Assembly: GCA_040752895.1 (NCBI GenBank)
Contig: JBFMHN010000003.1
Span: 219,501 to 283,500, forward strand
Origin: Pseudomonadota bacterium
GTDB lineage: Bacteria; Pseudomonadota; Alphaproteobacteria; GCA-2746255
Length of the DNA: 64,000 bases
Reading direction: 5' to 3'
Of this stretch, positions 1 through 64,000 are shown one piece after another (positions within the stretch are counted from its first letter, which is position 1; every line of letters starts with the position of its first letter). A model generated the notes under the pieces. It saw only the letters and a list, made by a program, of their open reading frames with translations. It was not told the DNA's origin and searched no databases. The position numbers were made by a program, and so were the translations under genes.

Positions 1-1
1 G

Positions 2-505
2 GGGCTCAAGACCAACGTCGTCATCACCACCGACCGGCGCACCTACCATCTCCAGCTCGAAAGCACGGATCGCACCTCCATGGCGGCGATCTCCTGGACC
101 TATCCGCGGGACACGTTGATCGCGCTCCAGCGGCGCAACGATCAGGCGGAAGCCGTCTCGCCAGTCGCCGCCGGTGTCACCTTGGAGAACCTCCGGTTCC
201 GCTACGCGATCAGCGGCGACAATCCGCCCTGGCGGCCGGTGCGCGCCTTCGACGACGGTAGCAAGGTTTACATCGAGTTCCCCGGCCGCATCGATCAGGG
301 CGAGGCGCCGCCGCTCTTCGTGGTCGGGCCGGACGGCGACAACCAACTCGTCAACTACCGGGTCCGCCACAACTACTACATCGTCGACCGCCTGTTCGCC
401 GCCGCCGAGCTGCGCCTTGGCGCCGATCCCCAGCAGGTGGTCCGCGTCAGCCGCACCGATGGCGTCGCCTCCAGCGACAACTCCCGGCCACGGCCGGGCC
501 AATAG
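2..505 (+). CDS. trbG: TrbG/VirB9-type conjugal transfer protein (5' partial)
   Basis: The reading frame is open from the left edge of the window and ends at 505, so the N-terminus is missing. The visible 167 residues carry the VirB9/TrbG/CagX C-terminal domain: the run TDRRTYHLQLEST at the start and the region with FDDGSKVYIEFPGRI and NYRVRHNYYIVDRLF. In the family this outer-membrane-proximal protein forms the core complex of a type IV secretion system with TrbI (VirB10). trbI starts 11 bp downstream, which is the standard trb order. Identification is by family pattern; the missing half would hold the signal peptide. Confidence 0.93.
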   Translation, partial: GLKTNVVITTDRRTYHLQLESTDRTSMAAISWTYPRDTLIALQRRNDQAEAVSPVAAGVTLENLRFRYAISGDNPPWRPVRAFDDGSKVYIEFPGRIDQGEAPPLFVVGPDGDNQLVNYRVRHNYYIVDRLFAAAELRLGADPQQVVRVSRTDGVASSDNSRPRPGQ

Positions 506-516
506 GGGAGGGCGCC

Positions 517-1746
517 GTGACAGAGACCACCGCTCCACGGTCGGACCCGCCGAAGGTCGATCCCGAGACCCTGGTGCTGAACGCAGCACCCCGCCGCGTC
601 GTGCGCTTCAAGCGGCGGTTGCTGATCGGCATCGCCGCCGTCGGCTGCGCGGCGGTCTTCGGCGTCACCTGGCTGGCGCTGAAAGGCCCCGCGATGCGGC
701 TCGGCCAGCAGGCGCAGGAGCTTTACAACACCGAGCGCAAACCGACACCGGATGGCTTGGCCGCCTTGCCCGGCAACTATGGGCAGATGCGCACCGATAC
801 GCCGCAATTGGGGCCGCCGCTGCCGGGCGATCTCGGCCGGCCGATTCTGGAACGCCAGCGGCAGCTTGGTTTGGCGCCGGGGGTCAGCATGGAGGAACAG
901 GCTGCTCAGGCCGAGCGGCAGCGTCTTGCGCAGCAGGCCCGGCAGGCGCGCGAGGCCGGTGTGTTCTTCCAGATTGCCAACCGCGCCGCCCCAGCCGGCG
1001 TGTCAGGAGCGGAGCAGGGCGCCGGCATCGCGATGGCCGGCGAGCTTCCACCAGCAACGGATGCCAACCGCCTGAATCTCGATCCCGATCGGGATCAGAA
1101 CAATCAGCAGCGCAAGCTCGATTTCCTGAATCAGCCCGTCGAGAAGAGCATCTACAACCCGCACGCGCTCCAGACGCCGGCGTCACCGTATCAGGTGATG
1201 GCGGGCAGCATTATCGCCGCCAGCCTCGTCACGGGCCTGAACTCGGATCTGCCGGGTCTCGTCGTCGCCCAGGTGACGGAGAACGTCTACGACAGCGTCA
1301 CCGGCCGCATCCTGCTGATCCCGCAGGGCGCGCGGCTGATCGGCAGTTATGATAGCGTCGTCGCCTTCGGCCAGTCGCGTGCGCTGGTGGTCTGGCGGCG
1401 CATCGTCCTGCCGGACGGCTCGTCGGTCCAGATCGACAACCTGCCAGCGACCGACGCCGCCGGTTATGCCGGGCTGGAGGACGAGGTCGATTATCACACC
1501 TGGCGGCTTCTGAAGGGCGTGGCGCTCTCGACGCTGCTTGGCGTCGGCACCGAGCTCAGCCTCGGCGGCGCGGAAAGCGATCTTGTCCGCGCCATCCGGC
1601 AATCGACGCAGCAGAGCGTCAACCAGGCCGGCCAGCGCATCACCGAGAAGAACCTCAACATCCAGCCGACCATCACCATCCGCCCCGGCTGGCCGCTGCG
1701 CGTGATCGTCTACAAGGATCTCGTGCTCAGGCCCTATCGCGGCTGA
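517..1746 (+). CDS. trbI: TrbI/VirB10-type conjugal transfer protein
   Basis: The 409-residue protein has a short cytoplasmic N-terminus, one membrane helix at about residues 31-52, a proline- and glutamine-rich periplasmic linker, and a C-terminal TrbI/VirB10 domain (about 220-405) with the family's VMAGSIIAASLVTGLNSDLPG and LIPQGARLIGSYDS blocks. It spans the periplasm and forms the T4SS channel core with TrbG. I chose the GTG at 517 because AGGGGAGG lies just upstream. It is cotranscribed with trbG and the DUF2274 gene, a typical end of trb operons in alphaproteobacterial integrative conjugative elements. Confidence 0.95.
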   Translation: MTETTAPRSDPPKVDPETLVLNAAPRRVVRFKRRLLIGIAAVGCAAVFGVTWLALKGPAMRLGQQAQELYNTERKPTPDGLAALPGNYGQMRTDTPQLGPPLPGDLGRPILERQRQLGLAPGVSMEEQAAQAERQRLAQQARQAREAGVFFQIANRAAPAGVSGAEQGAGIAMAGELPPATDANRLNLDPDRDQNNQQRKLDFLNQPVEKSIYNPHALQTPASPYQVMAGSIIAASLVTGLNSDLPGLVVAQVTENVYDSVTGRILLIPQGARLIGSYDSVVAFGQSRALVVWRRIVLPDGSSVQIDNLPATDAAGYAGLEDEVDYHTWRLLKGVALSTLLGVGTELSLGGAESDLVRAIRQSTQQSVNQAGQRITEKNLNIQPTITIRPGWPLRVIVYKDLVLRPYRG

Positions 1747-1759
1747 AAGGATCAAGTCC

Positions 1760-2062
1760 ATGTCCGAATTGAAGCTCGGGAAGCTGCCCGACCGGACGCC
1801 GGTCAAGATCACCATCACCGTCAGCCCGGACCTCAACCAGGCGCTTCGCGATTATGCCGCAATCTATCGCACGACCTATGGCGAGGCCGAATCCGCCGCC
1901 GATCTGATCCCCTTCATGCTGTCGAGCTTTCTGGACAGCGACCGCGGCTTCGCCAAGGCACGGAAAGAGGTGCCGATCGACCCGCCCGTCGAGCCGGCGC
2001 GGCAACGCCGTGCGCGCAGGTCTTCATCCGAACCCCCGTCAACCACAAGCCCGGAGGAATAA
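1760..2062 (+). CDS. DUF2274 family protein of trb operon
   Basis: A 100-residue protein that begins MSELKLGKLPDRTPVKITI and continues with an LNQALRDYAAIY segment, the signature of DUF2274. These small proteins follow trbI in many integrative conjugative elements. Their biochemical role is not known to me. The basic, serine-rich C-terminus from about residue 75 looks disordered. The gene starts 13 bp after trbI and so belongs to the same transcript. Confidence 0.88.
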   Translation: MSELKLGKLPDRTPVKITITVSPDLNQALRDYAAIYRTTYGEAESAADLIPFMLSSFLDSDRGFAKARKEVPIDPPVEPARQRRARRSSSEPPSTTSPEE

Positions 2063-2066
2063 GACC

Positions 2067-2390
2067 ATGTCTGTCATCGGCACATTCACGCCCGCCAAGG
2101 ACGGCGGCTGGACCGGCTCCATCCGTACCCTGACCATCAACGCCAAGGTGCGGCTGGTCCCCAACGACAACCGCGACAATGAGAAGGCGCCGGCCTTCCG
2201 TCTGTTCGTCGGCCAGTCCCGCATCGGGGATGCCTGGCAGGCACGCTCCGGCGGCGACAGCCCCAAGGACTATCTGCGGGTGAGGCTCGATGATCCCAGC
2301 CTGCCCGAGCCCATCAGCGCGGCACTTTTCCATTCCGAGGATGGAAAAGAAGCGCAACTCGTATGGAACCGGCGGAAGGCAGAAGGGTAG
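2067..2390 (+). CDS. DUF736 family protein
   Basis: A 107-residue protein starting MSVIGTFTPAKDGGWTGSIRTL, the diagnostic N-terminus of DUF736. An upstream in-frame Met at 2010 lies inside the DUF2274 gene, so the ATG at 2067 with GGAGG at 2053-2057 is preferred. DUF736 proteins are small single-domain proteins very common on rhizobial and other alphaproteobacterial plasmids and ICEs; function unknown. It closes the plus-strand transfer operon and faces the convergent MBL operon. Confidence 0.9.
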   Translation: MSVIGTFTPAKDGGWTGSIRTLTINAKVRLVPNDNRDNEKAPAFRLFVGQSRIGDAWQARSGGDSPKDYLRVRLDDPSLPEPISAALFHSEDGKEAQLVWNRRKAEG

Positions 2391-2435
2391 AGGGAGGCTG
2401 GAAGCCATCTTCTTGATGGTAGCATCACCATCTGA

Positions 2436-3320
2436 CTATGCAGTCGATATCCGGAGCAGCCCTGAGCGGGATGGTACGGCCAAATGCGGATTCTGAGGCA
2501 GAATAACGTACCGACCATCGGGCGCCACCCGCATCGAAAGCGTACCGTCACGCCGCGTCGTCAGCACATAGCGGCGCGGATACCCGCAGACAGGATCGGA
2601 CACCACCCGGAAATCGGGAATGCCGTGCGCCCGTTGGCGATACCAGTCTGTCGTATCTTGACTATCGTATTGGTGCTCCTCGTCCGACACCACGAACACA
2701 CCGGGACGGCATTCTCGAAAGACCTCGTCGCAGCAGCCGTTCTCACGGCCGTGATGCGACGCCACAAACACGCTGACTGAAGCCAGATCGGCGATGAACC
2801 CGGGGACACGCAGCAGTGCCCGCCACCCCGCCGCTTCCAGGTCGCCGGCAAACAGGATCGTGAAGGCGCCATAGCGCACGAAGACGGCGAGGCTGAGATT
2901 GTTCGTGTCCGTGAAATCTAGCCCATAGCGATTCCAGTAGGCCCAGGCCCGCACGACGCCGAGATCAGCCGGACGGCCGATAAGCCCGGCGCCATGGTCG
3001 CGAAGGATCGCGTGCGCGTGACGCACACCATCGGCCATGCCGTGCTCGCGCTTCATCGCGGCGAGCGCCGTGGCAGTCACGGTCGGGTTGCTGAAAATCG
3101 AGTCGAGCGGTACGTGCTGCCAGACAAACGGCAGATCGTCGATATGATCCTCGTCGAGGTTGCCGAACACGAGAAGATCCATTCGCTGACCTCGGAATGT
3201 GATCGACGGGAACCAACCCGGATCAAGCCGGAAGCCGCAATCCACCATGATGCGCGCAGCGTTCGGGCAGGTGATGACGCTGCAGCCACCATGTCCGACG
3301 TCAAAGATGTCGATCATCAT
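2436..3320 (-). CDS. ComEC-like metallo-beta-lactamase-fold protein with variant metal site
   Basis: A 294-residue single-domain MBL-fold protein, last gene of the four-gene minus-strand operon. It begins with the IDIFDVGHGGCSVI strand typical of ComEC/Rec2-related hydrolases, then NLDEDH at about residues 54-59 where the family has HxDxDH, then FAGDLEAAG and ASHHGRENG blocks. The first metal-ligand His is Asn, so metal binding may be changed; the other ligands look present. The start ATGATG at 3320 overlaps the stop of the upstream membrane protein gene, which indicates translational coupling. A longer in-frame extension to 3632 would lie wholly inside that gene and was rejected. Substrate is unknown. 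Confidence 0.82.
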   Translation of the reverse strand: MMIDIFDVGHGGCSVITCPNAARIMVDCGFRLDPGWFPSITFRGQRMDLLVFGNLDEDHIDDLPFVWQHVPLDSIFSNPTVTATALAAMKREHGMADGVRHAHAILRDHGAGLIGRPADLGVVRAWAYWNRYGLDFTDTNNLSLAVFVRYGAFTILFAGDLEAAGWRALLRVPGFIADLASVSVFVASHHGRENGCCDEVFRECRPGVFVVSDEEHQYDSQDTTDWYRQRAHGIPDFRVVSDPVCGYPRRYVLTTRRDGTLSMRVAPDGRYVILPQNPHLAVPSRSGLLRISTA

Positions 3321-4033
3321 GTGGGTTTGCTTCCGGTGGGCGCGCCTTCGCTGTAGGTCACGAAAACCTCCACGTTGTAGAGGCGGAAGAACTTGAGATA
3401 GCGATGCAGCATGCCTAGGCCGATCAGCAGCGCAAGCAGCGCCCACTGGAACTGCTGGTCGATACGATCCGCCCAGCCCTGCCGCACCCACGCGACCGCT
3501 GCGTCGGTGGCGATGACGCAGGCACCAGCGAGCCCGACGAACGCCATGTTCCGGCAGAAGCCGTAGAGCTTCAGGAAGCCGTCCATGCGCGCGTAGGCGT
3601 TGACGTCCTTCTTGGCGACCGGAAACGCACACCAGAACACGGCTTCGCCGGCAACATCAGCACCGCGCTCCGCAGCAGCGCGCTCGCGCACCTTGCGTCG
3701 CAGCTCGGCATCGAGAGGATTGTAATAGTCCTGAAGCACGGTCTTCTTCAGGAATCTTCGCCATCCGAGTTCCCGACTGTCCATGAGGATAACGGAGGGA
3801 CGGAAGAGCACGTGATGGACGAACTGCCGCTCGATGAGCCAGCCCGACGGCGCCGCCAGGATCTGCCCTACGATGTAGGCGGTCGCGATGATGAGCGCAC
3901 CGCTGGCAACTGTCCATTGCGCGGCGAGGACATAGTGGGTCGAGAAGACGATGTCCCAGACCACCAGCGCGCCTAGGCCGCTTGCGATGTAGGCGAACAC
4001 GTCATAGTTGGAAAACCGGGCGAGCTTGTCCAT
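3317..4033 (-). CDS. Four-helix membrane protein of the E2-E1-JAB operon
   Basis: A 238-residue protein not assigned to a family. Two hydrophobic helices lie near the N-terminus (about residues 8-30 and 40-61) and two near the C-terminus (about 155-180 and 192-212), with a charged cytoplasmic-looking central domain of roughly 90 residues between. It sits 16 bp downstream of the E2-E1-JAB gene and overlaps the last MBL gene. By analogy with defence operons such a protein could be a membrane effector or an anchor, but nothing in the sequence proves this. Confidence 0.75.
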   Translation of the reverse strand: MDKLARFSNYDVFAYIASGLGALVVWDIVFSTHYVLAAQWTVASGALIIATAYIVGQILAAPSGWLIERQFVHHVLFRPSVILMDSRELGWRRFLKKTVLQDYYNPLDAELRRKVRERAAAERGADVAGEAVFWCAFPVAKKDVNAYARMDGFLKLYGFCRNMAFVGLAGACVIATDAAVAWVRQGWADRIDQQFQWALLALLIGLGMLHRYLKFFRLYNVEVFVTYSEGAPTGSKPT

Positions 4034-4049
4034 GGCGGTCCGTCTTCGG

Positions 4050-6416
4050 TTAGGGCGACGAGTTCAAGGCAGGCGTCCGACCCGCCGCGCGTGCCGACGC
4101 CGAGCTTGGCGGTTCGATCGATGGCGAGGATGGCTCGGCTAGCGCCGCCCGGTACCCGACTGGTGTATGGATCAGAAGGACCGACGGCATCAGCCGTGCC
4201 AGCGCGACAGCAATCGCTGTTGCCCGGTCTTGGGATGATGGACCCGACGCGCCGAGATGACTGTGCCAAGTACCAAGGCAGTAGAGGCTGTAATTGCAAC
4301 GTTCTGCGTAGGCAGTCAGGGTGGCGCGCGCGCCAGCGGTGCCGAGTACGAACTCGGTCGCCGAACGGCTGCTGTCTTCTGGCGCCGGCAAGACATCGAC
4401 AACGTGGAAGGTCTGAGCGGCCTCCGAGAAGCGGCCGACCAAGATGCCGCCCGTCTCAACAGTTGGCCACCGAGCGACCTCGTCGAGGATCTTTCGGTGT
4501 GCTCGGTCGGCGATCCGGACACGCCAGGATGGCGCCTCGTCCACGATGAGCGAGACCCAGGGGGCCACCTCATGTATGCGCCACGACAGGCTCATGCCAT
4601 CGTCGGCAACGTTTCCGAGGAGAACGCGACCGCCGCCGGCCAGCATCCCGGTCCGCCGCAGAGCCACCAGCGCTTCGGCCATCGGCGCCGCCAGCATCGA
4701 TATCTGCGCGTCGGACATCACCATCGTCGCCGACCCGCACCCTTCACCGATGACTTGCCGCCGGAGCGCGTCGTCACCGGCGAACACCAAGTCGCGCAGG
4801 GTGGCGTCCTCGCGCATCAGGGCGTAGGATTCTGTGATCAGATCACCGGTGTTCGGATTGCGGGCCGGTCCCTCGACCGACAGCAGGCCGATCCGACCAT
4901 CGGCAAACAGCGAGGTTTCGATCACGCGCGGAATCGTTATTCCCGGCGGCACCGAGGCCAGCGCCTCCCGCACCGCGAGCGACGCCGTCGAATTGATGAT
5001 CGCCCAACTCTTCTTCGGCAGCAGGCATTTTGCGCGATCGGCGTCGCGCGTGACACCGATGATATCCTCGACATGGGCTTCGGCCGCCTGGCCGAGTCCT
5101 TTGATCGCCGTGGCAAGCGCTGATGCCTTCGATTCGATCCAGGAAATCTGCATCGTGCCGGGACTCGGCACCAGCGCATGCCGCGCCGCGTTGTGCGGGC
5201 TCAGACTAGCTCGGTCGACCACCGCGCTCGGCGCCCAGCCCGAGCGCGCCAGGTGCAAGGCGATCTTCGATCCGAGGCTGCCGGCACCGACCTGAATCCA
5301 GGGCTGCGTCTCTTCCGCGGTGTCGCCGCCGGACATGCTCCGCAAGAGAGGGGCAGCGATGGCGTGACGATGGCCGGCGGGACGCACGCGTGTTCGATCT
5401 CCCTCGGGAAACAGCCGCGGCGCGCCGATCTCGACCAGATAGGGGCAGAGTTCCAGCGCGCTGCTGCTGCCGATTACGTGAAATGGCCGCCGGGCGCAAA
5501 GGACGATAGCGATCGGCCAGAGACTTGCCGCCTGGTAGGTCGCAAAACATCGCTCGAGCCAGCCTAGCGCGGCTCGCAGCGGAGCTACGCACCCATAGTC
5601 GGCCGCGCGCGCCATCAGGCCGCCGAAGTCGGTCACGGTTTCCGGACGGTACCGATCGGCGATGATGGGCTGACCCGAGGGCTGCTTGCCCGGCCACACG
5701 AAGATCACCAAACTGCGCCCGACCGCGGCGTCGAGTTCCTTGCGCGATCCCCGCTCTCCGAACAGATCGCCAACAGACTTGGGGTTGACCTTCAGAGGTT
5801 CTCGGCCGACCTCGCCGTGGAAGGCGATTTCACCGCCGCCGATGGGGTAGCGGAAATAGTCGAATCGGAAGATGGCGGAGCCCTCCTGGCGCGACACCAG
5901 GGACCGCAAATGCGCGGCATCGGCGACGATGAAATCATCCAGGCTGTCGCGGCGCACCGGCTCCCAGCCCTGCCGCGGGTCGATCAGCCGCCCCAATGCC
6001 GCATTCTCCAACCAGAGCACGAGCTGGTTCAGAATTCCGGCGAGGCCTTGCTGTTGCAGCAGCTCGGCGAGGCTCCCATCGTAAATGCAGGGCACCGGCC
6101 GCTCGTTGGCCGAGCCGGGGTTCACGTGCGCCAGCGAGCGGTCGAAATCTGCGCGCAGATAGATTTGCGGTGGCTTCAGCGGGAACGCGGCCGGGAAGAT
6201 GAGAGTCACTGGCTCAACGGCCCGCACGCCATTGGGGCTGATCCCATCAGCCATCCACGCGTTCGGCAGCCCAAGCCGCACCGCCAAATCTACGGCCGCC
6301 GCATGGGTTTCCGGATCGACAACGCTGGCAAGGATGCCTTCGACCGCCGGGTGCGCGGTGACGAGGCGCAGCGCCCTTGAGATCGTCTCGATTGCGACTG
6401 CCGTGCGCTCGTCCAC
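4050..6416 (-). CDS. E2-E1-JAB triple-fusion ubiquitin-like conjugation/deconjugation enzyme
   Basis: A 788-residue fusion with three readable modules. Residues about 1-145 look like an E2 fold with the candidate catalytic Cys110 in PVPCIYDG. Residues about 370-625 are a ThiF/E1 adenylation domain with GAGSLG at 377-382, Asp401 and NAARHAL for ATP binding, and Cys560 in GEGCGSAT as a candidate catalytic or structural Cys. Residues about 635-760 are a JAB/JAMM isopeptidase domain with Glu654, HSH at 718-720, Ser727 and Asp730; the spacing between the second His and the Ser is six residues rather than the usual seven. The tail after 760 is Ser/Pro-rich. CBASS type II uses an E1-E2 fusion (Cap2) and a separate JAB (Cap3); here all three are one chain. 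No separate ubiquitin-like gene is seen nearby, so the substrate is open. Confidence 0.88.
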   Translation of the reverse strand: MDERTAVAIETISRALRLVTAHPAVEGILASVVDPETHAAAVDLAVRLGLPNAWMADGISPNGVRAVEPVTLIFPAAFPLKPPQIYLRADFDRSLAHVNPGSANERPVPCIYDGSLAELLQQQGLAGILNQLVLWLENAALGRLIDPRQGWEPVRRDSLDDFIVADAAHLRSLVSRQEGSAIFRFDYFRYPIGGGEIAFHGEVGREPLKVNPKSVGDLFGERGSRKELDAAVGRSLVIFVWPGKQPSGQPIIADRYRPETVTDFGGLMARAADYGCVAPLRAALGWLERCFATYQAASLWPIAIVLCARRPFHVIGSSSALELCPYLVEIGAPRLFPEGDRTRVRPAGHRHAIAAPLLRSMSGGDTAEETQPWIQVGAGSLGSKIALHLARSGWAPSAVVDRASLSPHNAARHALVPSPGTMQISWIESKASALATAIKGLGQAAEAHVEDIIGVTRDADRAKCLLPKKSWAIINSTASLAVREALASVPPGITIPRVIETSLFADGRIGLLSVEGPARNPNTGDLITESYALMREDATLRDLVFAGDDALRRQVIGEGCGSATMVMSDAQISMLAAPMAEALVALRRTGMLAGGGRVLLGNVADDGMSLSWRIHEVAPWVSLIVDEAPSWRVRIADRAHRKILDEVARWPTVETGGILVGRFSEAAQTFHVVDVLPAPEDSSRSATEFVLGTAGARATLTAYAERCNYSLYCLGTWHSHLGASGPSSQDRATAIAVALARLMPSVLLIHTPVGYRAALAEPSSPSIEPPSSASARAAGRTPALNSSP

Positions 6417-6428
6417 CCTAAACGCCCC

Positions 6429-7586
6429 TCAGCCGTGGGCGAGGGGCTGGCGGCCGATCACACCGGCGCCGACGATTGCCGCCGCCGTCATGGCTTTCGT
6501 CTTGAGGCGGGGGCCGTTCTGTCCGATCTCGAACTCCACCGTGTCGGGCTTGCTCTCGGGCTCGCCGACGCATTTGAACGAGCCGCCGGCGTCATTGGCG
6601 ATGTCCTGGTACTCGCGTTTCGCCCGGATGCAGGGCGGGTCGTTGTCATCGTCCTTGATCGCATTGCTGCTCGCCACGATCACCGCGCCCTTGTGAGCCT
6701 GCGACAACGCGCTACGGGCATCCTCGCAGACCTCGGCGTCCTTCCCCTTCTCGCTCCAGCTATCGTACGAAAGGGAATGCCAGGAACAGTGATGCGGGGT
6801 CTGAAGGATGTCGTAGGTCAGCCAATCCGCGCGCCCGGAATGCCGCTGCCAGAGCCGCTCCCAGATCGCAACCTCGGCATCGCCACCGGTCAGGAAGCGG
6901 CCGGCGTCTGCTTGACCATCGCCCGCAAGCGAGAAGTTGAGGATCGTGCTCGAGTGGTTCTTCGAGCGCATCTCCTCTTCGTCCGCGTCGTCACTCTTCG
7001 GCTGTGGCGCCAACAGCCGCGCCGACATGGACGAGTCGTACTGGCCATTCACCTTGGAGAAGACCTCGTCGACCTTGACGAGAATCGTCATCAGATCATC
7101 AGTCTTGCCGTCCTGGTCCTCGCCGAGGATCAGGATGCGATCACCGTCCGACACGCTGCCACCGGTGTCGCGGAACCGCTTTACGCGGCGGCGCGCCTCA
7201 CTATTGAAGGCCGCCGCATCGTCGCAGAGCACATGGTCGCGCGAAGCGCGGCGAAATACCATGGGCGAGGACCAGATCTCGCGGATGAAGATCTTGTCGG
7301 TCGATTTCGACCAATCCGCCGGCGCCCCAAGGTGGAAGTGGTTCTGCAGCCCGCTGCAGTGGTCCTTGTCGGGATGGCTGAGCAGGAAAGCATCGACATA
7401 AAGCCGTCCCTGGCTATCGCGCTGTAGCCGATCGCGCAGCTTCTGCGCCACGTCCGCCGTGTCATCGTCTGGGTCATCCGCTGCCGCCCGAATGTTCACA
7501 TCGATCAGCACATTGCGCCCGCTCTCAAGCTCAATGAGCGTCATGTCGCCGTTACCGACCGGGAAAAACGTGATCTTCGCCACCAT
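6429..7586 (-). CDS. ComEC-like metallo-beta-lactamase-fold protein ending in glycine
   Basis: First gene of the operon, 385 residues from the ATG at 7586. It has the MBL motif HPDKDH at residues 71-76, LTGGDAE and TPHHCSWHS blocks, so a full set of metal ligands is likely. The C-terminus is an Ala/Gly-rich flexible tail ending GRQPLAHG, with Gly as the last residue. I chose 7586 because AGAAGG lies 9 bp upstream; an in-frame ATG at 7595 abuts that site, and upstream extension to 7874 would run through the operator region and the divergent regulator. The gene is 12 bp upstream of the E2-E1-JAB gene. Enzymatic substrate unknown. Confidence 0.82.
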   Translation of the reverse strand: MVAKITFFPVGNGDMTLIELESGRNVLIDVNIRAAADDPDDDTADVAQKLRDRLQRDSQGRLYVDAFLLSHPDKDHCSGLQNHFHLGAPADWSKSTDKIFIREIWSSPMVFRRASRDHVLCDDAAAFNSEARRRVKRFRDTGGSVSDGDRILILGEDQDGKTDDLMTILVKVDEVFSKVNGQYDSSMSARLLAPQPKSDDADEEEMRSKNHSSTILNFSLAGDGQADAGRFLTGGDAEVAIWERLWQRHSGRADWLTYDILQTPHHCSWHSLSYDSWSEKGKDAEVCEDARSALSQAHKGAVIVASSNAIKDDDNDPPCIRAKREYQDIANDAGGSFKCVGEPESKPDTVEFEIGQNGPRLKTKAMTAAAIVGAGVIGRQPLAHG

Positions 7587-7746
7587 GCCCTTCATCCTTC
7601 TGATGGGGCGGGTGGCGGGTCTTTGCGCCAGCGGCCCGGGATTGCTGTTGGCCCAAGCGTCAGTCCGCCGCAGGGCACAATACCATATCGTGTGGTTCCT
7701 GCGGCTTGGCTCTACCGGATGGACCCGAGTTGAGTCGACTTGCGGA

Positions 7747-7830
7747 ACCAAAGTATGCCAAGTCTGAACTTTAATGTGGCGCTGCGGGTTTTGGTTGTCA
7801 AGTACCAAAAGTGCGCCTAATCTGAACTTT
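7747..7830. promoter_or_regulatory. Two direct-repeat operators between MBL operon and XRE gene
   Basis: Two related 22-bp sites, 7751-7772 and 7809-7830, agree at 18 of 22 positions and end in the same TCTGAACTTT. Each is also bounded by AAAGT and ACTTT as a loose dyad, and both are preceded by ACCAA. They lie 58 bp apart between the divergent start codons, the expected place for binding of the XRE protein encoded at 7852. The function is inferred. Confidence 0.6.
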
Positions 7831-7851
7831 GGGCCACGAGGAGGTGACACC

Positions 7852-8175
7852 GTGTCGACAACGCTCGGCGACAAGATCCGGCAACTGCGGAAGCAGAAAG
7901 GCTACACCCTTGAAAAACTTGGCGAACTCACCGAATCCAGCAAGAGCTATATCTGGGAACTGGAGAATAAAAATCCGCCGCGGCCCTCGGCCGACAAGAT
8001 CGCAAAGATTGCTGCCGTACTTGGGGTCACGGCTGACTACCTCGTCGATTCGAGGGAATCGAGCCCAGCCGTGGATGTTGTTGACGATGCCTTTTTTCGT
8101 AAATACCGAAACATGGACTCCGACACCAAGGAGAGAATCCGCCGTATGGTCGAGGTCTGGAGTGACGATAAATGA
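7852..8175 (+). CDS. XRE-family transcriptional regulator
   Basis: A 107-residue protein with a helix-turn-helix at about residues 8-62 (LGDKIRQLRKQKGYTLEKLGELTESSKSYI region) followed by a short C-terminal helix. The GTG at 7852 is used because GGAGG lies seven bases upstream; the longer frame from 7774 would start inside the operator. Its stop overlaps the ATG of the ImmA/IrrE-like gene by ATGA. Pairing of a repressor with a metallopeptidase that can cleave it is the layout of phage-type switches and of CapH-CapP pairs that control CBASS operons; here the pair is divergent from the E2-E1-JAB operon. Confidence 0.9.
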   Translation: MSTTLGDKIRQLRKQKGYTLEKLGELTESSKSYIWELENKNPPRPSADKIAKIAAVLGVTADYLVDSRESSPAVDVVDDAFFRKYRNMDSDTKERIRRMVEVWSDDK

Positions 8176-9080
8176 GTCTGCCGTTCGGTCCTGAGCGATG
8201 GGCCAACGAGATCACGATGCTCTTGAATCAAGTCCTCGGCGCCGAGCGATTTCCGATCGATGTCGTTGAGCTTGCCCGCGAGTACTCGGCGCAGCGTTTT
8301 GCTGGTGATGCGATCTCAATGGTGAAAGGAGCCGATCTGCCCGGCTTCGATGGAGCACTTTACCGTGCACCGGCCGGCAAGTCAGGCTGGGGCATCGTCT
8401 ACAACAGCGGTATCACCTCGGTCGGACGCATCAACTTCACGCTCGCGCACGAATTCGGGCACTACCTGCTGCACCGCGTCGACCATCCGAACGGGATCCG
8501 TTGTGTCGCGCAGGATGTTGTTCGCTGGGATTCGGCCTACGGCCAGATCGAGCATCAGGCCAACCGCTTCGCCGCAAATCTTTTGATGCCGCTCGATGAC
8601 TTCCGGCGCCAGATCGATCCCCGGGCGAAGATCGAACTAGATATGATTTCACATTGCGCCGACCGCTACCGCGTTTCCCTCATCGCGGCGATTCTGCGCT
8701 GGCTCGCCTTCACTGAACGACGCGCCGTTCTCGTGGTCTCGCGCGACGGTTACATCCTTTGGTCGCGCGCTAGCGACTCAGCGCTCAAGACCGGCGCCTT
8801 CTTCCGCACCAAGGGCGTGCCCATCGAGATTCCCGCTGCATCTCTCGCCGCAGCTCAGGACCTAATTATCGATGGCCGCACTGGGGTCGACCTTGCGCCC
8901 GGCGTGTGGTTCCCCGAGGAGGTTCGTGAAATGACCATTTTTGCCGAGCAGTACGATTTCGCGATCTCGCTGCTGTTGCTTGAGAACCGTGATCGCTACA
9001 TCTCGCTCGAGGAAGAGCCTCAAGAGGATACCTATGACCGTATCGTCGGCCGCGAGCGGCCGGAATCTTCGCTCGCATGA
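8172..9080 (+). CDS. ImmA/IrrE-family metallopeptidase
   Basis: A 302-residue protein with the zinc motif HEFGH in TLAHEFGHYLLHR and a downstream Glu in IEHQANRFAANLLMP, the ImmA/IrrE (M78-like) signature. The region after about residue 165 is an extra domain of unknown role. Family members cleave partner XRE repressors to relieve repression. It is translationally coupled to the XRE gene through an ATGA overlap. The most likely target is that XRE protein, and so the minus-strand defence operon; this is inference from order and family. Confidence 0.9.
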   Translation: MSLPFGPERWANEITMLLNQVLGAERFPIDVVELAREYSAQRFAGDAISMVKGADLPGFDGALYRAPAGKSGWGIVYNSGITSVGRINFTLAHEFGHYLLHRVDHPNGIRCVAQDVVRWDSAYGQIEHQANRFAANLLMPLDDFRRQIDPRAKIELDMISHCADRYRVSLIAAILRWLAFTERRAVLVVSRDGYILWSRASDSALKTGAFFRTKGVPIEIPAASLAAAQDLIIDGRTGVDLAPGVWFPEEVREMTIFAEQYDFAISLLLLENRDRYISLEEEPQEDTYDRIVGRERPESSLA

Positions 9081-9321
9081 CATCCGATTGAGGGTAACCG
9101 GCGACAGGGAGCGGTTGCTTCAGATCGGAGAAAGCCATATGTGACATATCGCTTTCAGTGGGTGTGGTGAAGTGGACGGCGGTCAAGAAAATCGCATTGA
9201 ACCGGCAATCTGCCTGCCGCCTCGAACCAAAAACGCGAACTGACGGATCATGGTTATCCGTGGATCAATTTGGGTATTTGCGGTTGGCCCATTTTTGAAT
9301 CGACCTGTCGATCGTCCGGTC

Positions 9322-10557
9322 TCATGTCGCTGCCTTTAGATCCTCGTGATCGAAGGCGCTGGTCATGCGCTCGACCTCATCCGGGGTGATGCCGAAGCGA
9401 GCCGCGGCATCGCGCCAACCCGCGACCGCCGATCCGACCTCTGCCGCTATCGCGCGGGCGTCCTTTTCGGTCATGCCGAACGTCGGGACAATTTCGAAGG
9501 CTGTTTCGAGCGACGCCGTTCCATCGATCTCGTCGATCGCAAGGGCATGAATGCGCGGCTTCACGTCGGTCGGCATGGGGTTGAGATCGTAGGCCGGTGC
9601 CAACCGCCAGCCTTTCGGGTCGCGAAGGAAGCCGTGGTTGCGCAGATGATCGTCGGTGTTGGAAACCAGCATGTTGAACACGATCCTCCGCCAGAGCTGG
9701 CGCAGATCCTCGTTCACCTGTGATCCCTCGCGGCGTAAGAACTCGGCGATCTCGAGATAGCTACGTGTCTCGTTGTCGGAAGCATTGAGAGCGGTGAGCG
9801 CCGACATGTAAGGGATGCGCTGGCCTTCCCGCCGGTCGAAGCGCCGGGCCATAAGGACCGGCCTCTTCAATACGAGCTGTAGCCGCCATGGCGAAACCTC
9901 CACCCGAGCGGCCTCGGCGAGCGCCATGGTCGCCGCCTCCCAGCGTGTCACTGGCCACTCGTCGTCCTTGCGCGGGAACTTGGCGATCAGCAGGTGACCG
10001 TCCTTGTCGCGCACCGAAGCTTTCGGGCGTGCGCCGCCAAGCGACGTGCCGGGGGCCAGGATCAGTTGCAGGTCTTCATCGGTCTCCTTGTCGTCGATGA
10101 TGCGGTTGGTCGCCGACAGCAGGCGGGGGAGGTCGACGACAGGTGGAACGCGCTTGCCGGTCGAGGTGAGGAAGTCGCCGCCGCCCGCGTCCTTGAATCG
10201 AAGCGCGCCGAGCCGGGTTTCGTCGTCGACGAGGGTCAGGAAGTCGACGGCCAGAAGGGTTCTTGGCTGACGGCCCTCCGCGCGGGCGCGCCGGCGCTCG
10301 TTGCGGCGCATGAGGGTCTGTCCCCATCGGTCCGGCGCCGGGTCCGTGAAGGCGTTGAACAAGGGACGATCGGTGTGGAACTGCCCTCGTGCGGGAGGGA
10401 GGACGGGATCGAGACCGAAGGCATCCCGGCGCGCCAGCCAAGATGGATCATATTCGAAGGACGCCGTTTCCCTGGCCCCGCGCGTGCGCGCCCAGAGCCG
10501 CCCCACGGGAACGGTCTCTCGCGCCATGTCCATGAAGACGAGGAGTTCACGTTCCAT
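9322..10557 (-). CDS. hipA: HipA-like serine/threonine kinase toxin
   Basis: A 411-residue protein with the HipA N-terminal domain, a Gly-rich loop GTSLGGARPKASV, the catalytic loop NTDDHLRNHGFL and the metal-binding Asp in LAPAYDLNPMP. HipA kinases phosphorylate tRNA synthetases or translation factors and halt growth when not bound by HipB. The start overlaps the end of the hipB-like gene upstream by 11 bp. It is carried next to the integrase of the left element, a usual place for stabilising toxin-antitoxin cargo. All kinase motifs are present, so the toxin is probably functional. Confidence 0.9.
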   Translation of the reverse strand: MERELLVFMDMARETVPVGRLWARTRGARETASFEYDPSWLARRDAFGLDPVLPPARGQFHTDRPLFNAFTDPAPDRWGQTLMRRNERRRARAEGRQPRTLLAVDFLTLVDDETRLGALRFKDAGGGDFLTSTGKRVPPVVDLPRLLSATNRIIDDKETDEDLQLILAPGTSLGGARPKASVRDKDGHLLIAKFPRKDDEWPVTRWEAATMALAEAARVEVSPWRLQLVLKRPVLMARRFDRREGQRIPYMSALTALNASDNETRSYLEIAEFLRREGSQVNEDLRQLWRRIVFNMLVSNTDDHLRNHGFLRDPKGWRLAPAYDLNPMPTDVKPRIHALAIDEIDGTASLETAFEIVPTFGMTEKDARAIAAEVGSAVAGWRDAAARFGITPDEVERMTSAFDHEDLKAAT

Positions 10558-10897
10558 GGTTGGCGCCCGACGGCTTTAGCCGCGCCGCGCGAATTCGGCG
10601 GGGCAGGCGTTCTTCTTCGAGGCTCAGCCCGATTTGATCGCTCGCCGCGTCCGCCAGGTCTCCCAGTCGATCCGCCATTCCAAGGACGAAGAGGACCGAG
10701 GCGTAGATGCCTATCGACACGCCGGAATCGCCCTTCTCGACCCGGCCTAGCGTATTGCGGCTGATGAAGGCGCGTTCGGCCATGAGCGCCACGGACAGGC
10801 GTCGCCGCCGGCGGGCGGCAGAGATGTCCTGGCCGAGCTTTCTCAGCGCTCGCCGCACGCTCGTCGGCAGGGCCTTCTGGGATCGTGAGGATTTCAT
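10547..10897 (-). CDS. hipB: HipB-like XRE antitoxin
   Basis: A 116-residue protein with a helix-turn-helix at about residues 17-75 (LSVALMAERAFISRNTLGRVEKG region). It precedes and overlaps hipA, the canonical antitoxin-toxin order. The C-terminus is basic and rich in Arg. It should repress its own promoter together with HipA. Candidate operator repeats lie in the AT-rich stretch just upstream at 10910-11015. Confidence 0.86.
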   Translation of the reverse strand: MKSSRSQKALPTSVRRALRKLGQDISAARRRRRLSVALMAERAFISRNTLGRVEKGDSGVSIGIYASVLFVLGMADRLGDLADAASDQIGLSLEEERLPRRIRAARLKPSGANHGT

Positions 10898-10909
10898 GGC
10901 TCAAAACAT

Positions 10910-11015
10910 GTGCGTTATTATATGTAAGGCTCAATATATGGTGCAGAGGCCGCGATGTAAAGCCCGCATGACAAGGTACTGCTCCAAATCTGGTGCGAAA
11001 CGGCATATAATGCAC
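10910..11015. promoter_or_regulatory. AT-rich hipBA promoter region with inverted repeats
   Basis: The stretch upstream of hipB is clearly more AT-rich than its surroundings. GTGCGTTATTATATG at 10910-10924 and CATATAATGCAC at 11004-11015 are near-inverted copies (GTGC..TTATATG), and a further ATATATGGTGC lies at 10934-10944. They are plausible HipB operators. Weak evidence, since the copies are imperfect. Confidence 0.35.
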
Positions 11016-11071
11016 AAAATATAGGGCGTTAATTAAGTTGCGTGGGTTCGGCGTGCGACGTTTCACCCGGC

Positions 11072-12331
11072 TTATTCGGCAGGGACCCGTTGCTCGGCCT
11101 CGGACGCCGCCCGGTTCGGGCTCTCTCCCGCCGCGTCGTTTCGGCTCCTCGCACGTCGCTTCGCGCTCGATTTTCTTCCGAGCATCGCGGCGCCGATCGC
11201 GTCCGACACTCGCCCGGCGGCTGATTTCACCGGGTCATTTGCCAGATGCGCATAGCGCGCGGTGGTCTGCACCTGGGTATGCCCGAGCAACTTGCCGATC
11301 ATCGGCAGCCCCTCTCCCAAGGCGAGGGCACCGCTGGCATAGGAGTGCCGGAGGTCATGAATGCGCACGTCATCGAGGCCGGCTTTGGCTCGGATGCGCC
11401 GCCACGGGTGCTGCAGGTCGGTCAGGCGGCTGCCCTGCTTCTTGCCGGTGATGACGTATGGGTTGTCCTCCAGCTTCTCGATACCCTTCAGCACGTCGCG
11501 AGCCATCTTTCCGAAGTGCACGATCTTGGCCCCGGTCTTCGAGTCGGGCAGGCGCAGCTCGCGGGCTTTGAGGTCCACATAGTCCCATTTGAGCGTCATG
11601 ATCTCGCCGAGCCGGCAGCCAGTCAGCATCAGGAGCCGGATGGCATCGACGGCCGACTGGGTTTCGGAGCCGTCCGCCTCGACCTCGCGGAGTACCTTGC
11701 CCAGCGCCGCGAACTCATCGGGGCTGAGGAAGCGCTCGCGCCTCTGCTCGGGATATTTCTTCACGTGCAGGCAGGGGTTGCTGCCATCAGGGCGCAAGCC
11801 CCATACCTCGGCGAGGTTGAACATCTTCGACAATACGCCAAGGGTGCGGTTGGCCTGATAGGGAATGTGGCTGAAAGAATGATGCAGTTCCGCAACATCG
11901 CGGCGCTCGATATCCGTCACCTTGCGGGTGCCGATCTTGGGGTTGATGAACAGCTCAACCGACCGCTTGTATTCCGCCTGGGTGCTTAGTTTGCACCGCA
12001 CCTCGACATGCTCCTTGAGGAACCGCTCGCCCAGCCCCTTCACGGTCGGTGCCTTGCGCGCCTGATCCTGTTCCTTGGCGGGGTCGCGACCGGCCTTCGC
12101 TTCCGAGATGATTTCATGGGCACGCACGCGGGCCTTCTCAGCCGTGATCGGGCCATGGGGGCCGATGGTGATCTTACGCAGCCGTCCCTTCACGCGGCTC
12201 ATCACGAGATACACCTTCCGGCCTGTCGGCCAGACTCTGACGCCGAAGCCGCGCAGTTCGTCATCCCAATGGATGGTGTCGGTTGAACCAGGCGCGATCT
12301 GGTCCACTGTGCGCTTCGTCAATCTCGGCAT
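11072..12331 (-). CDS. Tyrosine integrase (DUF4102-type) of the left element
   Basis: A 419-residue phage/genomic-island integrase. The N-terminal DUF4102 domain (about 1-85) is followed by a SAM-like core-binding domain and a catalytic domain with TGCRLGE (Arg), HDLRHSY (HxxR) and TTARYAHL (nucleophile Tyr). I chose the ATG at 12331 because GGAGG lies about eight bases upstream; an in-frame ATG at 12343 is possible. Such integrases target tRNA 3' ends. Its N-terminal end lies 199 bp from an initiator-tRNA fragment at 12530-12574, the probable attachment site of the trb element. The C-terminal tail after about 385 is basic and probably disordered. Confidence 0.93.
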   Translation of the reverse strand: MPRLTKRTVDQIAPGSTDTIHWDDELRGFGVRVWPTGRKVYLVMSRVKGRLRKITIGPHGPITAEKARVRAHEIISEAKAGRDPAKEQDQARKAPTVKGLGERFLKEHVEVRCKLSTQAEYKRSVELFINPKIGTRKVTDIERRDVAELHHSFSHIPYQANRTLGVLSKMFNLAEVWGLRPDGSNPCLHVKKYPEQRRERFLSPDEFAALGKVLREVEADGSETQSAVDAIRLLMLTGCRLGEIMTLKWDYVDLKARELRLPDSKTGAKIVHFGKMARDVLKGIEKLEDNPYVITGKKQGSRLTDLQHPWRRIRAKAGLDDVRIHDLRHSYASGALALGEGLPMIGKLLGHTQVQTTARYAHLANDPVKSAAGRVSDAIGAAMLGRKSSAKRRARSRNDAAGESPNRAASEAEQRVPAE

Positions 12332-12529
12332 CGAACCCTCCATCGCCGCGCTTGTGACATTCAACCTGAAAGTCCGCGCAGGTAACACATAGGTAACAGA
12401 TGAGTGCCAATCGGGTGCGATTTGAGGGTAGCGAGATCGCAGGGCATGTCAATAGAAACCGTTTAGATATAGTATGTTAGGTGTGTTCAGCGAAAATGAG
12501 CGAAAATGGTTCGGAGGCGATTTTTCTGA

Positions 12530-12574
12530 CTCATAACCTGAAGGTCACAGGTTCAAATCCTGTCCCCGCAACCA
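12530..12574 (+). repeat. att site: 3' half of an initiator-Met tRNA
   Basis: The 45 bases from the anticodon loop (CTCATAA, anticodon CAT) through the T-arm (ACAGG / CCTGT around TTCAAAT) to CCA match the 3' half of an alphaproteobacterial initiator tRNA. The 5' half is absent: no TGCGGGG acceptor strand lies upstream. It is therefore a duplicated attachment site, not a functional tRNA. It lies between the left tyrosine integrase and the serine recombinase, whose last codons it encodes on the minus strand. Confidence 0.8.
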
Positions 12575-14204
12575 ACTTTGTAGACTTGACGGAAAAGTCG
12601 CTCTCATCGAGCGGCTTTTTCGTTTTTGCGGCAAGGCTCAGGATGCCCGCGAGGTGACCGTGAAGGTCGATTGCGAGCGTCTCCTTGCCGTCCTTGGTCA
12701 CGGGGGTCAGGACGACCTTTTCCACGAGCGAGCGGACTACGTCCACGGCCTCGCCTCGACGGCTTTCGTCGCTGAGGGCCTCGTGAAGCTTGGCCACCTG
12801 GCTGCGATAAACTTCCGCCATGTTCGGGTGGATAAGGACAGGTTCGTCCTCGCTTTTGCCGAGCTTGGCCTGTAGGTCGGCCTTCTCGTTCTCCAATTCC
12901 CACATCCGGTCCTTCACTTTGGCGGCCGGGATGCCGTCGCAAATGGCGTCGATCATCTTGTCCAGCTCGCGGTCGATTTTGGCGAGCCGCGCCGTCATGC
13001 CGGTCCGCGCCGCATTGTGTTCCATGCGGAGTTTATTTAGGTGCCGCGTGTACTCCTCGCAGAAGACCGCGAAAAGCTCCGGGTCCATTAGGTGATGGCG
13101 GAGGCCGTCCAGTATGGTCGCTTCGATCTCGTCGCGCCGTAGGGTGCGGGTATTGTCGCAAGTCCCCTTGTTCCGAGCAGAGGCGCAGCCTGCCCGGTGC
13201 ATGTTGAGATTCACGACGCCGCCGCCGCAGACGCCGCACTTAATGAGGCCGGAAAACAGATGGCGCGGACGACGACGGTCCCAGTAGGCCGCTTCCTGCT
13301 TGCCGTTCTTGGCTTCGGCCTTCGTGTAAACACGCAGTTCGCCTTGGCGCACTTTCACGCGCTCCCAGAGCTCCTGCTCGACAATCCGAAAATCAGGAAC
13401 GTCCTGCACAATCCAGTTGGCCTCCGGATTAAGGCGCGAAACGCGCTTTCCGGTCTCCGGGTCCTTGATATAGCGCAGGCGGTTCCACACCAGCCTTCCG
13501 ATGTAGAGTTCGTTATTCAGAATGCCTGTGCCGCGCTGGCGGTTGCCGTGAATGGTGGACGGCCCCCAGGCTTTGCCGGCGGGAGCGGGCACGTTTTCGG
13601 CATTAAGCCGATGCGCGATAGTGCGCGGTGACTCGCCGTTGGCGTATTCCTCAAATATGCGGACGACGGTAGCCGCCTGGGCTTCGTTGACCGTGCGGTC
13701 GCCCCGGATCGGCTCGCCCATTTCCGTGAACTTGCGAACGACATCGTAGCCGTAAGAATTGCCGCCGCCGGATTTTCCGGCTTCGACACGGCCGCGTAAG
13801 CCTCGCCGCGTCTTGTCGGCAAGGTCCTTAAGGAAGAGCGCGTTCATCGTGCCCTTCAAGCCGATATGAAGATCGTTCACGTCGCCTTCGGCAAGCGTGA
13901 GGATCTTCACGCCCGCAAAACTAAGACGCTTGTAAATGCCGGCGATGTCCGCCTGATCGCGGGACAGGCGGTCTAATGCTTCAGCGATGATGACGGAGAA
14001 GCGCCCGGCCATAGCGTCTTGAAGCAACATTTGAATGCCGGGACGCAGTAACGTTGCACCGGACTGCCCGTGGTCTGTGTAGCAGTTATAGACCTTACAG
14101 CCTTCCTTATCGGCGCGCTCCTGGCAGATGCGGATTTGGTCCTCGATTGAGGCCTCGCGCTGCATGTCCGTTGAATAACGTGCGTAGATGGCAACTTGCG
14201 TCAT
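12531..14204 (-). CDS. Large serine recombinase
   Basis: A 557-residue recombinase. The N-terminal resolvase domain starts VAIYARYST with the nucleophile Ser at residue 11. It is followed by a recombinase domain (about 165-270), a zinc ribbon (CGVCGGG ... GCASARNKGTC, about 325-350) and a coiled coil. The last 14 residues, LVAGTGFEPVTFRL, and the stop codon are the reverse complement of the tRNA fragment at 12530-12574, so the gene ends inside an attachment site. The start overlaps the small upstream gene by ATGA. It is a candidate for moving the 12.5-46.6 kb element. Confidence 0.93.
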   Translation of the reverse strand: MTQVAIYARYSTDMQREASIEDQIRICQERADKEGCKVYNCYTDHGQSGATLLRPGIQMLLQDAMAGRFSVIIAEALDRLSRDQADIAGIYKRLSFAGVKILTLAEGDVNDLHIGLKGTMNALFLKDLADKTRRGLRGRVEAGKSGGGNSYGYDVVRKFTEMGEPIRGDRTVNEAQAATVVRIFEEYANGESPRTIAHRLNAENVPAPAGKAWGPSTIHGNRQRGTGILNNELYIGRLVWNRLRYIKDPETGKRVSRLNPEANWIVQDVPDFRIVEQELWERVKVRQGELRVYTKAEAKNGKQEAAYWDRRRPRHLFSGLIKCGVCGGGVVNLNMHRAGCASARNKGTCDNTRTLRRDEIEATILDGLRHHLMDPELFAVFCEEYTRHLNKLRMEHNAARTGMTARLAKIDRELDKMIDAICDGIPAAKVKDRMWELENEKADLQAKLGKSEDEPVLIHPNMAEVYRSQVAKLHEALSDESRRGEAVDVVRSLVEKVVLTPVTKDGKETLAIDLHGHLAGILSLAAKTKKPLDESDFSVKSTKLVAGTGFEPVTFRL

Positions 14205-14395
14205 GAATCCGTCTCCATCTGCCCCTGGTCATCCGTCCGGGGTGCTGCCGACTGATCGCGCGACTGCGATTGAAGGTCTCTATAATCACGTTCGGCGGCC
14301 CGGCGGGCAAGATATTTGACCAACGCCACAAGGCGCGGGTCGGAGCCATTAGCCCTTTCCTGAATCTTTGCCTTGGGTTGCGCGTGATTTGTCAT
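14201..14395 (-). CDS. Small protein coupled to serine recombinase
   Basis: A 64-residue protein from the ATG at 14395, with a conserved-looking core PRLVALVKYLARRAAERDY. Its stop overlaps the recombinase start by ATGA. The open frame continues upstream to 14740 with a segment LVVNPVPPHREELARIRGL that also looks protein-like, so a longer product from a non-ATG start is possible. No function recognised; coupling suggests an accessory role in recombination. Confidence 0.55.
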   Translation of the reverse strand: MTNHAQPKAKIQERANGSDPRLVALVKYLARRAAERDYRDLQSQSRDQSAAPRTDDQGQMETDS

Positions 14396-14591
14396 TGCCC
14401 TTGAGCCCAGTTGATAGCGGCCTCTAAGGGCAAAATAGGCCGCTCTGAGACCCCTAATCCTCGCCAGTTCCTCGCGATGGGGAGGGACGGGATTCACCAC
14501 CAAAGCAGGCCGTGGTCGTGGCCTTCGTCTGTCGGCCACCGTCGCCCCTTTTTGTGAGGGCAACGGATGGCTCCAGACGAAGCATGCCGGT

Positions 14592-14795
14592 TTATCGGCC
14601 AAGCTTCGGGCCGTGGTGACATACGCGGCGAACGTGGATGGCTCGGGCGATATTTTCCAAGCTTGCGAGAGCGTCCTCGTATTCGGATGAACCGGGAGCA
14701 TGTTTTCGCAGCTCCTGCTGAACGGCGTAATACAGCGCATGAAGTTTTTCGAGGGAGAAGGTTTGCAGTTCGACTGCTGAGTAGGTTCCAGACAT
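14592..14795 (-). CDS. Small helical protein, unknown
   Basis: A 67-residue protein starting MSGTYSAVELQTFSLEKLHALYYAV. The start at 14795 has a good AAGGAG site seven bases upstream. The composition suggests two amphipathic helices. No family was recognised. It precedes the recombinase pair on the same strand, about 200 bp away. Confidence 0.55.
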   Translation of the reverse strand: MSGTYSAVELQTFSLEKLHALYYAVQQELRKHAPGSSEYEDALASLENIARAIHVRRVCHHGPKLGR

Positions 14796-15033
14796 TTTTT
14801 TACTCCTTATGTCCTTGGCCTCTTTCGCCACCGTGGCTGTTGAGGCCTTTCATGCGTCCCCCAGTCACAATCATCAGCAGGGAAAGGCCGCTGACGGACC
14901 GGAGGCGGCAGGGGCAAAAAGGCGTCAGGAGAAAAAATGGATTAGGAAGCCGCGCAGGCGGTCGAAGTCTGGAAACGTCCCGGAAAACAACGCGCGGAAT
15001 TGCCGAAGCGGGGCCGGGAAATTCCGGCAAGTA

Positions 15034-15050
15034 CGAGGAACGCGCGAGGA
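15034..15050 (+). promoter_or_regulatory. CGAGGAA-type 17-bp motif, copy 1
   Basis: Matches the consensus CGAGGAAYGNGCGAGGA, which occurs four times in the window, each time upstream of a gene in the same orientation. This copy lies 64 bp upstream of the gene at 15115. The motif contains CGAGGA twice, 11 bp apart, so two half-sites fall on the same face of DNA. A perfect 7-bp hairpin at 15079-15099 (GCGCCGT / ACGGCGC) lies between it and the start codon. Confidence 0.6.
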
Positions 15051-15114
15051 AAGCCCATCGCCCGCGCTCCTATGGTCTGCGCCGTTAGCAACACGGCGCG
15101 AAAGGACAAAGGCC

Positions 15115-15360
15115 ATGGAACGGAAAGTGACACTCGAACTCTCGTTTAGCGACGAGCAGTACGAAACCCTCAAGACGACGGCAGAGCGGCAGTATCAGTG
15201 CTCGGTCGAAAAGTTTCTGGAAATCACCCTCGACTGCGAACTGGTCACGCTTTGGACCGACTTCGATCCAGTGTTCTCCGAGGAAGAGCTCCGCGAATTC
15301 AAGAACCAATACGGTCACGAAGATTGGTTCGAGGACTTTGACCCAGAAATGCCGCTTTAG
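15115..15360 (+). CDS. Small acidic protein, unknown
   Basis: An 81-residue acidic protein starting MERKVTLELSFSDEQYETL and ending in an Asp/Glu-rich tail. The ATG at 15115 follows AAAGGACAAAGG. No known family recognised. The N-terminal segment resembles a short beta strand and helix as in RHH-like proteins, but this is not firm. It lies upstream of two more small genes and the second integrase. Confidence 0.6.
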   Translation: MERKVTLELSFSDEQYETLKTTAERQYQCSVEKFLEITLDCELVTLWTDFDPVFSEEELREFKNQYGHEDWFEDFDPEMPL

Positions 15361-15376
15361 CAGGTAGGAGGCTTTC

Positions 15377-15625
15377 ATGAGCCATTTTCGCCATCCCAAA
15401 ACCACCAATGAAAAGCGTGCCAATGCGGCATTCAAGGTGGACAAAGAGCTCTACGACTTCCGTGTGAAAACACGCCTTCGTAATCGTAATACCCGCAGCC
15501 GGCTCGCCGACCTCTATGACGACATGGTGCCGGCGGCCCGCTACGACAGGTCTCGCGGTAAACCCACCCACTCTCTGGCTCGGAAGGCCAAGCAACGTGA
15601 GGAAGGCCGCCTTTGGGCGGCCTAA
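15377..15625 (+). CDS. Small basic protein, unknown
   Basis: An 82-residue basic protein, MSHFRHPKTTNEKRANAAF, with strong AGGAGG spacing at 15366-15371. It follows the gene at 15115 by 16 bp, so both are probably cotranscribed. An 8-bp perfect hairpin AGGCCGCC / GGCGGCCT at 15604-15623 overlaps its last codons and may stop transcription, though no T-tract follows. No family recognised. Confidence 0.6.
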   Translation: MSHFRHPKTTNEKRANAAFKVDKELYDFRVKTRLRNRNTRSRLADLYDDMVPAARYDRSRGKPTHSLARKAKQREEGRLWAA

Positions 15626-15645
15626 CTTACGGATATATACATTAA

Positions 15646-15789
15646 AGGTTGTATTTCTCTATTCCGCTTAAGTGACGTGTTGAGGCGTGAATTCGATCAA
15701 TCTCCCGGTAAATAAGGCGTTCCGAGGACTCATTAAGACCTTATTAATACAACCTGTGGTATTATGAAAAGAAATAGAGGATACAACCT
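15646..15789. repeat. TACAACCT repeats near the second integrase
   Basis: TACAACCT occurs at 15748-15755 and 15782-15789 and inverted (AGGTTGTA) at 15646-15653; a further copy is at 16352-16359, in the integrase gene. The surrounding 120 bp are AT-rich without a gene. These could be arm-type integrase sites or operator half-sites for a small regulator encoded nearby. Confidence 0.4.
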
Positions 15790-15790
15790 A

Positions 15791-16027
15791 ATGAGAGTGA
15801 AGTTTCAGGGCATCTACACCACTGAAGAATTTTTCCAGGCAATGTGGGAGCTAAAAGAGCGCTTCGACGAACACGGTATCAAGCACGTCCGCAACGCCAG
15901 TCTTTATTACCAGCCGGTCGATGAGTTCGACGACCCGGTCACGCCGCGTCATCGCAACGGCGATCCGATAGAGGGATGGTGCAACAAGGGGCCGTATAAA
16001 AGCGCCGCCCAGGACTTCGGTCTGTAG
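15791..16027 (+). CDS. Small unknown protein
   Basis: A 78-residue protein starting MRVKFQGIYTTEEFFQAMWELKERF, with AGAGGA nine bases upstream of the ATG at 15791; an in-frame ATG at 15764 would add nine residues but lacks a ribosome site. It is followed closely by the gene at 16037. No family recognised. It may belong to the integrase operon. Confidence 0.55.
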   Translation: MRVKFQGIYTTEEFFQAMWELKERFDEHGIKHVRNASLYYQPVDEFDDPVTPRHRNGDPIEGWCNKGPYKSAAQDFGL

Positions 16028-16036
16028 GAGGGCGAG

Positions 16037-16285
16037 ATGGAGCGGCCCTGTTTCATCGATCTCGAACAGGCCCGCCAGGTTCTCGCCGACATGGGCGTTG
16101 AACTGAATTCCCGTCAGATGAAGCGCGCAGCAGAGACTGATGCGCATGGACGCCGCAAGCTTCCATTCTTTGTCGATCCCATCGATGGACGACTGAAAAT
16201 CGACAAAGGAATCCTCACTGGCATTTACATGCAGCGTCAAAAGGAAGCGCGGGAAAACATCCGTGATGAGTTCAATAAAAGTTGA
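16037..16285 (+). CDS. Small excisionase-like candidate
   Basis: An 82-residue protein starting MERPCFIDLEQARQVLADMGVELNSRQM, with AGGAGGGCGAG before the ATG. The region LEQARQVLADMGVELNSRQMKRAAE could form a helix-turn-helix, and RKLPFFVDPIDGRLKID a wing, which would suit a MerR-like excisionase. The gene immediately precedes the integrase. The family is not recognised; the role is guessed from size and place. Confidence 0.5.
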   Translation: MERPCFIDLEQARQVLADMGVELNSRQMKRAAETDAHGRRKLPFFVDPIDGRLKIDKGILTGIYMQRQKEARENIRDEFNKS

Positions 16286-16292
16286 AAAAAAC

Positions 16293-16308
16293 CAATAGCT
16301 TGCTATTG
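16293..16308. promoter_or_regulatory. Perfect inverted repeat before second integrase
   Basis: CAATAGC TT GCTATTG is a perfect 7-bp dyad located 9 bp upstream of the integrase ATG at 16317, where no ribosome-binding site is visible. Binding of a repressor here would occlude integrase expression. A hairpin in the transcript is the alternative. Confidence 0.45.
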
Positions 16309-16316
16309 TATGAGTG

Positions 16317-17543
16317 ATGTCCGATATACGAAAGAGAACAGGTACAACAGGTACAACCTATCAAGTTCGATACCCCAGCAAGACCACCAAGTCAGGCTAC
16401 GCTTACGCGACCTTCAATACGCTCAAAGAAGCCCGCGCTTTTGTCGAAAGCGGTAGAGCGCAAGACCAAAGTAGCGGCCTCGACCTCACAATCCGGCGCA
16501 TTCCCGACGCCGTCGATAAATGGCTCAAAATCTGTGAGAAGGAGGGCACGGACCGCAACGAGCCGGTCACCAGTTACACCCTCAAATCATATGAATACTT
16601 CGCCGACTTTATGAAGGCTTACGATTGGCCGAAGGAGCTTCAACAGCTCACGTCTCCCGACGTTGTCGAGTTTCGCTCGTGGCTCCTGGAGCATTGCCCG
16701 TCGCGCTACACCGCCCGCAAGGCGCTTAGCTATTTTCATAGCGTGTTGAACGAGATGTCCCTGCGTGGCCACATCGCATCCAATCCGGCCAATAGCATCA
16801 GTATCCGCGCTGACTCCCGATATGACGAACCAATCGTCATTCCGACGCGGCAGGATGTCGTAGCACTCCTACGCGCCGCAGACGACATGGCCAATTCCAA
16901 GAATGCGTTAGTTGCGAAAACGTGGGAGCGCTATCGACCTGTCCTCTATCTGGCTGCCGATTCAGGAATGCGGCCGCAGGAATATCTCGCGCTCGCCAAG
17001 ACCGCCATTCGCGAAAACGGCGTTCAAATCGACCGAGCGATTGAGGGCGGCAGCAAAAAGATTTCGGTGACGAAGACGCCGGCAGGACGGCGCTTCATCG
17101 AGCTCAGCACCGATACACTCAGTATGGTGCGCTACTATGCCGACGAACTCGCGGCCAAGAACGACTATGACCTCGTCTTTCCCACCGCAAACGGCAAATG
17201 GCAGTGCCCGCGCAACTGGCGCAAGCGTGGCTTCAATGCAGTTTGCATGAAGGCCGGTCTCATCGAAACAGTGAAGGTTGGAGGCGAAGTTATCGAGCGC
17301 CCGAAATATCGTCCCTATGACTTACGGCACTTCTACGCCTCGATGCTCTTTGAAAAGAAAACGAATCTGAAAAAGATTCAGACCCTCATGGGGCATACGA
17401 ACATCACGACGACACTCAACGTTTATGGTCACCTCATTGAAGGCGTTTACGACGATGAGAAAGTCGATACCGGCATACTTGGCCAAATGGGCCTAATTTC
17501 TTGTGGCAAATCTGTGGCGCGTCCCCTGCAAGCCGCAGAATAG
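16317..17543 (+). CDS. Second tyrosine integrase
   Basis: A 408-residue tyrosine recombinase. The core-binding domain is at about 60-165 and the catalytic domain after 180, with Arg in SGMRPQEYL, YDLRHFYAS (HxxR), LMGHTNITTTLNVYGHL (His and the nucleophile Tyr). GTG at 16314 is an alternative start. It points toward a tRNA-Pro 3' fragment 18 bp after its stop, so that fragment is its likely attachment site. The last codons share a 21-bp repeat with 17734-17754. Confidence 0.92.
   Translation: MSDIRKRTGTTGTTYQVRYPSKTTKSGYAYATFNTLKEARAFVESGRAQDQSSGLDLTIRRIPDAVDKWLKICEKEGTDRNEPVTSYTLKSYEYFADFMKAYDWPKELQQLTSPDVVEFRSWLLEHCPSRYTARKALSYFHSVLNEMSLRGHIASNPANSISIRADSRYDEPIVIPTRQDVVALLRAADDMANSKNALVAKTWERYRPVLYLAADSGMRPQEYLALAKTAIRENGVQIDRAIEGGSKKISVTKTPAGRRFIELSTDTLSMVRYYADELAAKNDYDLVFPTANGKWQCPRNWRKRGFNAVCMKAGLIETVKVGGEVIERPKYRPYDLRHFYASMLFEKKTNLKKIQTLMGHTNITTTLNVYGHLIEGVYDDEKVDTGILGQMGLISCGKSVARPLQAAE
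17501..17521 (+). repeat. 21-bp direct repeat, copy 1 (in integrase 3' end)
   Basis: A 21-bp sequence beginning TTGTGGCAAA is repeated exactly at 17734-17754, 233 bp away. The two copies flank the tRNA-Pro fragment. In the same codon phase both copies read CGKSVAR, so the second copy may be a remnant of the 3' end of a related integrase from an earlier insertion at the same tRNA. Confidence 0.7.
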
Positions 17544-17561
17544 CTGGGGTTTTTTCCTGCA

Positions 17562-17605
17562 TGGGGTGCAAGGGATCGCAAGTTCGAATCTTGTCACTCC
17601 GACCA
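17562..17605 (+). repeat. att site: 3' half of a tRNA-Pro
   Basis: From TGGGGT (anticodon loop, anticodon GGG) through the T-arm GCAAG TTCGAAT CTTGT to CACTCCGACCA the sequence matches the 3' half of tRNA-Pro. The matching acceptor strand CGGAGTG is missing upstream, so this is an attachment-site fragment. It follows the second integrase directly, as expected for a tRNA-targeting element. Confidence 0.75.
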
Positions 17606-17915
17606 TAACTAAATCAGTCACTTAGCGGAAATTATTGGAAAGAAATCGGCCCTTCGGGGCCGTTTTTGCCACAAAAATCCTGACCGCGCTAACCCGCATG
17701 AATCCGCCATTCTCTTCTTCGATCCGTTTCGGCTTGTGGCAAATCTGTGGCGCGAGACTGCGACCCCTTGCATCACATGCCATAGCCATTCCGCGCGTTT
17801 TCGCTTGAGCGAAACGTCGGCCGCTTGATGCCCTGTGGCAACGTGAGTCCTGTTCTTCATCTCCTGTTTGGCTTTCCTCAATTTAAGCGCTTCTCCTAGC
17901 CAGACGCGCCGTCTG
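17606..17915. other. Non-coding stretch after tRNA-Pro fragment
   Basis: No convincing gene. A 100-residue open frame on the minus strand here has no family features and no good start. The stretch holds the second copy of the 21-bp repeat (17734-17754) and GGCCCTTCGGGGCC at 17649-17662, a hairpin followed by GTTTTTG that may act as a terminator. Confidence 0.5.
17734..17754 (+). repeat. 21-bp direct repeat, copy 2
   Basis: Exact copy of 17501-17521. It lies in non-coding sequence downstream of the tRNA-Pro fragment, followed by CGACCCCTTGCAT. See copy 1 for interpretation. Confidence 0.7.
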
Positions 17916-17970
17916 GTCAATGCCCGGCCCGCACCACTCCCGCTTTAGGCGAGACCGTGTTGGGCATGAC
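17916..17970 (+). promoter_or_regulatory. Structured leader element, copy 1 (upstream of ardC)
   Basis: This 55-nt element begins GTCAATGCCC and ends TTGGGCATGAC, giving a 9-bp outer stem with one bulged A. Inside are CGGCCCGC and CCGTGTTG, shared with copies at 25220 and 25813, and a weak inner hairpin. It lies 68 bp upstream of the ardC start. Compared with copies 2 and 3 the stem has a C-G pair where they have G-C, a compensatory change. Confidence 0.65.
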
Positions 17971-18037
17971 CCTCCGTCTCCTCCGTCTGGCGATCCGTTT
18001 CCGCGCTTGAGGAAACCCAATCGACAGGAGACGGAAC

Positions 18038-18952
18038 ATGACACTCAACAATTCCAATCGGCAGGACGTTTACGCCCGCGTCACGAACAAGATCATCGCG
18101 GAACTCGAAAATGGCGTGCGACCGTGGATCAAGCCCTGGAGCGCAGACCACGCCGCAGGAAAAATCACGCGCCCGCTTCGCCACAACGGCCAGCCTTATT
18201 CCGGCATCAACATCCTGATGCTCTGGGCCGCCGCAATGGAGCAAAGCTATGCTGCGCCAATTTGGATGACCTTCCGCCAGGCGACTGAACTTGGAGCCAA
18301 TGTCCGCAAGGGCGAAAAAGGTTCCCTTGTCGTTTATGCCAATACGCTCACCCGCACCGAAGAGGGTGACAACGGCGAAGAGACTGAGCGTCAAATCCCG
18401 TTCATGAAGGGCTATACCGTGTTCAACGTCGAGCAAATCGACGGCCTGCCTGAGCACTACTACAGCAAGCCAGCGCCTCGTCCTGACTTACCGCTGCGTA
18501 TTGAACACGCTGAGGGCTACTTTGCGGCTCTGAAGGCCGACATCCGCCACGGCGGCAATCGTGCCTACTACTCCATTAGCACCGACCATGTGCAAATGCC
18601 GTTCTTTGAGACGTTCCGCGATGCCGAGAGCTACTACGCCACACTCGCCCACGAAATGACGCACTGGACCCGCCATAAGGCGCGTCTCGACCGCAGTTTC
18701 GGTCGCAAGAGCTGGGGCGACGAAGGCTACGCGCGCGAAGAACTCGTTGCCGAACTCGGTTCCGCGTTCCTCTGTGCCGACCTCGATCTCACGCCGGAAA
18801 TTCGCGATGACCACGCGTCCTATATCGCGAGTTGGCTTGAAGTGCTGAAGAACGATAAGCGCGCGATATTCTCCGCTGCTGCTCATGCCCAGCGTGCCGT
18901 CGATTACCTGCATAAATCCCATTCATCCATAGACGAGGAGGCAGCGGCTTAG
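18038..18952 (+). CDS. ardC: ArdC-like antirestriction protein
   Basis: A 304-residue protein with an N-terminal ssDNA-binding domain (DUF1738/ArdC-N, about 1-130: DVYARVTNKIIAELENGVRPW ... GINILMLW ... ATELGANVRKGEKG) and a C-terminal zincin-like domain with HEMTHWT (HExxH) and a distal EELVAELGSAFLC. ArdC proteins protect incoming single-stranded plasmid DNA from host restriction during transfer. GGAGACGG lies before the ATG. Its leader carries the structured element at 17916-17970. Presence of an antirestriction gene fits entry by conjugation. Confidence 0.92.
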   Translation: MTLNNSNRQDVYARVTNKIIAELENGVRPWIKPWSADHAAGKITRPLRHNGQPYSGINILMLWAAAMEQSYAAPIWMTFRQATELGANVRKGEKGSLVVYANTLTRTEEGDNGEETERQIPFMKGYTVFNVEQIDGLPEHYYSKPAPRPDLPLRIEHAEGYFAALKADIRHGGNRAYYSISTDHVQMPFFETFRDAESYYATLAHEMTHWTRHKARLDRSFGRKSWGDEGYAREELVAELGSAFLCADLDLTPEIRDDHASYIASWLEVLKNDKRAIFSAAAHAQRAVDYLHKSHSSIDEEAAA

Positions 18953-19026
18953 TGCCGCTGCTTTCCTTCAATTCTGCGCGTCAATTTTCTTGACGGATGT
19001 GCTCTCGCCACGTTTGGATGGCGGCC

Positions 19027-19347
19027 ATGAAAATCCTGTTCGTCTGCACCGCCAACAAGCTCCGCAGCCCAACCGCCGAAGCTGTGTTTGCTGAGTATCC
19101 CGGACTTGAGGTGCGCTCGGCAGGGCTTGACCCACAGGCCCCAAAACCGCTGACCGCCGAACTGGTTGCCTGGGCCGACCGGCTGCTTGTCATGGAGCAG
19201 CGACATCGTGATGTCGTTCGTAAGCGCTTCCGGCAGGAGCTCGACGCGCGGCCGGTCATAGTGCTCGGCATCCCCGATGATTATGAGTTCATGCAGGAGG
19301 AGCTGGTCACCCTTCTGAAGGAGCGCGTGCCGCAGTTTCTCGATTGA
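19027..19347 (+). CDS. Low-molecular-weight protein tyrosine phosphatase-like protein
   Basis: A 106-residue protein starting MKILFVCTANKLRSPTAE, which holds the phosphatase P-loop CTANKLRS (Cx5RS) at residues 7-14, and a GIPDDYEFMQ segment near the end with the general-acid Asp candidates. It matches the short COG4551-type predicted tyrosine phosphatases rather than the 150-residue classical LMW-PTPs. It lies downstream of ardC with its own short leader. Substrate unknown. Confidence 0.82.
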   Translation: MKILFVCTANKLRSPTAEAVFAEYPGLEVRSAGLDPQAPKPLTAELVAWADRLLVMEQRHRDVVRKRFRQELDARPVIVLGIPDDYEFMQEELVTLLKERVPQFLD

Positions 19348-19374
19348 CTTCGATAACATGCTTTCCCAAAAAAA

Positions 19375-19408
19375 CCGGGACAGGGAGATTTTAGCTTCCC
19401 TGTCCCGG
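19375..19408 (-). terminator. Rho-independent terminator
   Basis: A perfect 12-bp stem, CCGGGACAGGGA (19375-19386) with TCCCTGTCCCGG (19397-19408), is followed on the minus strand by seven T residues. It ends transcription of the membrane protein gene at 19421-20746 and may also act weakly on the phosphatase gene from the other side. Confidence 0.88.
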
Positions 19409-19420
19409 CTTCATTTCGAA

Positions 19421-20746
19421 CTAACGCGCGCCGTTTAGGTGTCTGCTCCATTCGTCCTCATCGAAAGCCGAGAGGCCGGGCGGATCAGGTAGTTTCGCCG
19501 CTAGCGGTGCGGGTGCCGGCCCGTCCGCCTGCAAAGCCGGGGGCTTAGTGTTTGCCATACTGGTCTGGCCTGCCTTCGTCTGCTCCAGTGCAAGCAGCAC
19601 CTTACGCACCTGCCCGAACGACATACCGTCAACATCCGGGTCGGTCGGCGGTGGTTCTGCCTCAGCATGATAGAGAAGCATCAGCAGCAGAACGAGTACC
19701 ACCGGCATCAGATCAAGACCAACACCACCCGCCCAGTACGGCAGCAATTCATCGGCATAAAGTACGACCGCTTTTGACGGAGCTAAACGTTCAAAAGCGA
19801 GCGGCTCTGTGCTTGCGGCTTTTCCCAGTTCGGCCGCCGTTGCCGCAATTCTGTCGCCAGTACCTGACAGATCGCTCGCCAGGCGTTGCAGCGCGTCGCC
19901 TTGCGCCGTGGCTACGCTCTTGTTGTTCGACATCGAGTTGAATAACCCTGTGCCACCGGACAAGCTGCGAACTGAGCGGGAAACAACAGAAGCCAGTTCG
20001 CCGCCATTCAACGTGCCGACAATTTTCGCCACCTTGGCGGCTTCGGCGGCAAAGGCCGTATAGCGTTCAGCGATAGCTCCTTCCGTCGTGACAAGCGATG
20101 CCATTGCCGTTATCGCCGCTTGGCCCTGCGTATACAGACCCTCGACCTGGCCATTACGGCTCTTGATCATTGCTGAAAGATCAGACAGCGCCTTGCGCGA
20201 GGTCTGAAGGCTGTCGGCAACGCCGCCCGCACCAGCAACGCCTGTCAAAGTGCCCTGACGGGCCTCGCGGTCAGCAAGATTTCCGTAGCGAACTGCCGCT
20301 ATGTCGAGGTCTGCCGCAAGAGACTCTATGCCTTTTGCCTGCTGATAGGCTGTTTGCAGGGCGGTTTCATAGTCCTTGATGCTGTCGCGCATGTGGGCCG
20401 TGAGTGCGCCGGCACCGGCCAACGCCATCACGTTCATCCAACAGCTCAGGCACAGGATGAACATACCGCCCAGGCCGATGATACCCATGCCGAGCCAGCG
20501 GTTTCTGGCCGTCCTCATGGTTGGCACGATGCCCATTACATAGCGCCAGAACACAAAGATCATTGACGACACGCCCAAGGAGAACACAGCGGCCGAAACG
20601 CTGAAGCCGCCTTGAGTGCTGGATGAATCAAGAACCATGACCGCGCCCTCATAGGTGAAGTAGGCGCTGACGCTGCTTAAGATGAACAACACGGTGTCCG
20701 TTACCTTGCGATTGTTGCGCAGAAAAGTTTCGATGGAGTAGTTCAT
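19421..20746 (-). CDS. Multi-pass membrane protein with long coiled middle, unknown
   Basis: A 441-residue protein with three membrane helices near the N-terminus (about 17-37, 48-72, 86-112), a long Ala-rich periplasmic or cytoplasmic helical region (about 118-330), one helix at about 340-362 and a Pro-rich C-terminal tail. No family was recognised. It is preceded by the 17-bp CGAGGAA motif (20815-20831, minus strand) 69 bp before the start, as are the TraG-like and MobC-like genes, which suggests it belongs to the transfer regulon. Confidence 0.75.
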   Translation of the reverse strand: MNYSIETFLRNNRKVTDTVLFILSSVSAYFTYEGAVMVLDSSSTQGGFSVSAAVFSLGVSSMIFVFWRYVMGIVPTMRTARNRWLGMGIIGLGGMFILCLSCWMNVMALAGAGALTAHMRDSIKDYETALQTAYQQAKGIESLAADLDIAAVRYGNLADREARQGTLTGVAGAGGVADSLQTSRKALSDLSAMIKSRNGQVEGLYTQGQAAITAMASLVTTEGAIAERYTAFAAEAAKVAKIVGTLNGGELASVVSRSVRSLSGGTGLFNSMSNNKSVATAQGDALQRLASDLSGTGDRIAATAAELGKAASTEPLAFERLAPSKAVVLYADELLPYWAGGVGLDLMPVVLVLLLMLLYHAEAEPPPTDPDVDGMSFGQVRKVLLALEQTKAGQTSMANTKPPALQADGPAPAPLAAKLPDPPGLSAFDEDEWSRHLNGAR

Positions 20747-20814
20747 GGTGACCTGCCTTTCAGCCCGGCCATTCCGAGCATGAAGAGCAGGCTACGGAGG
20801 ATTCGCCGCGCTCT

Positions 20815-20831
20815 TCCTCGCACGTTCCTCG
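20815..20831 (-). promoter_or_regulatory. CGAGGAA-type 17-bp motif, copy 2
   Basis: On the minus strand this reads CGAGGAACGTGCGAGGA, one base different from copy 1. It is 69 bp upstream of the start of the membrane protein gene at 20746 and points the same way. Confidence 0.6.
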
Positions 20832-20834
20832 TGC

Positions 20835-20870
20835 AAAAAAGAGAGGCGGAGGACATTTCTATCCTCCGCC
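20835..20870 (-). terminator. Rho-independent terminator
   Basis: GGCGGAGGA (20845-20853) pairs with TCCTCCGCC (20862-20870), a perfect 9-bp stem with an 8-nt loop, followed on the minus strand by TCTCTTTTTT. It ends the two-gene transcript 22064-20896. Confidence 0.82.
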
Positions 20871-20895
20871 TTCCTCGAAGAGGCCGACCAGATGG

Positions 20896-21354
20896 TCAAA
20901 AGTATCGATTGCGATAATCTACAAGTCTGCGCAAGGCCAACTGCGCTCGGTCCCAGGAGTCAAATCTGGGAATGAGATTAATGCCAATGAAGCCTGAATT
21001 CGAAGCATCGCAATAATCTATTGAGCTTGCCCGATAGGTCTTTCGACATCCCGGACAATAGTGCTCTAACGCGCCGGTCGTCATGCACGACTGGAAACCG
21101 CATTTGTCACACTGAAAAATAGTCGTGTTGTCACAATAGGCGCAGCGGAGAGAGTCTGGTTCGCCTTTGAAAGGGACATCTATTCGCGCTTCCCGATCCT
21201 TTTTCTTGCGCCGTTTCAGCAAGAATTCATGATACCGAAACGGCAATTTCTCAACGCTCGTGACAAGTGCGGAATCATTCGTCACGCGAATGTTGCGAAT
21301 GAACGAATAGTCGGCGACCCGGCTGCACAAGATGATTTGTTTGAGGTCTTTCAT
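20896..21354 (-). CDS. Zinc-ribbon protein, unknown
   Basis: A 152-residue protein with a cysteine-rich zinc-binding region at about residues 70-103: CAYC ... CDKCGFQSC ... YCPGCRK, which resembles the TerY-C type metal-binding domain. The N-terminal 65 residues and C-terminal 45 are not recognised. It lies 14 bp after the membrane protein gene at 21369-22064 and is probably cotranscribed with it. Confidence 0.7.
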   Translation of the reverse strand: MKDLKQIILCSRVADYSFIRNIRVTNDSALVTSVEKLPFRYHEFLLKRRKKKDREARIDVPFKGEPDSLRCAYCDNTTIFQCDKCGFQSCMTTGALEHYCPGCRKTYRASSIDYCDASNSGFIGINLIPRFDSWDRAQLALRRLVDYRNRYF

Positions 21355-21368
21355 GACATTTTCTCCTG

Positions 21369-22064
21369 CTACATCGGAATCCGGCCAGCAGACTTGCTCC
21401 GGTATTGAAAGCGCGGGTCTACGACCGGACCGTTGCCCGCCCCAGTGCGGCCCTTCATAATTTGAATGGCGGCATTTATGGCATTGGCGATCGCTTGGGC
21501 ATCCTTCAGCCCGTAGATGCTTCCAAGGGCCTGTGGGCCAAGTACGGTCTCCAGCACGAGGTCCATGCAGTAGGGCGAGAAATATTCCGGGTTTTTCTTT
21601 TTGCGCTTGTCGCGAAACTCTTTGTCCACACGTTGTTGGTCCACACGGTAGAGATGGACGCCAACTACGGTGTTCATGTCATAGTCGTAAGTGCCATCGG
21701 GGCGCTTGACCGTCAGTGCTTTCGACGTGACCGTCAGCACCCGCGTCTCGCGGACGAGCCATTTGATGATCCAGTCCAAAATGGGTGCGATGATGAAAGC
21801 GGAACTAAAGACCCAGTACCCAGCTCCTGGAACGTGCGGGTCCAGAACGTTGAAAGCAATCAATCCGCAGATCAGTAAGCCAACAGCGCAGATCGTGGTA
21901 TACAGCTCGTAGTTTGTTTTGCTCTCAAAAGAGTCCGCCGTCGCATCGACAACCAGGTGAGACAGGCGACCGTCTCCCCAGAACCAGCTTGAGATGTACT
22001 CGTTTCGGCCTACTTGCGGGGGCAGTTGCTCATATTTGACTTTCTTTCGGCGGAACAATTTCAT
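21369..22064 (-). CDS. Two-helix membrane protein, unknown
   Basis: A 231-residue protein with two adjacent membrane helices at about residues 56-76 and 84-102, flanked by a basic N-terminus and a soluble C-terminal half containing VRETRVLTVTSKALTVKRPDGTYDYDMNTV, like a PH-type domain. A degenerate form of the CGAGGAA motif lies on the minus strand at 22129-22146, about 65 bp upstream. Function not recognised. Confidence 0.7.
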   Translation of the reverse strand: MKLFRRKKVKYEQLPPQVGRNEYISSWFWGDGRLSHLVVDATADSFESKTNYELYTTICAVGLLICGLIAFNVLDPHVPGAGYWVFSSAFIIAPILDWIIKWLVRETRVLTVTSKALTVKRPDGTYDYDMNTVVGVHLYRVDQQRVDKEFRDKRKKKNPEYFSPYCMDLVLETVLGPQALGSIYGLKDAQAIANAINAAIQIMKGRTGAGNGPVVDPRFQYRSKSAGRIPM

Positions 22065-22134
22065 GTCGTCATGCCTCCGGTCAGGGGTTATTCTTTCCGG
22101 GGTATTGTCGACGATGGGGTAAGGGGCGTTCCGC

Positions 22135-23025
22135 GTGGATTCCTCGCGTGCAGATCAGCAGGTCCTGGACGGCTTCCGGCCGTGGCAAATTCAGCGGCTA
22201 CGAACGCGGTTGAGCCACTACCGCGCCAGCAAGCGGCACGGTTGGGAGCGCATCGCGACCGACATTCTGTTGGACGAAAAGCTGCCCACCTCTTATGTCG
22301 ATACCGAAGACGTGCGTCGGTTTTCGGAATCGCTTCGAAGGTTCGACAGCGGGTCCCAGACCCCAAGCGCGGAGCGGTTGAATGCCGTCAAGACTTTTCT
22401 GATAGGTCAGGGGCTACTTCGGCCTGAAGAAATGGAGGAGAAGGGCGACGCGAACGCCGCGCCTCTCGCTTTTACCGAATTCGCTGCAAGAGGCGTTCCG
22501 GGGTACAAGGCTATACAAGCGCAATTCACCAGAGACCTTCCGGGAACGTATTTTTGGACGGAGCGCGAAGAAGGCCGCTTTTCTGTCAAAGAACTGGTGC
22601 TGTCACAGGACGGTACGATATTGACTGTCAGTCTTAGCGATACAATTTATGCCGACCCGAAGGGCCAGCTTACGGCGGCGCAAAACAGAAACCGGCGCTC
22701 AAGAGCAGCCATTAGCGAATTTAACTGGTCGGGCTGGGCGGCGATATTTTCTGAGCGGCAGGTCGTTTTTATGTTGCGTGACGCACATTATAATTCACCC
22801 GGCACCTGCTACCTGCTCTATGCCATAGAAAAGCATGAAGGAGACGGGAAGGAGGCCCGCAAACTGCTCTTGTTGCCGTATTCGGGAAAGCAGACATTCA
22901 CGAACTTTGACGCCATTGCATTTCCGTCTCAGCACAGGTCGTCTATTTCAGTCACTGACCTCTTCAAGACGGCCATACCGCGCGGTTTCACAATTTATAG
23001 CAGGGAGAACGCAGATGGCCGGTAA
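22135..23025 (+). CDS. Unknown protein
   Basis: A 296-residue soluble protein starting at a GTG (MDSSRADQQVLDGFRPWQIQRL). The N-terminal 80 residues include GWERIATDILLDEKLPTSYVDTEDVRRF, which looks like a helix-turn-helix or similar helical DNA-contact region; the rest contains alternating beta strands. No family recognised. The last 11 bp overlap the next gene, so the two are cotranscribed. Confidence 0.65.
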   Translation: MDSSRADQQVLDGFRPWQIQRLRTRLSHYRASKRHGWERIATDILLDEKLPTSYVDTEDVRRFSESLRRFDSGSQTPSAERLNAVKTFLIGQGLLRPEEMEEKGDANAAPLAFTEFAARGVPGYKAIQAQFTRDLPGTYFWTEREEGRFSVKELVLSQDGTILTVSLSDTIYADPKGQLTAAQNRNRRSRAAISEFNWSGWAAIFSERQVVFMLRDAHYNSPGTCYLLYAIEKHEGDGKEARKLLLLPYSGKQTFTNFDAIAFPSQHRSSISVTDLFKTAIPRGFTIYSRENADGR

Positions 23026-23455
23026 TGACCCCATCGATAATGCGTCGCCCGAAAGCGCGACACTTCGAGAAGATATTCAGATCGGCTCCGGCTTTCGCCC
23101 GGTGCGCGATCCAATCCAGAAATTTTTCACGGCAGTTGTTTTGGGGGACATGAAAGCACTCCAGAACGAATACGCAGATATGGGCGACAATATAAACATC
23201 AAGGAGTCGGAAACGAAATCGACCGCGCTACACTACGGTGCGGCGTATCGGTCGCGCCCCGTCATAAAGTGGCTCATCCGATTTAAGGAACTCGATTATC
23301 TGGTGCGCGATTACAAGGGTCGCTTACCGTCCGTTCTTGCTTATGAAGTGGCAAACGATCCTGCACTTGGTCGGTTTCTCGCCAAGAAGGAAAACGAGCA
23401 GGCGCGGGCGCGCGGCATCGACATCCGCACACTTTTTGCCCCGTCGCCGAACTAA
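23015..23455 (+). CDS. Ankyrin-repeat-like small protein
   Basis: A 146-residue protein starting MAGNDPIDNASPES, with GGGAGAACGC before the ATG at 23015. The segment KSTALHYGAAYRSRPVIKWLIRFKELDYLVRDYKGRLPSVLAYEVAND has the TALHYGA / VIKWLI pattern of one to two ankyrin repeats. It probably mediates a protein contact with the upstream partner. It converges on the TraG-like gene with a 4-bp overlap of stop codons. Confidence 0.65.
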   Translation: MAGNDPIDNASPESATLREDIQIGSGFRPVRDPIQKFFTAVVLGDMKALQNEYADMGDNINIKESETKSTALHYGAAYRSRPVIKWLIRFKELDYLVRDYKGRLPSVLAYEVANDPALGRFLAKKENEQARARGIDIRTLFAPSPN

Positions 23456-24995
23456 TCGTATTTGCCCGCAAACCACTTAAATCCAGCACTTGCCGGGTCG
23501 AAATAGCGCACGCGTTGCAAAACCATCGGCGCAACATCCGGCCATATAACGAGTTCGCGACGCATTGAATCGGTGCGCGCGAAGTACATCATGAGTTCAT
23601 CCGGCGTCATTAGGCGATGCATTTCCTTCCCGAAGACCTGCACGGCGTTGCCATCACGCATTTCTGTACGGCTCGTATCGACCGGCGTACGGCCCAGACG
23701 CCGGGATAAATACTCAGCCGTCGTCCAGTCATTTATAGCGAAAGCCTGTACGATACCCGCATTGGCCATGAAGGTTTCCCAGCGATTGCCATAAAGGTCC
23801 TTGAGCTGGTTGAAGTCCTGCACAATCGTCCAAAGCTTGATGTGATAGGGATCGCCCGCGACGAGACCCGCCGCCGTCTGGATAATGTTTAATTTGCCGA
23901 TTGCGGCTGCAAATTCGTCCAGGGCAACGAGCACCTGGACGCCGGTTGCGGGCACGCCGCGCACCTTTTCCATCTCGCCGAAGAATTGGTTGATCATCAG
24001 TCGGAACCAGCGATGGCAGAGCCCAAGCCGTCCCGACGGCAGGCATAGATATATAGTCACGCCGTTTCGTTTCGTTTTTACATCCCGCAAGGTGAAGCTA
24101 TGGCCGGATACGACTTTCCGGATGCCGCCATAGGACAGGAAGCGCGTATGCCGTCGCACCGTAGAGAGAACGCTGCCACGTTCGTTGACACCCTTGTCAT
24201 AGAAGTCCCGCGCCGCGCCTTTGATGGCGCTCGCTATCACGCACCCCGGATCGCGCGCGAACAATAGCTCCGCCGTTTTCATCATTTCGCGGTCGAGCGC
24301 GGCAATAGGATCGCCAAAAGCGTCCACTTCACCGGGGAGGGGAGTGAGGGCCTCCTTGATTTTTCCATCGACTGTGATGAGCGTCCGCTGCCCCTTAAAT
24401 TGTGGAGCAACGGCCACATGTAGAATAAGCCCCTCAATGAAGTTGCGGGCGGACTCATCCCAATGTGGGTCCTTCTCATGGCCTGATGTGGCAACCATCG
24501 CCTCGGCAACGCGCCCGCATCCTCAATGATGCTCGCACTGTACGGCGATAGGATGGCCAGGGGATTGAACTGGGCACGCCGCATCGCTGCGTGACCACTC
24601 GTAATCTCGAAGGGGTCTAGAACATATACGTCCTGGCCCATTTCCATCCGCCGTCGGGCTGTTCTATTTGCAAGTTCGCCCTTTATGTCCGTGCATATGA
24701 CGCTGGCGGTTGTGCAGAGGAGATTGGCCGTCAGCATGACCGACTTGCCGGTCTGAGAGCCGGCCACCGTCAATACATGCCGGGGGTCTTCGATACCGAT
24801 CAGCTTCGGACCAAGGGCTCCCACCAGTATCTTGCCGGCCGGGTTTTGAGGCGCATAAGCCATAGCGTTGCTGGCGACGATGTCCGTCGTTTCCGCCCAT
24901 GTCGCTTGCGGGGCAGTCTGTTCGCTCATCAGCACTGAATGCGTGCCGCGAGGCAACTCTGACTCAAACGCCGTGACGAATTGTTCCCTGCTCAT
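23452..24995 (-). pseudogene. traG: TraG/VirD4-like coupling ATPase, frameshifted
   Basis: Two overlapping frames make one protein of about 514 residues. The first (24995 to about 24514) has the Walker A motif GSQTGKS and IKGELANRTARRRMEMG; the second (about 24514 to 23452) continues RVAEAMVATSG and includes VLVALDEFAAAIGKL (Walker B) and VQDFNQLKDLYG. One base is missing near 24511-24516 (GGGCGC where GGGCCGC would restore the frame). The protein lacks the N-terminal membrane helices of classical VirD4. The coupling protein would bring DNA to a T4SS. Either the gene is dead or the assembly has a single-base error. The CGAGGAA motif lies 56 bp upstream. Confidence 0.85.
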
Positions 24996-25050
24996 CGCAT
25001 AAGACCCTTTTCGAGTGTCCTTGCTTTGTAGCCCGCGCTGTTAGGGACGA

Positions 25051-25067
25051 TCCTCGCTCATTCCTCG
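25051..25067 (-). promoter_or_regulatory. CGAGGAA-type 17-bp motif, copy 3
   Basis: Reads CGAGGAATGAGCGAGGA on the minus strand, 56 bp upstream of the TraG-like start at 24995, in the same orientation. Confidence 0.6.
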
Positions 25068-25219
25068 CCGTTCGCCGGAAAGTCCGCGCCTATTTCAATG
25101 CACTTGAGGTATCGGGTGTTTCTTCCGTCCGCGTCCGTGTCTTCATTCCAGCCCATACCCATTAAGCCGTGTAGCAAACGGCCCGTTCGCAAGCTCACTC
25201 GGGAATGCCCTGACGGCGC

Positions 25220-25277
25220 GTCAATGGCCGGCCCGCTCCATTCGCCCCGCAAGCGGGGCTCCCGTGTTGGCCATGAC
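25220..25277 (+). promoter_or_regulatory. Structured leader element, copy 2
   Basis: A 58-nt element with outer stem GTCAATGGCC / GGCCATGAC (nine pairs, one bulged A), the shared strings CGGCCCGC and CCCGTGTTG, and a strong inner hairpin GCCCCGC AA GCGGGGC. A further hairpin CCCGC / GCGGG follows. It lies 75 bp upstream of the gene at 25352. It occupies most of the 350-bp gap between traG and that gene. Confidence 0.65.
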
Positions 25278-25351
25278 TCGTTCCCGTCCGCCCGCAAAAC
25301 GGCGGGTAAGGCTGGAATGGGTCCAGCCGCTTAAAACGAAAGGAAACTACG

Positions 25352-25594
25352 ATGACTACTCAAATGACTGAAACAAACAACGGCGCAGACACCGCTAACG
25401 GCCAGGCCAATCGGCCCACGATGATCGCAAAGCAGCGTGTGGGCTTCGGCAAGAAGGCCACCTACGAACGGATCGGCGTTGCCTGGAACAACGAAGACGG
25501 CTCTCTCTACGTCAAAGTGCATGGCACGCAGGTTATCAGCGGCGGCTTCGTTCTCTACCCCATTGAGAGCGACAGCGAAAAGGCGGGGGAATAA
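25352..25594 (+). CDS. Small beta-rich protein, unknown
   Basis: An 80-residue protein, MTTQMTETNNGADTANGQ, with a disordered N-terminus and a core KKATYERIGVAWNNEDGSLYVKVHGTQVISGGFVLYPIE of short strands. It resembles in style the small DUF736-like proteins of mobile elements but is not one. AAAGGA lies before the ATG. The structured leader element copy 2 precedes it. Confidence 0.6.
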   Translation: MTTQMTETNNGADTANGQANRPTMIAKQRVGFGKKATYERIGVAWNNEDGSLYVKVHGTQVISGGFVLYPIESDSEKAGE

Positions 25595-25812
25595 CCCCGC
25601 CACCCGCGCCCAAACGCGCTTCAAACGGCCCCGGCCTGACCGCCGGGGCCGCTTTGCTGTTCTCACTGCTACGGCTGAAGACCTTTACTTGGCTTCAGGC
25701 CGGTTCTCCGTCGTGCTTGTGTTGCAACGCATCAAAGCTCAGCCCATTTTCGGCCCCCGTTCGTGTGTTCGTCCCTTATCCGGACCGCGACTGTTGCGGA
25801 CGCCGCCTCGCC

Positions 25813-25865
25813 GTCAATGGCCGGCCCGCGCCAGCTCCCTGACGGGAGCCCGTGTTGACCATGAC
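25813..25865 (+). promoter_or_regulatory. Structured leader element, copy 3
   Basis: A 53-nt element, outer stem GTCAATGGCC / GACCATGAC (eight of nine pairs), CGGCCCGC and CCCGTGTTG, and an inner hairpin GCTCCC TGAC GGGAGC whose sequence differs from copy 2 but pairs perfectly. A UUCG-type hairpin GTCC TTCG GGAC follows at 25900-25911. It lies 75 bp upstream of the gene at 25941. Confidence 0.65.
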
Positions 25866-25940
25866 GGCAGCGGCTTAAACCGTCCGCGCCTTCGTTCGCG
25901 TCCTTCGGGACGATTAACAACGAACGAAAGGAACTAAAAA

Positions 25941-26306
25941 ATGGGACTTGATATGTATGCTTACGCAACCAACGAGCAACCGGCCAGTCCGGTCGATTTT
26001 TCGACCGACGACTATGCCCGGCTGCACTACTGGCGGAAACATCCAAACCTTCACGGCTGGATGGAAAATCTCTACCGCGAGAAGGGCGGTGCGGCCGAGT
26101 GCTTCAACTGCGTCAGCGTTGAACTAGCGTCCGAAGACTTAGACCGCCTTGAAGCCGATGTCCGGGCCGGCAATCTGCCGGAAACGTCAGGCTTTTTCTT
26201 CGGAGCATCCGATGGCACGGAAGTCGAGGATGACCTCGCTTTCATCGCCAAGGCTCGTCAGGCCATCAGCGAAGGCGAGTCCGTCTTCTATTCGTCCTGG
26301 TGGTAA
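25941..26306 (+). CDS. MGLDMYAY-family small protein
   Basis: A 121-residue protein beginning MGLDMYAYATNEQPAS, with HYWRKHPNLHGWMENLYRE and ending ESVFYSSWW. These features define a small family found in phages and mobile elements that is sometimes labelled phosphoglycerate kinase in databases without basis. Function unknown. AAAGGAAC lies before the ATG and a strong terminator follows at 26328. Confidence 0.78.
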   Translation: MGLDMYAYATNEQPASPVDFSTDDYARLHYWRKHPNLHGWMENLYREKGGAAECFNCVSVELASEDLDRLEADVRAGNLPETSGFFFGASDGTEVEDDLAFIAKARQAISEGESVFYSSWW

Positions 26307-26327
26307 ACCCCCTTCACCATAGGCGAT

Positions 26328-26369
26328 AAACGCCCGGAGCTCTTACGAGCTCCGGGCGTTTTGTTTTTC
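26328..26369 (+). terminator. Rho-independent terminator
   Basis: A perfect 15-bp stem AAACGCCCGGAGCTC / GAGCTCCGGGCGTTT with loop TTAC is followed by TGTTTTT. It ends the transcript of the gene at 25941 and isolates the transfer region downstream. Confidence 0.92.
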
Positions 26370-26500
26370 TGTGGACGGCGGACACGGCGCACGTTGACGC
26401 CGTCATCTGCCGACTTCAGCATGAATGTTGGCGGCCGGTGAAAGACCGTGGCGGAACGCAGCGGGCCGGGAAGGGGCGGCAGGACGCCGGTTTAAAACGA

Positions 26501-26611
26501 CCTTAACGCTTACAACGTTAGAATTAACGTAAGGCTGGAGGGCTTTCTGATTGAGTACAAGGTGTGCGTGGTACTACCACGCCCACCTTGCTGAGGGGAC
26601 ATCCTGTCCCC
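26501..26611. other. Candidate oriT core with nic-like site
   Basis: An AT-rich nested dyad (ACGTTA GAAT TAACGT at 26515-26530, inside CCTTA / TAAGG) is followed by a hairpin GGGGACA TCC TGTCCCC at 26595-26611. The loop region holds CATCCTGT (26600-26607), which fits the YATCCTGY nic core known from IncP and VirD2-type origins. It lies about 370 bp upstream of a MobC-like and a relaxase gene. Assignment as oriT is inferred. Confidence 0.5.
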
Positions 26612-26677
26612 CGCAGGCCCCCCTTGGTCTCCCTAAGCTCATAGCGCCGTTTAACGTCGTCTTCGCTAAGGGAGATA

Positions 26678-26907
26678 TGCGGCGACCATTGGTCATTCGT
26701 GACCATCGAGGTCACGTCGCCGCAGGCACCGTTCCGGCGGTGCATCCCGGCCAGGGAGATTGCGGCTCTCCCTGGACCCATCCGGCGAAAGGGCTTGTCG
26801 CGCCCTTTGCAAACCGCGACCAAGGCTTTCGCGCCCTGGACCACGACCAAAGGGAGACTTCGCCTCTCCCCTTGGAGCCCCATGGACCAAGGTATGCGCG
26901 ACCTTGG
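26678..26907. repeat. Hairpin array upstream of mobilization genes
   Basis: Seven hairpins follow in 230 bp. A nested one (26678-26724) has stem TGCGGCGAC / GTCGCCGCA and inner TGGTCA TTCG TGACCA. Then GCACCG / CGGTGC (26726-26743), CCAGGGAGA / TCTCCCTGG (26751-26775), AAAGGGC / GCCCTTT (26788-26808), CCAAGGC / GCCCTGG (26820-26839, one mismatch), CCAAAGGGAGA / TCTCCCCTTGG (26847-26875, one mismatch) and CCAAGGT / ACCTTGG (26887-26907). Most loops are 6-7 nt. No gene is believable here, although both strands are open in several frames. Confidence 0.75.
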
Positions 26908-26924
26908 ATACGCGCCCGCACTGA

Positions 26925-26941
26925 CGAGGAATGCGCGAGGA
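26925..26941 (+). promoter_or_regulatory. CGAGGAA-type 17-bp motif, copy 4
   Basis: Reads CGAGGAATGCGCGAGGA, 34 bp upstream of the MobC-like start at 26975, same orientation. It directly follows the hairpin array. Confidence 0.6.
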
Positions 26942-26974
26942 GGAACCGGCATCGAAGCCTTCATAAGAGGTGGC

Positions 26975-27325
26975 ATGTCGGACGAAACGAAAAATAAGCG
27001 CGAAGCGCCCATTTCCTACCGTCCCCCGCAGGAATTGCGGGAGGAGTTTCATGCCCGCGCCAAAAACTCCGGCCTCTCGGTTTCAGCTTTCATTACCGCT
27101 TCGGTTTTTGGCCAGACCGCCCCTCGTAGCCGGAAAAAGCCGCCTATCGAAAAACGTGACCTCGTCCAGCTTCTCGCCAAATGTGTAGCTATTCATGACC
27201 AGCTTTCGCGCTTTGACCTGAAGGGCAAGGACAACCCCGAGATCGCGGCCACGCTGGAAGATGCTCGGCGGGATCTCGGTGAACTGCGCGCCGCCTGTTT
27301 CAAGGCCCTCGGGAGGACGCCATGA
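26975..27325 (+). CDS. MobC-like/ribbon-helix-helix mobilization protein
   Basis: A 116-residue protein starting MSDETKNKREAPISYRPPQELREEFHARAKNSGLSVSAFITASVFG. The strand-helix-helix pattern followed by a helical tail is typical of MobC-type relaxosome accessory proteins that bind oriT. AGAGG precedes the ATG at 26975; the open frame further upstream crosses the hairpin array and is not taken. The stop overlaps the relaxase start by 4 bp. Confidence 0.82.
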   Translation: MSDETKNKREAPISYRPPQELREEFHARAKNSGLSVSAFITASVFGQTAPRSRKKPPIEKRDLVQLLAKCVAIHDQLSRFDLKGKDNPEIAATLEDARRDLGELRAACFKALGRTP

Positions 27326-28994
27326 TCCCGTTTGCCTCCCAACGCGGCGGCGGCCAGGACCTCGCCACCCATCTTCTCAATGCCCAGGACAATGAGCAGG
27401 TGGTTTTGGCCCATTTGCGCGGTGCCATTGCCCAGGATTTGCACGGGGCGCTCGCAGAATGGGAACTCCAGGCCGATACGCTCACCAATTGCCGCAATTA
27501 TCTCTACAGCCTCTCCATCAATCCCGATCCGCAACAGGGCAAGCTATCGACCGAGCAATATCTCGACTATGTCGCCCGTGTCGAAGCGGCCCTTGGCCTC
27601 TCCGGTCAGCCGCGGGCGCTCGTTCTGCATGTCAAATACGACAGGCCCCATGTTCATGCCGTCTGGTCTCGCATCGACGCTGACTCCGGCAAAGCCATTC
27701 ACATGGCCTTCGACCATGAAAAACTCATGAAAGTTACGCGCCAGTTCGCGCGTGAGCATGGCATCACCTTGCCGGATGGATATTCCCGTGACGGCGATGG
27801 CCCCGACAAAGCAGGGCAGCTCACTCTTTATGAGAAACACCAGCAGGACACGACGGGTCTGACCAAAGAGCATCGTATGGAGGTTGTGACCGACCTCTGG
27901 CGAAATAAAGAGTCTCCGTCCGCCTTCGTACGCGCCCTCGGTCAAAACGGCTACATGCTGGCGACGGGCAAGCGGCCTTATGTGCTTGTTGATGCGTACG
28001 GCAATACCCATGCCTTACCCAGGCTTATCAACGACAAGAACGTCCGCTCAAAGGACGTAGCGGCTTTTTTAGGTAAGGAGTTCCCGCCTGAATCACTTCC
28101 CTCCGTCGAAGAGGCGAAGAAGCTCGCGGCCGACCATCTTAAGAAGATGGAGTCCTTCGATAAGAAGAAAATAGTTGATGAAAAGACTCCCGAAACGAAG
28201 ACCCGCGAGGCGAGGCGGCGCAAAGTCATCCTGGACAAGATTCAAGAAATGAAAACCCGTCAGCTCGATCAGAAGCGCAAGCTTGAGGCGTTTCAACAGA
28301 AGCGGCGTATGGCGCTAAAGGTCCGCTACATGAAGGAGGTCAAGCGCGTAAAGACACAGCGCGAGAAGACCAAAGCCACGGGCCTTGCGGCTTTCCTCGG
28401 TCGCGTTACCGGCATTGATAAAGTGATTCGTAAAGTCCGCCGCGTGCGTGACCGTATCCGCTTTGAAAAATACAAGACGCAAGTTCAGACGCTTGAGAAG
28501 AAGCAGGCGCAGCAATTGTCGATCCTGCGTGAACGCCATCGTATGCAGTTGCTCGACATCCGCCGGCAGGTCAGAGCCGTCAACAAAGTTGAGAAGCGGG
28601 AAGCCAAATCCCGGAAAACAACAAAACTCCGGGAGCTTCGGCTGGAGCAGCGCGCGCGCCGAGACATCGATCATATGCCGTCCATCGATATGAAGAGCTA
28701 TCAGGCGGTTCGGACCAAAGTCGTCAAGGGTCAGGCCGCTGCAAAAGATACGAGGAACGCGCTCCCGTTCAGCCGCCCTCAAAATCCCGCAGTCTCGATG
28801 ACTGGCGCGGCGGTCTGGTGCGCCTCACCGATCTCTTTGATCGTGCGAGCAAGGGTGAGAAAGAAGAGGGTAAGGACGGCAAAGAGTCTTTTGGAGAACT
28901 GCTGCCGAAGCCAGCGCCCGTTTTGAGACCGAAGACGCCCGATGAGCTACGGCGGAAACGCGAGCGGGACCGCGATAACGGCCGCTCGCAGTGA
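27322..28994 (+). pseudogene. Relaxase/mobilization nuclease, frameshifted near the C-terminus
   Basis: The N-terminal domain (about 1-260) has LHVKYDRPHVHAVWSRID, the histidine motif of MOB relaxases, and a likely nucleophile Tyr among NYLYSLSINPD. The rest is a long Arg/Lys-rich coiled coil. The frame shifts near 28751: the conceptual product continues in another frame as QPPSKSRSLDDWRGGLVRLTDLF to a stop at 28994, and adding one G (ACGGAGG for ACGAGG) restores it. Without repair the protein ends at 28926 with an unrelated tail of about 45 residues. The catalytic domain is intact, so activity may survive. Relaxases nick oriT and pilot the strand into the recipient. Confidence 0.85.
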
Positions 28995-29051
28995 TGAATC
29001 GTTGCCCCAACCGCCAGCGGGTGAATACAGTTGATTACTGCAACTTAGGGG

Positions 29052-29079
29052 TACACAAATGTGTATCCATTGGTTACAC
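29052..29079. promoter_or_regulatory. TACAC/GTGTA operator before RHH gene
   Basis: TACACA AA TGTGTA (29052-29065) is a perfect dyad, and a third half-site TACAC lies at 29075-29079. The site is 10 bp upstream of a ribbon-helix-helix protein gene, so self-repression is likely. Confidence 0.55.
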
Positions 29080-29088
29080 TGATCAGCC

Positions 29089-29271
29089 ATGAAGGACGCA
29101 GGCCTCAGAATCCGCATTCAGCGCGAATTGCGCGAGCAGTTCCTGGAGGCGTGTCGTGTGCAGGACAAACCTGCCGCGCAGGTCTTGCGAGAATTCATAC
29201 GGGAATTCATCGAGGAAAACAAAAAAGAAGGTCGCCAGCATCAATCGAAAGACGATCAACCCAAGAGATAA
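29089..29271 (+). CDS. Small RHH-type regulator
   Basis: A 60-residue protein, MKDAGLRIRIQRELREQFLEACRVQDKPAAQVLREFIREFI, with a strand (GLRIRIQ) and two helices, the ribbon-helix-helix fold. It is the first gene of the plus-strand defence operon, 9 bp upstream of the helicase gene, and has an operator-like dyad just upstream, so it is probably the operon's repressor. Confidence 0.8.
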   Translation: MKDAGLRIRIQRELREQFLEACRVQDKPAAQVLREFIREFIEENKKEGRQHQSKDDQPKR

Positions 29272-29279
29272 GCCAATTC

Positions 29280-32200
29280 ATGCAAATCGTAGACAACATA
29301 AGCAATCTTCTTGGAGATGATATTCGCTCCTCTCTTCGCAAAGGATCGAAGCTGAAGATTGCGGCCTCGTGCTTTTCGATATTTGCCTACGAGGCGCTGA
29401 AGAAGGAGTTAGAGGCTGTCAGCGGCCTGGAGTTTATTTTTACAGCACCTACGTTCGTCCCAGAGGACGCCACAGACAAATTCCGCAAGGAGAAGCGGGA
29501 ATTCTTTATTCCCAAGGTGCAGCGTGAGCGCAGTCTTTACGGCTCCGAGTTCGAAATTCAGCTTCGAAATAAGCTTACACAGAGAGCTATCGCGCGTGAG
29601 TGTGCAGAGTGGGTGCGCCGAAAGGCGATTTTCAAGTCCAACAAGACGAAAGCGCCGATGCAGCAATTCGTTTGCATCGACAATGGCGACGATCAGGTCG
29701 CCTATATGCCCGTTAATGGCTTCACCGCTGTTGATTTGGGACTCCAGAAAGGGAATGCAGTCTCAAACTTCGTAAACCGTTTTAACGGACCTCCATATAC
29801 AGCGACGTATTTGAACCTCTTCGACCAAATTTGGTCGGACCCGGAAAAATTGGAGGACGTTAGCGAAGCGATTTGCCAGCATATTGAAACCGTCTACCAC
29901 GAGAACGCTCCAGAGAGGATTTACTTCCTCGTTCTATACAACTTGTTCAAAGAGTTTCTGGAGGAAGTCGATGAAGATGTCCTGCCTAATGACCGGACAG
30001 GGTATCTAGATACTCTGGTATGGAAAAAGCTGTTCAACTATCAGCGTGATGCTGCCACAGGCATCATCAATAAGCTGGAGACCTACAACGGCTGCATCCT
30101 GGCCGACAGCGTCGGGCTAGGTAAAACCTTCACTGCCTTAGCAGTGATCAAATATTACGAACTCCGCAATAAATCGGTGCTCGTCCTATGCCCGAAGAAG
30201 CTCGCGGACAATTGGCTCAACTTTAACAGCAATCTGAAAACAAACCTCTTCGCCAAGGACCGCTTCAGCTATGACGTTCTGTGCCATACGGATTTGTCCC
30301 GAACCAGTGGAGACTCATTCGGCATTCCGCTCAACCGCGTCAACTGGGGAAACTACGATCTAGTCGTAATCGACGAGTCACATAACTTCCGAAATAACGA
30401 TGTCTATAAAGACAAGGAGACCAGATACCAGAAACTCATGAATCAGGTCATTCGCGAGGGCGTAAAGACCAAGGTCTTGATGCTGTCCGCGACCCCCGTC
30501 AACAATCGCTTTATCGATTTGCGAAACCAGCTTGCGCTTGCCTACGAGGGGCAATCGGAAACGCTCAGCAAGAAGCTGAGAACGACGACCAGTATCGAGG
30601 AAATCTTTCGCAGGGCGCAGACCGCATTCAATCTTTGGTCGAAGCTCCCTCCGGAGGAGCGAACCGCCGCATCTATTCTAAAGATGCTCGACTTCGACTT
30701 CTTCGAGCTCCTGGATAGCGTCACTATCGCTCGGTCGCGCAAGCACATCGAGACATTCTACGACACCGTAGAAATAGGAAAATTCCCGGAGCGCCGAAAG
30801 CCGCTTTCGTTTCAGTGTCCCTTAACGGCGCGCAAAGACGTTATGACGCTCAACGAGATTGTCGGCCAGCTCACCTTGCTCAAGTTGGCAGTATACGCTC
30901 CGCTTAGTTACATCTTGCCCAGTCGCGTTGGAAAGTACGAAGCCCTCTATGACACAGAGGTTGGAGGTGGTCGAGGGCGGCTCAAGCAGGCAGATCGCGA
31001 ACGAAGCTTGCAAGCTCTGATGACAACAAACTTGTTGAAGCGGCTTGAAAGCTCAGTTGAGGCCTTTCGTCTTACTCTCCGCTCTTTGAAGAAAAACCTG
31101 GCAGGTACCTTGGACGCTATCGCTGATTTCGAGCGTTCGGGCGGAGAGCTTGAGGTTTCCGACTATACGGCCAATGCTGCCGACTTCGATCCAGACGATG
31201 ACGATCTAAGCGGCTTGGGGGATTTTACGGTCGGCAAGAAAGTGCGGATAAGTCTCGGGGATATGGATGTTCAGTCCTGGCAGCACGACCTCAAAAGCGA
31301 CTTGGCTATTATTGATGCCTTGTTGGCATCGATGGACATGATCAGACCGAATGACGACGCCAAGCTTCAACACTTGAAGGCGCATATCCGAAAAAAAATC
31401 AGTGCACCGATCAATCCTGGAAACAGAAAAATTCTGATTTTCACGGCGTTCGCCGATACGGCGAATTATCTCTATGCCAACATTTCCGACGAATTGTTCA
31501 AGGGAAAAGGGCTGAGCACCGCAAGAGTCACCGGTTCCGACGCGCCAAAGACGACGCTTAAGAAGAGCTACGATTTCCAATCTATCCTGACGTTGTTCTC
31601 GCCAAAATCAAAAGAAAAGGCACTAATCCTTCCTGACGACGACAACGAGATAGATATTCTTATAGGAACGGACTGCATTTCCGAAGGCCAGAATCTCCAG
31701 GATTGCGACTATCTCATTAATTACGACATTCATTGGAATCCCGTCAGGATCATTCAGCGCTTTGGCCGAATTGATCGCATCGGATCACCAAACGCTCAAA
31801 TTCAACTCGTCAACTATTGGCCTGATATTTCGCTCGACGAATACATAAATCTCAAGGAACGCGTCGAGAATAGAATGATGATCGCCGACGTGACCGCCAC
31901 CGGCGACGACAATGTTCTAACTGCCAAGAGCAGCGAAATTGCGTACCGAAAGGAACAGCTCAAGCGTCTTCAGGAAGAAGTCATTGAGTTGGAGGACGTG
32001 AAAACAGGCGTATCCATCACAGACTTAGGCCTCAATGATTTTCGGATGGACCTGCTGAACTACGTCAAGGAGAACGGCGATCTGGAAAGTATGCCCAACG
32101 GTCTGCACGCGGTAGTCCCGGCCGATAAAGATATTGGCTTGCCGTCCGGCGTTATTTTCGCCCTCCGCAACATTCATGACGGGGTGAATATCAACCAACA

Positions 32201-32555
32201 AAACCGGCTACACCCGTACTATCTCGTGTACGTCTCGAATGCTGGTGAGATTGTTGCGGACCATACCGAAGTTAAGCGCCTACTTGATCTCGTGAGAACG
32301 AGTTGCAAGGGGCATTCGGAACCCATCCAGGCGGTATGTCGCCTGTTCAATGAGCGGACTGATGATGGTCGCAGAATGGACCGTCAGTCAGAACTCCTAA
32401 GCTCAGCGATTAGGTCTATGGTTGATGTAAAGGAGGAGCGCGACATAGATAGCCTATTCTCTGGTGGGAGAACGACGGCACTTGCAAACACGATTGCCGG
32501 TCTCGATGACTTCGAGCTAGTAGCGTTTCTCGTGATCGAGGAGGCCAAAGCATGA
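29280..32555 (+). CDS. PLD-like/SNF2 helicase
   Basis: A 1091-residue SF2 helicase. The first 150 residues resemble the phospholipase D-like domain found before SNF2 helicases. Motifs follow in order: DSVGLGKT (Walker A, about residue 276), VVIDESHNFRN (DESH), LMLSATPVNN, GTDCISEGQNLQDCDYLINYD and QRFGRIDRIG. The frame is open upstream to 29061 but that part overlaps the RHH gene, so the ATG at 29280 is used. It overlaps the DUF4391 gene by ATGA. The helicase, DUF4391, Mod and Res set recurs in defence islands; the helicase presumably translocates on DNA. Confidence 0.9.
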   Translation: MQIVDNISNLLGDDIRSSLRKGSKLKIAASCFSIFAYEALKKELEAVSGLEFIFTAPTFVPEDATDKFRKEKREFFIPKVQRERSLYGSEFEIQLRNKLTQRAIARECAEWVRRKAIFKSNKTKAPMQQFVCIDNGDDQVAYMPVNGFTAVDLGLQKGNAVSNFVNRFNGPPYTATYLNLFDQIWSDPEKLEDVSEAICQHIETVYHENAPERIYFLVLYNLFKEFLEEVDEDVLPNDRTGYLDTLVWKKLFNYQRDAATGIINKLETYNGCILADSVGLGKTFTALAVIKYYELRNKSVLVLCPKKLADNWLNFNSNLKTNLFAKDRFSYDVLCHTDLSRTSGDSFGIPLNRVNWGNYDLVVIDESHNFRNNDVYKDKETRYQKLMNQVIREGVKTKVLMLSATPVNNRFIDLRNQLALAYEGQSETLSKKLRTTTSIEEIFRRAQTAFNLWSKLPPEERTAASILKMLDFDFFELLDSVTIARSRKHIETFYDTVEIGKFPERRKPLSFQCPLTARKDVMTLNEIVGQLTLLKLAVYAPLSYILPSRVGKYEALYDTEVGGGRGRLKQADRERSLQALMTTNLLKRLESSVEAFRLTLRSLKKNLAGTLDAIADFERSGGELEVSDYTANAADFDPDDDDLSGLGDFTVGKKVRISLGDMDVQSWQHDLKSDLAIIDALLASMDMIRPNDDAKLQHLKAHIRKKISAPINPGNRKILIFTAFADTANYLYANISDELFKGKGLSTARVTGSDAPKTTLKKSYDFQSILTLFSPKSKEKALILPDDDNEIDILIGTDCISEGQNLQDCDYLINYDIHWNPVRIIQRFGRIDRIGSPNAQIQLVNYWPDISLDEYINLKERVENRMMIADVTATGDDNVLTAKSSEIAYRKEQLKRLQEEVIELEDVKTGVSITDLGLNDFRMDLLNYVKENGDLESMPNGLHAVVPADKDIGLPSGVIFALRNIHDGVNINQQNRLHPYYLVYVSNAGEIVADHTEVKRLLDLVRTSCKGHSEPIQAVCRLFNERTDDGRRMDRQSELLSSAIRSMVDVKEERDIDSLFSGGRTTALANTIAGLDDFELVAFLVIEEAKA

Positions 32556-33232
32556 CGGCCTTCTTCGACTACCCCAAGGCAGCCGCCTACGGCAGAGTTC
32601 TGCCGAAGACAAAAATCTATGAGCATTCAAAGGCCGGCAACAGGCTCAAGCAGCTTTTTGTGGATCAGGTCGATCAAATCGTCTGGCAGTACAAACTTGC
32701 ACCTGAGACAATTAACTTAAGTGCGACGGAATCAACCGCCGAGATTCAGATTTTTAAGATCACACTTCGTGGTGCAGCTCTGAGTGAAGATGTGTTGCGT
32801 GCGATTGATAGCGCGATAGCATTTCCGATCATTTTTGAATTGATAGAGGGCAAAAAACGCAAGGCAATCGCAGCCTACAAGCGTCCCAGTGAGGTGGATC
32901 CCCAGAAGTGGGTAGTGAGCGAGTATTTTGAATCTGATTGGGAACCTGAGGATAATACACGGGAGCCGCTTCCCGCCGCTCTCAATCTGGGCGGTCTCTA
33001 TGATATGCTCGTAGGCAAATTGATTCCCGCGAGCGTGGGTCGGAACGAGCCCATCGCTAGGCGTGTAGAGCGGATGGAAGCGATACGCGCGAAGGAACGC
33101 GAGGCGCAGCGCATCAAGGCGCGCCTTGTCCGGGAAAAGCAATTTAACAAACGGGTTGCGATCAACGCCGAGCTGCGTGACGTAGCAAAGGAATTGAAAC
33201 GCCTTGGCGCGCCGCCAAGGGCTGTCGATTGA
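32552..33232 (+). CDS. DUF4391 family protein
   Basis: A 226-residue protein starting MTAFFDYPKAAAYGRVLPKTKIYEHSKAGNRLKQLFVDQVDQIVW, the DUF4391 signature, with a coiled, basic C-terminal third. DUF4391 proteins accompany helicase and type III-like methylase genes. Role unknown; possibly a complex scaffold. Start overlaps the helicase stop by ATGA. Confidence 0.88.
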   Translation: MTAFFDYPKAAAYGRVLPKTKIYEHSKAGNRLKQLFVDQVDQIVWQYKLAPETINLSATESTAEIQIFKITLRGAALSEDVLRAIDSAIAFPIIFELIEGKKRKAIAAYKRPSEVDPQKWVVSEYFESDWEPEDNTREPLPAALNLGGLYDMLVGKLIPASVGRNEPIARRVERMEAIRAKEREAQRIKARLVREKQFNKRVAINAELRDVAKELKRLGAPPRAVD

Positions 33233-33248
33233 GAAGGTTGGTGTGGCG

Positions 33249-35159
33249 ATGGAAAAATTGAAGATGCACAGCCCTGACATTACGCAGGACCATATCGGGA
33301 AGATACGTGAATTGTTTCCTGACTGCGTGACGGAAGCGAAAGATGATGACGGAAAGCTCCGCTTCGCCGTGGACTTTGATCAACTACGCCAGATATTAAG
33401 CGGCCACATCGTTGAGGGACCTCAAGAGCGGTATCATCTTAATTGGCCGGGGAAACGTGAGTCCCTATTGGCTGCCAATGCCCCAATTGCCAAAACGCTT
33501 CGCCCATCTAGGAATGAAAGTGTTGAATTCGATAAAACGCAGCACCTTTTCATAGAAGGCGATAATTTGGACGCTATGAAGCTACTAAGGGAGAATCTCC
33601 TATCTCGGGTTCGCTGTATATATATCGATCCGCCATACAATACGGGCGGTGATTTCATTTACAGAGACGATTTCGTTGAAAACGTCGGAGATTTTCTAAT
33701 CCGATCTTGTCAAGTAAGCGAAATTGGAGAGCGGTTAGTGGCTAATCCAGAGTCAGCCGGACGATACCACTCCGATTGGCTTTCAATGATGTATAGCCGT
33801 TTGCGGCTTGCGCGCCTCCTCTTAGCCGATAACGGCATCATATTTATTTCTATTGATGTCTTGGAGCTCGCAAACCTTATCGCAATTGGGAAGGAAGTAT
33901 TTGGTCAGAGTAATTGTATCGGTGTCATAGCTCGATCTACCGGCACTCGAATGGGCACTGGAAGCAGAGGAATTGCAAGGGAGCTAGACTATATCGTTGT
34001 GTTTTCCAAGCAGAGCGACGGGGTGCTCTGTGGATTGCCTATGACGGAGTCTGAGGTCGCAATTTATGACCAGGAAGATGGTCGGGGTCGTTACCTATCG
34101 CGATCTCTCCGTCGTACTGGTGGCGAGAATCGCAGGGAGGACCGCCCGAGCATGTTCTATCCCGTTATATCTCCGGACGGAGACGAAGTTTATCCGATAG
34201 CTCCGGAAGGCTACGAGAGCAGATGGGTTTGCGGTAAGGAAACCTATGGAAAATTGGTAGAAGATGGATTGATCGAGTGGAAGAAAGTAAAGAAGAACGG
34301 TGAGGAAAAGTGGCAAGTTTATCAAAAGCATTACTTAACAAATGCCATTAAAGAGTCCTCCGATTTGTGGACAAGTGCGGAAGGAAACAAGAAGGCGACA
34401 AAAGAGGTCGCGGGCCTCTTCGACAAAGTGAAGATATTTGATCATCCCAAACCATTGGATGTTATGTGCAGAATTATCCAAATGGGTATGTCCACCTCCT
34501 CACACGATATAGTGTTGGATTTTTTTGGAGGATCATGCACCACCGCAGCAGCAGTCCTGAAGCAAAATGCGCTTGATGGAGGCAACAGGCGTTTCATCGT
34601 AGTTCAGCTCGATGAGCCGGCGGACAAGAAATCAGAGGCGCATAAGGAGGGATTTTCAAATATTGCTGACGTGGCGAAGGAGCGTATTCGTAGGACGGGG
34701 AAGCGGCTTCTTGAAGAGAAGCACCATAAAGATTGGAACAAGGATGTCGGTTTCCGTGTTCTGAAGATCGATAACTCCAACATGGCCGACGTATATTACG
34801 CGCCGGCTGAGGTGAGGCAGGAAGACCTCCTATCAGCGGTCGATAATATCAAGCCGGGTCGCGACAATCCCGAAGACCTACTCTTTCAGGTGCTGGTTGA
34901 TTGGGGGGTAGATTTAACGCTGCCCATTCGCAAAGAGACAGTTCAGGGCAAGACCATTTTCTTCGTCAATGAAGAGCCTCAAGACCTAATTGCGTGCTTC
35001 GATACGGGAATTACGGAAGAGCTAGTTAAAGAGCTTGCGAAGTCAGAACCGCTGCGCGTCGTGTTTCGCGACAACGGCTTCGTCTCCGATGCCGTAAAGA
35101 TCAATGTCGAGCAGATATTCCGCCAGCTCTCTCCAGCAACCGACGTAAAGTCGATTTAG
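33249..35159 (+). CDS. Type III-like site-specific DNA methyltransferase (Mod)
   Basis: A 636-residue adenine methyltransferase from the ATG at 33249. DPPYNTG lies at residues 127-133 and the SAM-binding DFFGGSCTTAAAV follows in the second half, so it is beta-class order as in Mod subunits of type III systems. The target recognition region is between the motifs. Codon use is more AT-rich than in the flanking chromosome, a sign of transfer. Starting Met at 33204 would overlap the DUF4391 gene. It would methylate self DNA and give specificity to Res. Confidence 0.93.
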   Translation: MEKLKMHSPDITQDHIGKIRELFPDCVTEAKDDDGKLRFAVDFDQLRQILSGHIVEGPQERYHLNWPGKRESLLAANAPIAKTLRPSRNESVEFDKTQHLFIEGDNLDAMKLLRENLLSRVRCIYIDPPYNTGGDFIYRDDFVENVGDFLIRSCQVSEIGERLVANPESAGRYHSDWLSMMYSRLRLARLLLADNGIIFISIDVLELANLIAIGKEVFGQSNCIGVIARSTGTRMGTGSRGIARELDYIVVFSKQSDGVLCGLPMTESEVAIYDQEDGRGRYLSRSLRRTGGENRREDRPSMFYPVISPDGDEVYPIAPEGYESRWVCGKETYGKLVEDGLIEWKKVKKNGEEKWQVYQKHYLTNAIKESSDLWTSAEGNKKATKEVAGLFDKVKIFDHPKPLDVMCRIIQMGMSTSSHDIVLDFFGGSCTTAAAVLKQNALDGGNRRFIVVQLDEPADKKSEAHKEGFSNIADVAKERIRRTGKRLLEEKHHKDWNKDVGFRVLKIDNSNMADVYYAPAEVRQEDLLSAVDNIKPGRDNPEDLLFQVLVDWGVDLTLPIRKETVQGKTIFFVNEEPQDLIACFDTGITEELVKELAKSEPLRVVFRDNGFVSDAVKINVEQIFRQLSPATDVKSI

Positions 35160-35177
35160 AAAGAGGGTGGGCGCGGC

Positions 35178-38100
35178 GTGAAACTCAAGTTCAAAGTCCA
35201 ATCCTATCAGACAAGCGCTGTAGATGCGGTGATCGATTGCTTCGCTGGTCAGCCCAGGACTGCTGGCCTTCGCTATCGGATTGATCCCGGCAGGGCGGCG
35301 CAGGCGACGGCATTCGGTGAAGGATTCAAGAACGAAGATATTCGTCTAACGGATGGTCAGATATTGACTAACATTCAGTCTGTCCAGAAACAGCAGAATC
35401 TTCCGGTATCGCGGTCGCTCGAAGAATTTACGGAAGTGGATCGTAGGGGGCAGGTCACGGCAAAGCCGAGAAATTACAGGCCGGGATCAAAGTTCAATCT
35501 AGATGTCGAGATGGAGACGGGCACCGGCAAGACCTATTGCTACATCAAGACGATCTTCGAGATGAATAAGCGATATGGCTGGTCAAAGTTCATTATCATG
35601 GTGCCCAGCATCGCGATCCGCGAGGGTGTGTACAAATCCTTCGAGATCACAGCCGACCACTTCGCTCAGACCTATGGTAAGAAAGCGCGCTATTTCATTT
35701 ATAGTTCACGCGACCTTGATAAGTTGGAAGGATTTTCTTCGGACGCTGGTATCAACGTGATGATCATCAACATCCAGGCGTTTAATGCGCGCGGTGCAGA
35801 CAATCGTCGGATTTATGATGAGTTGGATGATTTCCAGTCACGCCGTCCTATTGATGTGATCAGTAGCAATCGCCCGGTCCTGATTCTGGACGAGCCGCAA
35901 AAGATGGAAGGCTCGGCAACACTCGAAGCATTGCCGAAGTTCAATCCGTTGATGATTCTGCGCTACTCGGCGACGCACCGCACCAATCATCTAAAAGTCC
36001 ACAGGCTTGACGCGCTTGATGCATATAACCAGAAGCTCGTGAAGAAGATTGCGGTACGTGGCATTCAGACGCGCGGCCTCGCCGGCACGAACGCCTACCT
36101 GTACCTCGAAGGGATCGACATCTCAAAGAAGGCCCCGGTGGCGCGGATTGAGATGGAAGTAAAGCTGAGTTCCGGCGAGATCAGACGGCAGCTCAGGCGG
36201 CTGGAGTTTCGTCGTGATCTTTTCGTTGAGTCCGGGGAACTCGATCAATATCGCGGATTCACGATCTCCCAGATTGACTACAACAACGACACTGTAGAAT
36301 TCACAAACGGAGTCGTTTTGCAGGCCGGTGAAGCGACCGGCGATGTAAACGAGAAGGACATCCGTCGCATTCAAATTCGGGAGACCATAAAGGCGCACCT
36401 GGACAAGGAAAAGCAGCTCTTTGCGCAGGGCATAAAGGTGCTATCGCTATTTTTCATCGACGAGGTTGTTAAATACCGAGACTACGATCAGGACGACGAA
36501 AAGGGCGATTACGCCCGCATTTTTGAGCAGGAGTATGCTCACCTGAAAGAGGAATATCTTTCAGAACTAGCTATCGATAATGAAGAGTATCGAAAGTATT
36601 TAGCCGGAATCCACGCGGCTGCGACCCATAACGGATATTTCGCAATCGACAAGAAAACAAATCGGATGAAGGACCCGGCGGCTTCGGCCAGGGGTGAAAA
36701 TGCTGGCCTGTCTGATGACGTAGACGCCTACGACCTTATCCTGAAAGACAAAGAGCGGCTCCTATCATTTGAAGAGCCGACGCGCTTCATCTTTTCGCAT
36801 TCTGCACTTCGGGAAGGCTGGGACAATCCCAACGTATTTGTCATGTGCATGCTCAAGCACAGCGACAATATGATTTCGCGTCGCCAGGAGGTCGGTCGCG
36901 GGCTGCGCTTGTCCGTTGACCAGCACGGCGAGCGCATGGACCTGCCGGCTATTGTGCATGACATAAACGTCCTGACCGTGGTTGCGAGTGAAAGCTACAA
37001 GGACTTTGTCGCAGGTCTACAAACGGAGATAGCGGAGTCCCTGTCGGCTCGTCCTCGTAAGGCAAACGAAGAATATTTCACGGGCAAAATGCTTGATACC
37101 GAACAGGGCCAGATCGAGGTTACCCCCCAAATCGCACGACAGATTTACCGGTATCTGGTCAAGAACGACTACACTGACGACGGCGACAAAATAACGGAAG
37201 GTTACCACGCGGCAAAAGAGGCAGGTCAGTTAGCTGAGTTACCTGATGATTTAAAACCGTACGTCAGGCAGATCATTGAATTAATTGACAGTGTTTTCGA
37301 TGACAGCAAATTGCCGAAAATCGATGACGGGCGAAAACCAAAGACTAATCCACTTAATGAAAATTTCCAGAAGAAGGAATTTCAGGAGCTCTGGTCACGG
37401 ATAAATCGCAAGGCCGTCTATCGCGTGGATTTTGAATCAAGCGAGTTGGTTAAAAAAGCCATCAACACGCTGGAAAGCGATCTTCGCGTGACGCCGCTTC
37501 AGTATACGGTCCAAGTGGGCGAACAACTCGCTGCCGTGACGGACGAACAGTTGAGTGCGGGAGAGAGCTTCAGGCTGACCAGTACCAGCACCGAAAAGGG
37601 CGGGGCTGTCCACTCGGATGTCACCTATGACCTTATCGGCAAAATTGCGGAAAATGTCCAACTCACCAGAAAGACGGTGGCGGAGATTCTCGCGGGCATA
37701 AAGCCGGCGATCTTCGGCCAGTTCAAAATGAACCCTGAACATTTTATCGCCGAAGCATCGCGGCTCATCAAAGAGCAGAAGGCCACGGCAATAATCGAGC
37801 AGCTTTGCTACGACGAGGTTGAGGACCGCTACGATACGGACATCTTCACAGCCGCCCAGACAGGGCAGGATTTTTCCCGCGCCACAGGTAAACTTAAGAA
37901 CCACGTCTATGACTATTGCGTGACGGACTCGGACGTGGAGCGCAGATTTGTCGATGAGTTGGATACGAGCACGGAAGTTGTGGTCTATGCAAAGCTTCCT
38001 AGAGGGTTTTTGATTCCAACCCCGGTCGGAGACTACAACCCGGATTGGGCCATCTCTTTCAAACAGGGAAGCGTCAAACACATCTACTTCGTTGCCGAGA

Positions 38101-38273
38101 CGAAGGGCTCTATGTCGTCCATGAAACTCCGCGAGATTGAGAAAACTAAGATCGAGTGCGCGCGAAAATTCTTCACGGAGCTGAACGAGCGGATTACTGC
38201 CGACAAGGTCAAATACGATGTCGTAACCGACTACGCTAAATTAATGGACCTCGTGAGTGGGGTAGCTGCATGA
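35178..38273 (+). CDS. Type III-like restriction helicase-nuclease (Res)
   Basis: A 1031-residue protein from a GTG start. The helicase motifs are METGTGKT (112-119), [11 protein letters not shown] (DExx box), RYSATH and [16 protein letters not shown] ... [10 protein letters not shown] (motifs V-VI). The C-terminal region has NPDWAI followed by VAETKG, a PD-(D/E)xK nuclease site. In type III enzymes Res uses ATP to move along DNA and cut. It is 18 bp after Mod and so part of the same operon. Confidence 0.92.
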
Positions 38274-38329
38274 CCGTTGCCATGATGAACGAGATCGTTA
38301 AAACGGCATTCATGGCCATGGAGGTGTGA
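38270..38329 (+). CDS. Possible 19-residue coupling micro-ORF
   Basis: A short frame, [19 protein letters not shown], starts in an ATGA overlap with the Res stop and ends 4 bp before the next gene's start. It contains the ribosome site of the ATPase gene (GGAGG), so its translation could couple Res and ATPase synthesis. Chance cannot be excluded. Confidence 0.25.
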
Positions 38330-38333
38330 TGCG

Positions 38334-40619
38334 ATGGCGATCAAGAAGTTTTTGAGCATCACAAATGTCGGCCGGCTCGTAAACTGCGCGCAGAAGGGGC
38401 TTGAGCTTAATCGCTACAATCTGGTTTTTGCTGAGAATGGGCGAGGCAAAACGACGCTTTGCGCCGTTCTTCGCTCGGTTCAGACCGGCGAACACGAACA
38501 TATCACGGAGCGGAAGACAATCGGGCCTATCACCGGCGATCCGACAGCTTCTATTCGCCTCGATGCGGCGAACGCGAATTACGGCAAAAAGGGTTGGAGC
38601 GCAAGGGTTCCGGAGATAGCGATATTCGATGCTACGTTTGTTGCCAGGAATGTGCATGCGGGCGAATATGTCGGCCGCGACCACCGCTCCAATCTCTTGC
38701 AGGTCATTGTCGGTGAAGCTGGCGTTGCTCTTGCCGAGGCGGTCAGCAAGCTCGATGAACAAATTCGTGACAAGAATGCCGAGATCGCGCGCGCGGGGAA
38801 AGCGCTGCAACCCAATCTCCCGGCAGGCGTAAAGCTCGACGATTTTCTCGTTCTTGCGGATGATCCCGATATTGATGCCAAGATTGCTGCTAAGTCGGCT
38901 GAACGCGCCACCGCACTTCAAGCTGAAAATATTAAGGCAAGGGCCGCGCTCGCGCCCGTGACGATACCGACGCTACCTGAGAACCTTGCAGCCATACTCG
39001 CCAAAACAGTTGACGATATATCCGCCGAGGCCGAAAAGCGGCTTAAAGATCACATAGCGCACCACAAGATGCAGGAGCGCGGAGAGGCCTGGATTGCCGA
39101 AGGTCTCGGCTATCTACACGACGATTCATGTCCCTTCTGCGGACAGGATACAAAAGCGTCGTCTTTGGTCGAAGCCTATAGACAATACTTCTCCGAAACC
39201 TACGCTGCGCTTATTGAGGAGATTGCACAGCTTCGTACCGACATTGAGACCTCTTTCGGGAACAGCGCGTTGGCTACGATGGGAAGGCTGTTTGCCACGA
39301 ATGAAGCAGGCGTTCAATTCTGGAAACCATTTACCGCTGCTGCGGTGGAAACTCCAGACCATGATAAGCTGGTCGTGCCGTCTGCGACTGCATTGCGCGA
39401 AGCTGCCATTGCGCTTGCCACTGCGAAACAAGCAAATCCGCTAGCTCCAATCGCGCTCGATACCAAATTCCAGACAGCGCGGGTCGCATATGATGCTGTC
39501 GCCGCCACTCTCACTGCTTACAATGCGGCAGTGGCGGCAGCCAATGTCGCTATTGCCCAGCAAAAGGAAAAGGCCAAGTTGGCCAATGCTGCGGGAATTG
39601 AAAAGGAGTTGGCGGGGCTGAACCTCATAAAGCTCCGTCACGACCCAAAAATCGTGCCGTTGTGCACGGAATGTAAAACGCTGGCGACCGACAAGGAAGG
39701 GCTCGACAAAGCGAAAGAGACCGCCAAGCAGGCGCTCGACAATTATGCCGACAAGATGATCCGTGACTATGAGGGTACCATAAATAATCTGCTTAAGGGC
39801 TTCGGCGCAGGTTTTACGATTACCAATAGCAAAAAGACCTATGTCGGCGGGACGCCGACTTCGGTGTATCAGATACTCATTAACAATAAGCCCGTCGATC
39901 TTGGCGATGCCGCTACGCCGGTCGGAGAGCCGTGTTTCCGCACGACACTTAGCGCCGGAGACAAGAGTACGCTGGCGCTCGCCTTCTTTCTTGCGCAGCT
40001 TGATCACGACCCGAAGAAGTCTGATCGTATCGTCGTATTCGATGATCCATTTAACAGCCAGGATCGATCTCGCCGCGAGCGGACGGCTGAGTTGCTAAAG
40101 AAGTACGGTAAGGACTGCGCGCAACTTTTGCTGTTGTCACACGACCCCTTCTTTCTTTCACTCGTATTCTCCAAGCTACCAAAGGCGGAGCGTCATACGC
40201 TCCAATTGTCGCGCGCTGCTGACAATACGACCACCATAGAGGAATGGGATGTTGAGAAGGAAACACAGGATGGTTACTTCAAAGACCATGCCGCGTTGTC
40301 CTCCTACCTCCTTAACGGTGCCAAGGACCTTATCGACATGGCTCGCAAGATTAGGCCTGTCCTGGAAGGTTATCTCCGCTACAGGTTTCCCAACCAGTTT
40401 CCTGATAATGAATGGCTAGGAGATATGATCAAGCGCATACGGGATTCAAAAGGGGCTCATCCGATGTCCGCAGCACTGGAAGAGCTGGAAGGTATTAATG
40501 ACTATTCGAAGAAGTATCACCACGATACAAACCCCGGTAAGGCTGATAGCGAACCACTGAATGATGGGGAATTGCAAGGATACGTACAACGTACGCTAAA
40601 GATTGTAGGAGGGTACTGA
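38334..40619 (+). CDS. RloC-like zinc-hook ATPase with candidate anticodon-nuclease domain
   Basis: A 761-residue ABC/SMC-type ATPase (AAA_13). It has Walker A AENGRGKTT (about 34-42), CPFC at 266-269 and CTEC at 444-447 as possible zinc hooks, the signature LSAGDKSTLAL (539-549) and Walker B DRIVVFDDPF (564-573). The C-terminal part has RPVLE (Arg674, Glu678) and HH at 729-730, the R-x3-E...H pattern of PrrC/RloC anticodon nucleases. RloC proteins are often linked to restriction-modification loci and act after DNA damage. Here the partner is a type III-like system. Nuclease activity is inferred. Confidence 0.82.
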   Translation: MAIKKFLSITNVGRLVNCAQKGLELNRYNLVFAENGRGKTTLCAVLRSVQTGEHEHITERKTIGPITGDPTASIRLDAANANYGKKGWSARVPEIAIFDATFVARNVHAGEYVGRDHRSNLLQVIVGEAGVALAEAVSKLDEQIRDKNAEIARAGKALQPNLPAGVKLDDFLVLADDPDIDAKIAAKSAERATALQAENIKARAALAPVTIPTLPENLAAILAKTVDDISAEAEKRLKDHIAHHKMQERGEAWIAEGLGYLHDDSCPFCGQDTKASSLVEAYRQYFSETYAALIEEIAQLRTDIETSFGNSALATMGRLFATNEAGVQFWKPFTAAAVETPDHDKLVVPSATALREAAIALATAKQANPLAPIALDTKFQTARVAYDAVAATLTAYNAAVAAANVAIAQQKEKAKLANAAGIEKELAGLNLIKLRHDPKIVPLCTECKTLATDKEGLDKAKETAKQALDNYADKMIRDYEGTINNLLKGFGAGFTITNSKKTYVGGTPTSVYQILINNKPVDLGDAATPVGEPCFRTTLSAGDKSTLALAFFLAQLDHDPKKSDRIVVFDDPFNSQDRSRRERTAELLKKYGKDCAQLLLLSHDPFFLSLVFSKLPKAERHTLQLSRAADNTTTIEEWDVEKETQDGYFKDHAALSSYLLNGAKDLIDMARKIRPVLEGYLRYRFPNQFPDNEWLGDMIKRIRDSKGAHPMSAALEELEGINDYSKKYHHDTNPGKADSEPLNDGELQGYVQRTLKIVGGY

Positions 40620-40665
40620 GGGCAGACAGTATCGGATGCCCGAGTCAGCGCTTCCGTTTTAGCTT

Positions 40666-41286
40666 TTATTTGCTCGCGATGAATCGCGCCGCACTTGGCA
40701 GACTATGACAATTCGCGGCTGCATCCTTGCCGATTAAATTGACTACCTTGTCGATTCGATCAGGAGGAACCCGCATCCGTGCGCCTTGTAAGGCGGCTAC
40801 GATAGCGTCAATCTGTCCTGATTTTCCCAGAACCTTCTGAAGGAGATCGTGGGTCAGAAGGTCGGCGGTTGAGAAGACAGTCAGGCCTTGGAACCGGGTG
40901 GCGCAGATATTTCTGGCCTTGCGCTCATCAAGGATGGTCATCGCGTTTGCCCCCACCGCAAAAGCGATAGTTGCCGCTTCGCCGTCATCGAGAGTCTGAG
41001 CGGCATGGCCTTCAATCAACGTTTCATAAACCACAAGGTCGGTCGGATCGAGAGCGACGGTCTGCAAAACTCGCTGGCGTACAAGGTCCTGCAAGGCCTC
41101 GCTGTCAGTGTGGCCGTTACGCGCGCCATTGGCGAGCTCGGCCGCCGCATTCTCCGTGACCAGAAATGGATTCGGGAAAGCACGAATGATTTCGTGCGCG
41201 CGGCCCGTAGCGTTGAGATTGATAACAACGCTGGCATCGATAACGAGCGGGGTTTGCGGTTTATCAAGAAAGCTTGACGAGCTCAT
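40666..41286 (-). CDS. PIN-domain protein
   Basis: A 206-residue protein from the ATG at 41286, starting MSSSSFLDKPQTPLVIDASVVINL. The PIN metal ligands are readable: Asp in VIDAS, Glu in TENAAAEL, Asp-Glu in LDDGEAATIA and Asp in ILDERKAR. PIN proteins cleave RNA, often tRNA, and act as toxins. Its start overlaps the end of the XRE-ImmA gene by 23 bp, so it is the last gene of a four-gene operon and would be released or controlled by that regulator. The longer frame to 41667 lies inside the previous gene. Confidence 0.85.
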   Translation of the reverse strand: MSSSSFLDKPQTPLVIDASVVINLNATGRAHEIIRAFPNPFLVTENAAAELANGARNGHTDSEALQDLVRQRVLQTVALDPTDLVVYETLIEGHAAQTLDDGEAATIAFAVGANAMTILDERKARNICATRFQGLTVFSTADLLTHDLLQKVLGKSGQIDAIVAALQGARMRVPPDRIDKVVNLIGKDAAANCHSLPSAARFIASK

Positions 41287-42445
41287 TGGCCTCGCTTTCT
41301 TCGTTTTCCGCCCCGTCGAGAAGCTCCCGGATTTGATGACGGTCCAGTTTGAGTAACCGCGAAAGCTGTCCTTCACTGTAGAGGTCGCGTTTCCACGCCT
41401 CGCGCGCCAGAAGGGCAAGCCGCTGAGGAACAAGCCCCTGCGCCTCAGCCGTATGGGCATAGCGGTTTGGGAGTTCGCCCAGCACTTGTTTCGCTTGCTC
41501 ATCCGTAATGCCGCCATTCTTCTGGAACCAGTCCCAGGTTCCACGTTTGGCAAGCGACAGCTCTTCAAGTCTCCTGACCATCGCTTCCCGCGAAATGCCG
41601 AAGGCATGGGCAAGAATGATGATATGGCGACGGGTGAGGTGGCTCTGGCCTGCCGTGATCTCGGCAAAACGCTGTCTTACCGCCCGTGCCGGCGTCAGGA
41701 AGCAGCGCCCGAAGGCATCCGCATAGCGCTCTTCGCGTGACTTAAAGTCTTCGTCATCGGTGAGAACCTCAGGCTCCCGGCGCGTAGAGGTCAGGTGGCC
41801 AAGTTCATGCCCCCCGGTTTGCACAACGCGTTCGGCAGGATGATTGGCGTTTAAAAGCATACAAGCGCCGACCGCATCATCGTACGCGAAGAGGCCGGAC
41901 ACTTTGCCGTCCAGACGCCGTACATAGACACGGATGCCAAGCTGAAGGCCGAGCAGAGAAACGATGTCGAGAACAGGGCCGGGTCCGAGGCCGAGCCAGT
42001 CACGTAGTTCCTGGGCGTCCTGTTCCGCTTGCAGCCTCACATCGCCGGGAAGTATCGGCCGTTCAGGCGGATAGTTCCTTGCGCGGTGAACGCCAAGGGC
42101 GTTTTCAAGTTCGACTTCGGCGCTGACGAGGTCATTAAGGAGTTGCGCGGCGTCTTCAGTCGCCTTGTCCGCACTCTGCGGCAGTTTGCGAAAGCGCGGC
42201 ACCATATCCAGGTGGACTGACTCCTGGCGCAGGATTGCGTTGGCGGACGTGCGGTAGAGGGCCGCCAGCTTCTGGAGCTCATCGGTTTTGACCCGCCGTT
42301 GGCCCTGTTCGATGGCCACAAGCGTGGTGCGTGCGACCTCAATCGCGCTTGCAGCATCGGCCTGCGTGAATTTGGTGGCTTCGCGCGCTACGCGGAGGCG
42401 CTCGCCAATGACAACATCAGAAAGTTTTTCAGACGGCATGGTCAT
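41264..42445 (-). CDS. XRE-ImmA/IrrE fusion regulator
   Basis: A 393-residue fusion with an N-terminal helix-turn-helix (about 10-72, IGERLRVAREATKFTQADAAS region) and an ImmA/IrrE zinc peptidase (HELGH in QTGGHELGHLT with the downstream Glu in RYADAFGRCFL). Proteins of this type serve as self-contained antitoxins or stress regulators. It overlaps both the QueC-like gene (ATGA) and the PIN gene, so it probably controls this operon; candidate operators lie at 44382-44411. The C-terminal third is helical and of unknown role. Confidence 0.9.
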   Translation of the reverse strand: MTMPSEKLSDVVIGERLRVAREATKFTQADAASAIEVARTTLVAIEQGQRRVKTDELQKLAALYRTSANAILRQESVHLDMVPRFRKLPQSADKATEDAAQLLNDLVSAEVELENALGVHRARNYPPERPILPGDVRLQAEQDAQELRDWLGLGPGPVLDIVSLLGLQLGIRVYVRRLDGKVSGLFAYDDAVGACMLLNANHPAERVVQTGGHELGHLTSTRREPEVLTDDEDFKSREERYADAFGRCFLTPARAVRQRFAEITAGQSHLTRRHIIILAHAFGISREAMVRRLEELSLAKRGTWDWFQKNGGITDEQAKQVLGELPNRYAHTAEAQGLVPQRLALLAREAWKRDLYSEGQLSRLLKLDRHQIRELLDGAENEESEANELVKLS

Positions 42446-43806
42446 TTCTCAATTCGCGACCATTGCCTGATAAAGGAACGCGCCCCCAATGAACTCATAA
42501 AGCTTTTCCACTCCTCTCTGTGGCGGCTGACCAATCCAGCCAGTTGTCTTTCGGTGTCCTCAACAGACCGGCCAATCGCCGGGGCCACCAGTTTGGCGTG
42601 CCGCCGAATGATTGGTTTGCCGTCCTCTTCGGCCAAATCGGCAAAATGGTCCATGTGCAAAACGCCGGCAACCGCATATGCCCGGAATGCCGGGCTCATT
42701 CTCGTGAATTTCGGGTCTACGGCGGCCTCAAGCGTTTCAGCCGACATGTCGGTGCAGATATACGTGCCTGCGTCCTCTTCAAGCCCGGCGGCATGGACGC
42801 TGACACGCCGCAGCATGCAGGCCGCACAAGCACCGCACTGACGACGCGTACCGCCTATAGAGGCCCATTGATTGTTGCGCCAGCACGATCTGGTCTTCTT
42901 CCACTCTTCGTCTTTGTCGATAGCGGCAAATGCGGCGAGACTTTGCCCCTTGGTGCTCCATAGCTGCGGAAAATCGTACTGAATGTCTTTCTTCAGCAGC
43001 ACCTTCAGGAAACGCTGCATTTTGCTCGTGAACAGCGGGTGATTCCGGTAATCGGGATAGCCATGGCTGACAGCCACGAGGACCGGGCCAAAAATGCCCT
43101 GGCCGCTTTCAGGCAGAAGGACTTTTCCCGCGTTCGTGAGATAGGCGGCAATGCCGCTTATCATCGCGAACTTGAAACCACGGCTTCGCGCGCTCGTTTC
43201 ACGGTTAGGCATATCGCATGAGACATCATAGGGGACAGCAGTGAACGGCTGCCCCTTGCTCTTGCGAGTAGGCTTCTTTTTGCTAACCCGTACCAGGACG
43301 AGTTTTCCGTCAAGGTCGCGTTCCATCAGGCCGGCGACGGCAAGGGAATCCATGCCGTCGCTAAAAGCTAGTACGGCTTCCGTTGGCATGGACAGGTTCA
43401 GATAGTCCAGGGGCGGCGCAGGGGCGCGGCTGTGGCGTTTGACGAAGCTTATCGACCAGTAATCGCCCGTCAGAAAGCCGATAGCGTCATGCAGTGACGA
43501 TATGATGCCCGGCGCGTTCCAGCGGTCCGGATCATGAACGGGGATGCGCACCGATAATTGGCGCGGCCAGCCCCGTGGCGGTCGTTTGACAATCCTGTCT
43601 GCATATTCGATGGCGGCGGCAACCACCATGGCGTCAAATATGACTTCTTCCCAGCGCGCAAAGGCGTAGGACTCGAGCGCAGCCGTAGAAAAGCTGAAGT
43701 CGCGGCCGAACTCGAAGGACTCTTTGTCTTTGCGCGGTCGGCGGCCTTTCTCGACAACATCGATGGCTTTGTCCGGAATCCGCTGATGTTGGGGGAGCTC
43801 ATTCAT
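42442..43806 (-). CDS. QueC-like PP-loop enzyme
   Basis: A 454-residue protein with the PP-loop ATPase motif AFSDGMDSLA (SGGxDS type) at about residues 147-156 and a zinc site with C in KTRSCWRNN and CGACAACMLRR, as in QueC (7-cyano-7-deazaguanine synthase). It is about twice the length of housekeeping QueC and has an extra N-terminal region of 140 residues. QueC homologues in defence loci (Qat, type IV CBASS) suggest an immune role. No other queuosine or deazaguanine genes are near. It overlaps both neighbours in the operon. Confidence 0.83.
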   Translation of the reverse strand: MNELPQHQRIPDKAIDVVEKGRRPRKDKESFEFGRDFSFSTAALESYAFARWEEVIFDAMVVAAAIEYADRIVKRPPRGWPRQLSVRIPVHDPDRWNAPGIISSLHDAIGFLTGDYWSISFVKRHSRAPAPPLDYLNLSMPTEAVLAFSDGMDSLAVAGLMERDLDGKLVLVRVSKKKPTRKSKGQPFTAVPYDVSCDMPNRETSARSRGFKFAMISGIAAYLTNAGKVLLPESGQGIFGPVLVAVSHGYPDYRNHPLFTSKMQRFLKVLLKKDIQYDFPQLWSTKGQSLAAFAAIDKDEEWKKTRSCWRNNQWASIGGTRRQCGACAACMLRRVSVHAAGLEEDAGTYICTDMSAETLEAAVDPKFTRMSPAFRAYAVAGVLHMDHFADLAEEDGKPIIRRHAKLVAPAIGRSVEDTERQLAGLVSRHREEWKSFMSSLGARSFIRQWSRIEK

Positions 43807-44369
43807 CGCAGGGCCGGCCCTTCATCAATCCCGGTATGCTTGGGGAGAGGGGCAGCGCTCTTTGCCGGTTTGTCGGAAGACATGACTTCGGATGCAAGAG
43901 CGCCGAAGTCACATTGGCTGCGTGCAGCGTCCAGCCGGTCGCGCACGAAGCGTGCGCTGCGGTCGCTTCCCTCACGCTGATAAACCTCTTCGACGCTGCG
44001 AAAGGCGTTGCGCGTATATTCATCAAAGGCATTTTGCAATGCCGTGCCGCATGCTTTATCGCCGGTCAGGCCGTCGGTGACGGCCTCGATGGCGCAGTTG
44101 ACAAAGGCATTACCCAGTGCGGAGCCACGGCAGTTATTCCGGGCCTCTTCAAGCTGAACAATCCGGTCTTCCTGAAAGAGCTTTCCCTGGCGTCCGCCGC
44201 CCAAGATGTCGCGGACCCGTTCAAGCGGGAGTTCGCGCGCGTCTTTCTTCAACGCATAGGGCAGGGCCTCGCGCACTGCGCCTTCCGAAAAGACGGACTT
44301 TGCCGCCCGTTCGGCGAGGTCTTTCCAGTGCCTGCGCATCGGCAGGCTTCTATGAGGGCCATCAGTCAT
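43803..44369 (-). CDS. Unknown helical protein, first gene of QueC operon
   Basis: A 188-residue protein starting MTDGPHRSLPMRRHWKDLAERAAKSVFSEG, with GGAGA about eight bases before the ATG. It is mostly helical and charged, has three Cys residues in its middle and C-terminal half, and has no recognised family. It overlaps the QueC-like gene by ATGA, a tight pairing that suggests a direct partner or substrate. Upstream of it lies an 8-bp dyad. Confidence 0.65.
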   Translation of the reverse strand: MTDGPHRSLPMRRHWKDLAERAAKSVFSEGAVREALPYALKKDARELPLERVRDILGGGRQGKLFQEDRIVQLEEARNNCRGSALGNAFVNCAIEAVTDGLTGDKACGTALQNAFDEYTRNAFRSVEEVYQREGSDRSARFVRDRLDAARSQCDFGALASEVMSSDKPAKSAAPLPKHTGIDEGPALR

Positions 44370-44381
44370 GGTGAATCTCCA

Positions 44382-44411
44382 TGTCAGATATATAACACAA
44401 AAAATCTGACA
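44382..44411. promoter_or_regulatory. Operator-like dyad before QueC operon
   Basis: TGTCAGAT (44382-44389) and ATCTGACA (44404-44411) form a perfect 8-bp inverted repeat with a 14-nt AT-rich spacer, 12 bp upstream of the first gene. TGAC AAT GTCA follows at 44408-44417. It is a plausible site for the operon's XRE-ImmA protein. Confidence 0.6.
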
Positions 44412-44624
44412 ATGTCAAAAACGGAGATTCTGGTTGTTTCTGCTTGGTTTCAATCGTCTTGCCGTTGGCGCGTCCGGTCAGCCGGACCGGGCTCTAGGCG
44501 CAAAGCGCCCGGAGCCGCCGTAGCGTCTCCGCCCTGGAGAGGGTAACGATCCCTCGCGCTTGGGCAGTCTTTCGCTGCTGCCAATATGCGAGGTGGTGAG
44601 GGATGGGGCATAATAAGCCAAAAT

Positions 44625-44757
44625 TGGCATGTTAGTGGCAGTTATGGCGTATAAAATGCCAGAAATGGCACTTACACCATTTTTTATGTGTTGATTTAAA
44701 AGGCCAATTCTGGCATATTATAGTCAGAAACAGCTTTTAATATGACAGAAATGGCAT
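44625..44757. promoter_or_regulatory. TGGCAT repeat operators of second hipBA
   Basis: TGGCAT or close relatives occur at 44625, 44645 (TGGCGT), 44656 (ATGCCA, inverted), 44666 (TGGCAC), 44711 and 44752, in an AT-rich stretch just before the hipB-like gene at 44761. TGGCGT and ATGCCA at 44645-44661 make a dyad. Multiple half-sites are typical of HipB autorepression. Confidence 0.6.
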
Positions 44758-44760
44758 GTT

Positions 44761-45111
44761 ATGGAATTCACAGGAGATATTTCTGATAATGCGGTTCTCA
44801 AGGAACTGGGCAGCCGTGTTGCCCGGTACCGGCTGAACAGCAATTTGACCCAGGCGGCTTTCGCCAAGGAGGCGGGCGTCTCACTGCGAACGGTCATCAG
44901 GGTCGAACACGGGGAGTCTACGCAGACATCCAATCTCATCCGGATTTTGCGGGCGCTCCGCATCCTAGAGAATTTCGAGGCCCTCATTCCCGAGCCCGCG
45001 ATGAGCCCCATTCAGCAACTTCAGTTGCACGGAAAAAGCCGCAAACGCGCCTCTCCCGAACCCGACAAGTCCGAAGCCAAAAAGCCGTGGGCCTGGGGAG
45101 ACAGTGAATGA
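44761..45111 (+). CDS. hipB: HipB-like XRE antitoxin
   Basis: A 116-residue protein with a helix-turn-helix at about residues 16-72 (YRLNSNLTQAAFAKEAGVSLRTV region) and a basic, Pro-rich tail. It overlaps the following hipA by ATGA. The first base is immediately after a TGGCAT repeat, so its own product may block its translation start or promoter. It is unrelated in detail to the HipB at 10547-10897. Confidence 0.85.
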   Translation: MEFTGDISDNAVLKELGSRVARYRLNSNLTQAAFAKEAGVSLRTVIRVEHGESTQTSNLIRILRALRILENFEALIPEPAMSPIQQLQLHGKSRKRASPEPDKSEAKKPWAWGDSE

Positions 45112-46412
45112 CGGTTGCAGAGGTACGACTTTGGGGCAGGGCCATAGGTGCTGTCAGTTGGAATGACGATACAAAGCTCGCCAACTTCGAATATCGCCCG
45201 GAATTTGTCGGCAGCGGCATCGAAGTCTCGCCGATAACCATGCCGCTTGCTGACCGTATTTATTCGTTTCCGGCGTTGCCGCGAGAAAGTTTTCACGGAT
45301 TGCCGGGCCTTCTTGCGGACTCGCTGCCGGACGATTTCGGCAATGCGCTCATAAATGCATGGCTTGCGCGGGAAGGCCGCGATCCGGGAAGCTTCAATCC
45401 GGTCGAACGCCTTTGTTACACGGGTAATCGAGGCATGGGCGCTTTGGAATATGCGCCGTCCTCAGGTCCTTCTGCCGCCACATCCGAGAGAGTGGATGTC
45501 AAAGCGCTGGTGGACCTTGCCAGCGAAATCCTCACCAAAAGGAATCAGCTTAAAGGCTCCTTTGCGGTTCCGGATCGGGAGGCCTCCCTTCAGCAAATTC
45601 TACGTGTCGGCACATCCGCTGGCGGAGCAAGGGCCAAGGCCATCATTGCCTGGAACCCGGAGACCAATGAAGTCCGCTCGGGTCAAATAGACGCTGGTAA
45701 AGGGTTTTCGTACTGGCTCCTCAAATTTGACGGTGTTTCCGGCAATAAGGACAAGGAACTCGAAGACCCCACCGGGTACGGCCTCATCGAGTATGCCTAT
45801 CACAAAATGGCGGTGGCGGCCGGAATTGCCATGAATGAGTGCCGGTTACTCAAGGAAAACGGCCGTAGCCATTTTATGACCCGGCGCTTTGACCGGACGA
45901 AAACCGGGCAAAAAATCCATATGCAATCTCTCGGCGCAATGGAGCATTTCGACTTCAAAAAGGCCGGGGCCTATTCCTATGAACAAGCCTTGCGCACAAT
46001 TCGTAAGCTCGAAATGTCCGCAGACAGCATTGAAGAGCAGTTCCGGCGCATGGTGTTCAATATCGTCGGTCGTAATCAGGACGACCACGTAAAGAACATA
46101 GCGTTTCTTATGGATAAAAAGGGCGTCTGGACGCTCTCGCCGGCCTTTGATGTTACCTATAGCTACAACCCCAGCGGGGCGTGGACCAGCAGCCATCAAA
46201 TGTCGCTGAACGGCAAACGCGATGATTTCGGTATCGATGACCTTAAGGCTTGCGCCAAGAACGCATCGATGAAGCGGGGACGTGCAGAGGAGATTCTCAG
46301 GCAGGTTCAGGACGCCGTACTGAACTGGATGGATTTCGCCGAAGAGGCGGGGGTTCCGGTGGAAGTTGCCAAAAAGATCAGGAACGCCCAGCGCACCGAT
46401 ATATTGAAGTAG
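45108..46412 (+). CDS. hipA: HipA-like kinase toxin
   Basis: A 434-residue HipA with the N-terminal domain, Gly-rich loop GTSAGGARAKAII, catalytic loop GRNQDDHVKNIAFL and LSPAFDVTYSY. All kinase residues are in place. It is paired with the hipB at 44761 and serves as the stability module of the right-hand element; a second, different HipBA is carried by the left element. Confidence 0.9.
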   Translation: MTVAEVRLWGRAIGAVSWNDDTKLANFEYRPEFVGSGIEVSPITMPLADRIYSFPALPRESFHGLPGLLADSLPDDFGNALINAWLAREGRDPGSFNPVERLCYTGNRGMGALEYAPSSGPSAATSERVDVKALVDLASEILTKRNQLKGSFAVPDREASLQQILRVGTSAGGARAKAIIAWNPETNEVRSGQIDAGKGFSYWLLKFDGVSGNKDKELEDPTGYGLIEYAYHKMAVAAGIAMNECRLLKENGRSHFMTRRFDRTKTGQKIHMQSLGAMEHFDFKKAGAYSYEQALRTIRKLEMSADSIEEQFRRMVFNIVGRNQDDHVKNIAFLMDKKGVWTLSPAFDVTYSYNPSGAWTSSHQMSLNGKRDDFGIDDLKACAKNASMKRGRAEEILRQVQDAVLNWMDFAEEAGVPVEVAKKIRNAQRTDILK

Positions 46413-46611
46413 TTCGCTGAGATCGCCTCAGGCATTGTTTCCGGCCGGACGCGAGATTTGGCGCATCAGCGGCACCCGGTCAGGCCGCGTCCGGAATCAT
46501 TCGCGTAAAGTATCGATTTTCGACACTTTACGCGTACGATTGCGGAATTCTTTGGAATTGAAGGGCCATCAATCCCGGCGCAGCGAAAAGTCTATGAAAG
46601 CAGTTGCGAGC

Positions 46612-46623
46612 CCCCGCAACCAA
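46612..46623 (+). repeat. CCCCGCAACCAA, possible att right end
   Basis: This 12-bp string is identical to 12564-12575, the last bases of the initiator-tRNA fragment plus one. The copies are 34 kb apart in direct orientation. The sequence that follows, up to a terminator, looks like a tRNA downstream flank. Identity does not extend upstream, so the assignment is tentative. Confidence 0.35.
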
Positions 46624-46625
46624 AT

Positions 46626-46660
46626 AAAACGCTGTCAACTCAATGAGTTGGCGGCGTTTT
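46626..46660 (+). terminator. Rho-independent terminator
   Basis: AAAACGC pairs with GCGTTTT and, inside, CAACTC AAT GAGTTG forms a perfect 6-bp hairpin; a GCTTTTG tail follows. It resembles terminators found right after tRNA genes. Confidence 0.7.
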
Positions 46661-46813
46661 GCTTTTGCGCCCCGTGTTGCAACGGAACGCAACATGATCC
46701 CGAAAGATTCCAAACACTTACGGCCAGTCCCGATTCTTCCGTGCGACACGGACGCGACACGGAACGGGCTAATGTTGCCATTGTGTTCTTGGCATTTGCA
46801 TCCCCTCTGGGCC

Positions 46814-46890
46814 TCCGGATTGAAAGTTCCGGATATCAGGCGTATATTACGGCTGTAAATACGGTTATTCCGGATCAAAGACGTAATATG
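46814..46890. promoter_or_regulatory. TCCGGAT repeats before YfbU-like gene
   Basis: TCCGGAT occurs at 46814, 46828 and 46869. The second and third are each followed at similar spacing by CGTATATTA / CGTAATATG. The RHH protein at 46904 probably binds here. Confidence 0.45.
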
Positions 46891-46903
46891 AAGGGACGGA
46901 AAG

Positions 46904-47605
46904 ATGCAGACCAAGACCGAACGGTTTGAAATGCGCCTCGACCAAGCGATGGTGGATCGCCTTGACGCTTGGCGGAGTCAGCGGGATGACGTGCCTTCAA
47001 GGGCAGAAGCCGCGCGCCGTCTCATTGAGATCGGACTCCAGCAATATGCAGCAAAAGGCGTGCGTATCAGCGATGGCGAAAAATTAATCCTCTCAATGCT
47101 TCGCGACCTTTATCGCCATCTCGAGGTAAAGGGTGGCGAAATCGACCCTGATTTCGTGCTATCTGCACTTGTAGGCGGCCACTATTGGGGTTTGGCGTGG
47201 GAGCATGGCGGCTTATTCCATGGCCATGAGGATCGTGAGCAGGCCGTATCCGAAGTCGTCAATATCCTCGATATGTGGTCGTTTCTCGAAAGCGGCTACG
47301 CGCGGCTGACAGACGACGATAAAGCGCGAATTGCCTCGGAACTAGAGTCGCTAGGTAAGGATGTTCGCTTCCCGGGTTTCGACGGCAATAATGAGTCCGA
47401 GCACTACAGTATTTCCCGGTTCTTGATTGACGACATGGATCGGTTTTCGTCATTCAAGGGTCGAGACTTGAATTCGCACCACCCGGTCCTCGATGGCTAT
47501 CGGCGCATGCTGCTCGTGTTTGAGCCAAAGCGGCGCACCTTGACCGGCGGCGAGCTGGATGTTTCGCAAATTATTGCTGTACTGCATGCGCGAATGCGAG
47601 GCTGA
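46904..47605 (+). CDS. RHH-YfbU family regulator
   Basis: A 233-residue protein with an N-terminal ribbon-helix-helix (TERFEMRLDQAMVDRLDAWRSQRDDVPSRAEAARRLIEIGL) joined to a YfbU-type domain (LILSMLRDLYRHLE ... SALVGGHYWGLAWEHGGLFHGHED ... NILDMWSFLESGY). YfbU alone occurs in enterobacteria, with unknown role. The fusion suggests a DNA-binding sensor. Repeated sites upstream suggest autoregulation. It lies at the outer edge of the mobile region. Confidence 0.85.
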   Translation: MQTKTERFEMRLDQAMVDRLDAWRSQRDDVPSRAEAARRLIEIGLQQYAAKGVRISDGEKLILSMLRDLYRHLEVKGGEIDPDFVLSALVGGHYWGLAWEHGGLFHGHEDREQAVSEVVNILDMWSFLESGYARLTDDDKARIASELESLGKDVRFPGFDGNNESEHYSISRFLIDDMDRFSSFKGRDLNSHHPVLDGYRRMLLVFEPKRRTLTGGELDVSQIIAVLHARMRG

Positions 47606-47677
47606 GGTGGAATCGCCCTCCTGCCGCGAATGAGATAGGCTACGCGACCTGAATGATGGAGCGCTCCCTGTTCACGA

Positions 47678-48022
47678 TCACGTCGCCGCTGTTGCCACGC
47701 CATCGAGCCGCACGCGCACCGTGGTGATACCGTTGCCGGCGGCCTCCGTGGCGATGCCGACCGGGTAGAGGCCGGTGCCGGGCAGGTCGATCTGCTTGGC
47801 GCTCGCGTCCCAGGCGACGCGCGCGCCCTGGCCGATCACGATCGCCGGCGCCTTGGGCAACTCATAAACGCCCACCGTGGCGATCTCGACCGCCTCACTC
47901 TCGTCGGCGGTGAATGCGGCGACGCCGAACAAGTTGCCGACGACGATGCCCTGGCCCGAGGCGATCCCGCCGGCGGGCGCCGTCACCGAGATCATGTCGC
48001 CGTTCTGAATGAAGTTCTTCAT
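47678..48022 (-). CDS. DUF2190 phage capsid-associated protein, orphan
   Basis: A 114-residue protein, MKNFIQNGDMISVTAPAGGIASGQGIVVGNLFGVAAF, an intact DUF2190 protein; these are phage head decoration or capsid-fiber related proteins. No other phage structural genes are near, so it is a remnant of a degraded prophage or an exapted gene. No strong ribosome site is seen. Confidence 0.85.
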   Translation of the reverse strand: MKNFIQNGDMISVTAPAGGIASGQGIVVGNLFGVAAFTADESEAVEIATVGVYELPKAPAIVIGQGARVAWDASAKQIDLPGTGLYPVGIATEAAGNGITTVRVRLDGVATAAT

Positions 48023-48401
48023 CGCTCATACTTTTTTCGTGAAACTAATCCTGTCGGAGGCGACCGGCGGGTAAAAAAACCGTAGATAAATTTTCTTCCT
48101 ATGCTTTCTGCGCGGCAATCGCCGGTCATGTAACGCTTGAAGAGTCGCGTCGAGCCGCATCGGTCACACGGCTTGCATGCCTCCGCATGCGGATGGCGCG
48201 TCGCGTTGGATTCCTTGTCAGGGCGATTTCGAAAAAGCCTTGAGGAGACGTTGTCCGTTTAACGGATTTTAAACTAATGCGGGAAAATACTCGTCATACG
48301 ACAACTTTAACGCGAGCACGGGCCGGCCCATCCGGGCCGGAAGACGGCGAGCAAAAGAAGCAGGTGCGCCCAAGCGGCGCCATCAGGGTGGAGACGAACC
48401 G
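48023..48401. other. Non-coding leader of chemoreceptor gene
   Basis: About 380 bp with no gene. It is AT-richer at 48070-48110 and 48260-48300. The antisense frame over the chemoreceptor is a shadow. It probably contains the chemoreceptor promoter, but I could not locate it with confidence. Confidence 0.4.
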
Positions 48402-49748
48402 ATGAACGACTACGGATTGAAAGAACGCCTTTCCTTCATGGAGATCGACGAGAAGACTCGCGCCACGCTGCGCGAATTGCTTCCCTGGCTGAAGGAACAT
48501 TTGCCATCGATCCTCGATCAGTTTTATAGCCATATTGCAAAATACCCCACCGTCGCTCGCCTCTTCCCGGACGACCAGTTGAAAGGCCGCGCCAGAACCG
48601 CCCAGCTCCAGCACTGGACGCTGATCGCTTCGGCCGATTTCGGCACCGATTATGTCGAATCCATCCGCCTGGTCGGTCAGGCGCACAACCGCTTGGGGCT
48701 GGAGCCGAGATGGTACATCGGCGGCTATGCTTTCATCATCACGCGTCTGCAGCAGCAGATCGTGACGGGCCTTCAGAAGGGCTTGTTTAAGAAAAATAGC
48801 CGTGAAACCCTGGCGCGGTATCTCACCGCCGTCAGTAAGGCGGCGCTCCTCGACATAGACTTCGCCATTTCCGTCTACCTTGATGAAGGCCGCCGCGAGA
48901 AGGAGGAGGCCACAAAACGTATCGCCGAGGTCTTCGAAAAGAATATTGGCGCCGTCGTGGACGCGGTGGCTTCCGCCGCGACGGAATTGCAATCCACGGC
49001 CGCCTCGATGTCGGCGGCGGCCGAGGAGACCAGCCGTCAAAGCGAGGCTGGCGCTTCCGCCACCCAGCAGGCGAGCGCAAACGTCCAAACCGTCGCGGCA
49101 GCAGCCGAAGAACTTTCTTCCTCGATCACCGAGATCAATCGTCAGGTCAAGCAGTCGTCCGATATCTCGAGCCGGGCCAACATGGAAGCCGAACGCACGA
49201 ACGAAACCGTCCAGGGCCTTTCCGGCGCCGCCCAGAAAATTGGCGATGTCGTCAACTTGATCAGTGAGATCGCCGAGCAAACGAATTTGCTCGCGTTGAA
49301 CGCGACGATCGAGGCGGCGCGCGCTGGTGAGGCGGGAAAGGGCTTCGCGGTTGTCGCCTCCGAGGTGAAAAATCTCGCCACCCAGACGGCGAAGGCGACG
49401 GAAGAAATTGCAACCCAGATCACCGAGGTGCAGGGCGTCACGAAGGACACCGTGAACGCCATCCAAAGCATTCGCGAGACGATCAAGGAAATCAACACAA
49501 TCGCGGAAGGCATCTCAAGTGCTGTCGGCGAGCAAGGTGCCGCCACCCAGGAAATCGCGCGGAACACCCAGCAGGCCTCGACCGGCACCCAGGAGGCGAG
49601 CAACAATATTTCGAGCGTAAGCCAAGCCGCTTCCGACACCGGCGCCGCCGCGCAGGAAGTCTTGCGCGCGGCGGGTCAGCTTTCCGAGCAGGCCGAGACG
49701 CTGCGTTCGGAAGTCGATAAGTTCGTTGAGCAGGTACGGGCGGCTTAA
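48402..49748 (+). CDS. Globin-coupled chemoreceptor (soluble MCP)
   Basis: A 448-residue protein with an N-terminal globin-coupled sensor domain (about 1-160, [22 protein letters not shown] ... [15 protein letters not shown] ... QLQHW) and a C-terminal MCP signalling domain with the highly conserved [21 protein letters not shown] hairpin. No membrane helix is present, so it is cytoplasmic. Haem in the globin would sense oxygen or a related gas and signal to CheA for aerotaxis. The C-terminus ends EQVRAA without an obvious CheR/CheB pentapeptide. A terminator follows. Confidence 0.95.
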
Positions 49749-49779
49749 AGGCCGAACGGCCGGTTCAGGGAGAAAACAT

Positions 49780-49817
49780 AAGGCCGGCCCGCTTTACGCA
49801 GCGGACCGGCCTTTTTT
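49780..49817 (+). terminator. Rho-independent terminator
   Basis: AAGGCCGG-C-CCGCT and AGCGG-A-CCGGCCTT form a long stem with loop TTACGC and one mismatch, followed by six T residues. It ends the chemoreceptor transcript. Confidence 0.88.
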
Positions 49818-49958
49818 CTTTTTAACGGTATGTGTTCCGCCGCCTTGGCGGGCCTTTGTTTGAGCGGGAAGACGCGCCCCCCTGCAATGGGATTGTGCTT
49901 CTCCGCCGAATGCCCATCTAATGGGGGCAAGGGGTGGGCTTAAGATAAGGAGAAAAGC

Positions 49959-50387
49959 ATGTCCCGTTTGCTGTCCACGTTCGTCCTTGTTATCGGGTTT
50001 CTGCTGCCGCACGCCCTTGCCGCCAAAGGGCCGCTTACGGCTGAGGAAAGTGCCATCAACACGGTCATCCAGGCCCAGCTCGACGCCTTCCGGCGCCACG
50101 ATGCGAAGGCCGCGTTTTCGTATGCCGCTCCCGGCATTCAGGCAAAGTTCCGGACGGCGGAGAATTTCATCTCCATGGTCGCGACGCAGTACCTGCCGCT
50201 CTATAGCCCGAAGCGGGTCGAGTTTCTCGGCCTCTCGCAGGAAAGGGGCGGGGTCCTACAGCGATTGAAGGTGCTTGGGCCGGATGATCGGGAGTACGTC
50301 GCCTACTACCCGATGGAGCGGCAACCCGACGGCAGTTGGCGAATCGGCGGCTGCTTCATCGAACCGGCGGCTGGTTTCGACGCCTGA
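49959..50387 (+). CDS. DUF4864 exported protein
   Basis: A 142-residue protein with a signal peptide at about 1-22 (LLSTFVLVIGFLLPHALA with an AxA-like cleavage site) and a DUF4864 domain, a NTF2-like fold: VIQAQLDAFRRHDAKAAFSYAAPGIQAKF and ending SWRIGGCFIEPA. The gene is convergent with the exporter gene. Function unknown. Confidence 0.87.
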   Translation: MSRLLSTFVLVIGFLLPHALAAKGPLTAEESAINTVIQAQLDAFRRHDAKAAFSYAAPGIQAKFRTAENFISMVATQYLPLYSPKRVEFLGLSQERGGVLQRLKVLGPDDREYVAYYPMERQPDGSWRIGGCFIEPAAGFDA

Positions 50388-50423
50388 GCGCCGGGCAATC
50401 GCCGGCGATTGAAAAAGGCCGCC

Positions 50424-51737
50424 CTACTTTAGGGGTTCGCCGCGCCCTGGCTCCCGCACGCAAAACCAGAGCAGAAGCAGCCCGATCACCAGGAACGGCA
50501 GGACCGTCGCCATGCCGACGCGCTGGCTTGCCGTAAGCGTGACGGCAAGGCTGAACAACGCCGGTCCCAGGAAGGCCGTCGCCTTGCCGGTGAGGGAATA
50601 AAGGCCGAACATCTGCGAATGCATGCCTTCCGGGGCAAGCCGGGCCATGAGCGACCGGCTGGCCGACTGCACGGGGCCGAAGAAGGTGCCGAGCAGAAGC
50701 CCAAACCCCCAGAACCAGGCCTTCGATTCCGTGAGGAGAATGGCAACCGACGTCAGGAGCAATGCGACCAGGGCGATGGCGATGACGCGTCGCGCGCCGA
50801 TCCAGTCGTCGAGCCAGGCAAACGCCGCCGCGCCGATGCCGGCCGTCACGTTCAGCGCAATTCCGAACTGCAGCACCTCGATCATGTCCATCCGGAACGT
50901 CTCGGCGGCGTAAATTCCGCCGAACAGGAAGATCGTGTTGATGCCGTCGATATAAAGCATATGCGCGAGCAGGAACCAGGCGACGGCTGGGTAGCGCCGG
51001 ATCGTCCGCAGGGTGCCGAAAATTTCGCGCAAGCCCTCGCGCAGGACTTGACCCGCCGGGCGGCCCGTTGCCGGCTCGTCCGGCGTGAAGAGGAAAATCG
51101 GGAGCGCAAAGAAGGCGAACCAGATCGCGGCCAGCAGCATCACCGCGCGGATGTGTTCGGCTGCTGCCTTGTCGAGGCCGAAGGGCGGGGTCTCCGGCTG
51201 CACGAGCCAGAGAAGGGCGATGCCAAGGCTGACCAGCCCGCCCGCGTAGCCCGCTCCCCAGCCCCAGCCTGAGATGCGCCCCAGCAAACGGTTGGGCACG
51301 AAGCCAGGCAGCATGGAATTGTAGAAGACGGCGCCAAGCTCGAAACCGACATTGGCGATGGCAAGCAGGGTAAGCGCGAGCCACGCGTCGCTCGTCATCG
51401 GCCGCACGAACCACATGCCGGCGACGCCGAGGATCGCAAGCAGGCTGAAGGCGGAAAGCCAGGGCTTTCGACGGCCGGCCTTGTCGGAGAAGGCGCCGAG
51501 GATCGGGCTTAAGACCGCGATGACGAGGGCCGAGATGCTGATCGTCCGCCCCCATTCGGCCGAACCCTGCATCGGGTCGGCGGCGACGGCCTGGGTGAAG
51601 TAGGGGGCGAAAACGAAGGTGAGGACGATTGCCGGGAAAGTCGAGTTTCCCCAGTCATAGACGCACCAAGCCGTGACGGAACGCAGGAATCCGGCCGGTC
51701 TCTTGGGGCTTTCCTTCCTATCCGGCAAGGACTTCAC
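50424..51737 (-). CDS. MFS transporter, UMF1/Atg22-like
   Basis: A 437-residue 12-helix transporter. The first helix carries WCVYDWGNSTFPAIVLTF, the UMF1-type signature, and DKAGRRKPW follows between helices 2 and 3. UMF1 proteins are relatives of the yeast vacuolar effluxer Atg22. Substrate in bacteria not certain. It overlaps the PrpD-like gene by 20 bp and is probably in the same transcript. Confidence 0.9.
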   Translation of the reverse strand: MKSLPDRKESPKRPAGFLRSVTAWCVYDWGNSTFPAIVLTFVFAPYFTQAVAADPMQGSAEWGRTISISALVIAVLSPILGAFSDKAGRRKPWLSAFSLLAILGVAGMWFVRPMTSDAWLALTLLAIANVGFELGAVFYNSMLPGFVPNRLLGRISGWGWGAGYAGGLVSLGIALLWLVQPETPPFGLDKAAAEHIRAVMLLAAIWFAFFALPIFLFTPDEPATGRPAGQVLREGLREIFGTLRTIRRYPAVAWFLLAHMLYIDGINTIFLFGGIYAAETFRMDMIEVLQFGIALNVTAGIGAAAFAWLDDWIGARRVIAIALVALLLTSVAILLTESKAWFWGFGLLLGTFFGPVQSASRSLMARLAPEGMHSQMFGLYSLTGKATAFLGPALFSLAVTLTASQRVGMATVLPFLVIGLLLLWFCVREPGRGEPLK

Positions 51738-53097
51738 CGAGGTCGGCGGCGCGCGGGCAGGACTCGATGGTTTCGATCGCTTCGAGGATCGCCGCGCTCT
51801 TCTTCGCGTCGATGGCCAGCGCCGCGTTCCCCTGAAACTTCGCGCGAATTTCTTTCACCGTTAGAGGGCGATCCGCGCAACCCCGGTTTTTATGTTCGCG
51901 GTGGGAAAGCACCCGCCCGTCCTGCAATGTGACGCGCAGTTCGCCCGAGAAATACTTCGGAAAACCGGAATTCGGGTCAACCGCGTAGTCGACCTTGCCG
52001 GCCAGCGCGAGGGTCGCCGGGTCCGACAGCGTCGGAGGCTCCAGTTCGGCCAGGCCGAAATGCCCGCGTGTGATGGCGACGGCGACGAGGTAGGGAATGC
52101 TGAACTGGGCTTCGTACCCGTTCGCGGGCCTTCGCTTCTTCTCAAGCGGTTCGCAAACGGTTTTCACGACTTCCTTGGGCACCAGGGCTTGGATATGCGC
52201 GATCGCTTCCGGTTGCAGCTTGTTGGCTTCGCGCAAGGCAAGGGCCGCGTCGATGCAGGCGTGGGCGAAATGGCAGGCCGGGTAGGGCTTCGTCGCGACG
52301 TTGCGAAGCTCCCACACCTCGCCCAAGTCCGCCGTCGCAAGACCATAATCGCACTTCGCTTCCTCCGGCCCGAGATGGGATTTGTAAAGGCCGAAACGGC
52401 CTTCGTACGCTTCCCTCGGGCCGACGAAGCCGTGCTTCGCCAGCATCGCGGCGGTTAGGCCAGCCGCCGCCGCCCACCCCGGGTGCAATCTTTTCGTCCA
52501 GGCGCCGTCGGCCAAGAATTCCATGCTGCCGGAGGCCAGGCTAAGCGCGATGCCTTGCGCCATGCCAAGCGCCTTGGCGTCAAGACCGAAAAGTTTCCCG
52601 GCAATCAGTGTGCAGCCGAAGATGCCGGCAAGGCTGGTTGGATGAAACCCCACGTAATGAAACCCGCCTTTCGCCACGGCGCCGATGCGGGCGCTTGCCT
52701 CGATGCCGAGAATGAAGGCGGTCAGCATTTCGCGCCCGGAGGCTTTTGCGAGAGTGGCGGCGGCCAGCGCGGCAGGAAAGGCGCTTGCCGTCGGGTGGAC
52801 GATGCCGGCGACGTGGGTGTCGTCGTAGTCGAGGCCGTGGATCAGGAAGCCGTTCATCACCGCCGCGTCGCGAAGCGGAAGCCTTTCCTTTCGTCCGATG
52901 ACGGGGGCGTTGCCTTGCCCGGCGATGGCGGCAAGCCCTTGCAGGGTTTTTTCCGAAAAGTCGAAGGTCGTTGCGGCGAAGGCGATCCCGACCGCATCCA
53001 GGATGAGGAATTTTGCGCGTGCGCGCACATCCACTGGCACGTCGTTTCCGTCGAGATCGGTGGCGAATTCGGCTAAGCGTTCCGCGATGGTGGCCAT
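51718..53097 (-). CDS. MmgE/PrpD family dehydratase
   Basis: A 459-residue protein starting MATIAERLAEFATDLD, with DAVGIAFAAT, HGLDYDDTH and HPTASAFPAALA blocks of the MmgE/PrpD (2-methylcitrate dehydratase-like) family. These act on tricarboxylic or related acids. The ATG at 53097 is used; the longer frame to 53241 would overlap the neighbouring gene's region. The transporter gene follows with a 20-bp overlap, so the pair may import or export and process one compound. Confidence 0.9.
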   Translation of the reverse strand: MATIAERLAEFATDLDGNDVPVDVRARAKFLILDAVGIAFAATTFDFSEKTLQGLAAIAGQGNAPVIGRKERLPLRDAAVMNGFLIHGLDYDDTHVAGIVHPTASAFPAALAAATLAKASGREMLTAFILGIEASARIGAVAKGGFHYVGFHPTSLAGIFGCTLIAGKLFGLDAKALGMAQGIALSLASGSMEFLADGAWTKRLHPGWAAAAGLTAAMLAKHGFVGPREAYEGRFGLYKSHLGPEEAKCDYGLATADLGEVWELRNVATKPYPACHFAHACIDAALALREANKLQPEAIAHIQALVPKEVVKTVCEPLEKKRRPANGYEAQFSIPYLVAVAITRGHFGLAELEPPTLSDPATLALAGKVDYAVDPNSGFPKYFSGELRVTLQDGRVLSHREHKNRGCADRPLTVKEIRAKFQGNAALAIDAKKSAAILEAIETIESCPRAADLGEVLAG

Positions 53098-53170
53098 GGC
53101 AGGCGGCCTTTCGGCAAGGTTTGACGCGACTCGAGAGTTACCCGTCGGGACAGCTTTTTCTATAGCGCCT

Positions 53171-53701
53171 TCAAGCCTGCATAGGAAGCAAAGGGGTGGG
53201 GTCGATAACGGGATAGGCGTCGTAGCGGTGCGCAGCTTCACCGTCCGCGCGATGGTCTTGAACGGCTTGGCGCAGTTCGAGGTGAAGGTGGTTGGTGATT
53301 CCGGGGTAGCGCCGGGTAAGGTCTTGCACCGTACCGAGGCGGGTTTTTCCGGCCTCGACCGGCTCGCGCATCTTGACGGTCGGGCTCACGTAGAAATGGC
53401 GGACGATAAGGCCCGCTTCCATCGTCACCTCCACGTAACGGTAGTGGGAATCGTTCCGGTAGGGCCAACCGATACGGGTGACGACGCCGCTCACCGCGCT
53501 GGTGACTGGCGTGCCCGCGGCGGCAACAAGGTCAACCCCCTGATGCTTTCGCTTGCCACCGTTCCGGGCGGCGCCGAAATGGCCTTCGCCCTGTGCGTCC
53601 CGTTTCCGGATCACCGGGTTCGGCACTGGGCTTGCCAAGCGCGGAAGCGGCGGCATGGCGGGGTCGGAAGGAAGCAGGGTATTCGGGGTTTCGCGGGACA
53701 T
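53171..53701 (-). CDS. M23-family peptidase
   Basis: A 176-residue protein with a single LytM/M23 domain: HQGVDL (HxxxD) and NHLHLEL (HxH), the zinc ligands of lysostaphin-type peptidoglycan hydrolases. No signal peptide is clear at the N-terminus, which is unusual, and no binding domain is attached. It may be exported by another route or act in another compartment. Confidence 0.85.
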   Translation of the reverse strand: MSRETPNTLLPSDPAMPPLPRLASPVPNPVIRKRDAQGEGHFGAARNGGKRKHQGVDLVAAAGTPVTSAVSGVVTRIGWPYRNDSHYRYVEVTMEAGLIVRHFYVSPTVKMREPVEAGKTRLGTVQDLTRRYPGITNHLHLELRQAVQDHRADGEAAHRYDAYPVIDPTPLLPMQA

Positions 53702-53814
53702 GGGTCGCCTTTCGGTGAGTTAGGAATAGTATCCTAAATTAATTGGCGCGGTGGCGTCAAGAGGGTCGCGGCTTTCCGGTTGCCTTTGGCGGAAGACGCC
53801 GCCAGATTCCCGCC

Positions 53815-54825
53815 ATGACCGCGATGGAAAAAAATCTCGACCGGCGCCTTTCCGTGGCGCCGATGATGGATCGGACGGATCGCTACCAGCGCTCTTTCCT
53901 CCGGCGCATCACGCGGCGCACGCTTCTCTATACGGAAATGGTGACGGCGGACGCCGTCCTGCACGGGGATCGCGCGCGCCTTCTCGCCTTCGATGAGGAA
54001 GAGCAGCCGCTTGCGCTTCAACTCGGCGGTTCCGAGCCAAGCGCCCTCGCCGCCGCCGCCCGCATCGGCGAGGCCTTCGGCTATGACGAGATCAATCTTA
54101 ACGTCGGCTGTCCGAGCGACCGCGTTCAACGCGGCCGCTTCGGCGCCTGCCTGATGGCGGAGCCCGAGCGCGTCGCCGCTATCGTTTGCGCGATGCGGGA
54201 CGTCGTTGCGGTCCCGGTCACGGTCAAGACCCGGATCGGGGTGGACGCGCACGACGATTACGAATTCCTGGCCCGCTTCGTAAGCCTAGTCGCCGCCGCG
54301 GGCTGTGCAACTTTCATCGTGCACGCCCGCAAGGCCTATCTCCAGGGCCTAAGCCCGAAGGAGAACCGTACCGTCCCACCGCTTCGCTACGAGGTGGTCT
54401 ATCGGCTGAAGACGGATTTTCCGGATTTGGAGATCGTTCTCAACGGCGGCGTCGAGACGCTGGAGGCGGCGGAAGATCATCTCCGCCAGGTGGACGGCGT
54501 CATGATCGGCCGGGCGGCGTACGAGAACCCTTATCTTTTGGTGGAAGCGGATCGTCGCTTCTTCGGTGACGCGGCCCCGCCGCCCGTCCGCGAGGCGGTG
54601 GTTCTGGCCATGCTGCCCTACCTCGAAGCGAAGGTCGCGGCGGGGGTGCCCTTAAGCCGGATGACGCGGCATCTCTTGGGGCTTTTCAATGGGATAGCGG
54701 GGGCTCGCGCCTGGCGCCGATGTCTGACGGAAGAAGCTTTCCGCGCCGATGCCGGCCCGGAAATCGTGACCAAGGCCCTGCGCGCGATGGGGCAGCCGGA
54801 AACGCGGGCCGCGACCGCTCTTTAG
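53815..54825 (+). CDS. dusA: tRNA-dihydrouridine synthase DusA
   Basis: A 336-residue enzyme. SVAPMMDRTDRYQRSFLR begins the TIM barrel, NLNVGCPSDRVQRGRFGACLM holds the catalytic Cys, and HARKAYLQGLSPKENR is the DusA-specific signature. It reduces uridines in the D-loop of tRNA using FMN and NADPH. I chose the ATG at 53815; an upstream in-frame GTG at 53743 is possible but would add a poorly conserved stretch. Confidence 0.95.
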   Translation: MTAMEKNLDRRLSVAPMMDRTDRYQRSFLRRITRRTLLYTEMVTADAVLHGDRARLLAFDEEEQPLALQLGGSEPSALAAAARIGEAFGYDEINLNVGCPSDRVQRGRFGACLMAEPERVAAIVCAMRDVVAVPVTVKTRIGVDAHDDYEFLARFVSLVAAAGCATFIVHARKAYLQGLSPKENRTVPPLRYEVVYRLKTDFPDLEIVLNGGVETLEAAEDHLRQVDGVMIGRAAYENPYLLVEADRRFFGDAAPPPVREAVVLAMLPYLEAKVAAGVPLSRMTRHLLGLFNGIAGARAWRRCLTEEAFRADAGPEIVTKALRAMGQPETRAATAL

Positions 54826-54834
54826 GCGCGGCAA

Positions 54835-55176
54835 TCAGACGCTGAAGGATTCTCCGCAGCCGCAAGTGCCGGTGGCGTTGGGGTTGCGGAAAACGAAGCC
54901 CGACTGGAACTTGTCCTCGACGTAATCGATCTCGCTGCCGATCAGGAACATGAGGGCCGCCGGCTCGATGAAGATCGTCACGCCCTTGTCCTTCAGGGTC
55001 TCGTCGCCGGGAATGACCTCCTCCGCATATTCCAGCCTGTAGGAATGGCCGGAGCAGCCGGCGTTGGTGACGCCAAGCCGCAGGCCAAGAACGGGCTTCT
55101 CCTGCCGCCGTGCCAACAAATCCTTGACCCGTGCGGCGGCGGTATCCGTAATCGTTAGAGGGGCCTTTTGTTCCAT
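54835..55176 (-). CDS. sufA: A-type iron-sulfur carrier SufA
   Basis: A 113-residue HesB/IscA protein with the three conserved Cys: one in NAGCSGHSY and two in GTCGCGESF at the C-terminus. It carries [4Fe-4S] or [2Fe-2S] clusters from the SUF scaffold to targets. It is the last gene of the minus-strand SUF cluster, 30 bp after sufT. Confidence 0.93.
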   Translation of the reverse strand: MEQKAPLTITDTAAARVKDLLARRQEKPVLGLRLGVTNAGCSGHSYRLEYAEEVIPGDETLKDKGVTIFIEPAALMFLIGSEIDYVEDKFQSGFVFRNPNATGTCGCGESFSV

Positions 55177-55206
55177 TCTTCTTTTCTTCCTTCTTCCGCC
55201 TTCTTT

Positions 55207-55761
55207 CTAGAGAAGGCCGACTTCAAGCTTGGCGGCCTCCGACATTCTACTCTGATCCCAAGGCGGGTCGAAAACAACTTCGACCTGCGCCTCCTTGACG
55301 TTCGGCACACTCAACAACTTCTGACGGACGTCCTCCGCCAAGATGTCGCCCATCCCGCAGCCCGGCGCGGTCAGGGTCATCGTGACCTCGACCCGGCTTC
55401 CCCCGTTTCCTTCGAGGGCCGTCGTCTTGCAATTATAGATAAGACCTAATTCGACAATGTTAATGGGAATTTCCGGGTCGTAGCAGGTCCGCAGCTGCTC
55501 CCAGATTGCCTCTTCGTTCGCCTCGCCGTCTGCCTCGGGAGCGGCCGACGGTGCCGCAGCGCCTGCCGCCTCCAGCCCGAGGGCGTCGGCGTCCTTGCCG
55601 TCGATGCGCGCCAGGTTGCCGTGCACGGCGACCGTATAGGAGCCGCCCAGCGCCTGGGTAATCGTCACCGGCGTACCGGCCTGCAGTTCGACCTTCGTGC
55701 CGGCCGGAATGAGGGTCGCGTCGCAGTCCCGCTGCAGAGTGAGGACGCCATCTTCCGTCAT
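55207..55761 (-). CDS. sufT: SufT (DUF59) Fe-S maturation protein
   Basis: A 184-residue protein. The C-terminal DUF59/MIP18 domain (about 85-180) holds TCYDPEIPINIVELGLIY and TAPGCGMGD with a conserved Cys. The N-terminal 70 residues are the SufT-specific extension. It assists Fe-S cluster delivery. It lies between sufU and sufA, a usual position. Confidence 0.92.
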   Translation of the reverse strand: MTEDGVLTLQRDCDATLIPAGTKVELQAGTPVTITQALGGSYTVAVHGNLARIDGKDADALGLEAAGAAAPSAAPEADGEANEEAIWEQLRTCYDPEIPINIVELGLIYNCKTTALEGNGGSRVEVTMTLTAPGCGMGDILAEDVRQKLLSVPNVKEAQVEVVFDPPWDQSRMSEAAKLEVGLL

Positions 55762-55795
55762 CGTTTTTCCTTATGTCCTATTTGTCCTATTTGTC

Positions 55796-56251
55796 CTATT
55801 CGGTCTTCACGGCTTCGGTCTGCCGGTTCAGCGCCGCCGCCAGGGTGTGCCAGGCAAGGGTTGCGCATTTGACGCGGGCGGGAAACGCGCGGACGCCGGC
55901 AAGGGCGGCGAGCTTCTCAAGCTCAAGCAGCTCGTCCGTCGTCGGCGGCTCTTTCCGCGTGATAAGTTCCTGGAAGCGCCGGAACAAGTCGTTTGCCTCC
56001 GCTTCCGTCTTGCCGATCACCATGTCCGTCATCAGCGAGGCCGATGCTGTCGAAATGGCGCAGCCGGCACCTTCGAAGGCGGCGTTCTTCACGATCCCGT
56101 CCTGCACGGTCAGCCGCAGGGTAAGCCGGTCGCCGCAAAGGGGATTGAACCCTTCCGCCTCGCGGTTTGCGCCTTCCAGCCCGCCGAAATGCCGCGGCCG
56201 CTTGCTGTGATCAATGATGACCTCTTGGTAAAGTTCTTTCAGATCGAACAT
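55796..56251 (-). CDS. sufU: SufU-type scaffold/sulfur-transfer protein
   Basis: A 151-residue NifU-like protein with three Cys ligands: FNPLCGDRL, GAGCAISTAS and RVKCATLAW. SufU binds zinc and accepts sulfur from SufS. Its ATG overlaps the sufS stop in TAATG, so the two are translationally coupled, consistent with direct partnership. The longer frame to 56530 overlaps sufS and is rejected. Confidence 0.93.
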   Translation of the reverse strand: MFDLKELYQEVIIDHSKRPRHFGGLEGANREAEGFNPLCGDRLTLRLTVQDGIVKNAAFEGAGCAISTASASLMTDMVIGKTEAEANDLFRRFQELITRKEPPTTDELLELEKLAALAGVRAFPARVKCATLAWHTLAAALNRQTEAVKTE

Positions 56252-57507
56252 TAGCCAAAAATCTCCAGAACTTTCCGGATGGCGGCGGCAAGCGCGTCCA
56301 CGTCTTCCTTGGTGTTGTAGAGGCCGAAAGAAGCCCGCGCCGTTGCCGGCACGCCGAAGCGATCCATAAGCGGCTGCGCGCAGTGATGGCCGGTTCGGAT
56401 GGCGACTCCCTCGCCATCGAGGATCGTTCCGATGTCGTGGGGATGGGCGCCGTCCAGGGTGAAGGAAAGGATGCCGCTCTTTTCCTTCGCCGTTCCGATC
56501 ACCCGCAGGCCCTTGATTTCCGAAAGGCACTGCGTGGCGTAGTCGAGAAGCGTCCCCTCGTGGGCCTGGATCGCCGCAAGCCCAAGCCCCTGCAGGTAGT
56601 CGATCGCGGCACCAAGCCCGATGGCGCCGGCAATATGCGGCGTTCCGGCTTCGAACTTGTAGGGGATGACGTTGTATTCCGTCTTCTCGAACGTCACCGA
56701 GCGAATCATGTCGCCACCACCTTGATAGGGGGGCATCGCTTCCAGATGCTCGGCCCTGCCGTAAAGGACGCCGATGCCGCTCGGCCCATAGAGCTTATGG
56801 CCGGAAAAGGCGTAGAAATCGCAACCGAGACCCTGAACGTCCACCGGCCGGTGGGGGACGGCCTGGCAGCCGTCGATAAGGACGGGCACGCCTTGGGCAT
56901 GGGCAAGACGGACGATTTCCCGGACCGGCACGACCGTCCCGATCGCATTCGAGACATGGGTGATCGCGACAAGGCGGGTGCGCGCGTTCAGAAGCCTTTC
57001 ATAGGCCCCCATTTCGATCTCGCCGGCGCCGTTCACCGGCACGACGCGAAGAACCGCGCCGGTCATCTCCCTCAAGATTTGCCAAGGGACGATGTTCGAA
57101 TGGTGTTCGAGGTGGGAAAGAACGATCTCGTCTCCTGCCTTGAAGCGGGTGCGGCCGAAACTCTGCGCCACTAGGTTGATCGCCTCCGTTGCTCCGCGGA
57201 CGAAGATAATCTCGCGGGTCTCGCGGGCGTTCAGAAAGGCGCGGACCTTCTCCCGCGCCCCTTCGAAGGCGGCCGTCGTCTTTTCGGAAAGTTCGTAAAC
57301 GCCACGGTGGATGTTGGCGTATTCCGTAGTGTAGACGTGTTCCACCGCCGCGATCACCGGACGGGGCTTTTGCGCGCTTGCCGCGCTGTCCAGGAAGACA
57401 AGCGGCTTGCCGCGCGCCTTGGTTTGCAGAATGGGAAAGTCCCGTCGGGCGCGGGCGGCGTCGAAGGCGGGCGCCGGTTGCTCTATGTGGTGCGCCATCT
57501 CCGTCAT
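56251..57507 (-). CDS. sufS: Cysteine desulfurase SufS
   Basis: A 418-residue class V aminotransferase-fold enzyme. The PLP Lys is in FSGHKLYGPSG and the catalytic Cys in RTGHHCAQPLM, matching type II SufS. It provides sulfur from cysteine. The start at 57507 overlaps the sufD stop by ATGA; the frame upstream to 57720 runs inside sufD. Confidence 0.95.
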   Translation of the reverse strand: MTEMAHHIEQPAPAFDAARARRDFPILQTKARGKPLVFLDSAASAQKPRPVIAAVEHVYTTEYANIHRGVYELSEKTTAAFEGAREKVRAFLNARETREIIFVRGATEAINLVAQSFGRTRFKAGDEIVLSHLEHHSNIVPWQILREMTGAVLRVVPVNGAGEIEMGAYERLLNARTRLVAITHVSNAIGTVVPVREIVRLAHAQGVPVLIDGCQAVPHRPVDVQGLGCDFYAFSGHKLYGPSGIGVLYGRAEHLEAMPPYQGGGDMIRSVTFEKTEYNVIPYKFEAGTPHIAGAIGLGAAIDYLQGLGLAAIQAHEGTLLDYATQCLSEIKGLRVIGTAKEKSGILSFTLDGAHPHDIGTILDGEGVAIRTGHHCAQPLMDRFGVPATARASFGLYNTKEDVDALAAAIRKVLEIFG

Positions 57508-58832
57508 GGGTGCCCGCTTGTCTGCCTTGGGTTCGCAAGCCAGTTCGCCATCATGCGGTGCAGCAGCTCGCGGACGGGTGCCACCCCGATTTCCTCGATC
57601 TGTTCCGTCACGAAGGCTTCCGTCAAGAGGCTGCGCGCCGTTCTTTCCGAGATCCCCCGCGAACGGAGGTAAAAAAGCGCCAGCGCGTCGAGCTCGCTGA
57701 CGGAGGCGCCGTGGCTGCATTGAACATCGTCGGCGTGGATTCGCAATTCGGGCTTTGCGTTCACTTGGGCCGTGTCCGACAGCAACAGCGTCCGACTCAA
57801 CTGATGCGCCACGGTTTTCTGGGCATCCGGCTGGACGACGATCTTGCCCTGGAAAACGCTTTCCGCGCGGCCGTCCACGACGCTTTTGTAGATTTCGTTG
57901 GAACGGCTTCCGGGCTTCAGGTGGTCAATCACGGTCGTCGTATCCAGGTGCTGGCGGCGACGGGCAAGATGGACGCCGTTCAGGCGGCAGTCGATCCCGC
58001 TACCGTCGAGCAGGACCTGAATCTCGTTCCGGGCGAGTTCGGCGCCAAGCGACAGCGCGAAGTTTTCGTAGACCGTGCGATCGGCAAGCCTCGCGAGGGT
58101 AAGGGCGGTGTGATAGGCGGCCTCGCCTTCCTCTTGCACTTTGTAGTGGCGAAGGTGGGCGCCTTCCGCGAGGACGATCTCGGTCACCGCGTTCGTCCAA
58201 TAGCTAGCCTTCGTCTTTCCGACATAGCTTTCGATGACATTCGCCCGGCATCCCTTGCCGAGGATGATCAGGTTGCGAAGGTGCAGGCCGGCGTTTGCGG
58301 CCGCTTCCGTTGCGAGGAAGACGAGGTGAAGCGGGGCTTCGAGCGCGGTTCCGGCTTCGATCACAAGAACCGTCCCCTCCGCTATGAGGGCCGTGTTCAT
58401 TTCGAGAAGGGCAGTCACTTCCGGGGTGCCGGCCTGGGCGAGGTGGGCCTTCACCAGCTCGGGGTGCCGGCAAAACGCCTCACTCAGAGGAAGGACCCGG
58501 ATACCTTTCGGCAGCTCTTTTTCCGCCTGTCGTTCAATCGCGAATTGGCCATTCACGAAAACCATGCGATGGCCGGGAAGGTCGCCAAACGGTTCCGGCA
58601 GGTCCGCGGCGGGCGTCTTTCCCGCTGTGGCCTTCGGCGCGAAGACGTCCTTCGCAAGCGGCGCCAGGTTCGTGTATTTCCACGCCTCGACCTTGCGCGT
58701 CGGAAAGCCGTGTTCGCCGAATAGCCGCAACGCCTCTTCTCGGAGGGCGGCAAGCCAAGCCTGCCCTTTGCCGGGAAGGCCTTGCCGCCATTCCGGATAG
58801 CGTTCGATATATTCGACGCCGGTCATTGCCAT
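57504..58832 (-). CDS. sufD: SUF complex subunit SufD
   Basis: A 442-residue SufBD-family protein. The N-terminal region has KVEAWKYTNL and the C-terminal beta-helix has QPDAQKTVAHQLSRTLLLSDTAQVNAKPELRIHADDVQCSHGAS, typical of SufD with the conserved His. It forms SufBC2D, in which cluster assembly occurs on SufB. It lies between sufC and sufS. Confidence 0.94.
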   Translation of the reverse strand: MAMTGVEYIERYPEWRQGLPGKGQAWLAALREEALRLFGEHGFPTRKVEAWKYTNLAPLAKDVFAPKATAGKTPAADLPEPFGDLPGHRMVFVNGQFAIERQAEKELPKGIRVLPLSEAFCRHPELVKAHLAQAGTPEVTALLEMNTALIAEGTVLVIEAGTALEAPLHLVFLATEAAANAGLHLRNLIILGKGCRANVIESYVGKTKASYWTNAVTEIVLAEGAHLRHYKVQEEGEAAYHTALTLARLADRTVYENFALSLGAELARNEIQVLLDGSGIDCRLNGVHLARRRQHLDTTTVIDHLKPGSRSNEIYKSVVDGRAESVFQGKIVVQPDAQKTVAHQLSRTLLLSDTAQVNAKPELRIHADDVQCSHGASVSELDALALFYLRSRGISERTARSLLTEAFVTEQIEEIGVAPVRELLHRMMANWLANPRQTSGHP

Positions 58833-58855
58833 GGGGTTCGTTCCAAGGGTTTGGG

Positions 58856-59635
58856 TCAGGCGCTGGCCGTTACGGGCGCCGCGCCGGTCTTTTCGATATG
58901 GCCGTAACCCTTCTTTTCGAGTTCAAGGGCAAGTTCCCTACCGCCGGTCTCGACGATGCGGCCTTCCGAAAGGACGTGCACTTTATCCGGGACCACGTAT
59001 TCGAGAAGCCGTTGGTAGTGCGTGATCAGGAGGATCGCCCGCTCCGGTGAGCGAAGGGTATTGATCCCGTTCGCGACGACTTTCAGGGCGTCGATATCGA
59101 GGCCGGAATCCGTTTCGTCGAGCACGGCAAGGGCGGGAGCCAGCAGCGCCATTTGGAAAATTTCGTTCCGCTTTTTCTCGCCGCCGGAGAAGCCGACGTT
59201 TACGCCGCGCTGGAGAAGGTTTTCGCTGATGCCGAGAAGTTTTGCCTTCTTCCGGGCTACCTTCAGAAATTCGATGGCGTCGAGTTCCGGCTCGCCCCGG
59301 TGGGCGCGGATCGCGTTCAGCGCCGCCTTCAGGAAATACATATTCGAAACGCCGGGAATCTCGACCGGGTATTGAAGGCCCAGGAAAAGACCCTCGCGGC
59401 CACGCGTCTCCGGCGGCATTTTCAGAAGGTCCTTGCCCATAAAAAGGACCTCGCCCTCCGTCACTTCATAGCCGGGGCGTCCTGCGAGTATGTGCGCGAG
59501 CGTGCTTTTGCCGGAACCGTTCGGCCCCATGATGGCGTGCACCTCGCCGGCCTCTATGGAAAGGGTAAGTCCACGCAGGATCGGCCGGTCTTCGATCGTT
59601 GCGTGCAGATTTCGGATTTCCAGAAGCTTTGCCAT
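58856..59635 (-). CDS. sufC: SUF ATPase SufC
   Basis: A 259-residue ABC ATPase with Walker A GPNGSGKST, signature FSGGEKKRNEI, and Walker B LAVLDETDSGLDID. It has no membrane partner and drives SufBCD conformational change. The ATG at 59635 gives MAKLLEIRNLHA; the frame further upstream is not conserved. Confidence 0.96.
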   Translation of the reverse strand: MAKLLEIRNLHATIEDRPILRGLTLSIEAGEVHAIMGPNGSGKSTLAHILAGRPGYEVTEGEVLFMGKDLLKMPPETRGREGLFLGLQYPVEIPGVSNMYFLKAALNAIRAHRGEPELDAIEFLKVARKKAKLLGISENLLQRGVNVGFSGGEKKRNEIFQMALLAPALAVLDETDSGLDIDALKVVANGINTLRSPERAILLITHYQRLLEYVVPDKVHVLSEGRIVETGGRELALELEKKGYGHIEKTGAAPVTASA

Positions 59636-59652
59636 GTTCCGCCTTTTCCTTC

Positions 59653-61113
59653 TCAGCCGACCGCGCCCTCTAGGGTAACGCTCATCAATTTCGTAGCCTC
59701 GACCGCGAATTCCATCGGCAACTCCTTGAAGACCTCTTTGCAGAAGCCGTTGACGATCATTGAGATGGCGTCTTCTGACGAAAGCCCCCGCTGGTTGCAA
59801 TAGAAAAGCTGGTCCTCGCCGATCTTCGAGGTCGTTGCCTCGTGCTCGACGCGGGCCGTACGGTTCCTCGATTCGATGTAGGGCACCGTATGGGCTCCGC
59901 AGGTGCTGCTTAGAAGCAGGGAATCGCACTGGGTATGGTTCCGGGCGTTTTCCGCCCCGCCCAGAATCTTGACGAGCCCGCGGTAGGTGTTCTGGCTTTT
60001 TCCGGCCGAAATGCCCTTCGAGACGATCGTGCTGCGTGTGTTCTTGCCGATGTGGATCATCTTTGTGCCGGTGTCGGCCTGCTGGTAATTGTTCGTCGTG
60101 GCGACGGAGTAGAACTCGCCGACCGAATTATCACCCTGCAGGATGCAGCTCGGGTATTTCCAGGTGATGGCGGAGCCGGTTTCGACCTGCGTCCAGGAAA
60201 TTTTCGAGTTTCTTCCGCGGCAAGCGCCCCGCTTCGTGACGAAATTGTAGATGCCGCCTTTTCCTTCCTTGTCGCCGGGGTACCAGTTTTGCACAGTTGA
60301 ATATTTGATTTCTGCGTCGTCCAGCGCCACCAGCTCGACGACCGCCGCGTGGAGCTGGTTCTCGTCCCGCATGGGTGCCGTGCACCCTTCGAGGTAGCTC
60401 ACGTAACTGCCCTTGTCCGCGACGATGAGGGTGCGCTCGAACTGGCCGGTTTGCGCGGCGTTGATCCGGAAATAGGTCGAAAGCTCCATCGGGCAGCGAA
60501 CCCCTTCCGGCACATAGACGAAGGAGCCGTCGCTGAAAACGGCGGAATTCAGCGTCGCGAAGAAATTGTCGGAATAGGGAACGACGCTTCCCAGGTATTT
60601 TTGCACGAGCTCCGGATGGTTGGCGACCGCCTCTGACATCGGGCAAAAAATGACACCGGCCTCCGCCAGCTTTGCCTTGTAGGTGGTTGCGACGGAAATG
60701 CTGTCGAACACGGCATCGACCGCAACCCCGGCGAGGGCCTCCCGTTCCCTTAAGGGAATGCCAAGCTTCTCGTAGGTGGCCAACAATTCCGGGTCGACCT
60801 CATCGAGGCTTTTCGGCCGATCCTTGTCGGATTTTGGCGCCGAGTAGTAATAGGCATCCTGGTAGTTGATCGGCGGGTAATGGATATTCGCCCAACTGGG
60901 CTCTTCCTTTCCAAGGGCAAGCCATGCGCGGTAGGCCTTCAGCCGCCATTCGAGGAGCCAGGCCGGTTCATCCTTCTTGGCCGAGATGAAATGGACTGTG
61001 TCTTCGGTCAGGCCGCGCGGCGCGCGTTCGGATTCGATCTCGGTGACGAAGCCGTACTTGTACTCCCCCGTGACGGAGCGGATGGTTTCGGCCGTGTCGG
61101 TGTTCGTTGTCAT
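59653..61113 (-). CDS. sufB: SUF scaffold SufB
   Basis: A 486-residue SufB with the core [41 protein letters not shown] and [21 protein letters not shown] blocks, which include the conserved Cys used for cluster assembly. It is the first structural gene of the operon. I chose the ATG at 61113; a TTG start at 61146 would overlap the Rrf2 gene. Confidence 0.95.
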
Positions 61114-61142
61114 GCGTTTGGTTCTTTCCGGTATTCTGGCCT

Positions 61143-61604
61143 TCAAGCGGCGCCGATGCCTTTTTCGTCCTTCGCCAGCGCCGGCCCGAAGAAGGGCGGC
61201 AGTGGCGTCGTCAGGTCCGAAAGTTTGATTTCGGATAACGCGCTCCGGACCGTGCGGTTGATGATTTGCCAGTTGCTGCGGACCGGGCAGAAAGATTCGA
61301 TCCCGCAGGAGCCGTGGGAGTCCTCGATGCAGTCGGTCAGCGCGATGGGCCCGTCGAGGGCGGAGATGATGTCCGCCACGCTGATCGCGGCGGCCCCTCG
61401 CGCGAGCCGGTAACCACCCCTCGCCCCTCGATAGGAGGTGAGCAGGCCGGCGTGGGTAAGACGCTTCAAAACCTTGCTTACGACCGGTGCGGGAAGGCCA
61501 AGATCGCTCGCCAGATCCGGGGCGCTGAAACGCTGGTTCGGATGGGCTGCGATATGGCTCATCAGGACGACCCCGTAATCGACGAGCCGGTTCAGGCGAA
61601 ACAT
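61143..61604 (-). CDS. Rrf2-family SUF operon regulator
   Basis: A 153-residue Rrf2 protein. The winged helix is at the N-terminus ([16 protein letters not shown] ... [32 protein letters not shown]) and three Cys ([16 protein letters not shown]) form an Fe-S ligand set. Loss of the cluster under iron limitation or oxidative stress would relieve repression of suf. It is cotranscribed with sufB and faces an AT-rich promoter with dyads at 61615-61713. Confidence 0.92.
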
Positions 61605-61614
61605 GACAACATTC

Positions 61615-61656
61615 CTAAAATTAAATCAGCACCAATTTAGTCTGCTTTAAAATTAG
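61615..61656. promoter_or_regulatory. AT-rich dyad before Rrf2-suf operon
   Basis: CTAAAATTAA (61615-61624) and TTAAAATTAG (61647-61656) form an 8/10 dyad, with inner AGCA / TGCT. It lies just upstream of the Rrf2 start and is a plausible site for its product. This is inference from position. Confidence 0.4.
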
Positions 61657-61687
61657 GGAATATGGCGTCCCTGTCAAGGGCGGAACG

Positions 61688-61713
61688 CCTAGATTTTCCT
61701 TTAAAAATCTAGG
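61688..61713. promoter_or_regulatory. Perfect 10-bp dyad upstream of suf
   Basis: CCTAGATTTT and AAAATCTAGG are perfect inverted repeats separated by six bases. It lies about 85 bp upstream of the Rrf2 gene and 145 bp from the divergent GGDEF gene. It may be a second operator or a hairpin. Confidence 0.45.
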
Positions 61714-61858
61714 GATATTCGGCAGCCGGTCCGGGCGCATACCCGCCGCTTCGCCCGCGGTTTCGATGGGGCGGAAAGAAAATCCACCCATTTCCTAGGC
61801 ATTTCTTAACCTGGATTGCGTAAAAAAAGCACTCACAGTTCCAAGGGGCCTTCAACGG

Positions 61859-62914
61859 ATGATCTACCGCGAAACGCTGAAACAGGCGGCGGAATACGCT
61901 GGGGCGGCGCTCGCCAAGATGGCGGTCCTTGCCATTCCGCCGCAACCAAGCAATTTCGAGATTTGGTACAGCTATTTCGGCGGGAAAGATTCCGAACTGA
62001 AGCGGATGATCGACGCCATCCTGAAGAAGAAACAAACTTTCACGGAAACGTTGAACGGCGAACTCTACAACCGCTTCTTTGGACTTTCCAACGAGGTTGC
62101 GGAGATTCAAACCGCGAGCGAGCGGATTCAATCCGCCGTGACGCGGGTTCTCGAATATCTCGGCGATGCGAACACCGAGGTTTCCCGCCACAACCAGAAG
62201 CTGGAAACCATGTCCGGGCAGATCGCAAACGCAACGAACATAGACGCCATTCGCGAGACGGTGACGAGCATTCTGCTGGAAACGAAGCAAATGGCGGCGA
62301 AAAGTCATAAACTCGAAAGCCAATTGAAAACCGCGACTCACGAAATCATCGAACTTCAGGAAAACATCCAGTACATCCGCCGGGAGGCGACGACGGACGC
62401 GCTGACGGGCTTGCCGAATCGCAAGCATTTCGACGAGCAGCTTTCGCTTGTCATCCATCAGGCGGTAGAGGCGAACGAGCCGCTTTGCCTGATGATGGCC
62501 GATATCGACCATTTCAAAAAATTCAACGACACCTATGGGCACCTGCTCGGCGATCAGGTGCTGGGGCTCGTCGGGAGTACGCTGGTCGAATGCGTCAAAG
62601 GGCGCGATATACCCACTCGGTTCGGCGGCGAGGAGTTCGCGATCATTCTTCCGCGTACGGCGATCGGCGGCGCCGAAAAGCTCGGGCAGGAAATTCGCAA
62701 GCGGGTCGCCTCCAAAAAAATCGTTCGCAGGGCGACGAGCGAGAATCTCGGCGGCATCACGCTTTCAATCGGCATCGCCCAATACCTGCCGGGCGAGCCG
62801 CCGAAAAGCCTCATCCAGCGGGCCGACAACGCGCTTTACCGGGCCAAGAGCCATGGGCGCAACCGGGTCGTCTCCGAAGCGTCCCACGATTCACGCATCG
62901 TCATGCACGGCTAA
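61859..62914 (+). CDS. GGDEF diguanylate cyclase
   Basis: A 351-residue protein. The C-terminal GGDEF domain (about 175-340) has DALTGLPNRKHFDE, ADIDHFKKFNDTYGH and GGEEF at the active site, so it should make c-di-GMP. The N-terminal 170 residues are helical coiled coil without a recognised sensor. At the usual inhibitory-site position, KGRD stands where RxxD is expected, so product inhibition may be lost. It is transcribed divergently from suf. Confidence 0.93.
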   Translation: MIYRETLKQAAEYAGAALAKMAVLAIPPQPSNFEIWYSYFGGKDSELKRMIDAILKKKQTFTETLNGELYNRFFGLSNEVAEIQTASERIQSAVTRVLEYLGDANTEVSRHNQKLETMSGQIANATNIDAIRETVTSILLETKQMAAKSHKLESQLKTATHEIIELQENIQYIRREATTDALTGLPNRKHFDEQLSLVIHQAVEANEPLCLMMADIDHFKKFNDTYGHLLGDQVLGLVGSTLVECVKGRDIPTRFGGEEFAIILPRTAIGGAEKLGQEIRKRVASKKIVRRATSENLGGITLSIGIAQYLPGEPPKSLIQRADNALYRAKSHGRNRVVSEASHDSRIVMHG

Positions 62915-62933
62915 TCGAAGGCGCCCGCGCGCC

Positions 62934-63575
62934 TTACCCGGCCTTGCCCAGCAATTCCTCTGCCCGCACCAGGTCTTCCGGCCGGTTGACGTTGAAGAAG
63001 GGGTCCACGGGTTCCGTTGGATAGTCTATATCGGCCACCCGGTAGCGCGCCGTCCAGCAGCCGATCTTGCGGACACCTTCTTCCATCAGCGCTTGGCGCA
63101 AGGGCTGGGCAAGCTTGACCGGCCAAAGGCCGAAGACCGGGTGCGGCCTGCCGCCGGAAACGGCCCGCGCAAGGTCGGCGCCTTCGGTTGCCATGGCCGC
63201 TTCTATGGCTTGCAGGAAGCGCCCCACGAGATCGCGGGGGAAAAAGGGGCAATCCGTCGCGAAGGTGGCAACCCACCGGGCGTCCGGTGCATTCTTCCTC
63301 GCCCATTCCATGCCGGTCAGCACGCCGGCAAGCGGCCCCGCATGCCCTTCGACGACGTCGCCCGCGACGGGCAGCCCGAAACGGGCCAGCCGGCCAGAAT
63401 CCGCGTTGGCGTTAAGAACCATTCGCGCCACTTGCGGTCGCGCCCGCTCGATCGCGTGTTCGAGCAAGGTCCGGCCGCCAAGGGCGAGGAGATATTTCTG
63501 ACCCCCGCCCATTCTCAAGGCGCGGCCTCCCGCCAGCAGCACGCCCACCACCTTCGTCAGGTCCGGTCCCGCCAT
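62934..63575 (-). CDS. mobA: Molybdenum cofactor guanylyltransferase MobA
   Basis: A 213-residue nucleotidyltransferase with LLAGGRALRMGGGQKYLL at the N-terminus and AGPLAGVLTG and FATDCPFFP blocks, the MobA signature. It adds GMP to molybdopterin to form the bis-MGD cofactor for enzymes such as formate dehydrogenase. A formate dehydrogenase-like gene starts divergently 147 bp away, which fits this role. Confidence 0.93.
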   Translation of the reverse strand: MAGPDLTKVVGVLLAGGRALRMGGGQKYLLALGGRTLLEHAIERARPQVARMVLNANADSGRLARFGLPVAGDVVEGHAGPLAGVLTGMEWARKNAPDARWVATFATDCPFFPRDLVGRFLQAIEAAMATEGADLARAVSGGRPHPVFGLWPVKLAQPLRQALMEEGVRKIGCWTARYRVADIDYPTEPVDPFFNVNRPEDLVRAEELLGKAG

Positions 63576-63721
63576 TTTTTGATCTTTTCCCCTTTCAGGA
63601 CATGGCCTCTTTCAGGAACATGGCTACAAAGTTTCCGCTATTGTTACACTCTTCACCAGTCGCTTCGCCACGGAGGGAGGGCAGCCTTCCTTTCCTTTCG
63701 GGGATAGCGGTTGAGGGGCGG

Positions 63722-64000
63722 ATGACGAAAACCAAGAGGGAAACAGGGGTGCCTCGGCACCCGGGGAAGGGGAAGAAGCGAACGCGCGCCACCCCGAAGG
63801 GTCGCCAGATCGACCCGCGCGCCCTGGCGGAAGTTCGCGCCTTGCTCGGCAAGCGTTCCCGGGCCCGCGATCTTCTGATCGAACACTTGCATCGGCTTCA
63901 GGATACCTACCATGGGCTTTCCGCCGCCCACCTGCGGGCCCTGGCGGAAGAGATGCGCCTCTCCATGGCCGAGATTTACGAGGTCGCCACCTTCTACGCC
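63722..64000 (+). CDS. NuoE/FdsG-like [2Fe-2S] subunit (3' partial)
   Basis: The first 93 codons of a gene that runs off the window. After a basic, Lys/Arg-rich N-terminus, LLIEHLHRLQDTYHGLSAAHLRALAEEMRLSMAEIYEVATFYA matches the helical N-terminal part of NuoE/HoxE/FdsG proteins; the Cys ligands would lie beyond the window. With mobA next door a soluble NAD-dependent formate dehydrogenase is likely, possibly as a fused NuoE-NuoF protein. Confidence 0.78.
   Translation, partial: MTKTKRETGVPRHPGKGKKRTRATPKGRQIDPRALAEVRALLGKRSRARDLLIEHLHRLQDTYHGLSAAHLRALAEEMRLSMAEIYEVATFYA

Follow-up and report, generated by a model that had tools for sequence, protein, structure and literature searches.

Long template-strand hairpins before antirestriction genes on alphaproteobacterial mobile elements are candidate single-stranded DNA promoters

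The window, a 64,000-nt stretch of an alphaproteobacterial contig (JBFMHN010000003.1), carries three copies of a structured repeat, which stand before ardC, a small gene and the MGLDMYAY gene, respectively; neither of the latter two genes has a match in Pfam or NCBIfam. All three copies point towards a relaxase gene that lies beyond an oriT-like inverted repeat and a gene for a NikA-like mobilization protein (Table 1). The coupling-protein (T4CP) gene (23452-24995, minus strand) is split between two overlapping ORFs (23452-24498 and 24282-24995), so that it looks frameshifted in the window copy. Directly after the small gene is a strong GC hairpin, CGGCCCCGGC..GCCGGGGCCG (25606-25655, plus strand), which is terminator-like and lacks a T run. 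By eye, a HipA-like protein and its helix-turn-helix partner (9322-10897, minus strand) adjoin an integrase (11072-12388) and a serine recombinase (12531-14204), while a large helicase-like ORF (1164 aa) and the DNA methyltransferase-like ORF after it (29061-35159, plus strand) look like a restriction or defence locus adjoining the mobilization genes.

Table 1. Features of the window connected with the repeats. Full hairpin extents are approximate and are upper bounds.
Feature	Position	Strand	Remarks
Hairpin 1, full extent	17852..18037	-	outer helix TTTCCTCAA/TTGAGGAAA
Copy 1, conserved hairpin core before ardC	17916..17970	-	folding strand is the bottom strand
CATTGAC, putative -35-like box of copy 1	17916..17922	-	also 25220-25226 and 25813-25819
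ardC (ArdcN + zincin-like metallopeptidase)	18038..18952	+
Hairpin 2, full extent	25132..25351	-	outer helix ATTCCAGCC/GGCTGGAAT
Copy 2, conserved hairpin core before small gene	25220..25277	-
Small gene, 80 aa	25352..25594	+	commonest partner family (52 copies)
Hairpin 3, full extent	25747..25940	-	outer helices CGTTCGT/ACGAACG and CGTCCC/GGGACG
Copy 3, conserved hairpin core before MGLDMYAY gene	25813..25865	-
MGLDMYAY gene, 121 aa	25941..26306	+	recurrent partner family (11 copies)
oriT-like inverted repeat AAGGTGTGCGTGGTA/TACCACGCCCACCTT	26558..26650		followed on the right by a conserved GGGGA..TCCCC block
NikA-like mobilization protein	26699..27325	+	below Pfam cut-off
Relaxase (MobA/VirD2-like)	27322..28926	+	all three elements point towards it

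The preliminary description of this DNA had reported the repeat at the three core positions, and both the sequence and a pattern search bear this out: CGGCCCGC followed after 12 to 32 nt by CCGTGTTG matches three times in the window, always on the plus strand, against 0.00 matches expected from 100 shuffles, and in the host genome these three are the only matches that have the TCAATG prefix. The outer stem reads GTCAATGCCC/GGGCATGAC in copy 1 (17916), GTCAATGGCC/GGCCATGAC in copy 2 (25220) and GTCAATGGCC/GACCATGAC in copy 3 (25813). The exchange of ATGCCC/GGGCAT for ATGGCC/GGCCAT is a true compensatory change, as had been proposed for a C-G pair becoming G-C, and at the same stem copy 3 has a C.A mismatch that the first account did not mention. 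The inner hairpin, said to pair in two copies, shows good pairing in copies 2 and 3 and weak pairing in copy 1, and the measured distances from element to gene of 68, 75 and 76 bp are essentially the 68-75 bp originally given. Complementarity between the two arms continues outward as far as the neighbourhood of the start codon, and the three repeats are the conserved tip of hairpins of about 190 nt that fill nearly all of the DNA before the start codon.

A covariance-model search, as the preliminary description had suggested, was run with a first model built from nine copies and a second from 25, and revealed many more copies with pairing support, about 140 further ones in Alphaproteobacteria (about 144 located across the retrieved loci). 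Class-wide, 26 of 385 genomes had a match at E <= 0.01, several weaker matches being chance, while covariance searches found the element in 39 of 391 genomes from the order of genome G253 and in 43 of 347 from that of G191, orders which, judged by their plasmid relatives, look like Rhodobacterales and Rhizobiales. In a sample of the phylum, 13 of 349 genomes had a match, only two of these lying outside the class and both being weak. On plasmids, the element stands before ardC in Sinorhizobium, Dinoroseobacter, Leisingera, Phaeobacter, Roseobacter and Roseivivax, and before the MGLDMYA gene in S. sojae. In viral contigs a pattern scan found no copy, and in those that encode ArdC a regex scan gave no convincing one; on the strength of these scans a phage element was rejected.

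Covariation of the paired positions is very strong in this family. Watson-Crick pairs are present at stem positions 2-5 in 67, 78, 66 and 62 of 81 copies, where shuffling gives means of 37, 36, 41 and 33; four types of pair are seen at positions 2 and 3, and three at positions 4 and 5. Sequence conservation sits mainly in GCCCGCNCC and CCGTGTT of the internal loop and in the TCAA of the 5' arm. Anchored two-arm alignment, in which G.T and A.C were penalised equally, scored 56.8 versus 32.1 for shuffled arms. On the 5' side the pairing reached about 76 nt, on the 3' side about 79 nt; the median distance to the start codon was 82 nt. Being greedy, the alignment runs on into coding sequence if permitted, so that these outer limits are upper bounds. 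A variant without the bulge, GTCCGGCC/GGCCGGA, occurs at loci L190, L191, L193, L194, L228 (9566), L229 (12115) and L234 (12031), with no convincing gene at the usual distance, and may have a longer leader or have lost its gene.

The elements always lie in the direction of the gene that they precede, at a tight distance from its start codon, and often several are found on one mobile element. Their partners form a restricted set: a small 78-aa family, which includes the gene after copy 2, accounts for 52 copies, ArdC for 27, DUF2958 for 19 and MGLDMYA for 11, with ArdA (7), DUF3768 (2) and a methyltransferase-like gene identified by eye (1) being rarer. The suspected link to antirestriction or early-entry genes is upheld. 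The ArdC of plasmid R388 is required in the recipient only (PMC7213743).

The strand that folds was examined by counting helix-internal wobbles on the mRNA strand of 79 non-redundant copies. When a structure is maintained in one strand, G.U (or G.T) is tolerated in that strand and A.C is not. With one flanking pair required per side, the mRNA strand showed 130 A.C and 35 G.T, and under stricter flanks the ratio was 65:12 (two pairs) and 28:4 (three pairs), whereas control pairings between arms of different copies gave 237:213, 64:57 and 15:17. The excess of A.C was seen whichever way the relaxase was oriented, over the entire length of the hairpin and in all gene families that contributed more than a few counts, and its sign was the same in 55 copies against eight; the associated p-values (5e-14 and less extreme) overstate independence because the copies are related by descent. 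As the models used for searching were derived from the top strand, any preference they had would be for G.U there, so that this bias is conservative. Because A.C on the mRNA strand, which is G.T on the opposite one, exceeds G.T nearly fourfold, it is the bottom (template) strand that folds. Deamination of an exposed bottom strand could account for part of the excess, which would still require that strand to be exposed. Folding energies calculated with DNA parameters agree, the bottom strand being more stable in 75 of 81 copies (mean -49.0 versus -43.4 kcal/mol); full hairpins were compared. In the apical part, GCGNAGC is present on the bottom strand of 19 of 81 copies and on the top strand of none (0.68 expected), and GNA triloops closed by C-G number 26 on the bottom strand versus one on the top, with all four bases seen at N. 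RNA versions of GNA loops are much less stable than the DNA loops. On G-C stems, these loops are extraordinarily stable as DNA (PMC4686876).

The bottom-strand hairpin also holds a -35-like box, with TTG at the corresponding place in 81 of 99 copies; the second T of CATTGAC is there because of a conserved bulged base. Conservation decays about 17 nt past this box, which in copies inspected by eye is near the end of the lower stem, and no conserved -10 box was found past it in the folded strand. Lacking a -10 consensus, any mechanism beyond folding is one that we infer. An ordinary top-strand promoter made up of -35 TTGAC and -10 CGGCTTAA was rejected by inspection, the spacing being only about 14.

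Orientation relative to the transfer genes was analyzed in 73 element-relaxase pairs. This revealed the relaxase downstream of the element in 66, with 35 of these sharing the strand of the element and 31 convergent, the convergent pairs belonging almost entirely to the small-gene family. In the usual oriT layout, a convergent relaxase would mean that the top strand is the transferred one. Three loci have a clearly recognisable oriT with an inverted repeat, L059, which we take to be of RSF1010 type, and L060 and L012, presumably of T-border type, and in all three it is the transferred strand that folds, with the element 3-5.5 kb into the leading region. At L206 and L171, nic-like sites accompanied by an inverted repeat point instead to the top strand, and the oriT-like block of the window, common to L189, L215, L184, L227, L160 and L230, could also be read as top-strand transfer. 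We suggest that the folded strand would be the transferred one in most elements. The nic consensus YATCCTGY was rejected as a marker when alone, being too frequent by chance, and nic-like sites were then considered only with an adjacent inverted repeat; several of them resemble coding palindromes. Within the element itself, ATATCCTGCCCGC, which is close to this MOBP consensus, occurs with an inverted repeat nearby at L203 (9980-10027), L212, L187 and L188 and is lost in most other copies.

The single-stranded DNA promoters characterised so far are mostly those of F- and ColIb-P9-related plasmids of enterobacteria. In Frpo, the transferred strand folds and so rebuilds promoter boxes (PMC9849209; PMC11541004). 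The hairpins described here resemble Frpo1 and Frpo2 of plasmid F and ssi3 of ColIb-P9 in that a long imperfect template-strand hairpin precedes establishment genes with antirestriction partners, which point to oriT and the relaxase. They also share with Frpo1 and Frpo2 the stabler fold on the bottom strand, which for the plasmid F hairpins is -97.9 versus -87.9 and -94.6 versus -86.7 kcal/mol, respectively. They differ in being about 190 nt long rather than about 300-400 nt, in having one recognisable conserved core and no -10 box that could be found, and in their occurrence in Alphaproteobacteria, not enterobacteria. No sequence relation to Frpo was detected, the best match of model R2 in the F leading region being at chance level (E 0.12). 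The same model has a weak match at the same place upstream of both Frpo copies (locus L255, 10182-10214 and 15571-15603; 10.1 bits, E 0.34, not significant), a repetition that is possibly due to chance because those copies are similar. STAXI, a structure with covariation close to genes for antirestriction, SSB and integrase, for which the authors thought single-stranded DNA possible (Weinberg 2010, PMC2864571), is a tandem pseudoknot, unlike the single long hairpin of this family. By analogy, integron attC sites might also be compared, but the hairpin copies are tied to start codons and are not in arrays.

Strong covariation, a position 5' of genes and a conserved internal loop would all suit the cis-regulatory RNA in an mRNA leader, riboswitch-like or protein-binding, that the preliminary description had proposed, and Rfam leaders such as radC likewise place structured sequence before genes of mobile elements. 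The comparison with Rfam that it had recommended, however, gave no match, whether at gathering score or at E values of up to 5, the 130:35 excess of A.C and the lower stability of the top strand in 75 of 81 copies identify the wrong strand for such a leader, and the hairpin extends almost to the start codon, so that we give this reading very little credence. An antisense RNA transcribed from the bottom strand would account for folding by that strand, but the enriched loops are of the kind that is hyperstable as DNA, which argues against it, many unrelated genes show this arrangement, and a simple scan around copy 1 found no promoter- or terminator-like site; we regard it as improbable to a high degree. 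Inverted repeats and the nearly invariant core GCCCGCNCC ... CCGTGTT could be expected if a dimeric protein bound here to duplex DNA, a proposal that we find scarcely credible given that stem sequences swap freely while pairing is kept and that strand asymmetry is meaningless for duplex DNA.

The evidence for a folded bottom strand made of DNA is equally compatible with a single-stranded signal that has another job, whether it starts the complementary strand (ssi or sso), is recognised by a relaxase or recombinase, or is bound by one of the element's own single-stranded-DNA-binding proteins, such as ArdC. The absent -10 box and the resemblance of ATATCCTGCCCGC in some Rhodobacterales-type copies to a MOBP nic site speak for it, as does the priming of replication by Frpo (Masai and Arai 1997, as cited in PMC11541004). 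The nic-like string, however, is lost in most copies because stem bases swap, and the tight distance to the start codon, the restricted gene set, the direction of the genes and the presence of several copies per element are better suited to a promoter; we therefore consider another job unlikely, if well worth weighing. Also arguing for a promoter are the strand and loop evidence, the TTG of the -35-like box, the partner genes, the recipient-only requirement for the ArdC of R388, the relaxase downstream in 66 of 73 pairs, the oriT loci L059, L060 and L012 and the strand preference of Frpo1 and Frpo2. Counting against it are the lack of a -10 box, the 31 of 73 relaxases that are convergent, the nic-like sites of L206 and L171 that point to the top strand, the oriT-like block of the window, which could be read likewise, and the want of any sequence relation to known Frpo. 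On balance we favour, with moderate confidence, the reading of the repeats as single-stranded DNA promoters of the Frpo/ssi kind on conjugative and mobilizable elements of Alphaproteobacteria. In such a model, the element would enter a new cell as a single strand, the template strand of the downstream gene would fold into the hairpin of about 190 nt, and this would provide a double-stranded stretch with the -35-like TTGAC, from which RNA polymerase could start and thereby allow ArdC, ArdA and other establishment proteins to be made before the second strand exists.

Our search of the literature, which covered open papers, found no description of this family, nor one of single-stranded DNA promoters in Alphaproteobacteria. 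A published large search for such promoters used BLAST to five known Frpo/ssi sequences together with the TTGACA/TATAAT consensus (PMC11541004), and would probably miss this hairpin family. The A.C versus G.T helix test is simple and could serve to tell folded DNA from RNA among other candidate structured RNAs. Somewhat more cautiously than for the promoter reading itself, we lean towards the view that alphaproteobacterial conjugative elements have their own class of single-stranded DNA promoter, unrelated in sequence to Frpo and recognisable by a single kind of hairpin, that drives establishment genes and can be used as a tag for new anti-defence genes, the unnamed 78-aa and MGLDMYA families among them. 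If true, this would be a second, unrelated family of single-stranded DNA promoters spanning several orders of Alphaproteobacteria, which would point to expression ahead of second-strand synthesis as a general means of outrunning restriction, and the hairpin would provide a sequence tag for unknown early-acting anti-defence genes.

Follow-up and report, generated by a model that had tools for sequence, protein, structure and literature searches.

An ordered array of about ten hairpins lies at 26558-26907 of the window (the whole stretch of 64,000 nucleotides analysed here), and it is conserved beside the same relaxase family in dozens of bacteria, as an ordered series with matching changes in its stems. 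This conserved cis element is apparently undescribed; no prior description was found in Rfam or in the literature searched. Judging from the sequence, its first two hairpins, P1 and P2 (26558-26611), are very probably the transfer origin (oriT), and the array probably acts as single-stranded DNA folded into hairpins, while transfer is under way or shortly afterwards. The features are as follows, those of the array being given without a strand.

26519..26524, plus strand: −10-like box TAGAAT, probable promoter of the mobC-relaxase operon (consensus match only; −39 from P1).
26557..26558, minus strand: predicted nic site, bottom strand 5'-CGCACACCTTG/TAC-3', the slash marking the nick (flanking-base conservation, MOBP-like motif).
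26558..26590: P1, CAAGGTGTGCGTGGT-ACT-ACCACGCCCACCTTG, predicted oriT inverted repeat with one conserved mismatch (covariation, 37 loci).
26595..26611: P2, GGGGACA-TCC-TGTCCCC, conserved core together with P1 (covariation).
26628..26675: P3, long-range stem of 26628-26638 with 26665-26675 (TCTCCCTAAGC / GCTAAGGGAGA) and a variable inner hairpin (inverted repeat).
26678..26724: P4, outer stem of 26678-26685 with 26717-26724, enclosing the inner hairpin 26698-26716 with loop ATCGA (DNA fold).
26726..26743: P5, hairpin GCACCG-TTCCGG-CGGTGC (covariation).
26751..26775: P6, hairpin CCAGGGAGA-TTGCGGC-TCTCCCTGG (hairpin scan and relatives).
26788..26808: P7, hairpin AAAGGGC-TTGTCGC-GCCCTTT (hairpin scan and relatives).
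26820..26839: P8, hairpin CCAAGGC-TTTCGC-GCCCTGG, one A.C mismatch (covariation).
26847..26875: P10, hairpin CCAAAGGGAGA-CTTCGCC-TCTCCCCTTGG, with a recurrent A.C pair (G.T on the bottom strand; hairpin scan and relatives).
26887..26907: P11, hairpin CCAAGGT-ATGCGCG-ACCTTGG (hairpin scan and relatives).
26975..27325, plus strand: mobC/NikA-like accessory gene, 116 aa (NikA-like E 5e-5, just under Pfam's cut-off).
27322..28926, plus strand: relaxase, MobA/VirD2-like, 534 aa (PF03432 E 2e-18).

The array starts 120 bases ahead of 26678, where the sequence-only reading had set its beginning. That reading had described seven hairpins in 26678-26907, several with perfect stems, as a tandem array before mobilization genes. 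A hairpin scan found all seven in place, and the mobC/NikA-like and relaxase genes lie directly downstream, the stop of the former overlapping the start of the latter. Two details differ from that description: the stems CCAAGGC of P8 and CCAAAGGGAGA of P10 each carry one A.C mismatch, and the first of the seven hairpins is enclosed by the outer stem of P4. The 350 bases from 26551 hold the most hairpins anywhere in the 64 kb. Folded as single-stranded DNA, the top strand of the 230 bases was predicted to reach −64.2 kcal/mol, against a shuffled mean of −43.4 (z −5.9; 0/200 shuffles as low), and folded as RNA it gave a z of −4.5. Both predictions, which had been proposed as checks, beat the shuffles and bear the array out as real. 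The bottom strand of the array was predicted to fold at z −7.3; hairpins on single-stranded DNA, which a single-strand origin calls for, are thus predicted on both strands.

To see how far the array recurs, we collected relatives. A DNA search returned a copy, 71% identical, before mobC-relaxase in Sinorhizobium meliloti pSymB, and about 90 further loci came from relaxase-query searches of plasmids, genomes and viral contigs. Because these loci were chosen by relaxase and not by array, the link between the two is not circular. The search upstream of other relaxase genes, likewise proposed beforehand, showed that 65 of the 92 relaxase loci carry the array immediately before mobC-relaxase; the other 27 are unlabelled for the array, and three of these (L028, L053, L068) come without upstream sequence. 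Hairpin counts upstream of the relaxase exceeded every shuffle in most loci (typically 7-13 versus 1-2). On the relaxase tree of 92 rows, the array label changes 6 times, compared with 23.6 times when labels are shuffled. The pattern YACAAGRTGTGCGYGG gave 10 matches in 385 genomes of the class, of which 7 were chance matches and 3 true, the latter all with array and relaxase.

The hairpins of the relatives follow one order: P1, P2, P3, P4, P5 (GCAACG), P6 (GGGAGA), P7 (AAGGGC) and P8 (CAGGAC), then an optional P9 (CCGGTG), which is absent from the window, P10 (AAGGGAGA) and P11 (CCGGGG). The outer stem of P3 is also present in relatives, with different inner hairpins, and the position of P4 is occupied there by GGGCATCGAGCCC. 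Loops (TTTCGC or CTTCGGC) and linkers (ACCCATCGA and ACCACGA) recur along the array, in keeping with part of the earlier suggestion that the hairpins are diverged copies of one unit; yet each hairpin position has its own orthologue in relatives, and we therefore rejected a single degenerate repeat unit. Downstream of P2, the relatives continue with GYGGACCCCC or GTTGCATCCCC, that is, with a conserved unpaired G and a second C-run. This C-run could pair with the G-run of P2, a possible alternative fold of 26595-26625.

The length of the array varies. In pTF4.1, a plasmid of 4.1 kb, there is a single hairpin besides P1 and P2, and a Xanthomonas plasmid (L011) has P1 and P2 only. In four other loci (L122, L124, L125, L127) the core is accompanied by hardly any array or none, which means that not every element requires one. 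An element that varies in size and is sometimes missing would fit a helper of second-strand synthesis or strand processing.

We then analyzed whether the stems are kept by selection on pairing, their lack of conservation in related elements having been named in advance as what would speak against the array. For P1/P2 in 20 loci, 24 cells were changed on both sides, compared with 7.6 in shuffles, and the signal was lost when the partner was slid. For P1 in 37 loci, 98.6% of cells were paired and 35 were two-sided, against 12.6 in shuffles (0/500 as high). The P1 arm CAAGRTGTGCG served as search anchor, so conservation of this arm itself is partly circular. P5 displayed 8 two-sided cells against a shuffled mean of 1.9 (0/500), with variants GCAACG/CGTTGC, GCATCG/CGATGC and GCAGCG/CGCTGC in relatives, and P8 displayed 16 against 5.3 (0/500), both under a test looser than that for P1/P2, in which outer pairing was not demanded. 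These results indicate that stems are kept through compensatory changes in P1, P2, P5 and P8. An alignment of P11 anchored on its linker picked wrong sites with no pairing in it and was discarded.

The same pairing data bear on the proposal that the inverted repeats are duplex sites, or extrudable cruciforms, bound by MobC, the relaxase or a host regulator close to the promoter of the operon. The nearness of the repeats to a promoter and their spacers of 6-7 bases would suit it, as would strict Watson-Crick pairing, which needs no single strand. A sequence-specific duplex binder, however, has no need of stems that differ from hairpin to hairpin while both arms change together. Moreover, the half-sites are not repeated, whereas the loops and linkers are, and arrays are also found away from mobC. 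We regard such sites as improbable.

Arrays away from mobC were revealed by a covariance model built from P1/P2, which found copies of the core without an adjoining relaxase. In 19 of the 22 genomes with such a stand-alone core, there was a strong match to the same relaxase family. A comparison of coordinates puts core and relaxase on one contig, at a distance of 5-29 kb, in 20 pairs; 19/20 face each other. We withdrew the label "relaxase-less oriT copies" for these cores, the relaxase being elsewhere on the same contig. A second island layout emerges (L122-L132, L134-L155), in which the cargo separates the core and array from a relaxase at the opposite end; the L150 island, for example, has the relaxase followed by a coupling protein, and a resolvase gene near the core. 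Relocated copies have a shorter array, with a mean of 2.5 hairpins versus 0.6 in shuffles, above every shuffle in only 6/24. A core in cis with a relaxase gene, as an oriT should be, is thus seen in 65 of the 92 relaxase loci, where it lies directly upstream, and in 20 more pairs on one contig. Since the core occurs in relaxase-carrying genomes though apart from the relaxase, it behaves as a cis site belonging to the island. The array is separable from the relaxase operon and not tied to the mobC mRNA.

Right of the array in the window (29061-38273) lie genes for a SNF2-type helicase, a DUF4391 protein, an N6/N4 DNA methylase and a Type III-like restriction subunit with an endonuclease domain, which together look like a defence system; a similar-looking protein of 1073 aa directly follows the array in L129. 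In relatives, restriction or abortive-infection genes often stand to the right, and genes for SprT-like, ankyrin-repeat or coupling proteins to the left. Islands of this relaxase family often carry defence-like cargo. In the window, two overlapping reading frames share the VirD4/TraG-like coupling protein (23452-24995, minus strand), which points to a probable frameshift in the genome or the assembly. A perfect 15 bp inverted repeat followed by T-rich sequence (26328-26361) is likely the terminator of the 121 aa gene at 25941-26306. Further away, at 46502-46534, the inverted repeat CGCGTAAAGTATCGA (15 bp, near-perfect) lies downstream of an ORF of 434 aa whose sequence looks HipA-like.

As for the relaxase itself, the family has an invariant His at position 17 (H17 in 91/92 relatives), and no invariant Tyr was present in the first 150 residues among the 92 relatives. 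H17 sits about where, we presume, RP4 TraI-type relaxases have their catalytic Tyr. The protein may be a histidine relaxase. A sequence search found no relative with a solved structure.

We wondered whether the array acts as DNA or as RNA. A structured RNA could be the leader of the mobC-relaxase mRNA, or a mobilization sRNA like the sgm-sRNA of SGI1, an essential sRNA between oriT and mob genes (PMC9299015). The −10-like box lies 25-50 bases before P1 in 44/51 mobC-adjacent array loci, against 17/153 control windows, so an RNA copy of the array is probably made where mobC follows. The ordered architecture with conserved loops and linkers, and an RNA fold that is strong on both strands (mean z about −7 in 61 loci), would also suit an RNA. 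Relocated arrays, by contrast, precede other genes, and a promoter box before them is not above background (4/24 versus 9/72 controls); promoter and position before mob genes, as expected of a mob leader or sRNA, are thus both seen in the adjacent clade and neither in the relocated one. In addition, G-U pairs are depleted on the sense (top) strand, making up 4.1% of predicted pairs versus 9.5% in shuffles, and less so on the bottom strand (9.0% versus 13.2%); as controls for these shares, the only 4 tRNAs were too few, and rRNA, not found in the own genome, was uninformative. P1 displayed no one-sided G-U change in 37 loci, and no Rfam match reached the gathering score in the window, with only sub-threshold matches nearby. 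G-U depletion and arrays away from the mob operon without a box fit single-stranded DNA, as the sequence-only reading had proposed, better than RNA. An RNA role is weakened, more so for a leader than for an RNA working in trans, of which SGI1 offers a precedent; we consider it unlikely, though it deserves more weight than the duplex sites.

At the predicted transfer site, the bottom strand of P1 reads CGCACAYCTTG, then TA in the window's clade and mostly CG in the relocated clade, and these two bases outside the P1 arm are conserved (TA 80%/88%; CG 70%/95%). The sequence cut by MOBP relaxases is (C/T)ATCCTG(C/T), and an inverted repeat lies 5' of it (PMC3772185). A bottom strand ending in CAYCTTG before TA or CG, with an inverted repeat 5' of it, fits the geometry of a MOBP nick, P1 being directly 5' of the nick only if the nick lies at the predicted place. 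Compared with the MOBP consensus, CATCTTG is one base off and the CACCTTG of the window two. The conserved sequence is CAYCTTG rather than the ATCCTG core of MOBP nick regions, which occurs exactly only in P2 of the window and four relatives; we therefore class the site as oriT-like, not as a proven MOBP oriT. This CTTG-type hexamer, placed inside a hairpin arm unlike that of RP4, counts against the explanation we favour.

On these grounds the nick is predicted at 26557/26558 of the bottom strand, which we lean towards as the transferred strand, with some reserve. With the nick there, the array would enter the recipient last, as the trailing end. The sequence-only reading implied that the array is the first DNA to act in the recipient, at variance with this placement. 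Its idea corresponds to single-strand promoters or protein-loading sites in a leading region on the top strand, with the nick in or before P2 and the array entering first. CATCCTGT, an exact (C/T)ATCCTG(C/T), does occur at 26600-26607, within P2 of the window and 3' of P1; P2 of L012, L029, L038 and L039 has it too, and F Frpo offers a leading-region precedent (PMC10085688). But this hexamer is not conserved in other relatives, though P1 is, and it is the top strand that shows the larger G-U deficit. Entry of the array first seems to us quite improbable. In 45/61 loci, the fold of the bottom strand is slightly better than expected from shuffles. Mismatches (A.C on top 35, G.U 12) had been considered as proof of the folded strand, the recurrent A.C on top being a G.T pair on the bottom strand. 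This argument was dropped: the asymmetry vanishes without that one recurrent position, so mismatches do not settle the strand.

Taken together, we propose that P1 and P2 would be the oriT of an integrative mobilizable island, whose relaxase would nick the bottom strand at about 26557/26558. The array at 26628-26907 would be a cis-acting annex of this oriT on the transferred (bottom) strand, at its trailing end, and would most likely help to turn that strand into a double-stranded circle. It could start second-strand synthesis like an sso/ssi site, or it could hold the 3' end for processing and rejoining. We infer the nic position, the strand, the action as DNA and the step served by the array, and we put the chances of the whole, namely oriT at P1/P2, bottom nick and an annex of folded single-stranded DNA aiding second-strand start or T-strand processing, at about even. 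More tentatively, and with the odds somewhat against it, the array may represent an oriT annex of a new class. Such an annex would consist of single-stranded DNA hairpins in a set order, up to about a dozen of them, whose loops and linkers are conserved and which a protein or polymerase would recognize on the transferred strand. It would serve one relaxase family across Pseudomonadota and could move within the island independently of the relaxase gene.

How the transferred strand becomes double-stranded is poorly understood for mobilizable islands, and for ICEs "virtually nothing" was known of this step in 2015 (PMC4595007). The array allows it to be tested directly, and searches with the P1/P2 core can locate such islands and predict their oriT. 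Among known systems, MOBP oriTs such as those of RP4 and H. pylori tfs4 (PMC3772185) resemble the site in having an inverted repeat beside a nick-like sequence, a mobC/nikA-like gene and a VirD2-like relaxase. Here, the nick motif is CAYCTTG instead of ATCCTG and lies inside a hairpin arm, and a long ordered hairpin array follows, none being described for MOBP oriTs in the literature examined. The sgm-sRNA of SGI1 (PMC9299015) likewise comes from a structured stretch that lies between the oriT of a mobilizable island and its mobilization genes. SGI1 uses the tyrosine-recombinase-like MpsAB and no relaxase, unlike the present island, and its sgm-sRNA was shown by genetics, while our array is known from sequence and has relocated copies without a promoter box. 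ICEBs1 sso1 (PMC4595007) and F Frpo (PMC10085688) are, like the array, sets of hairpins that are predicted to form when the DNA of a transferred element is single-stranded. Deletion of sso1 alone did not lower transfer of ICEBs1 (PMC4595007), so single-strand origins can be redundant. The likeness to sso1 and Frpo is one of hairpins, and the array described here differs from both in having more hairpins, in a fixed order, at the predicted trailing end.
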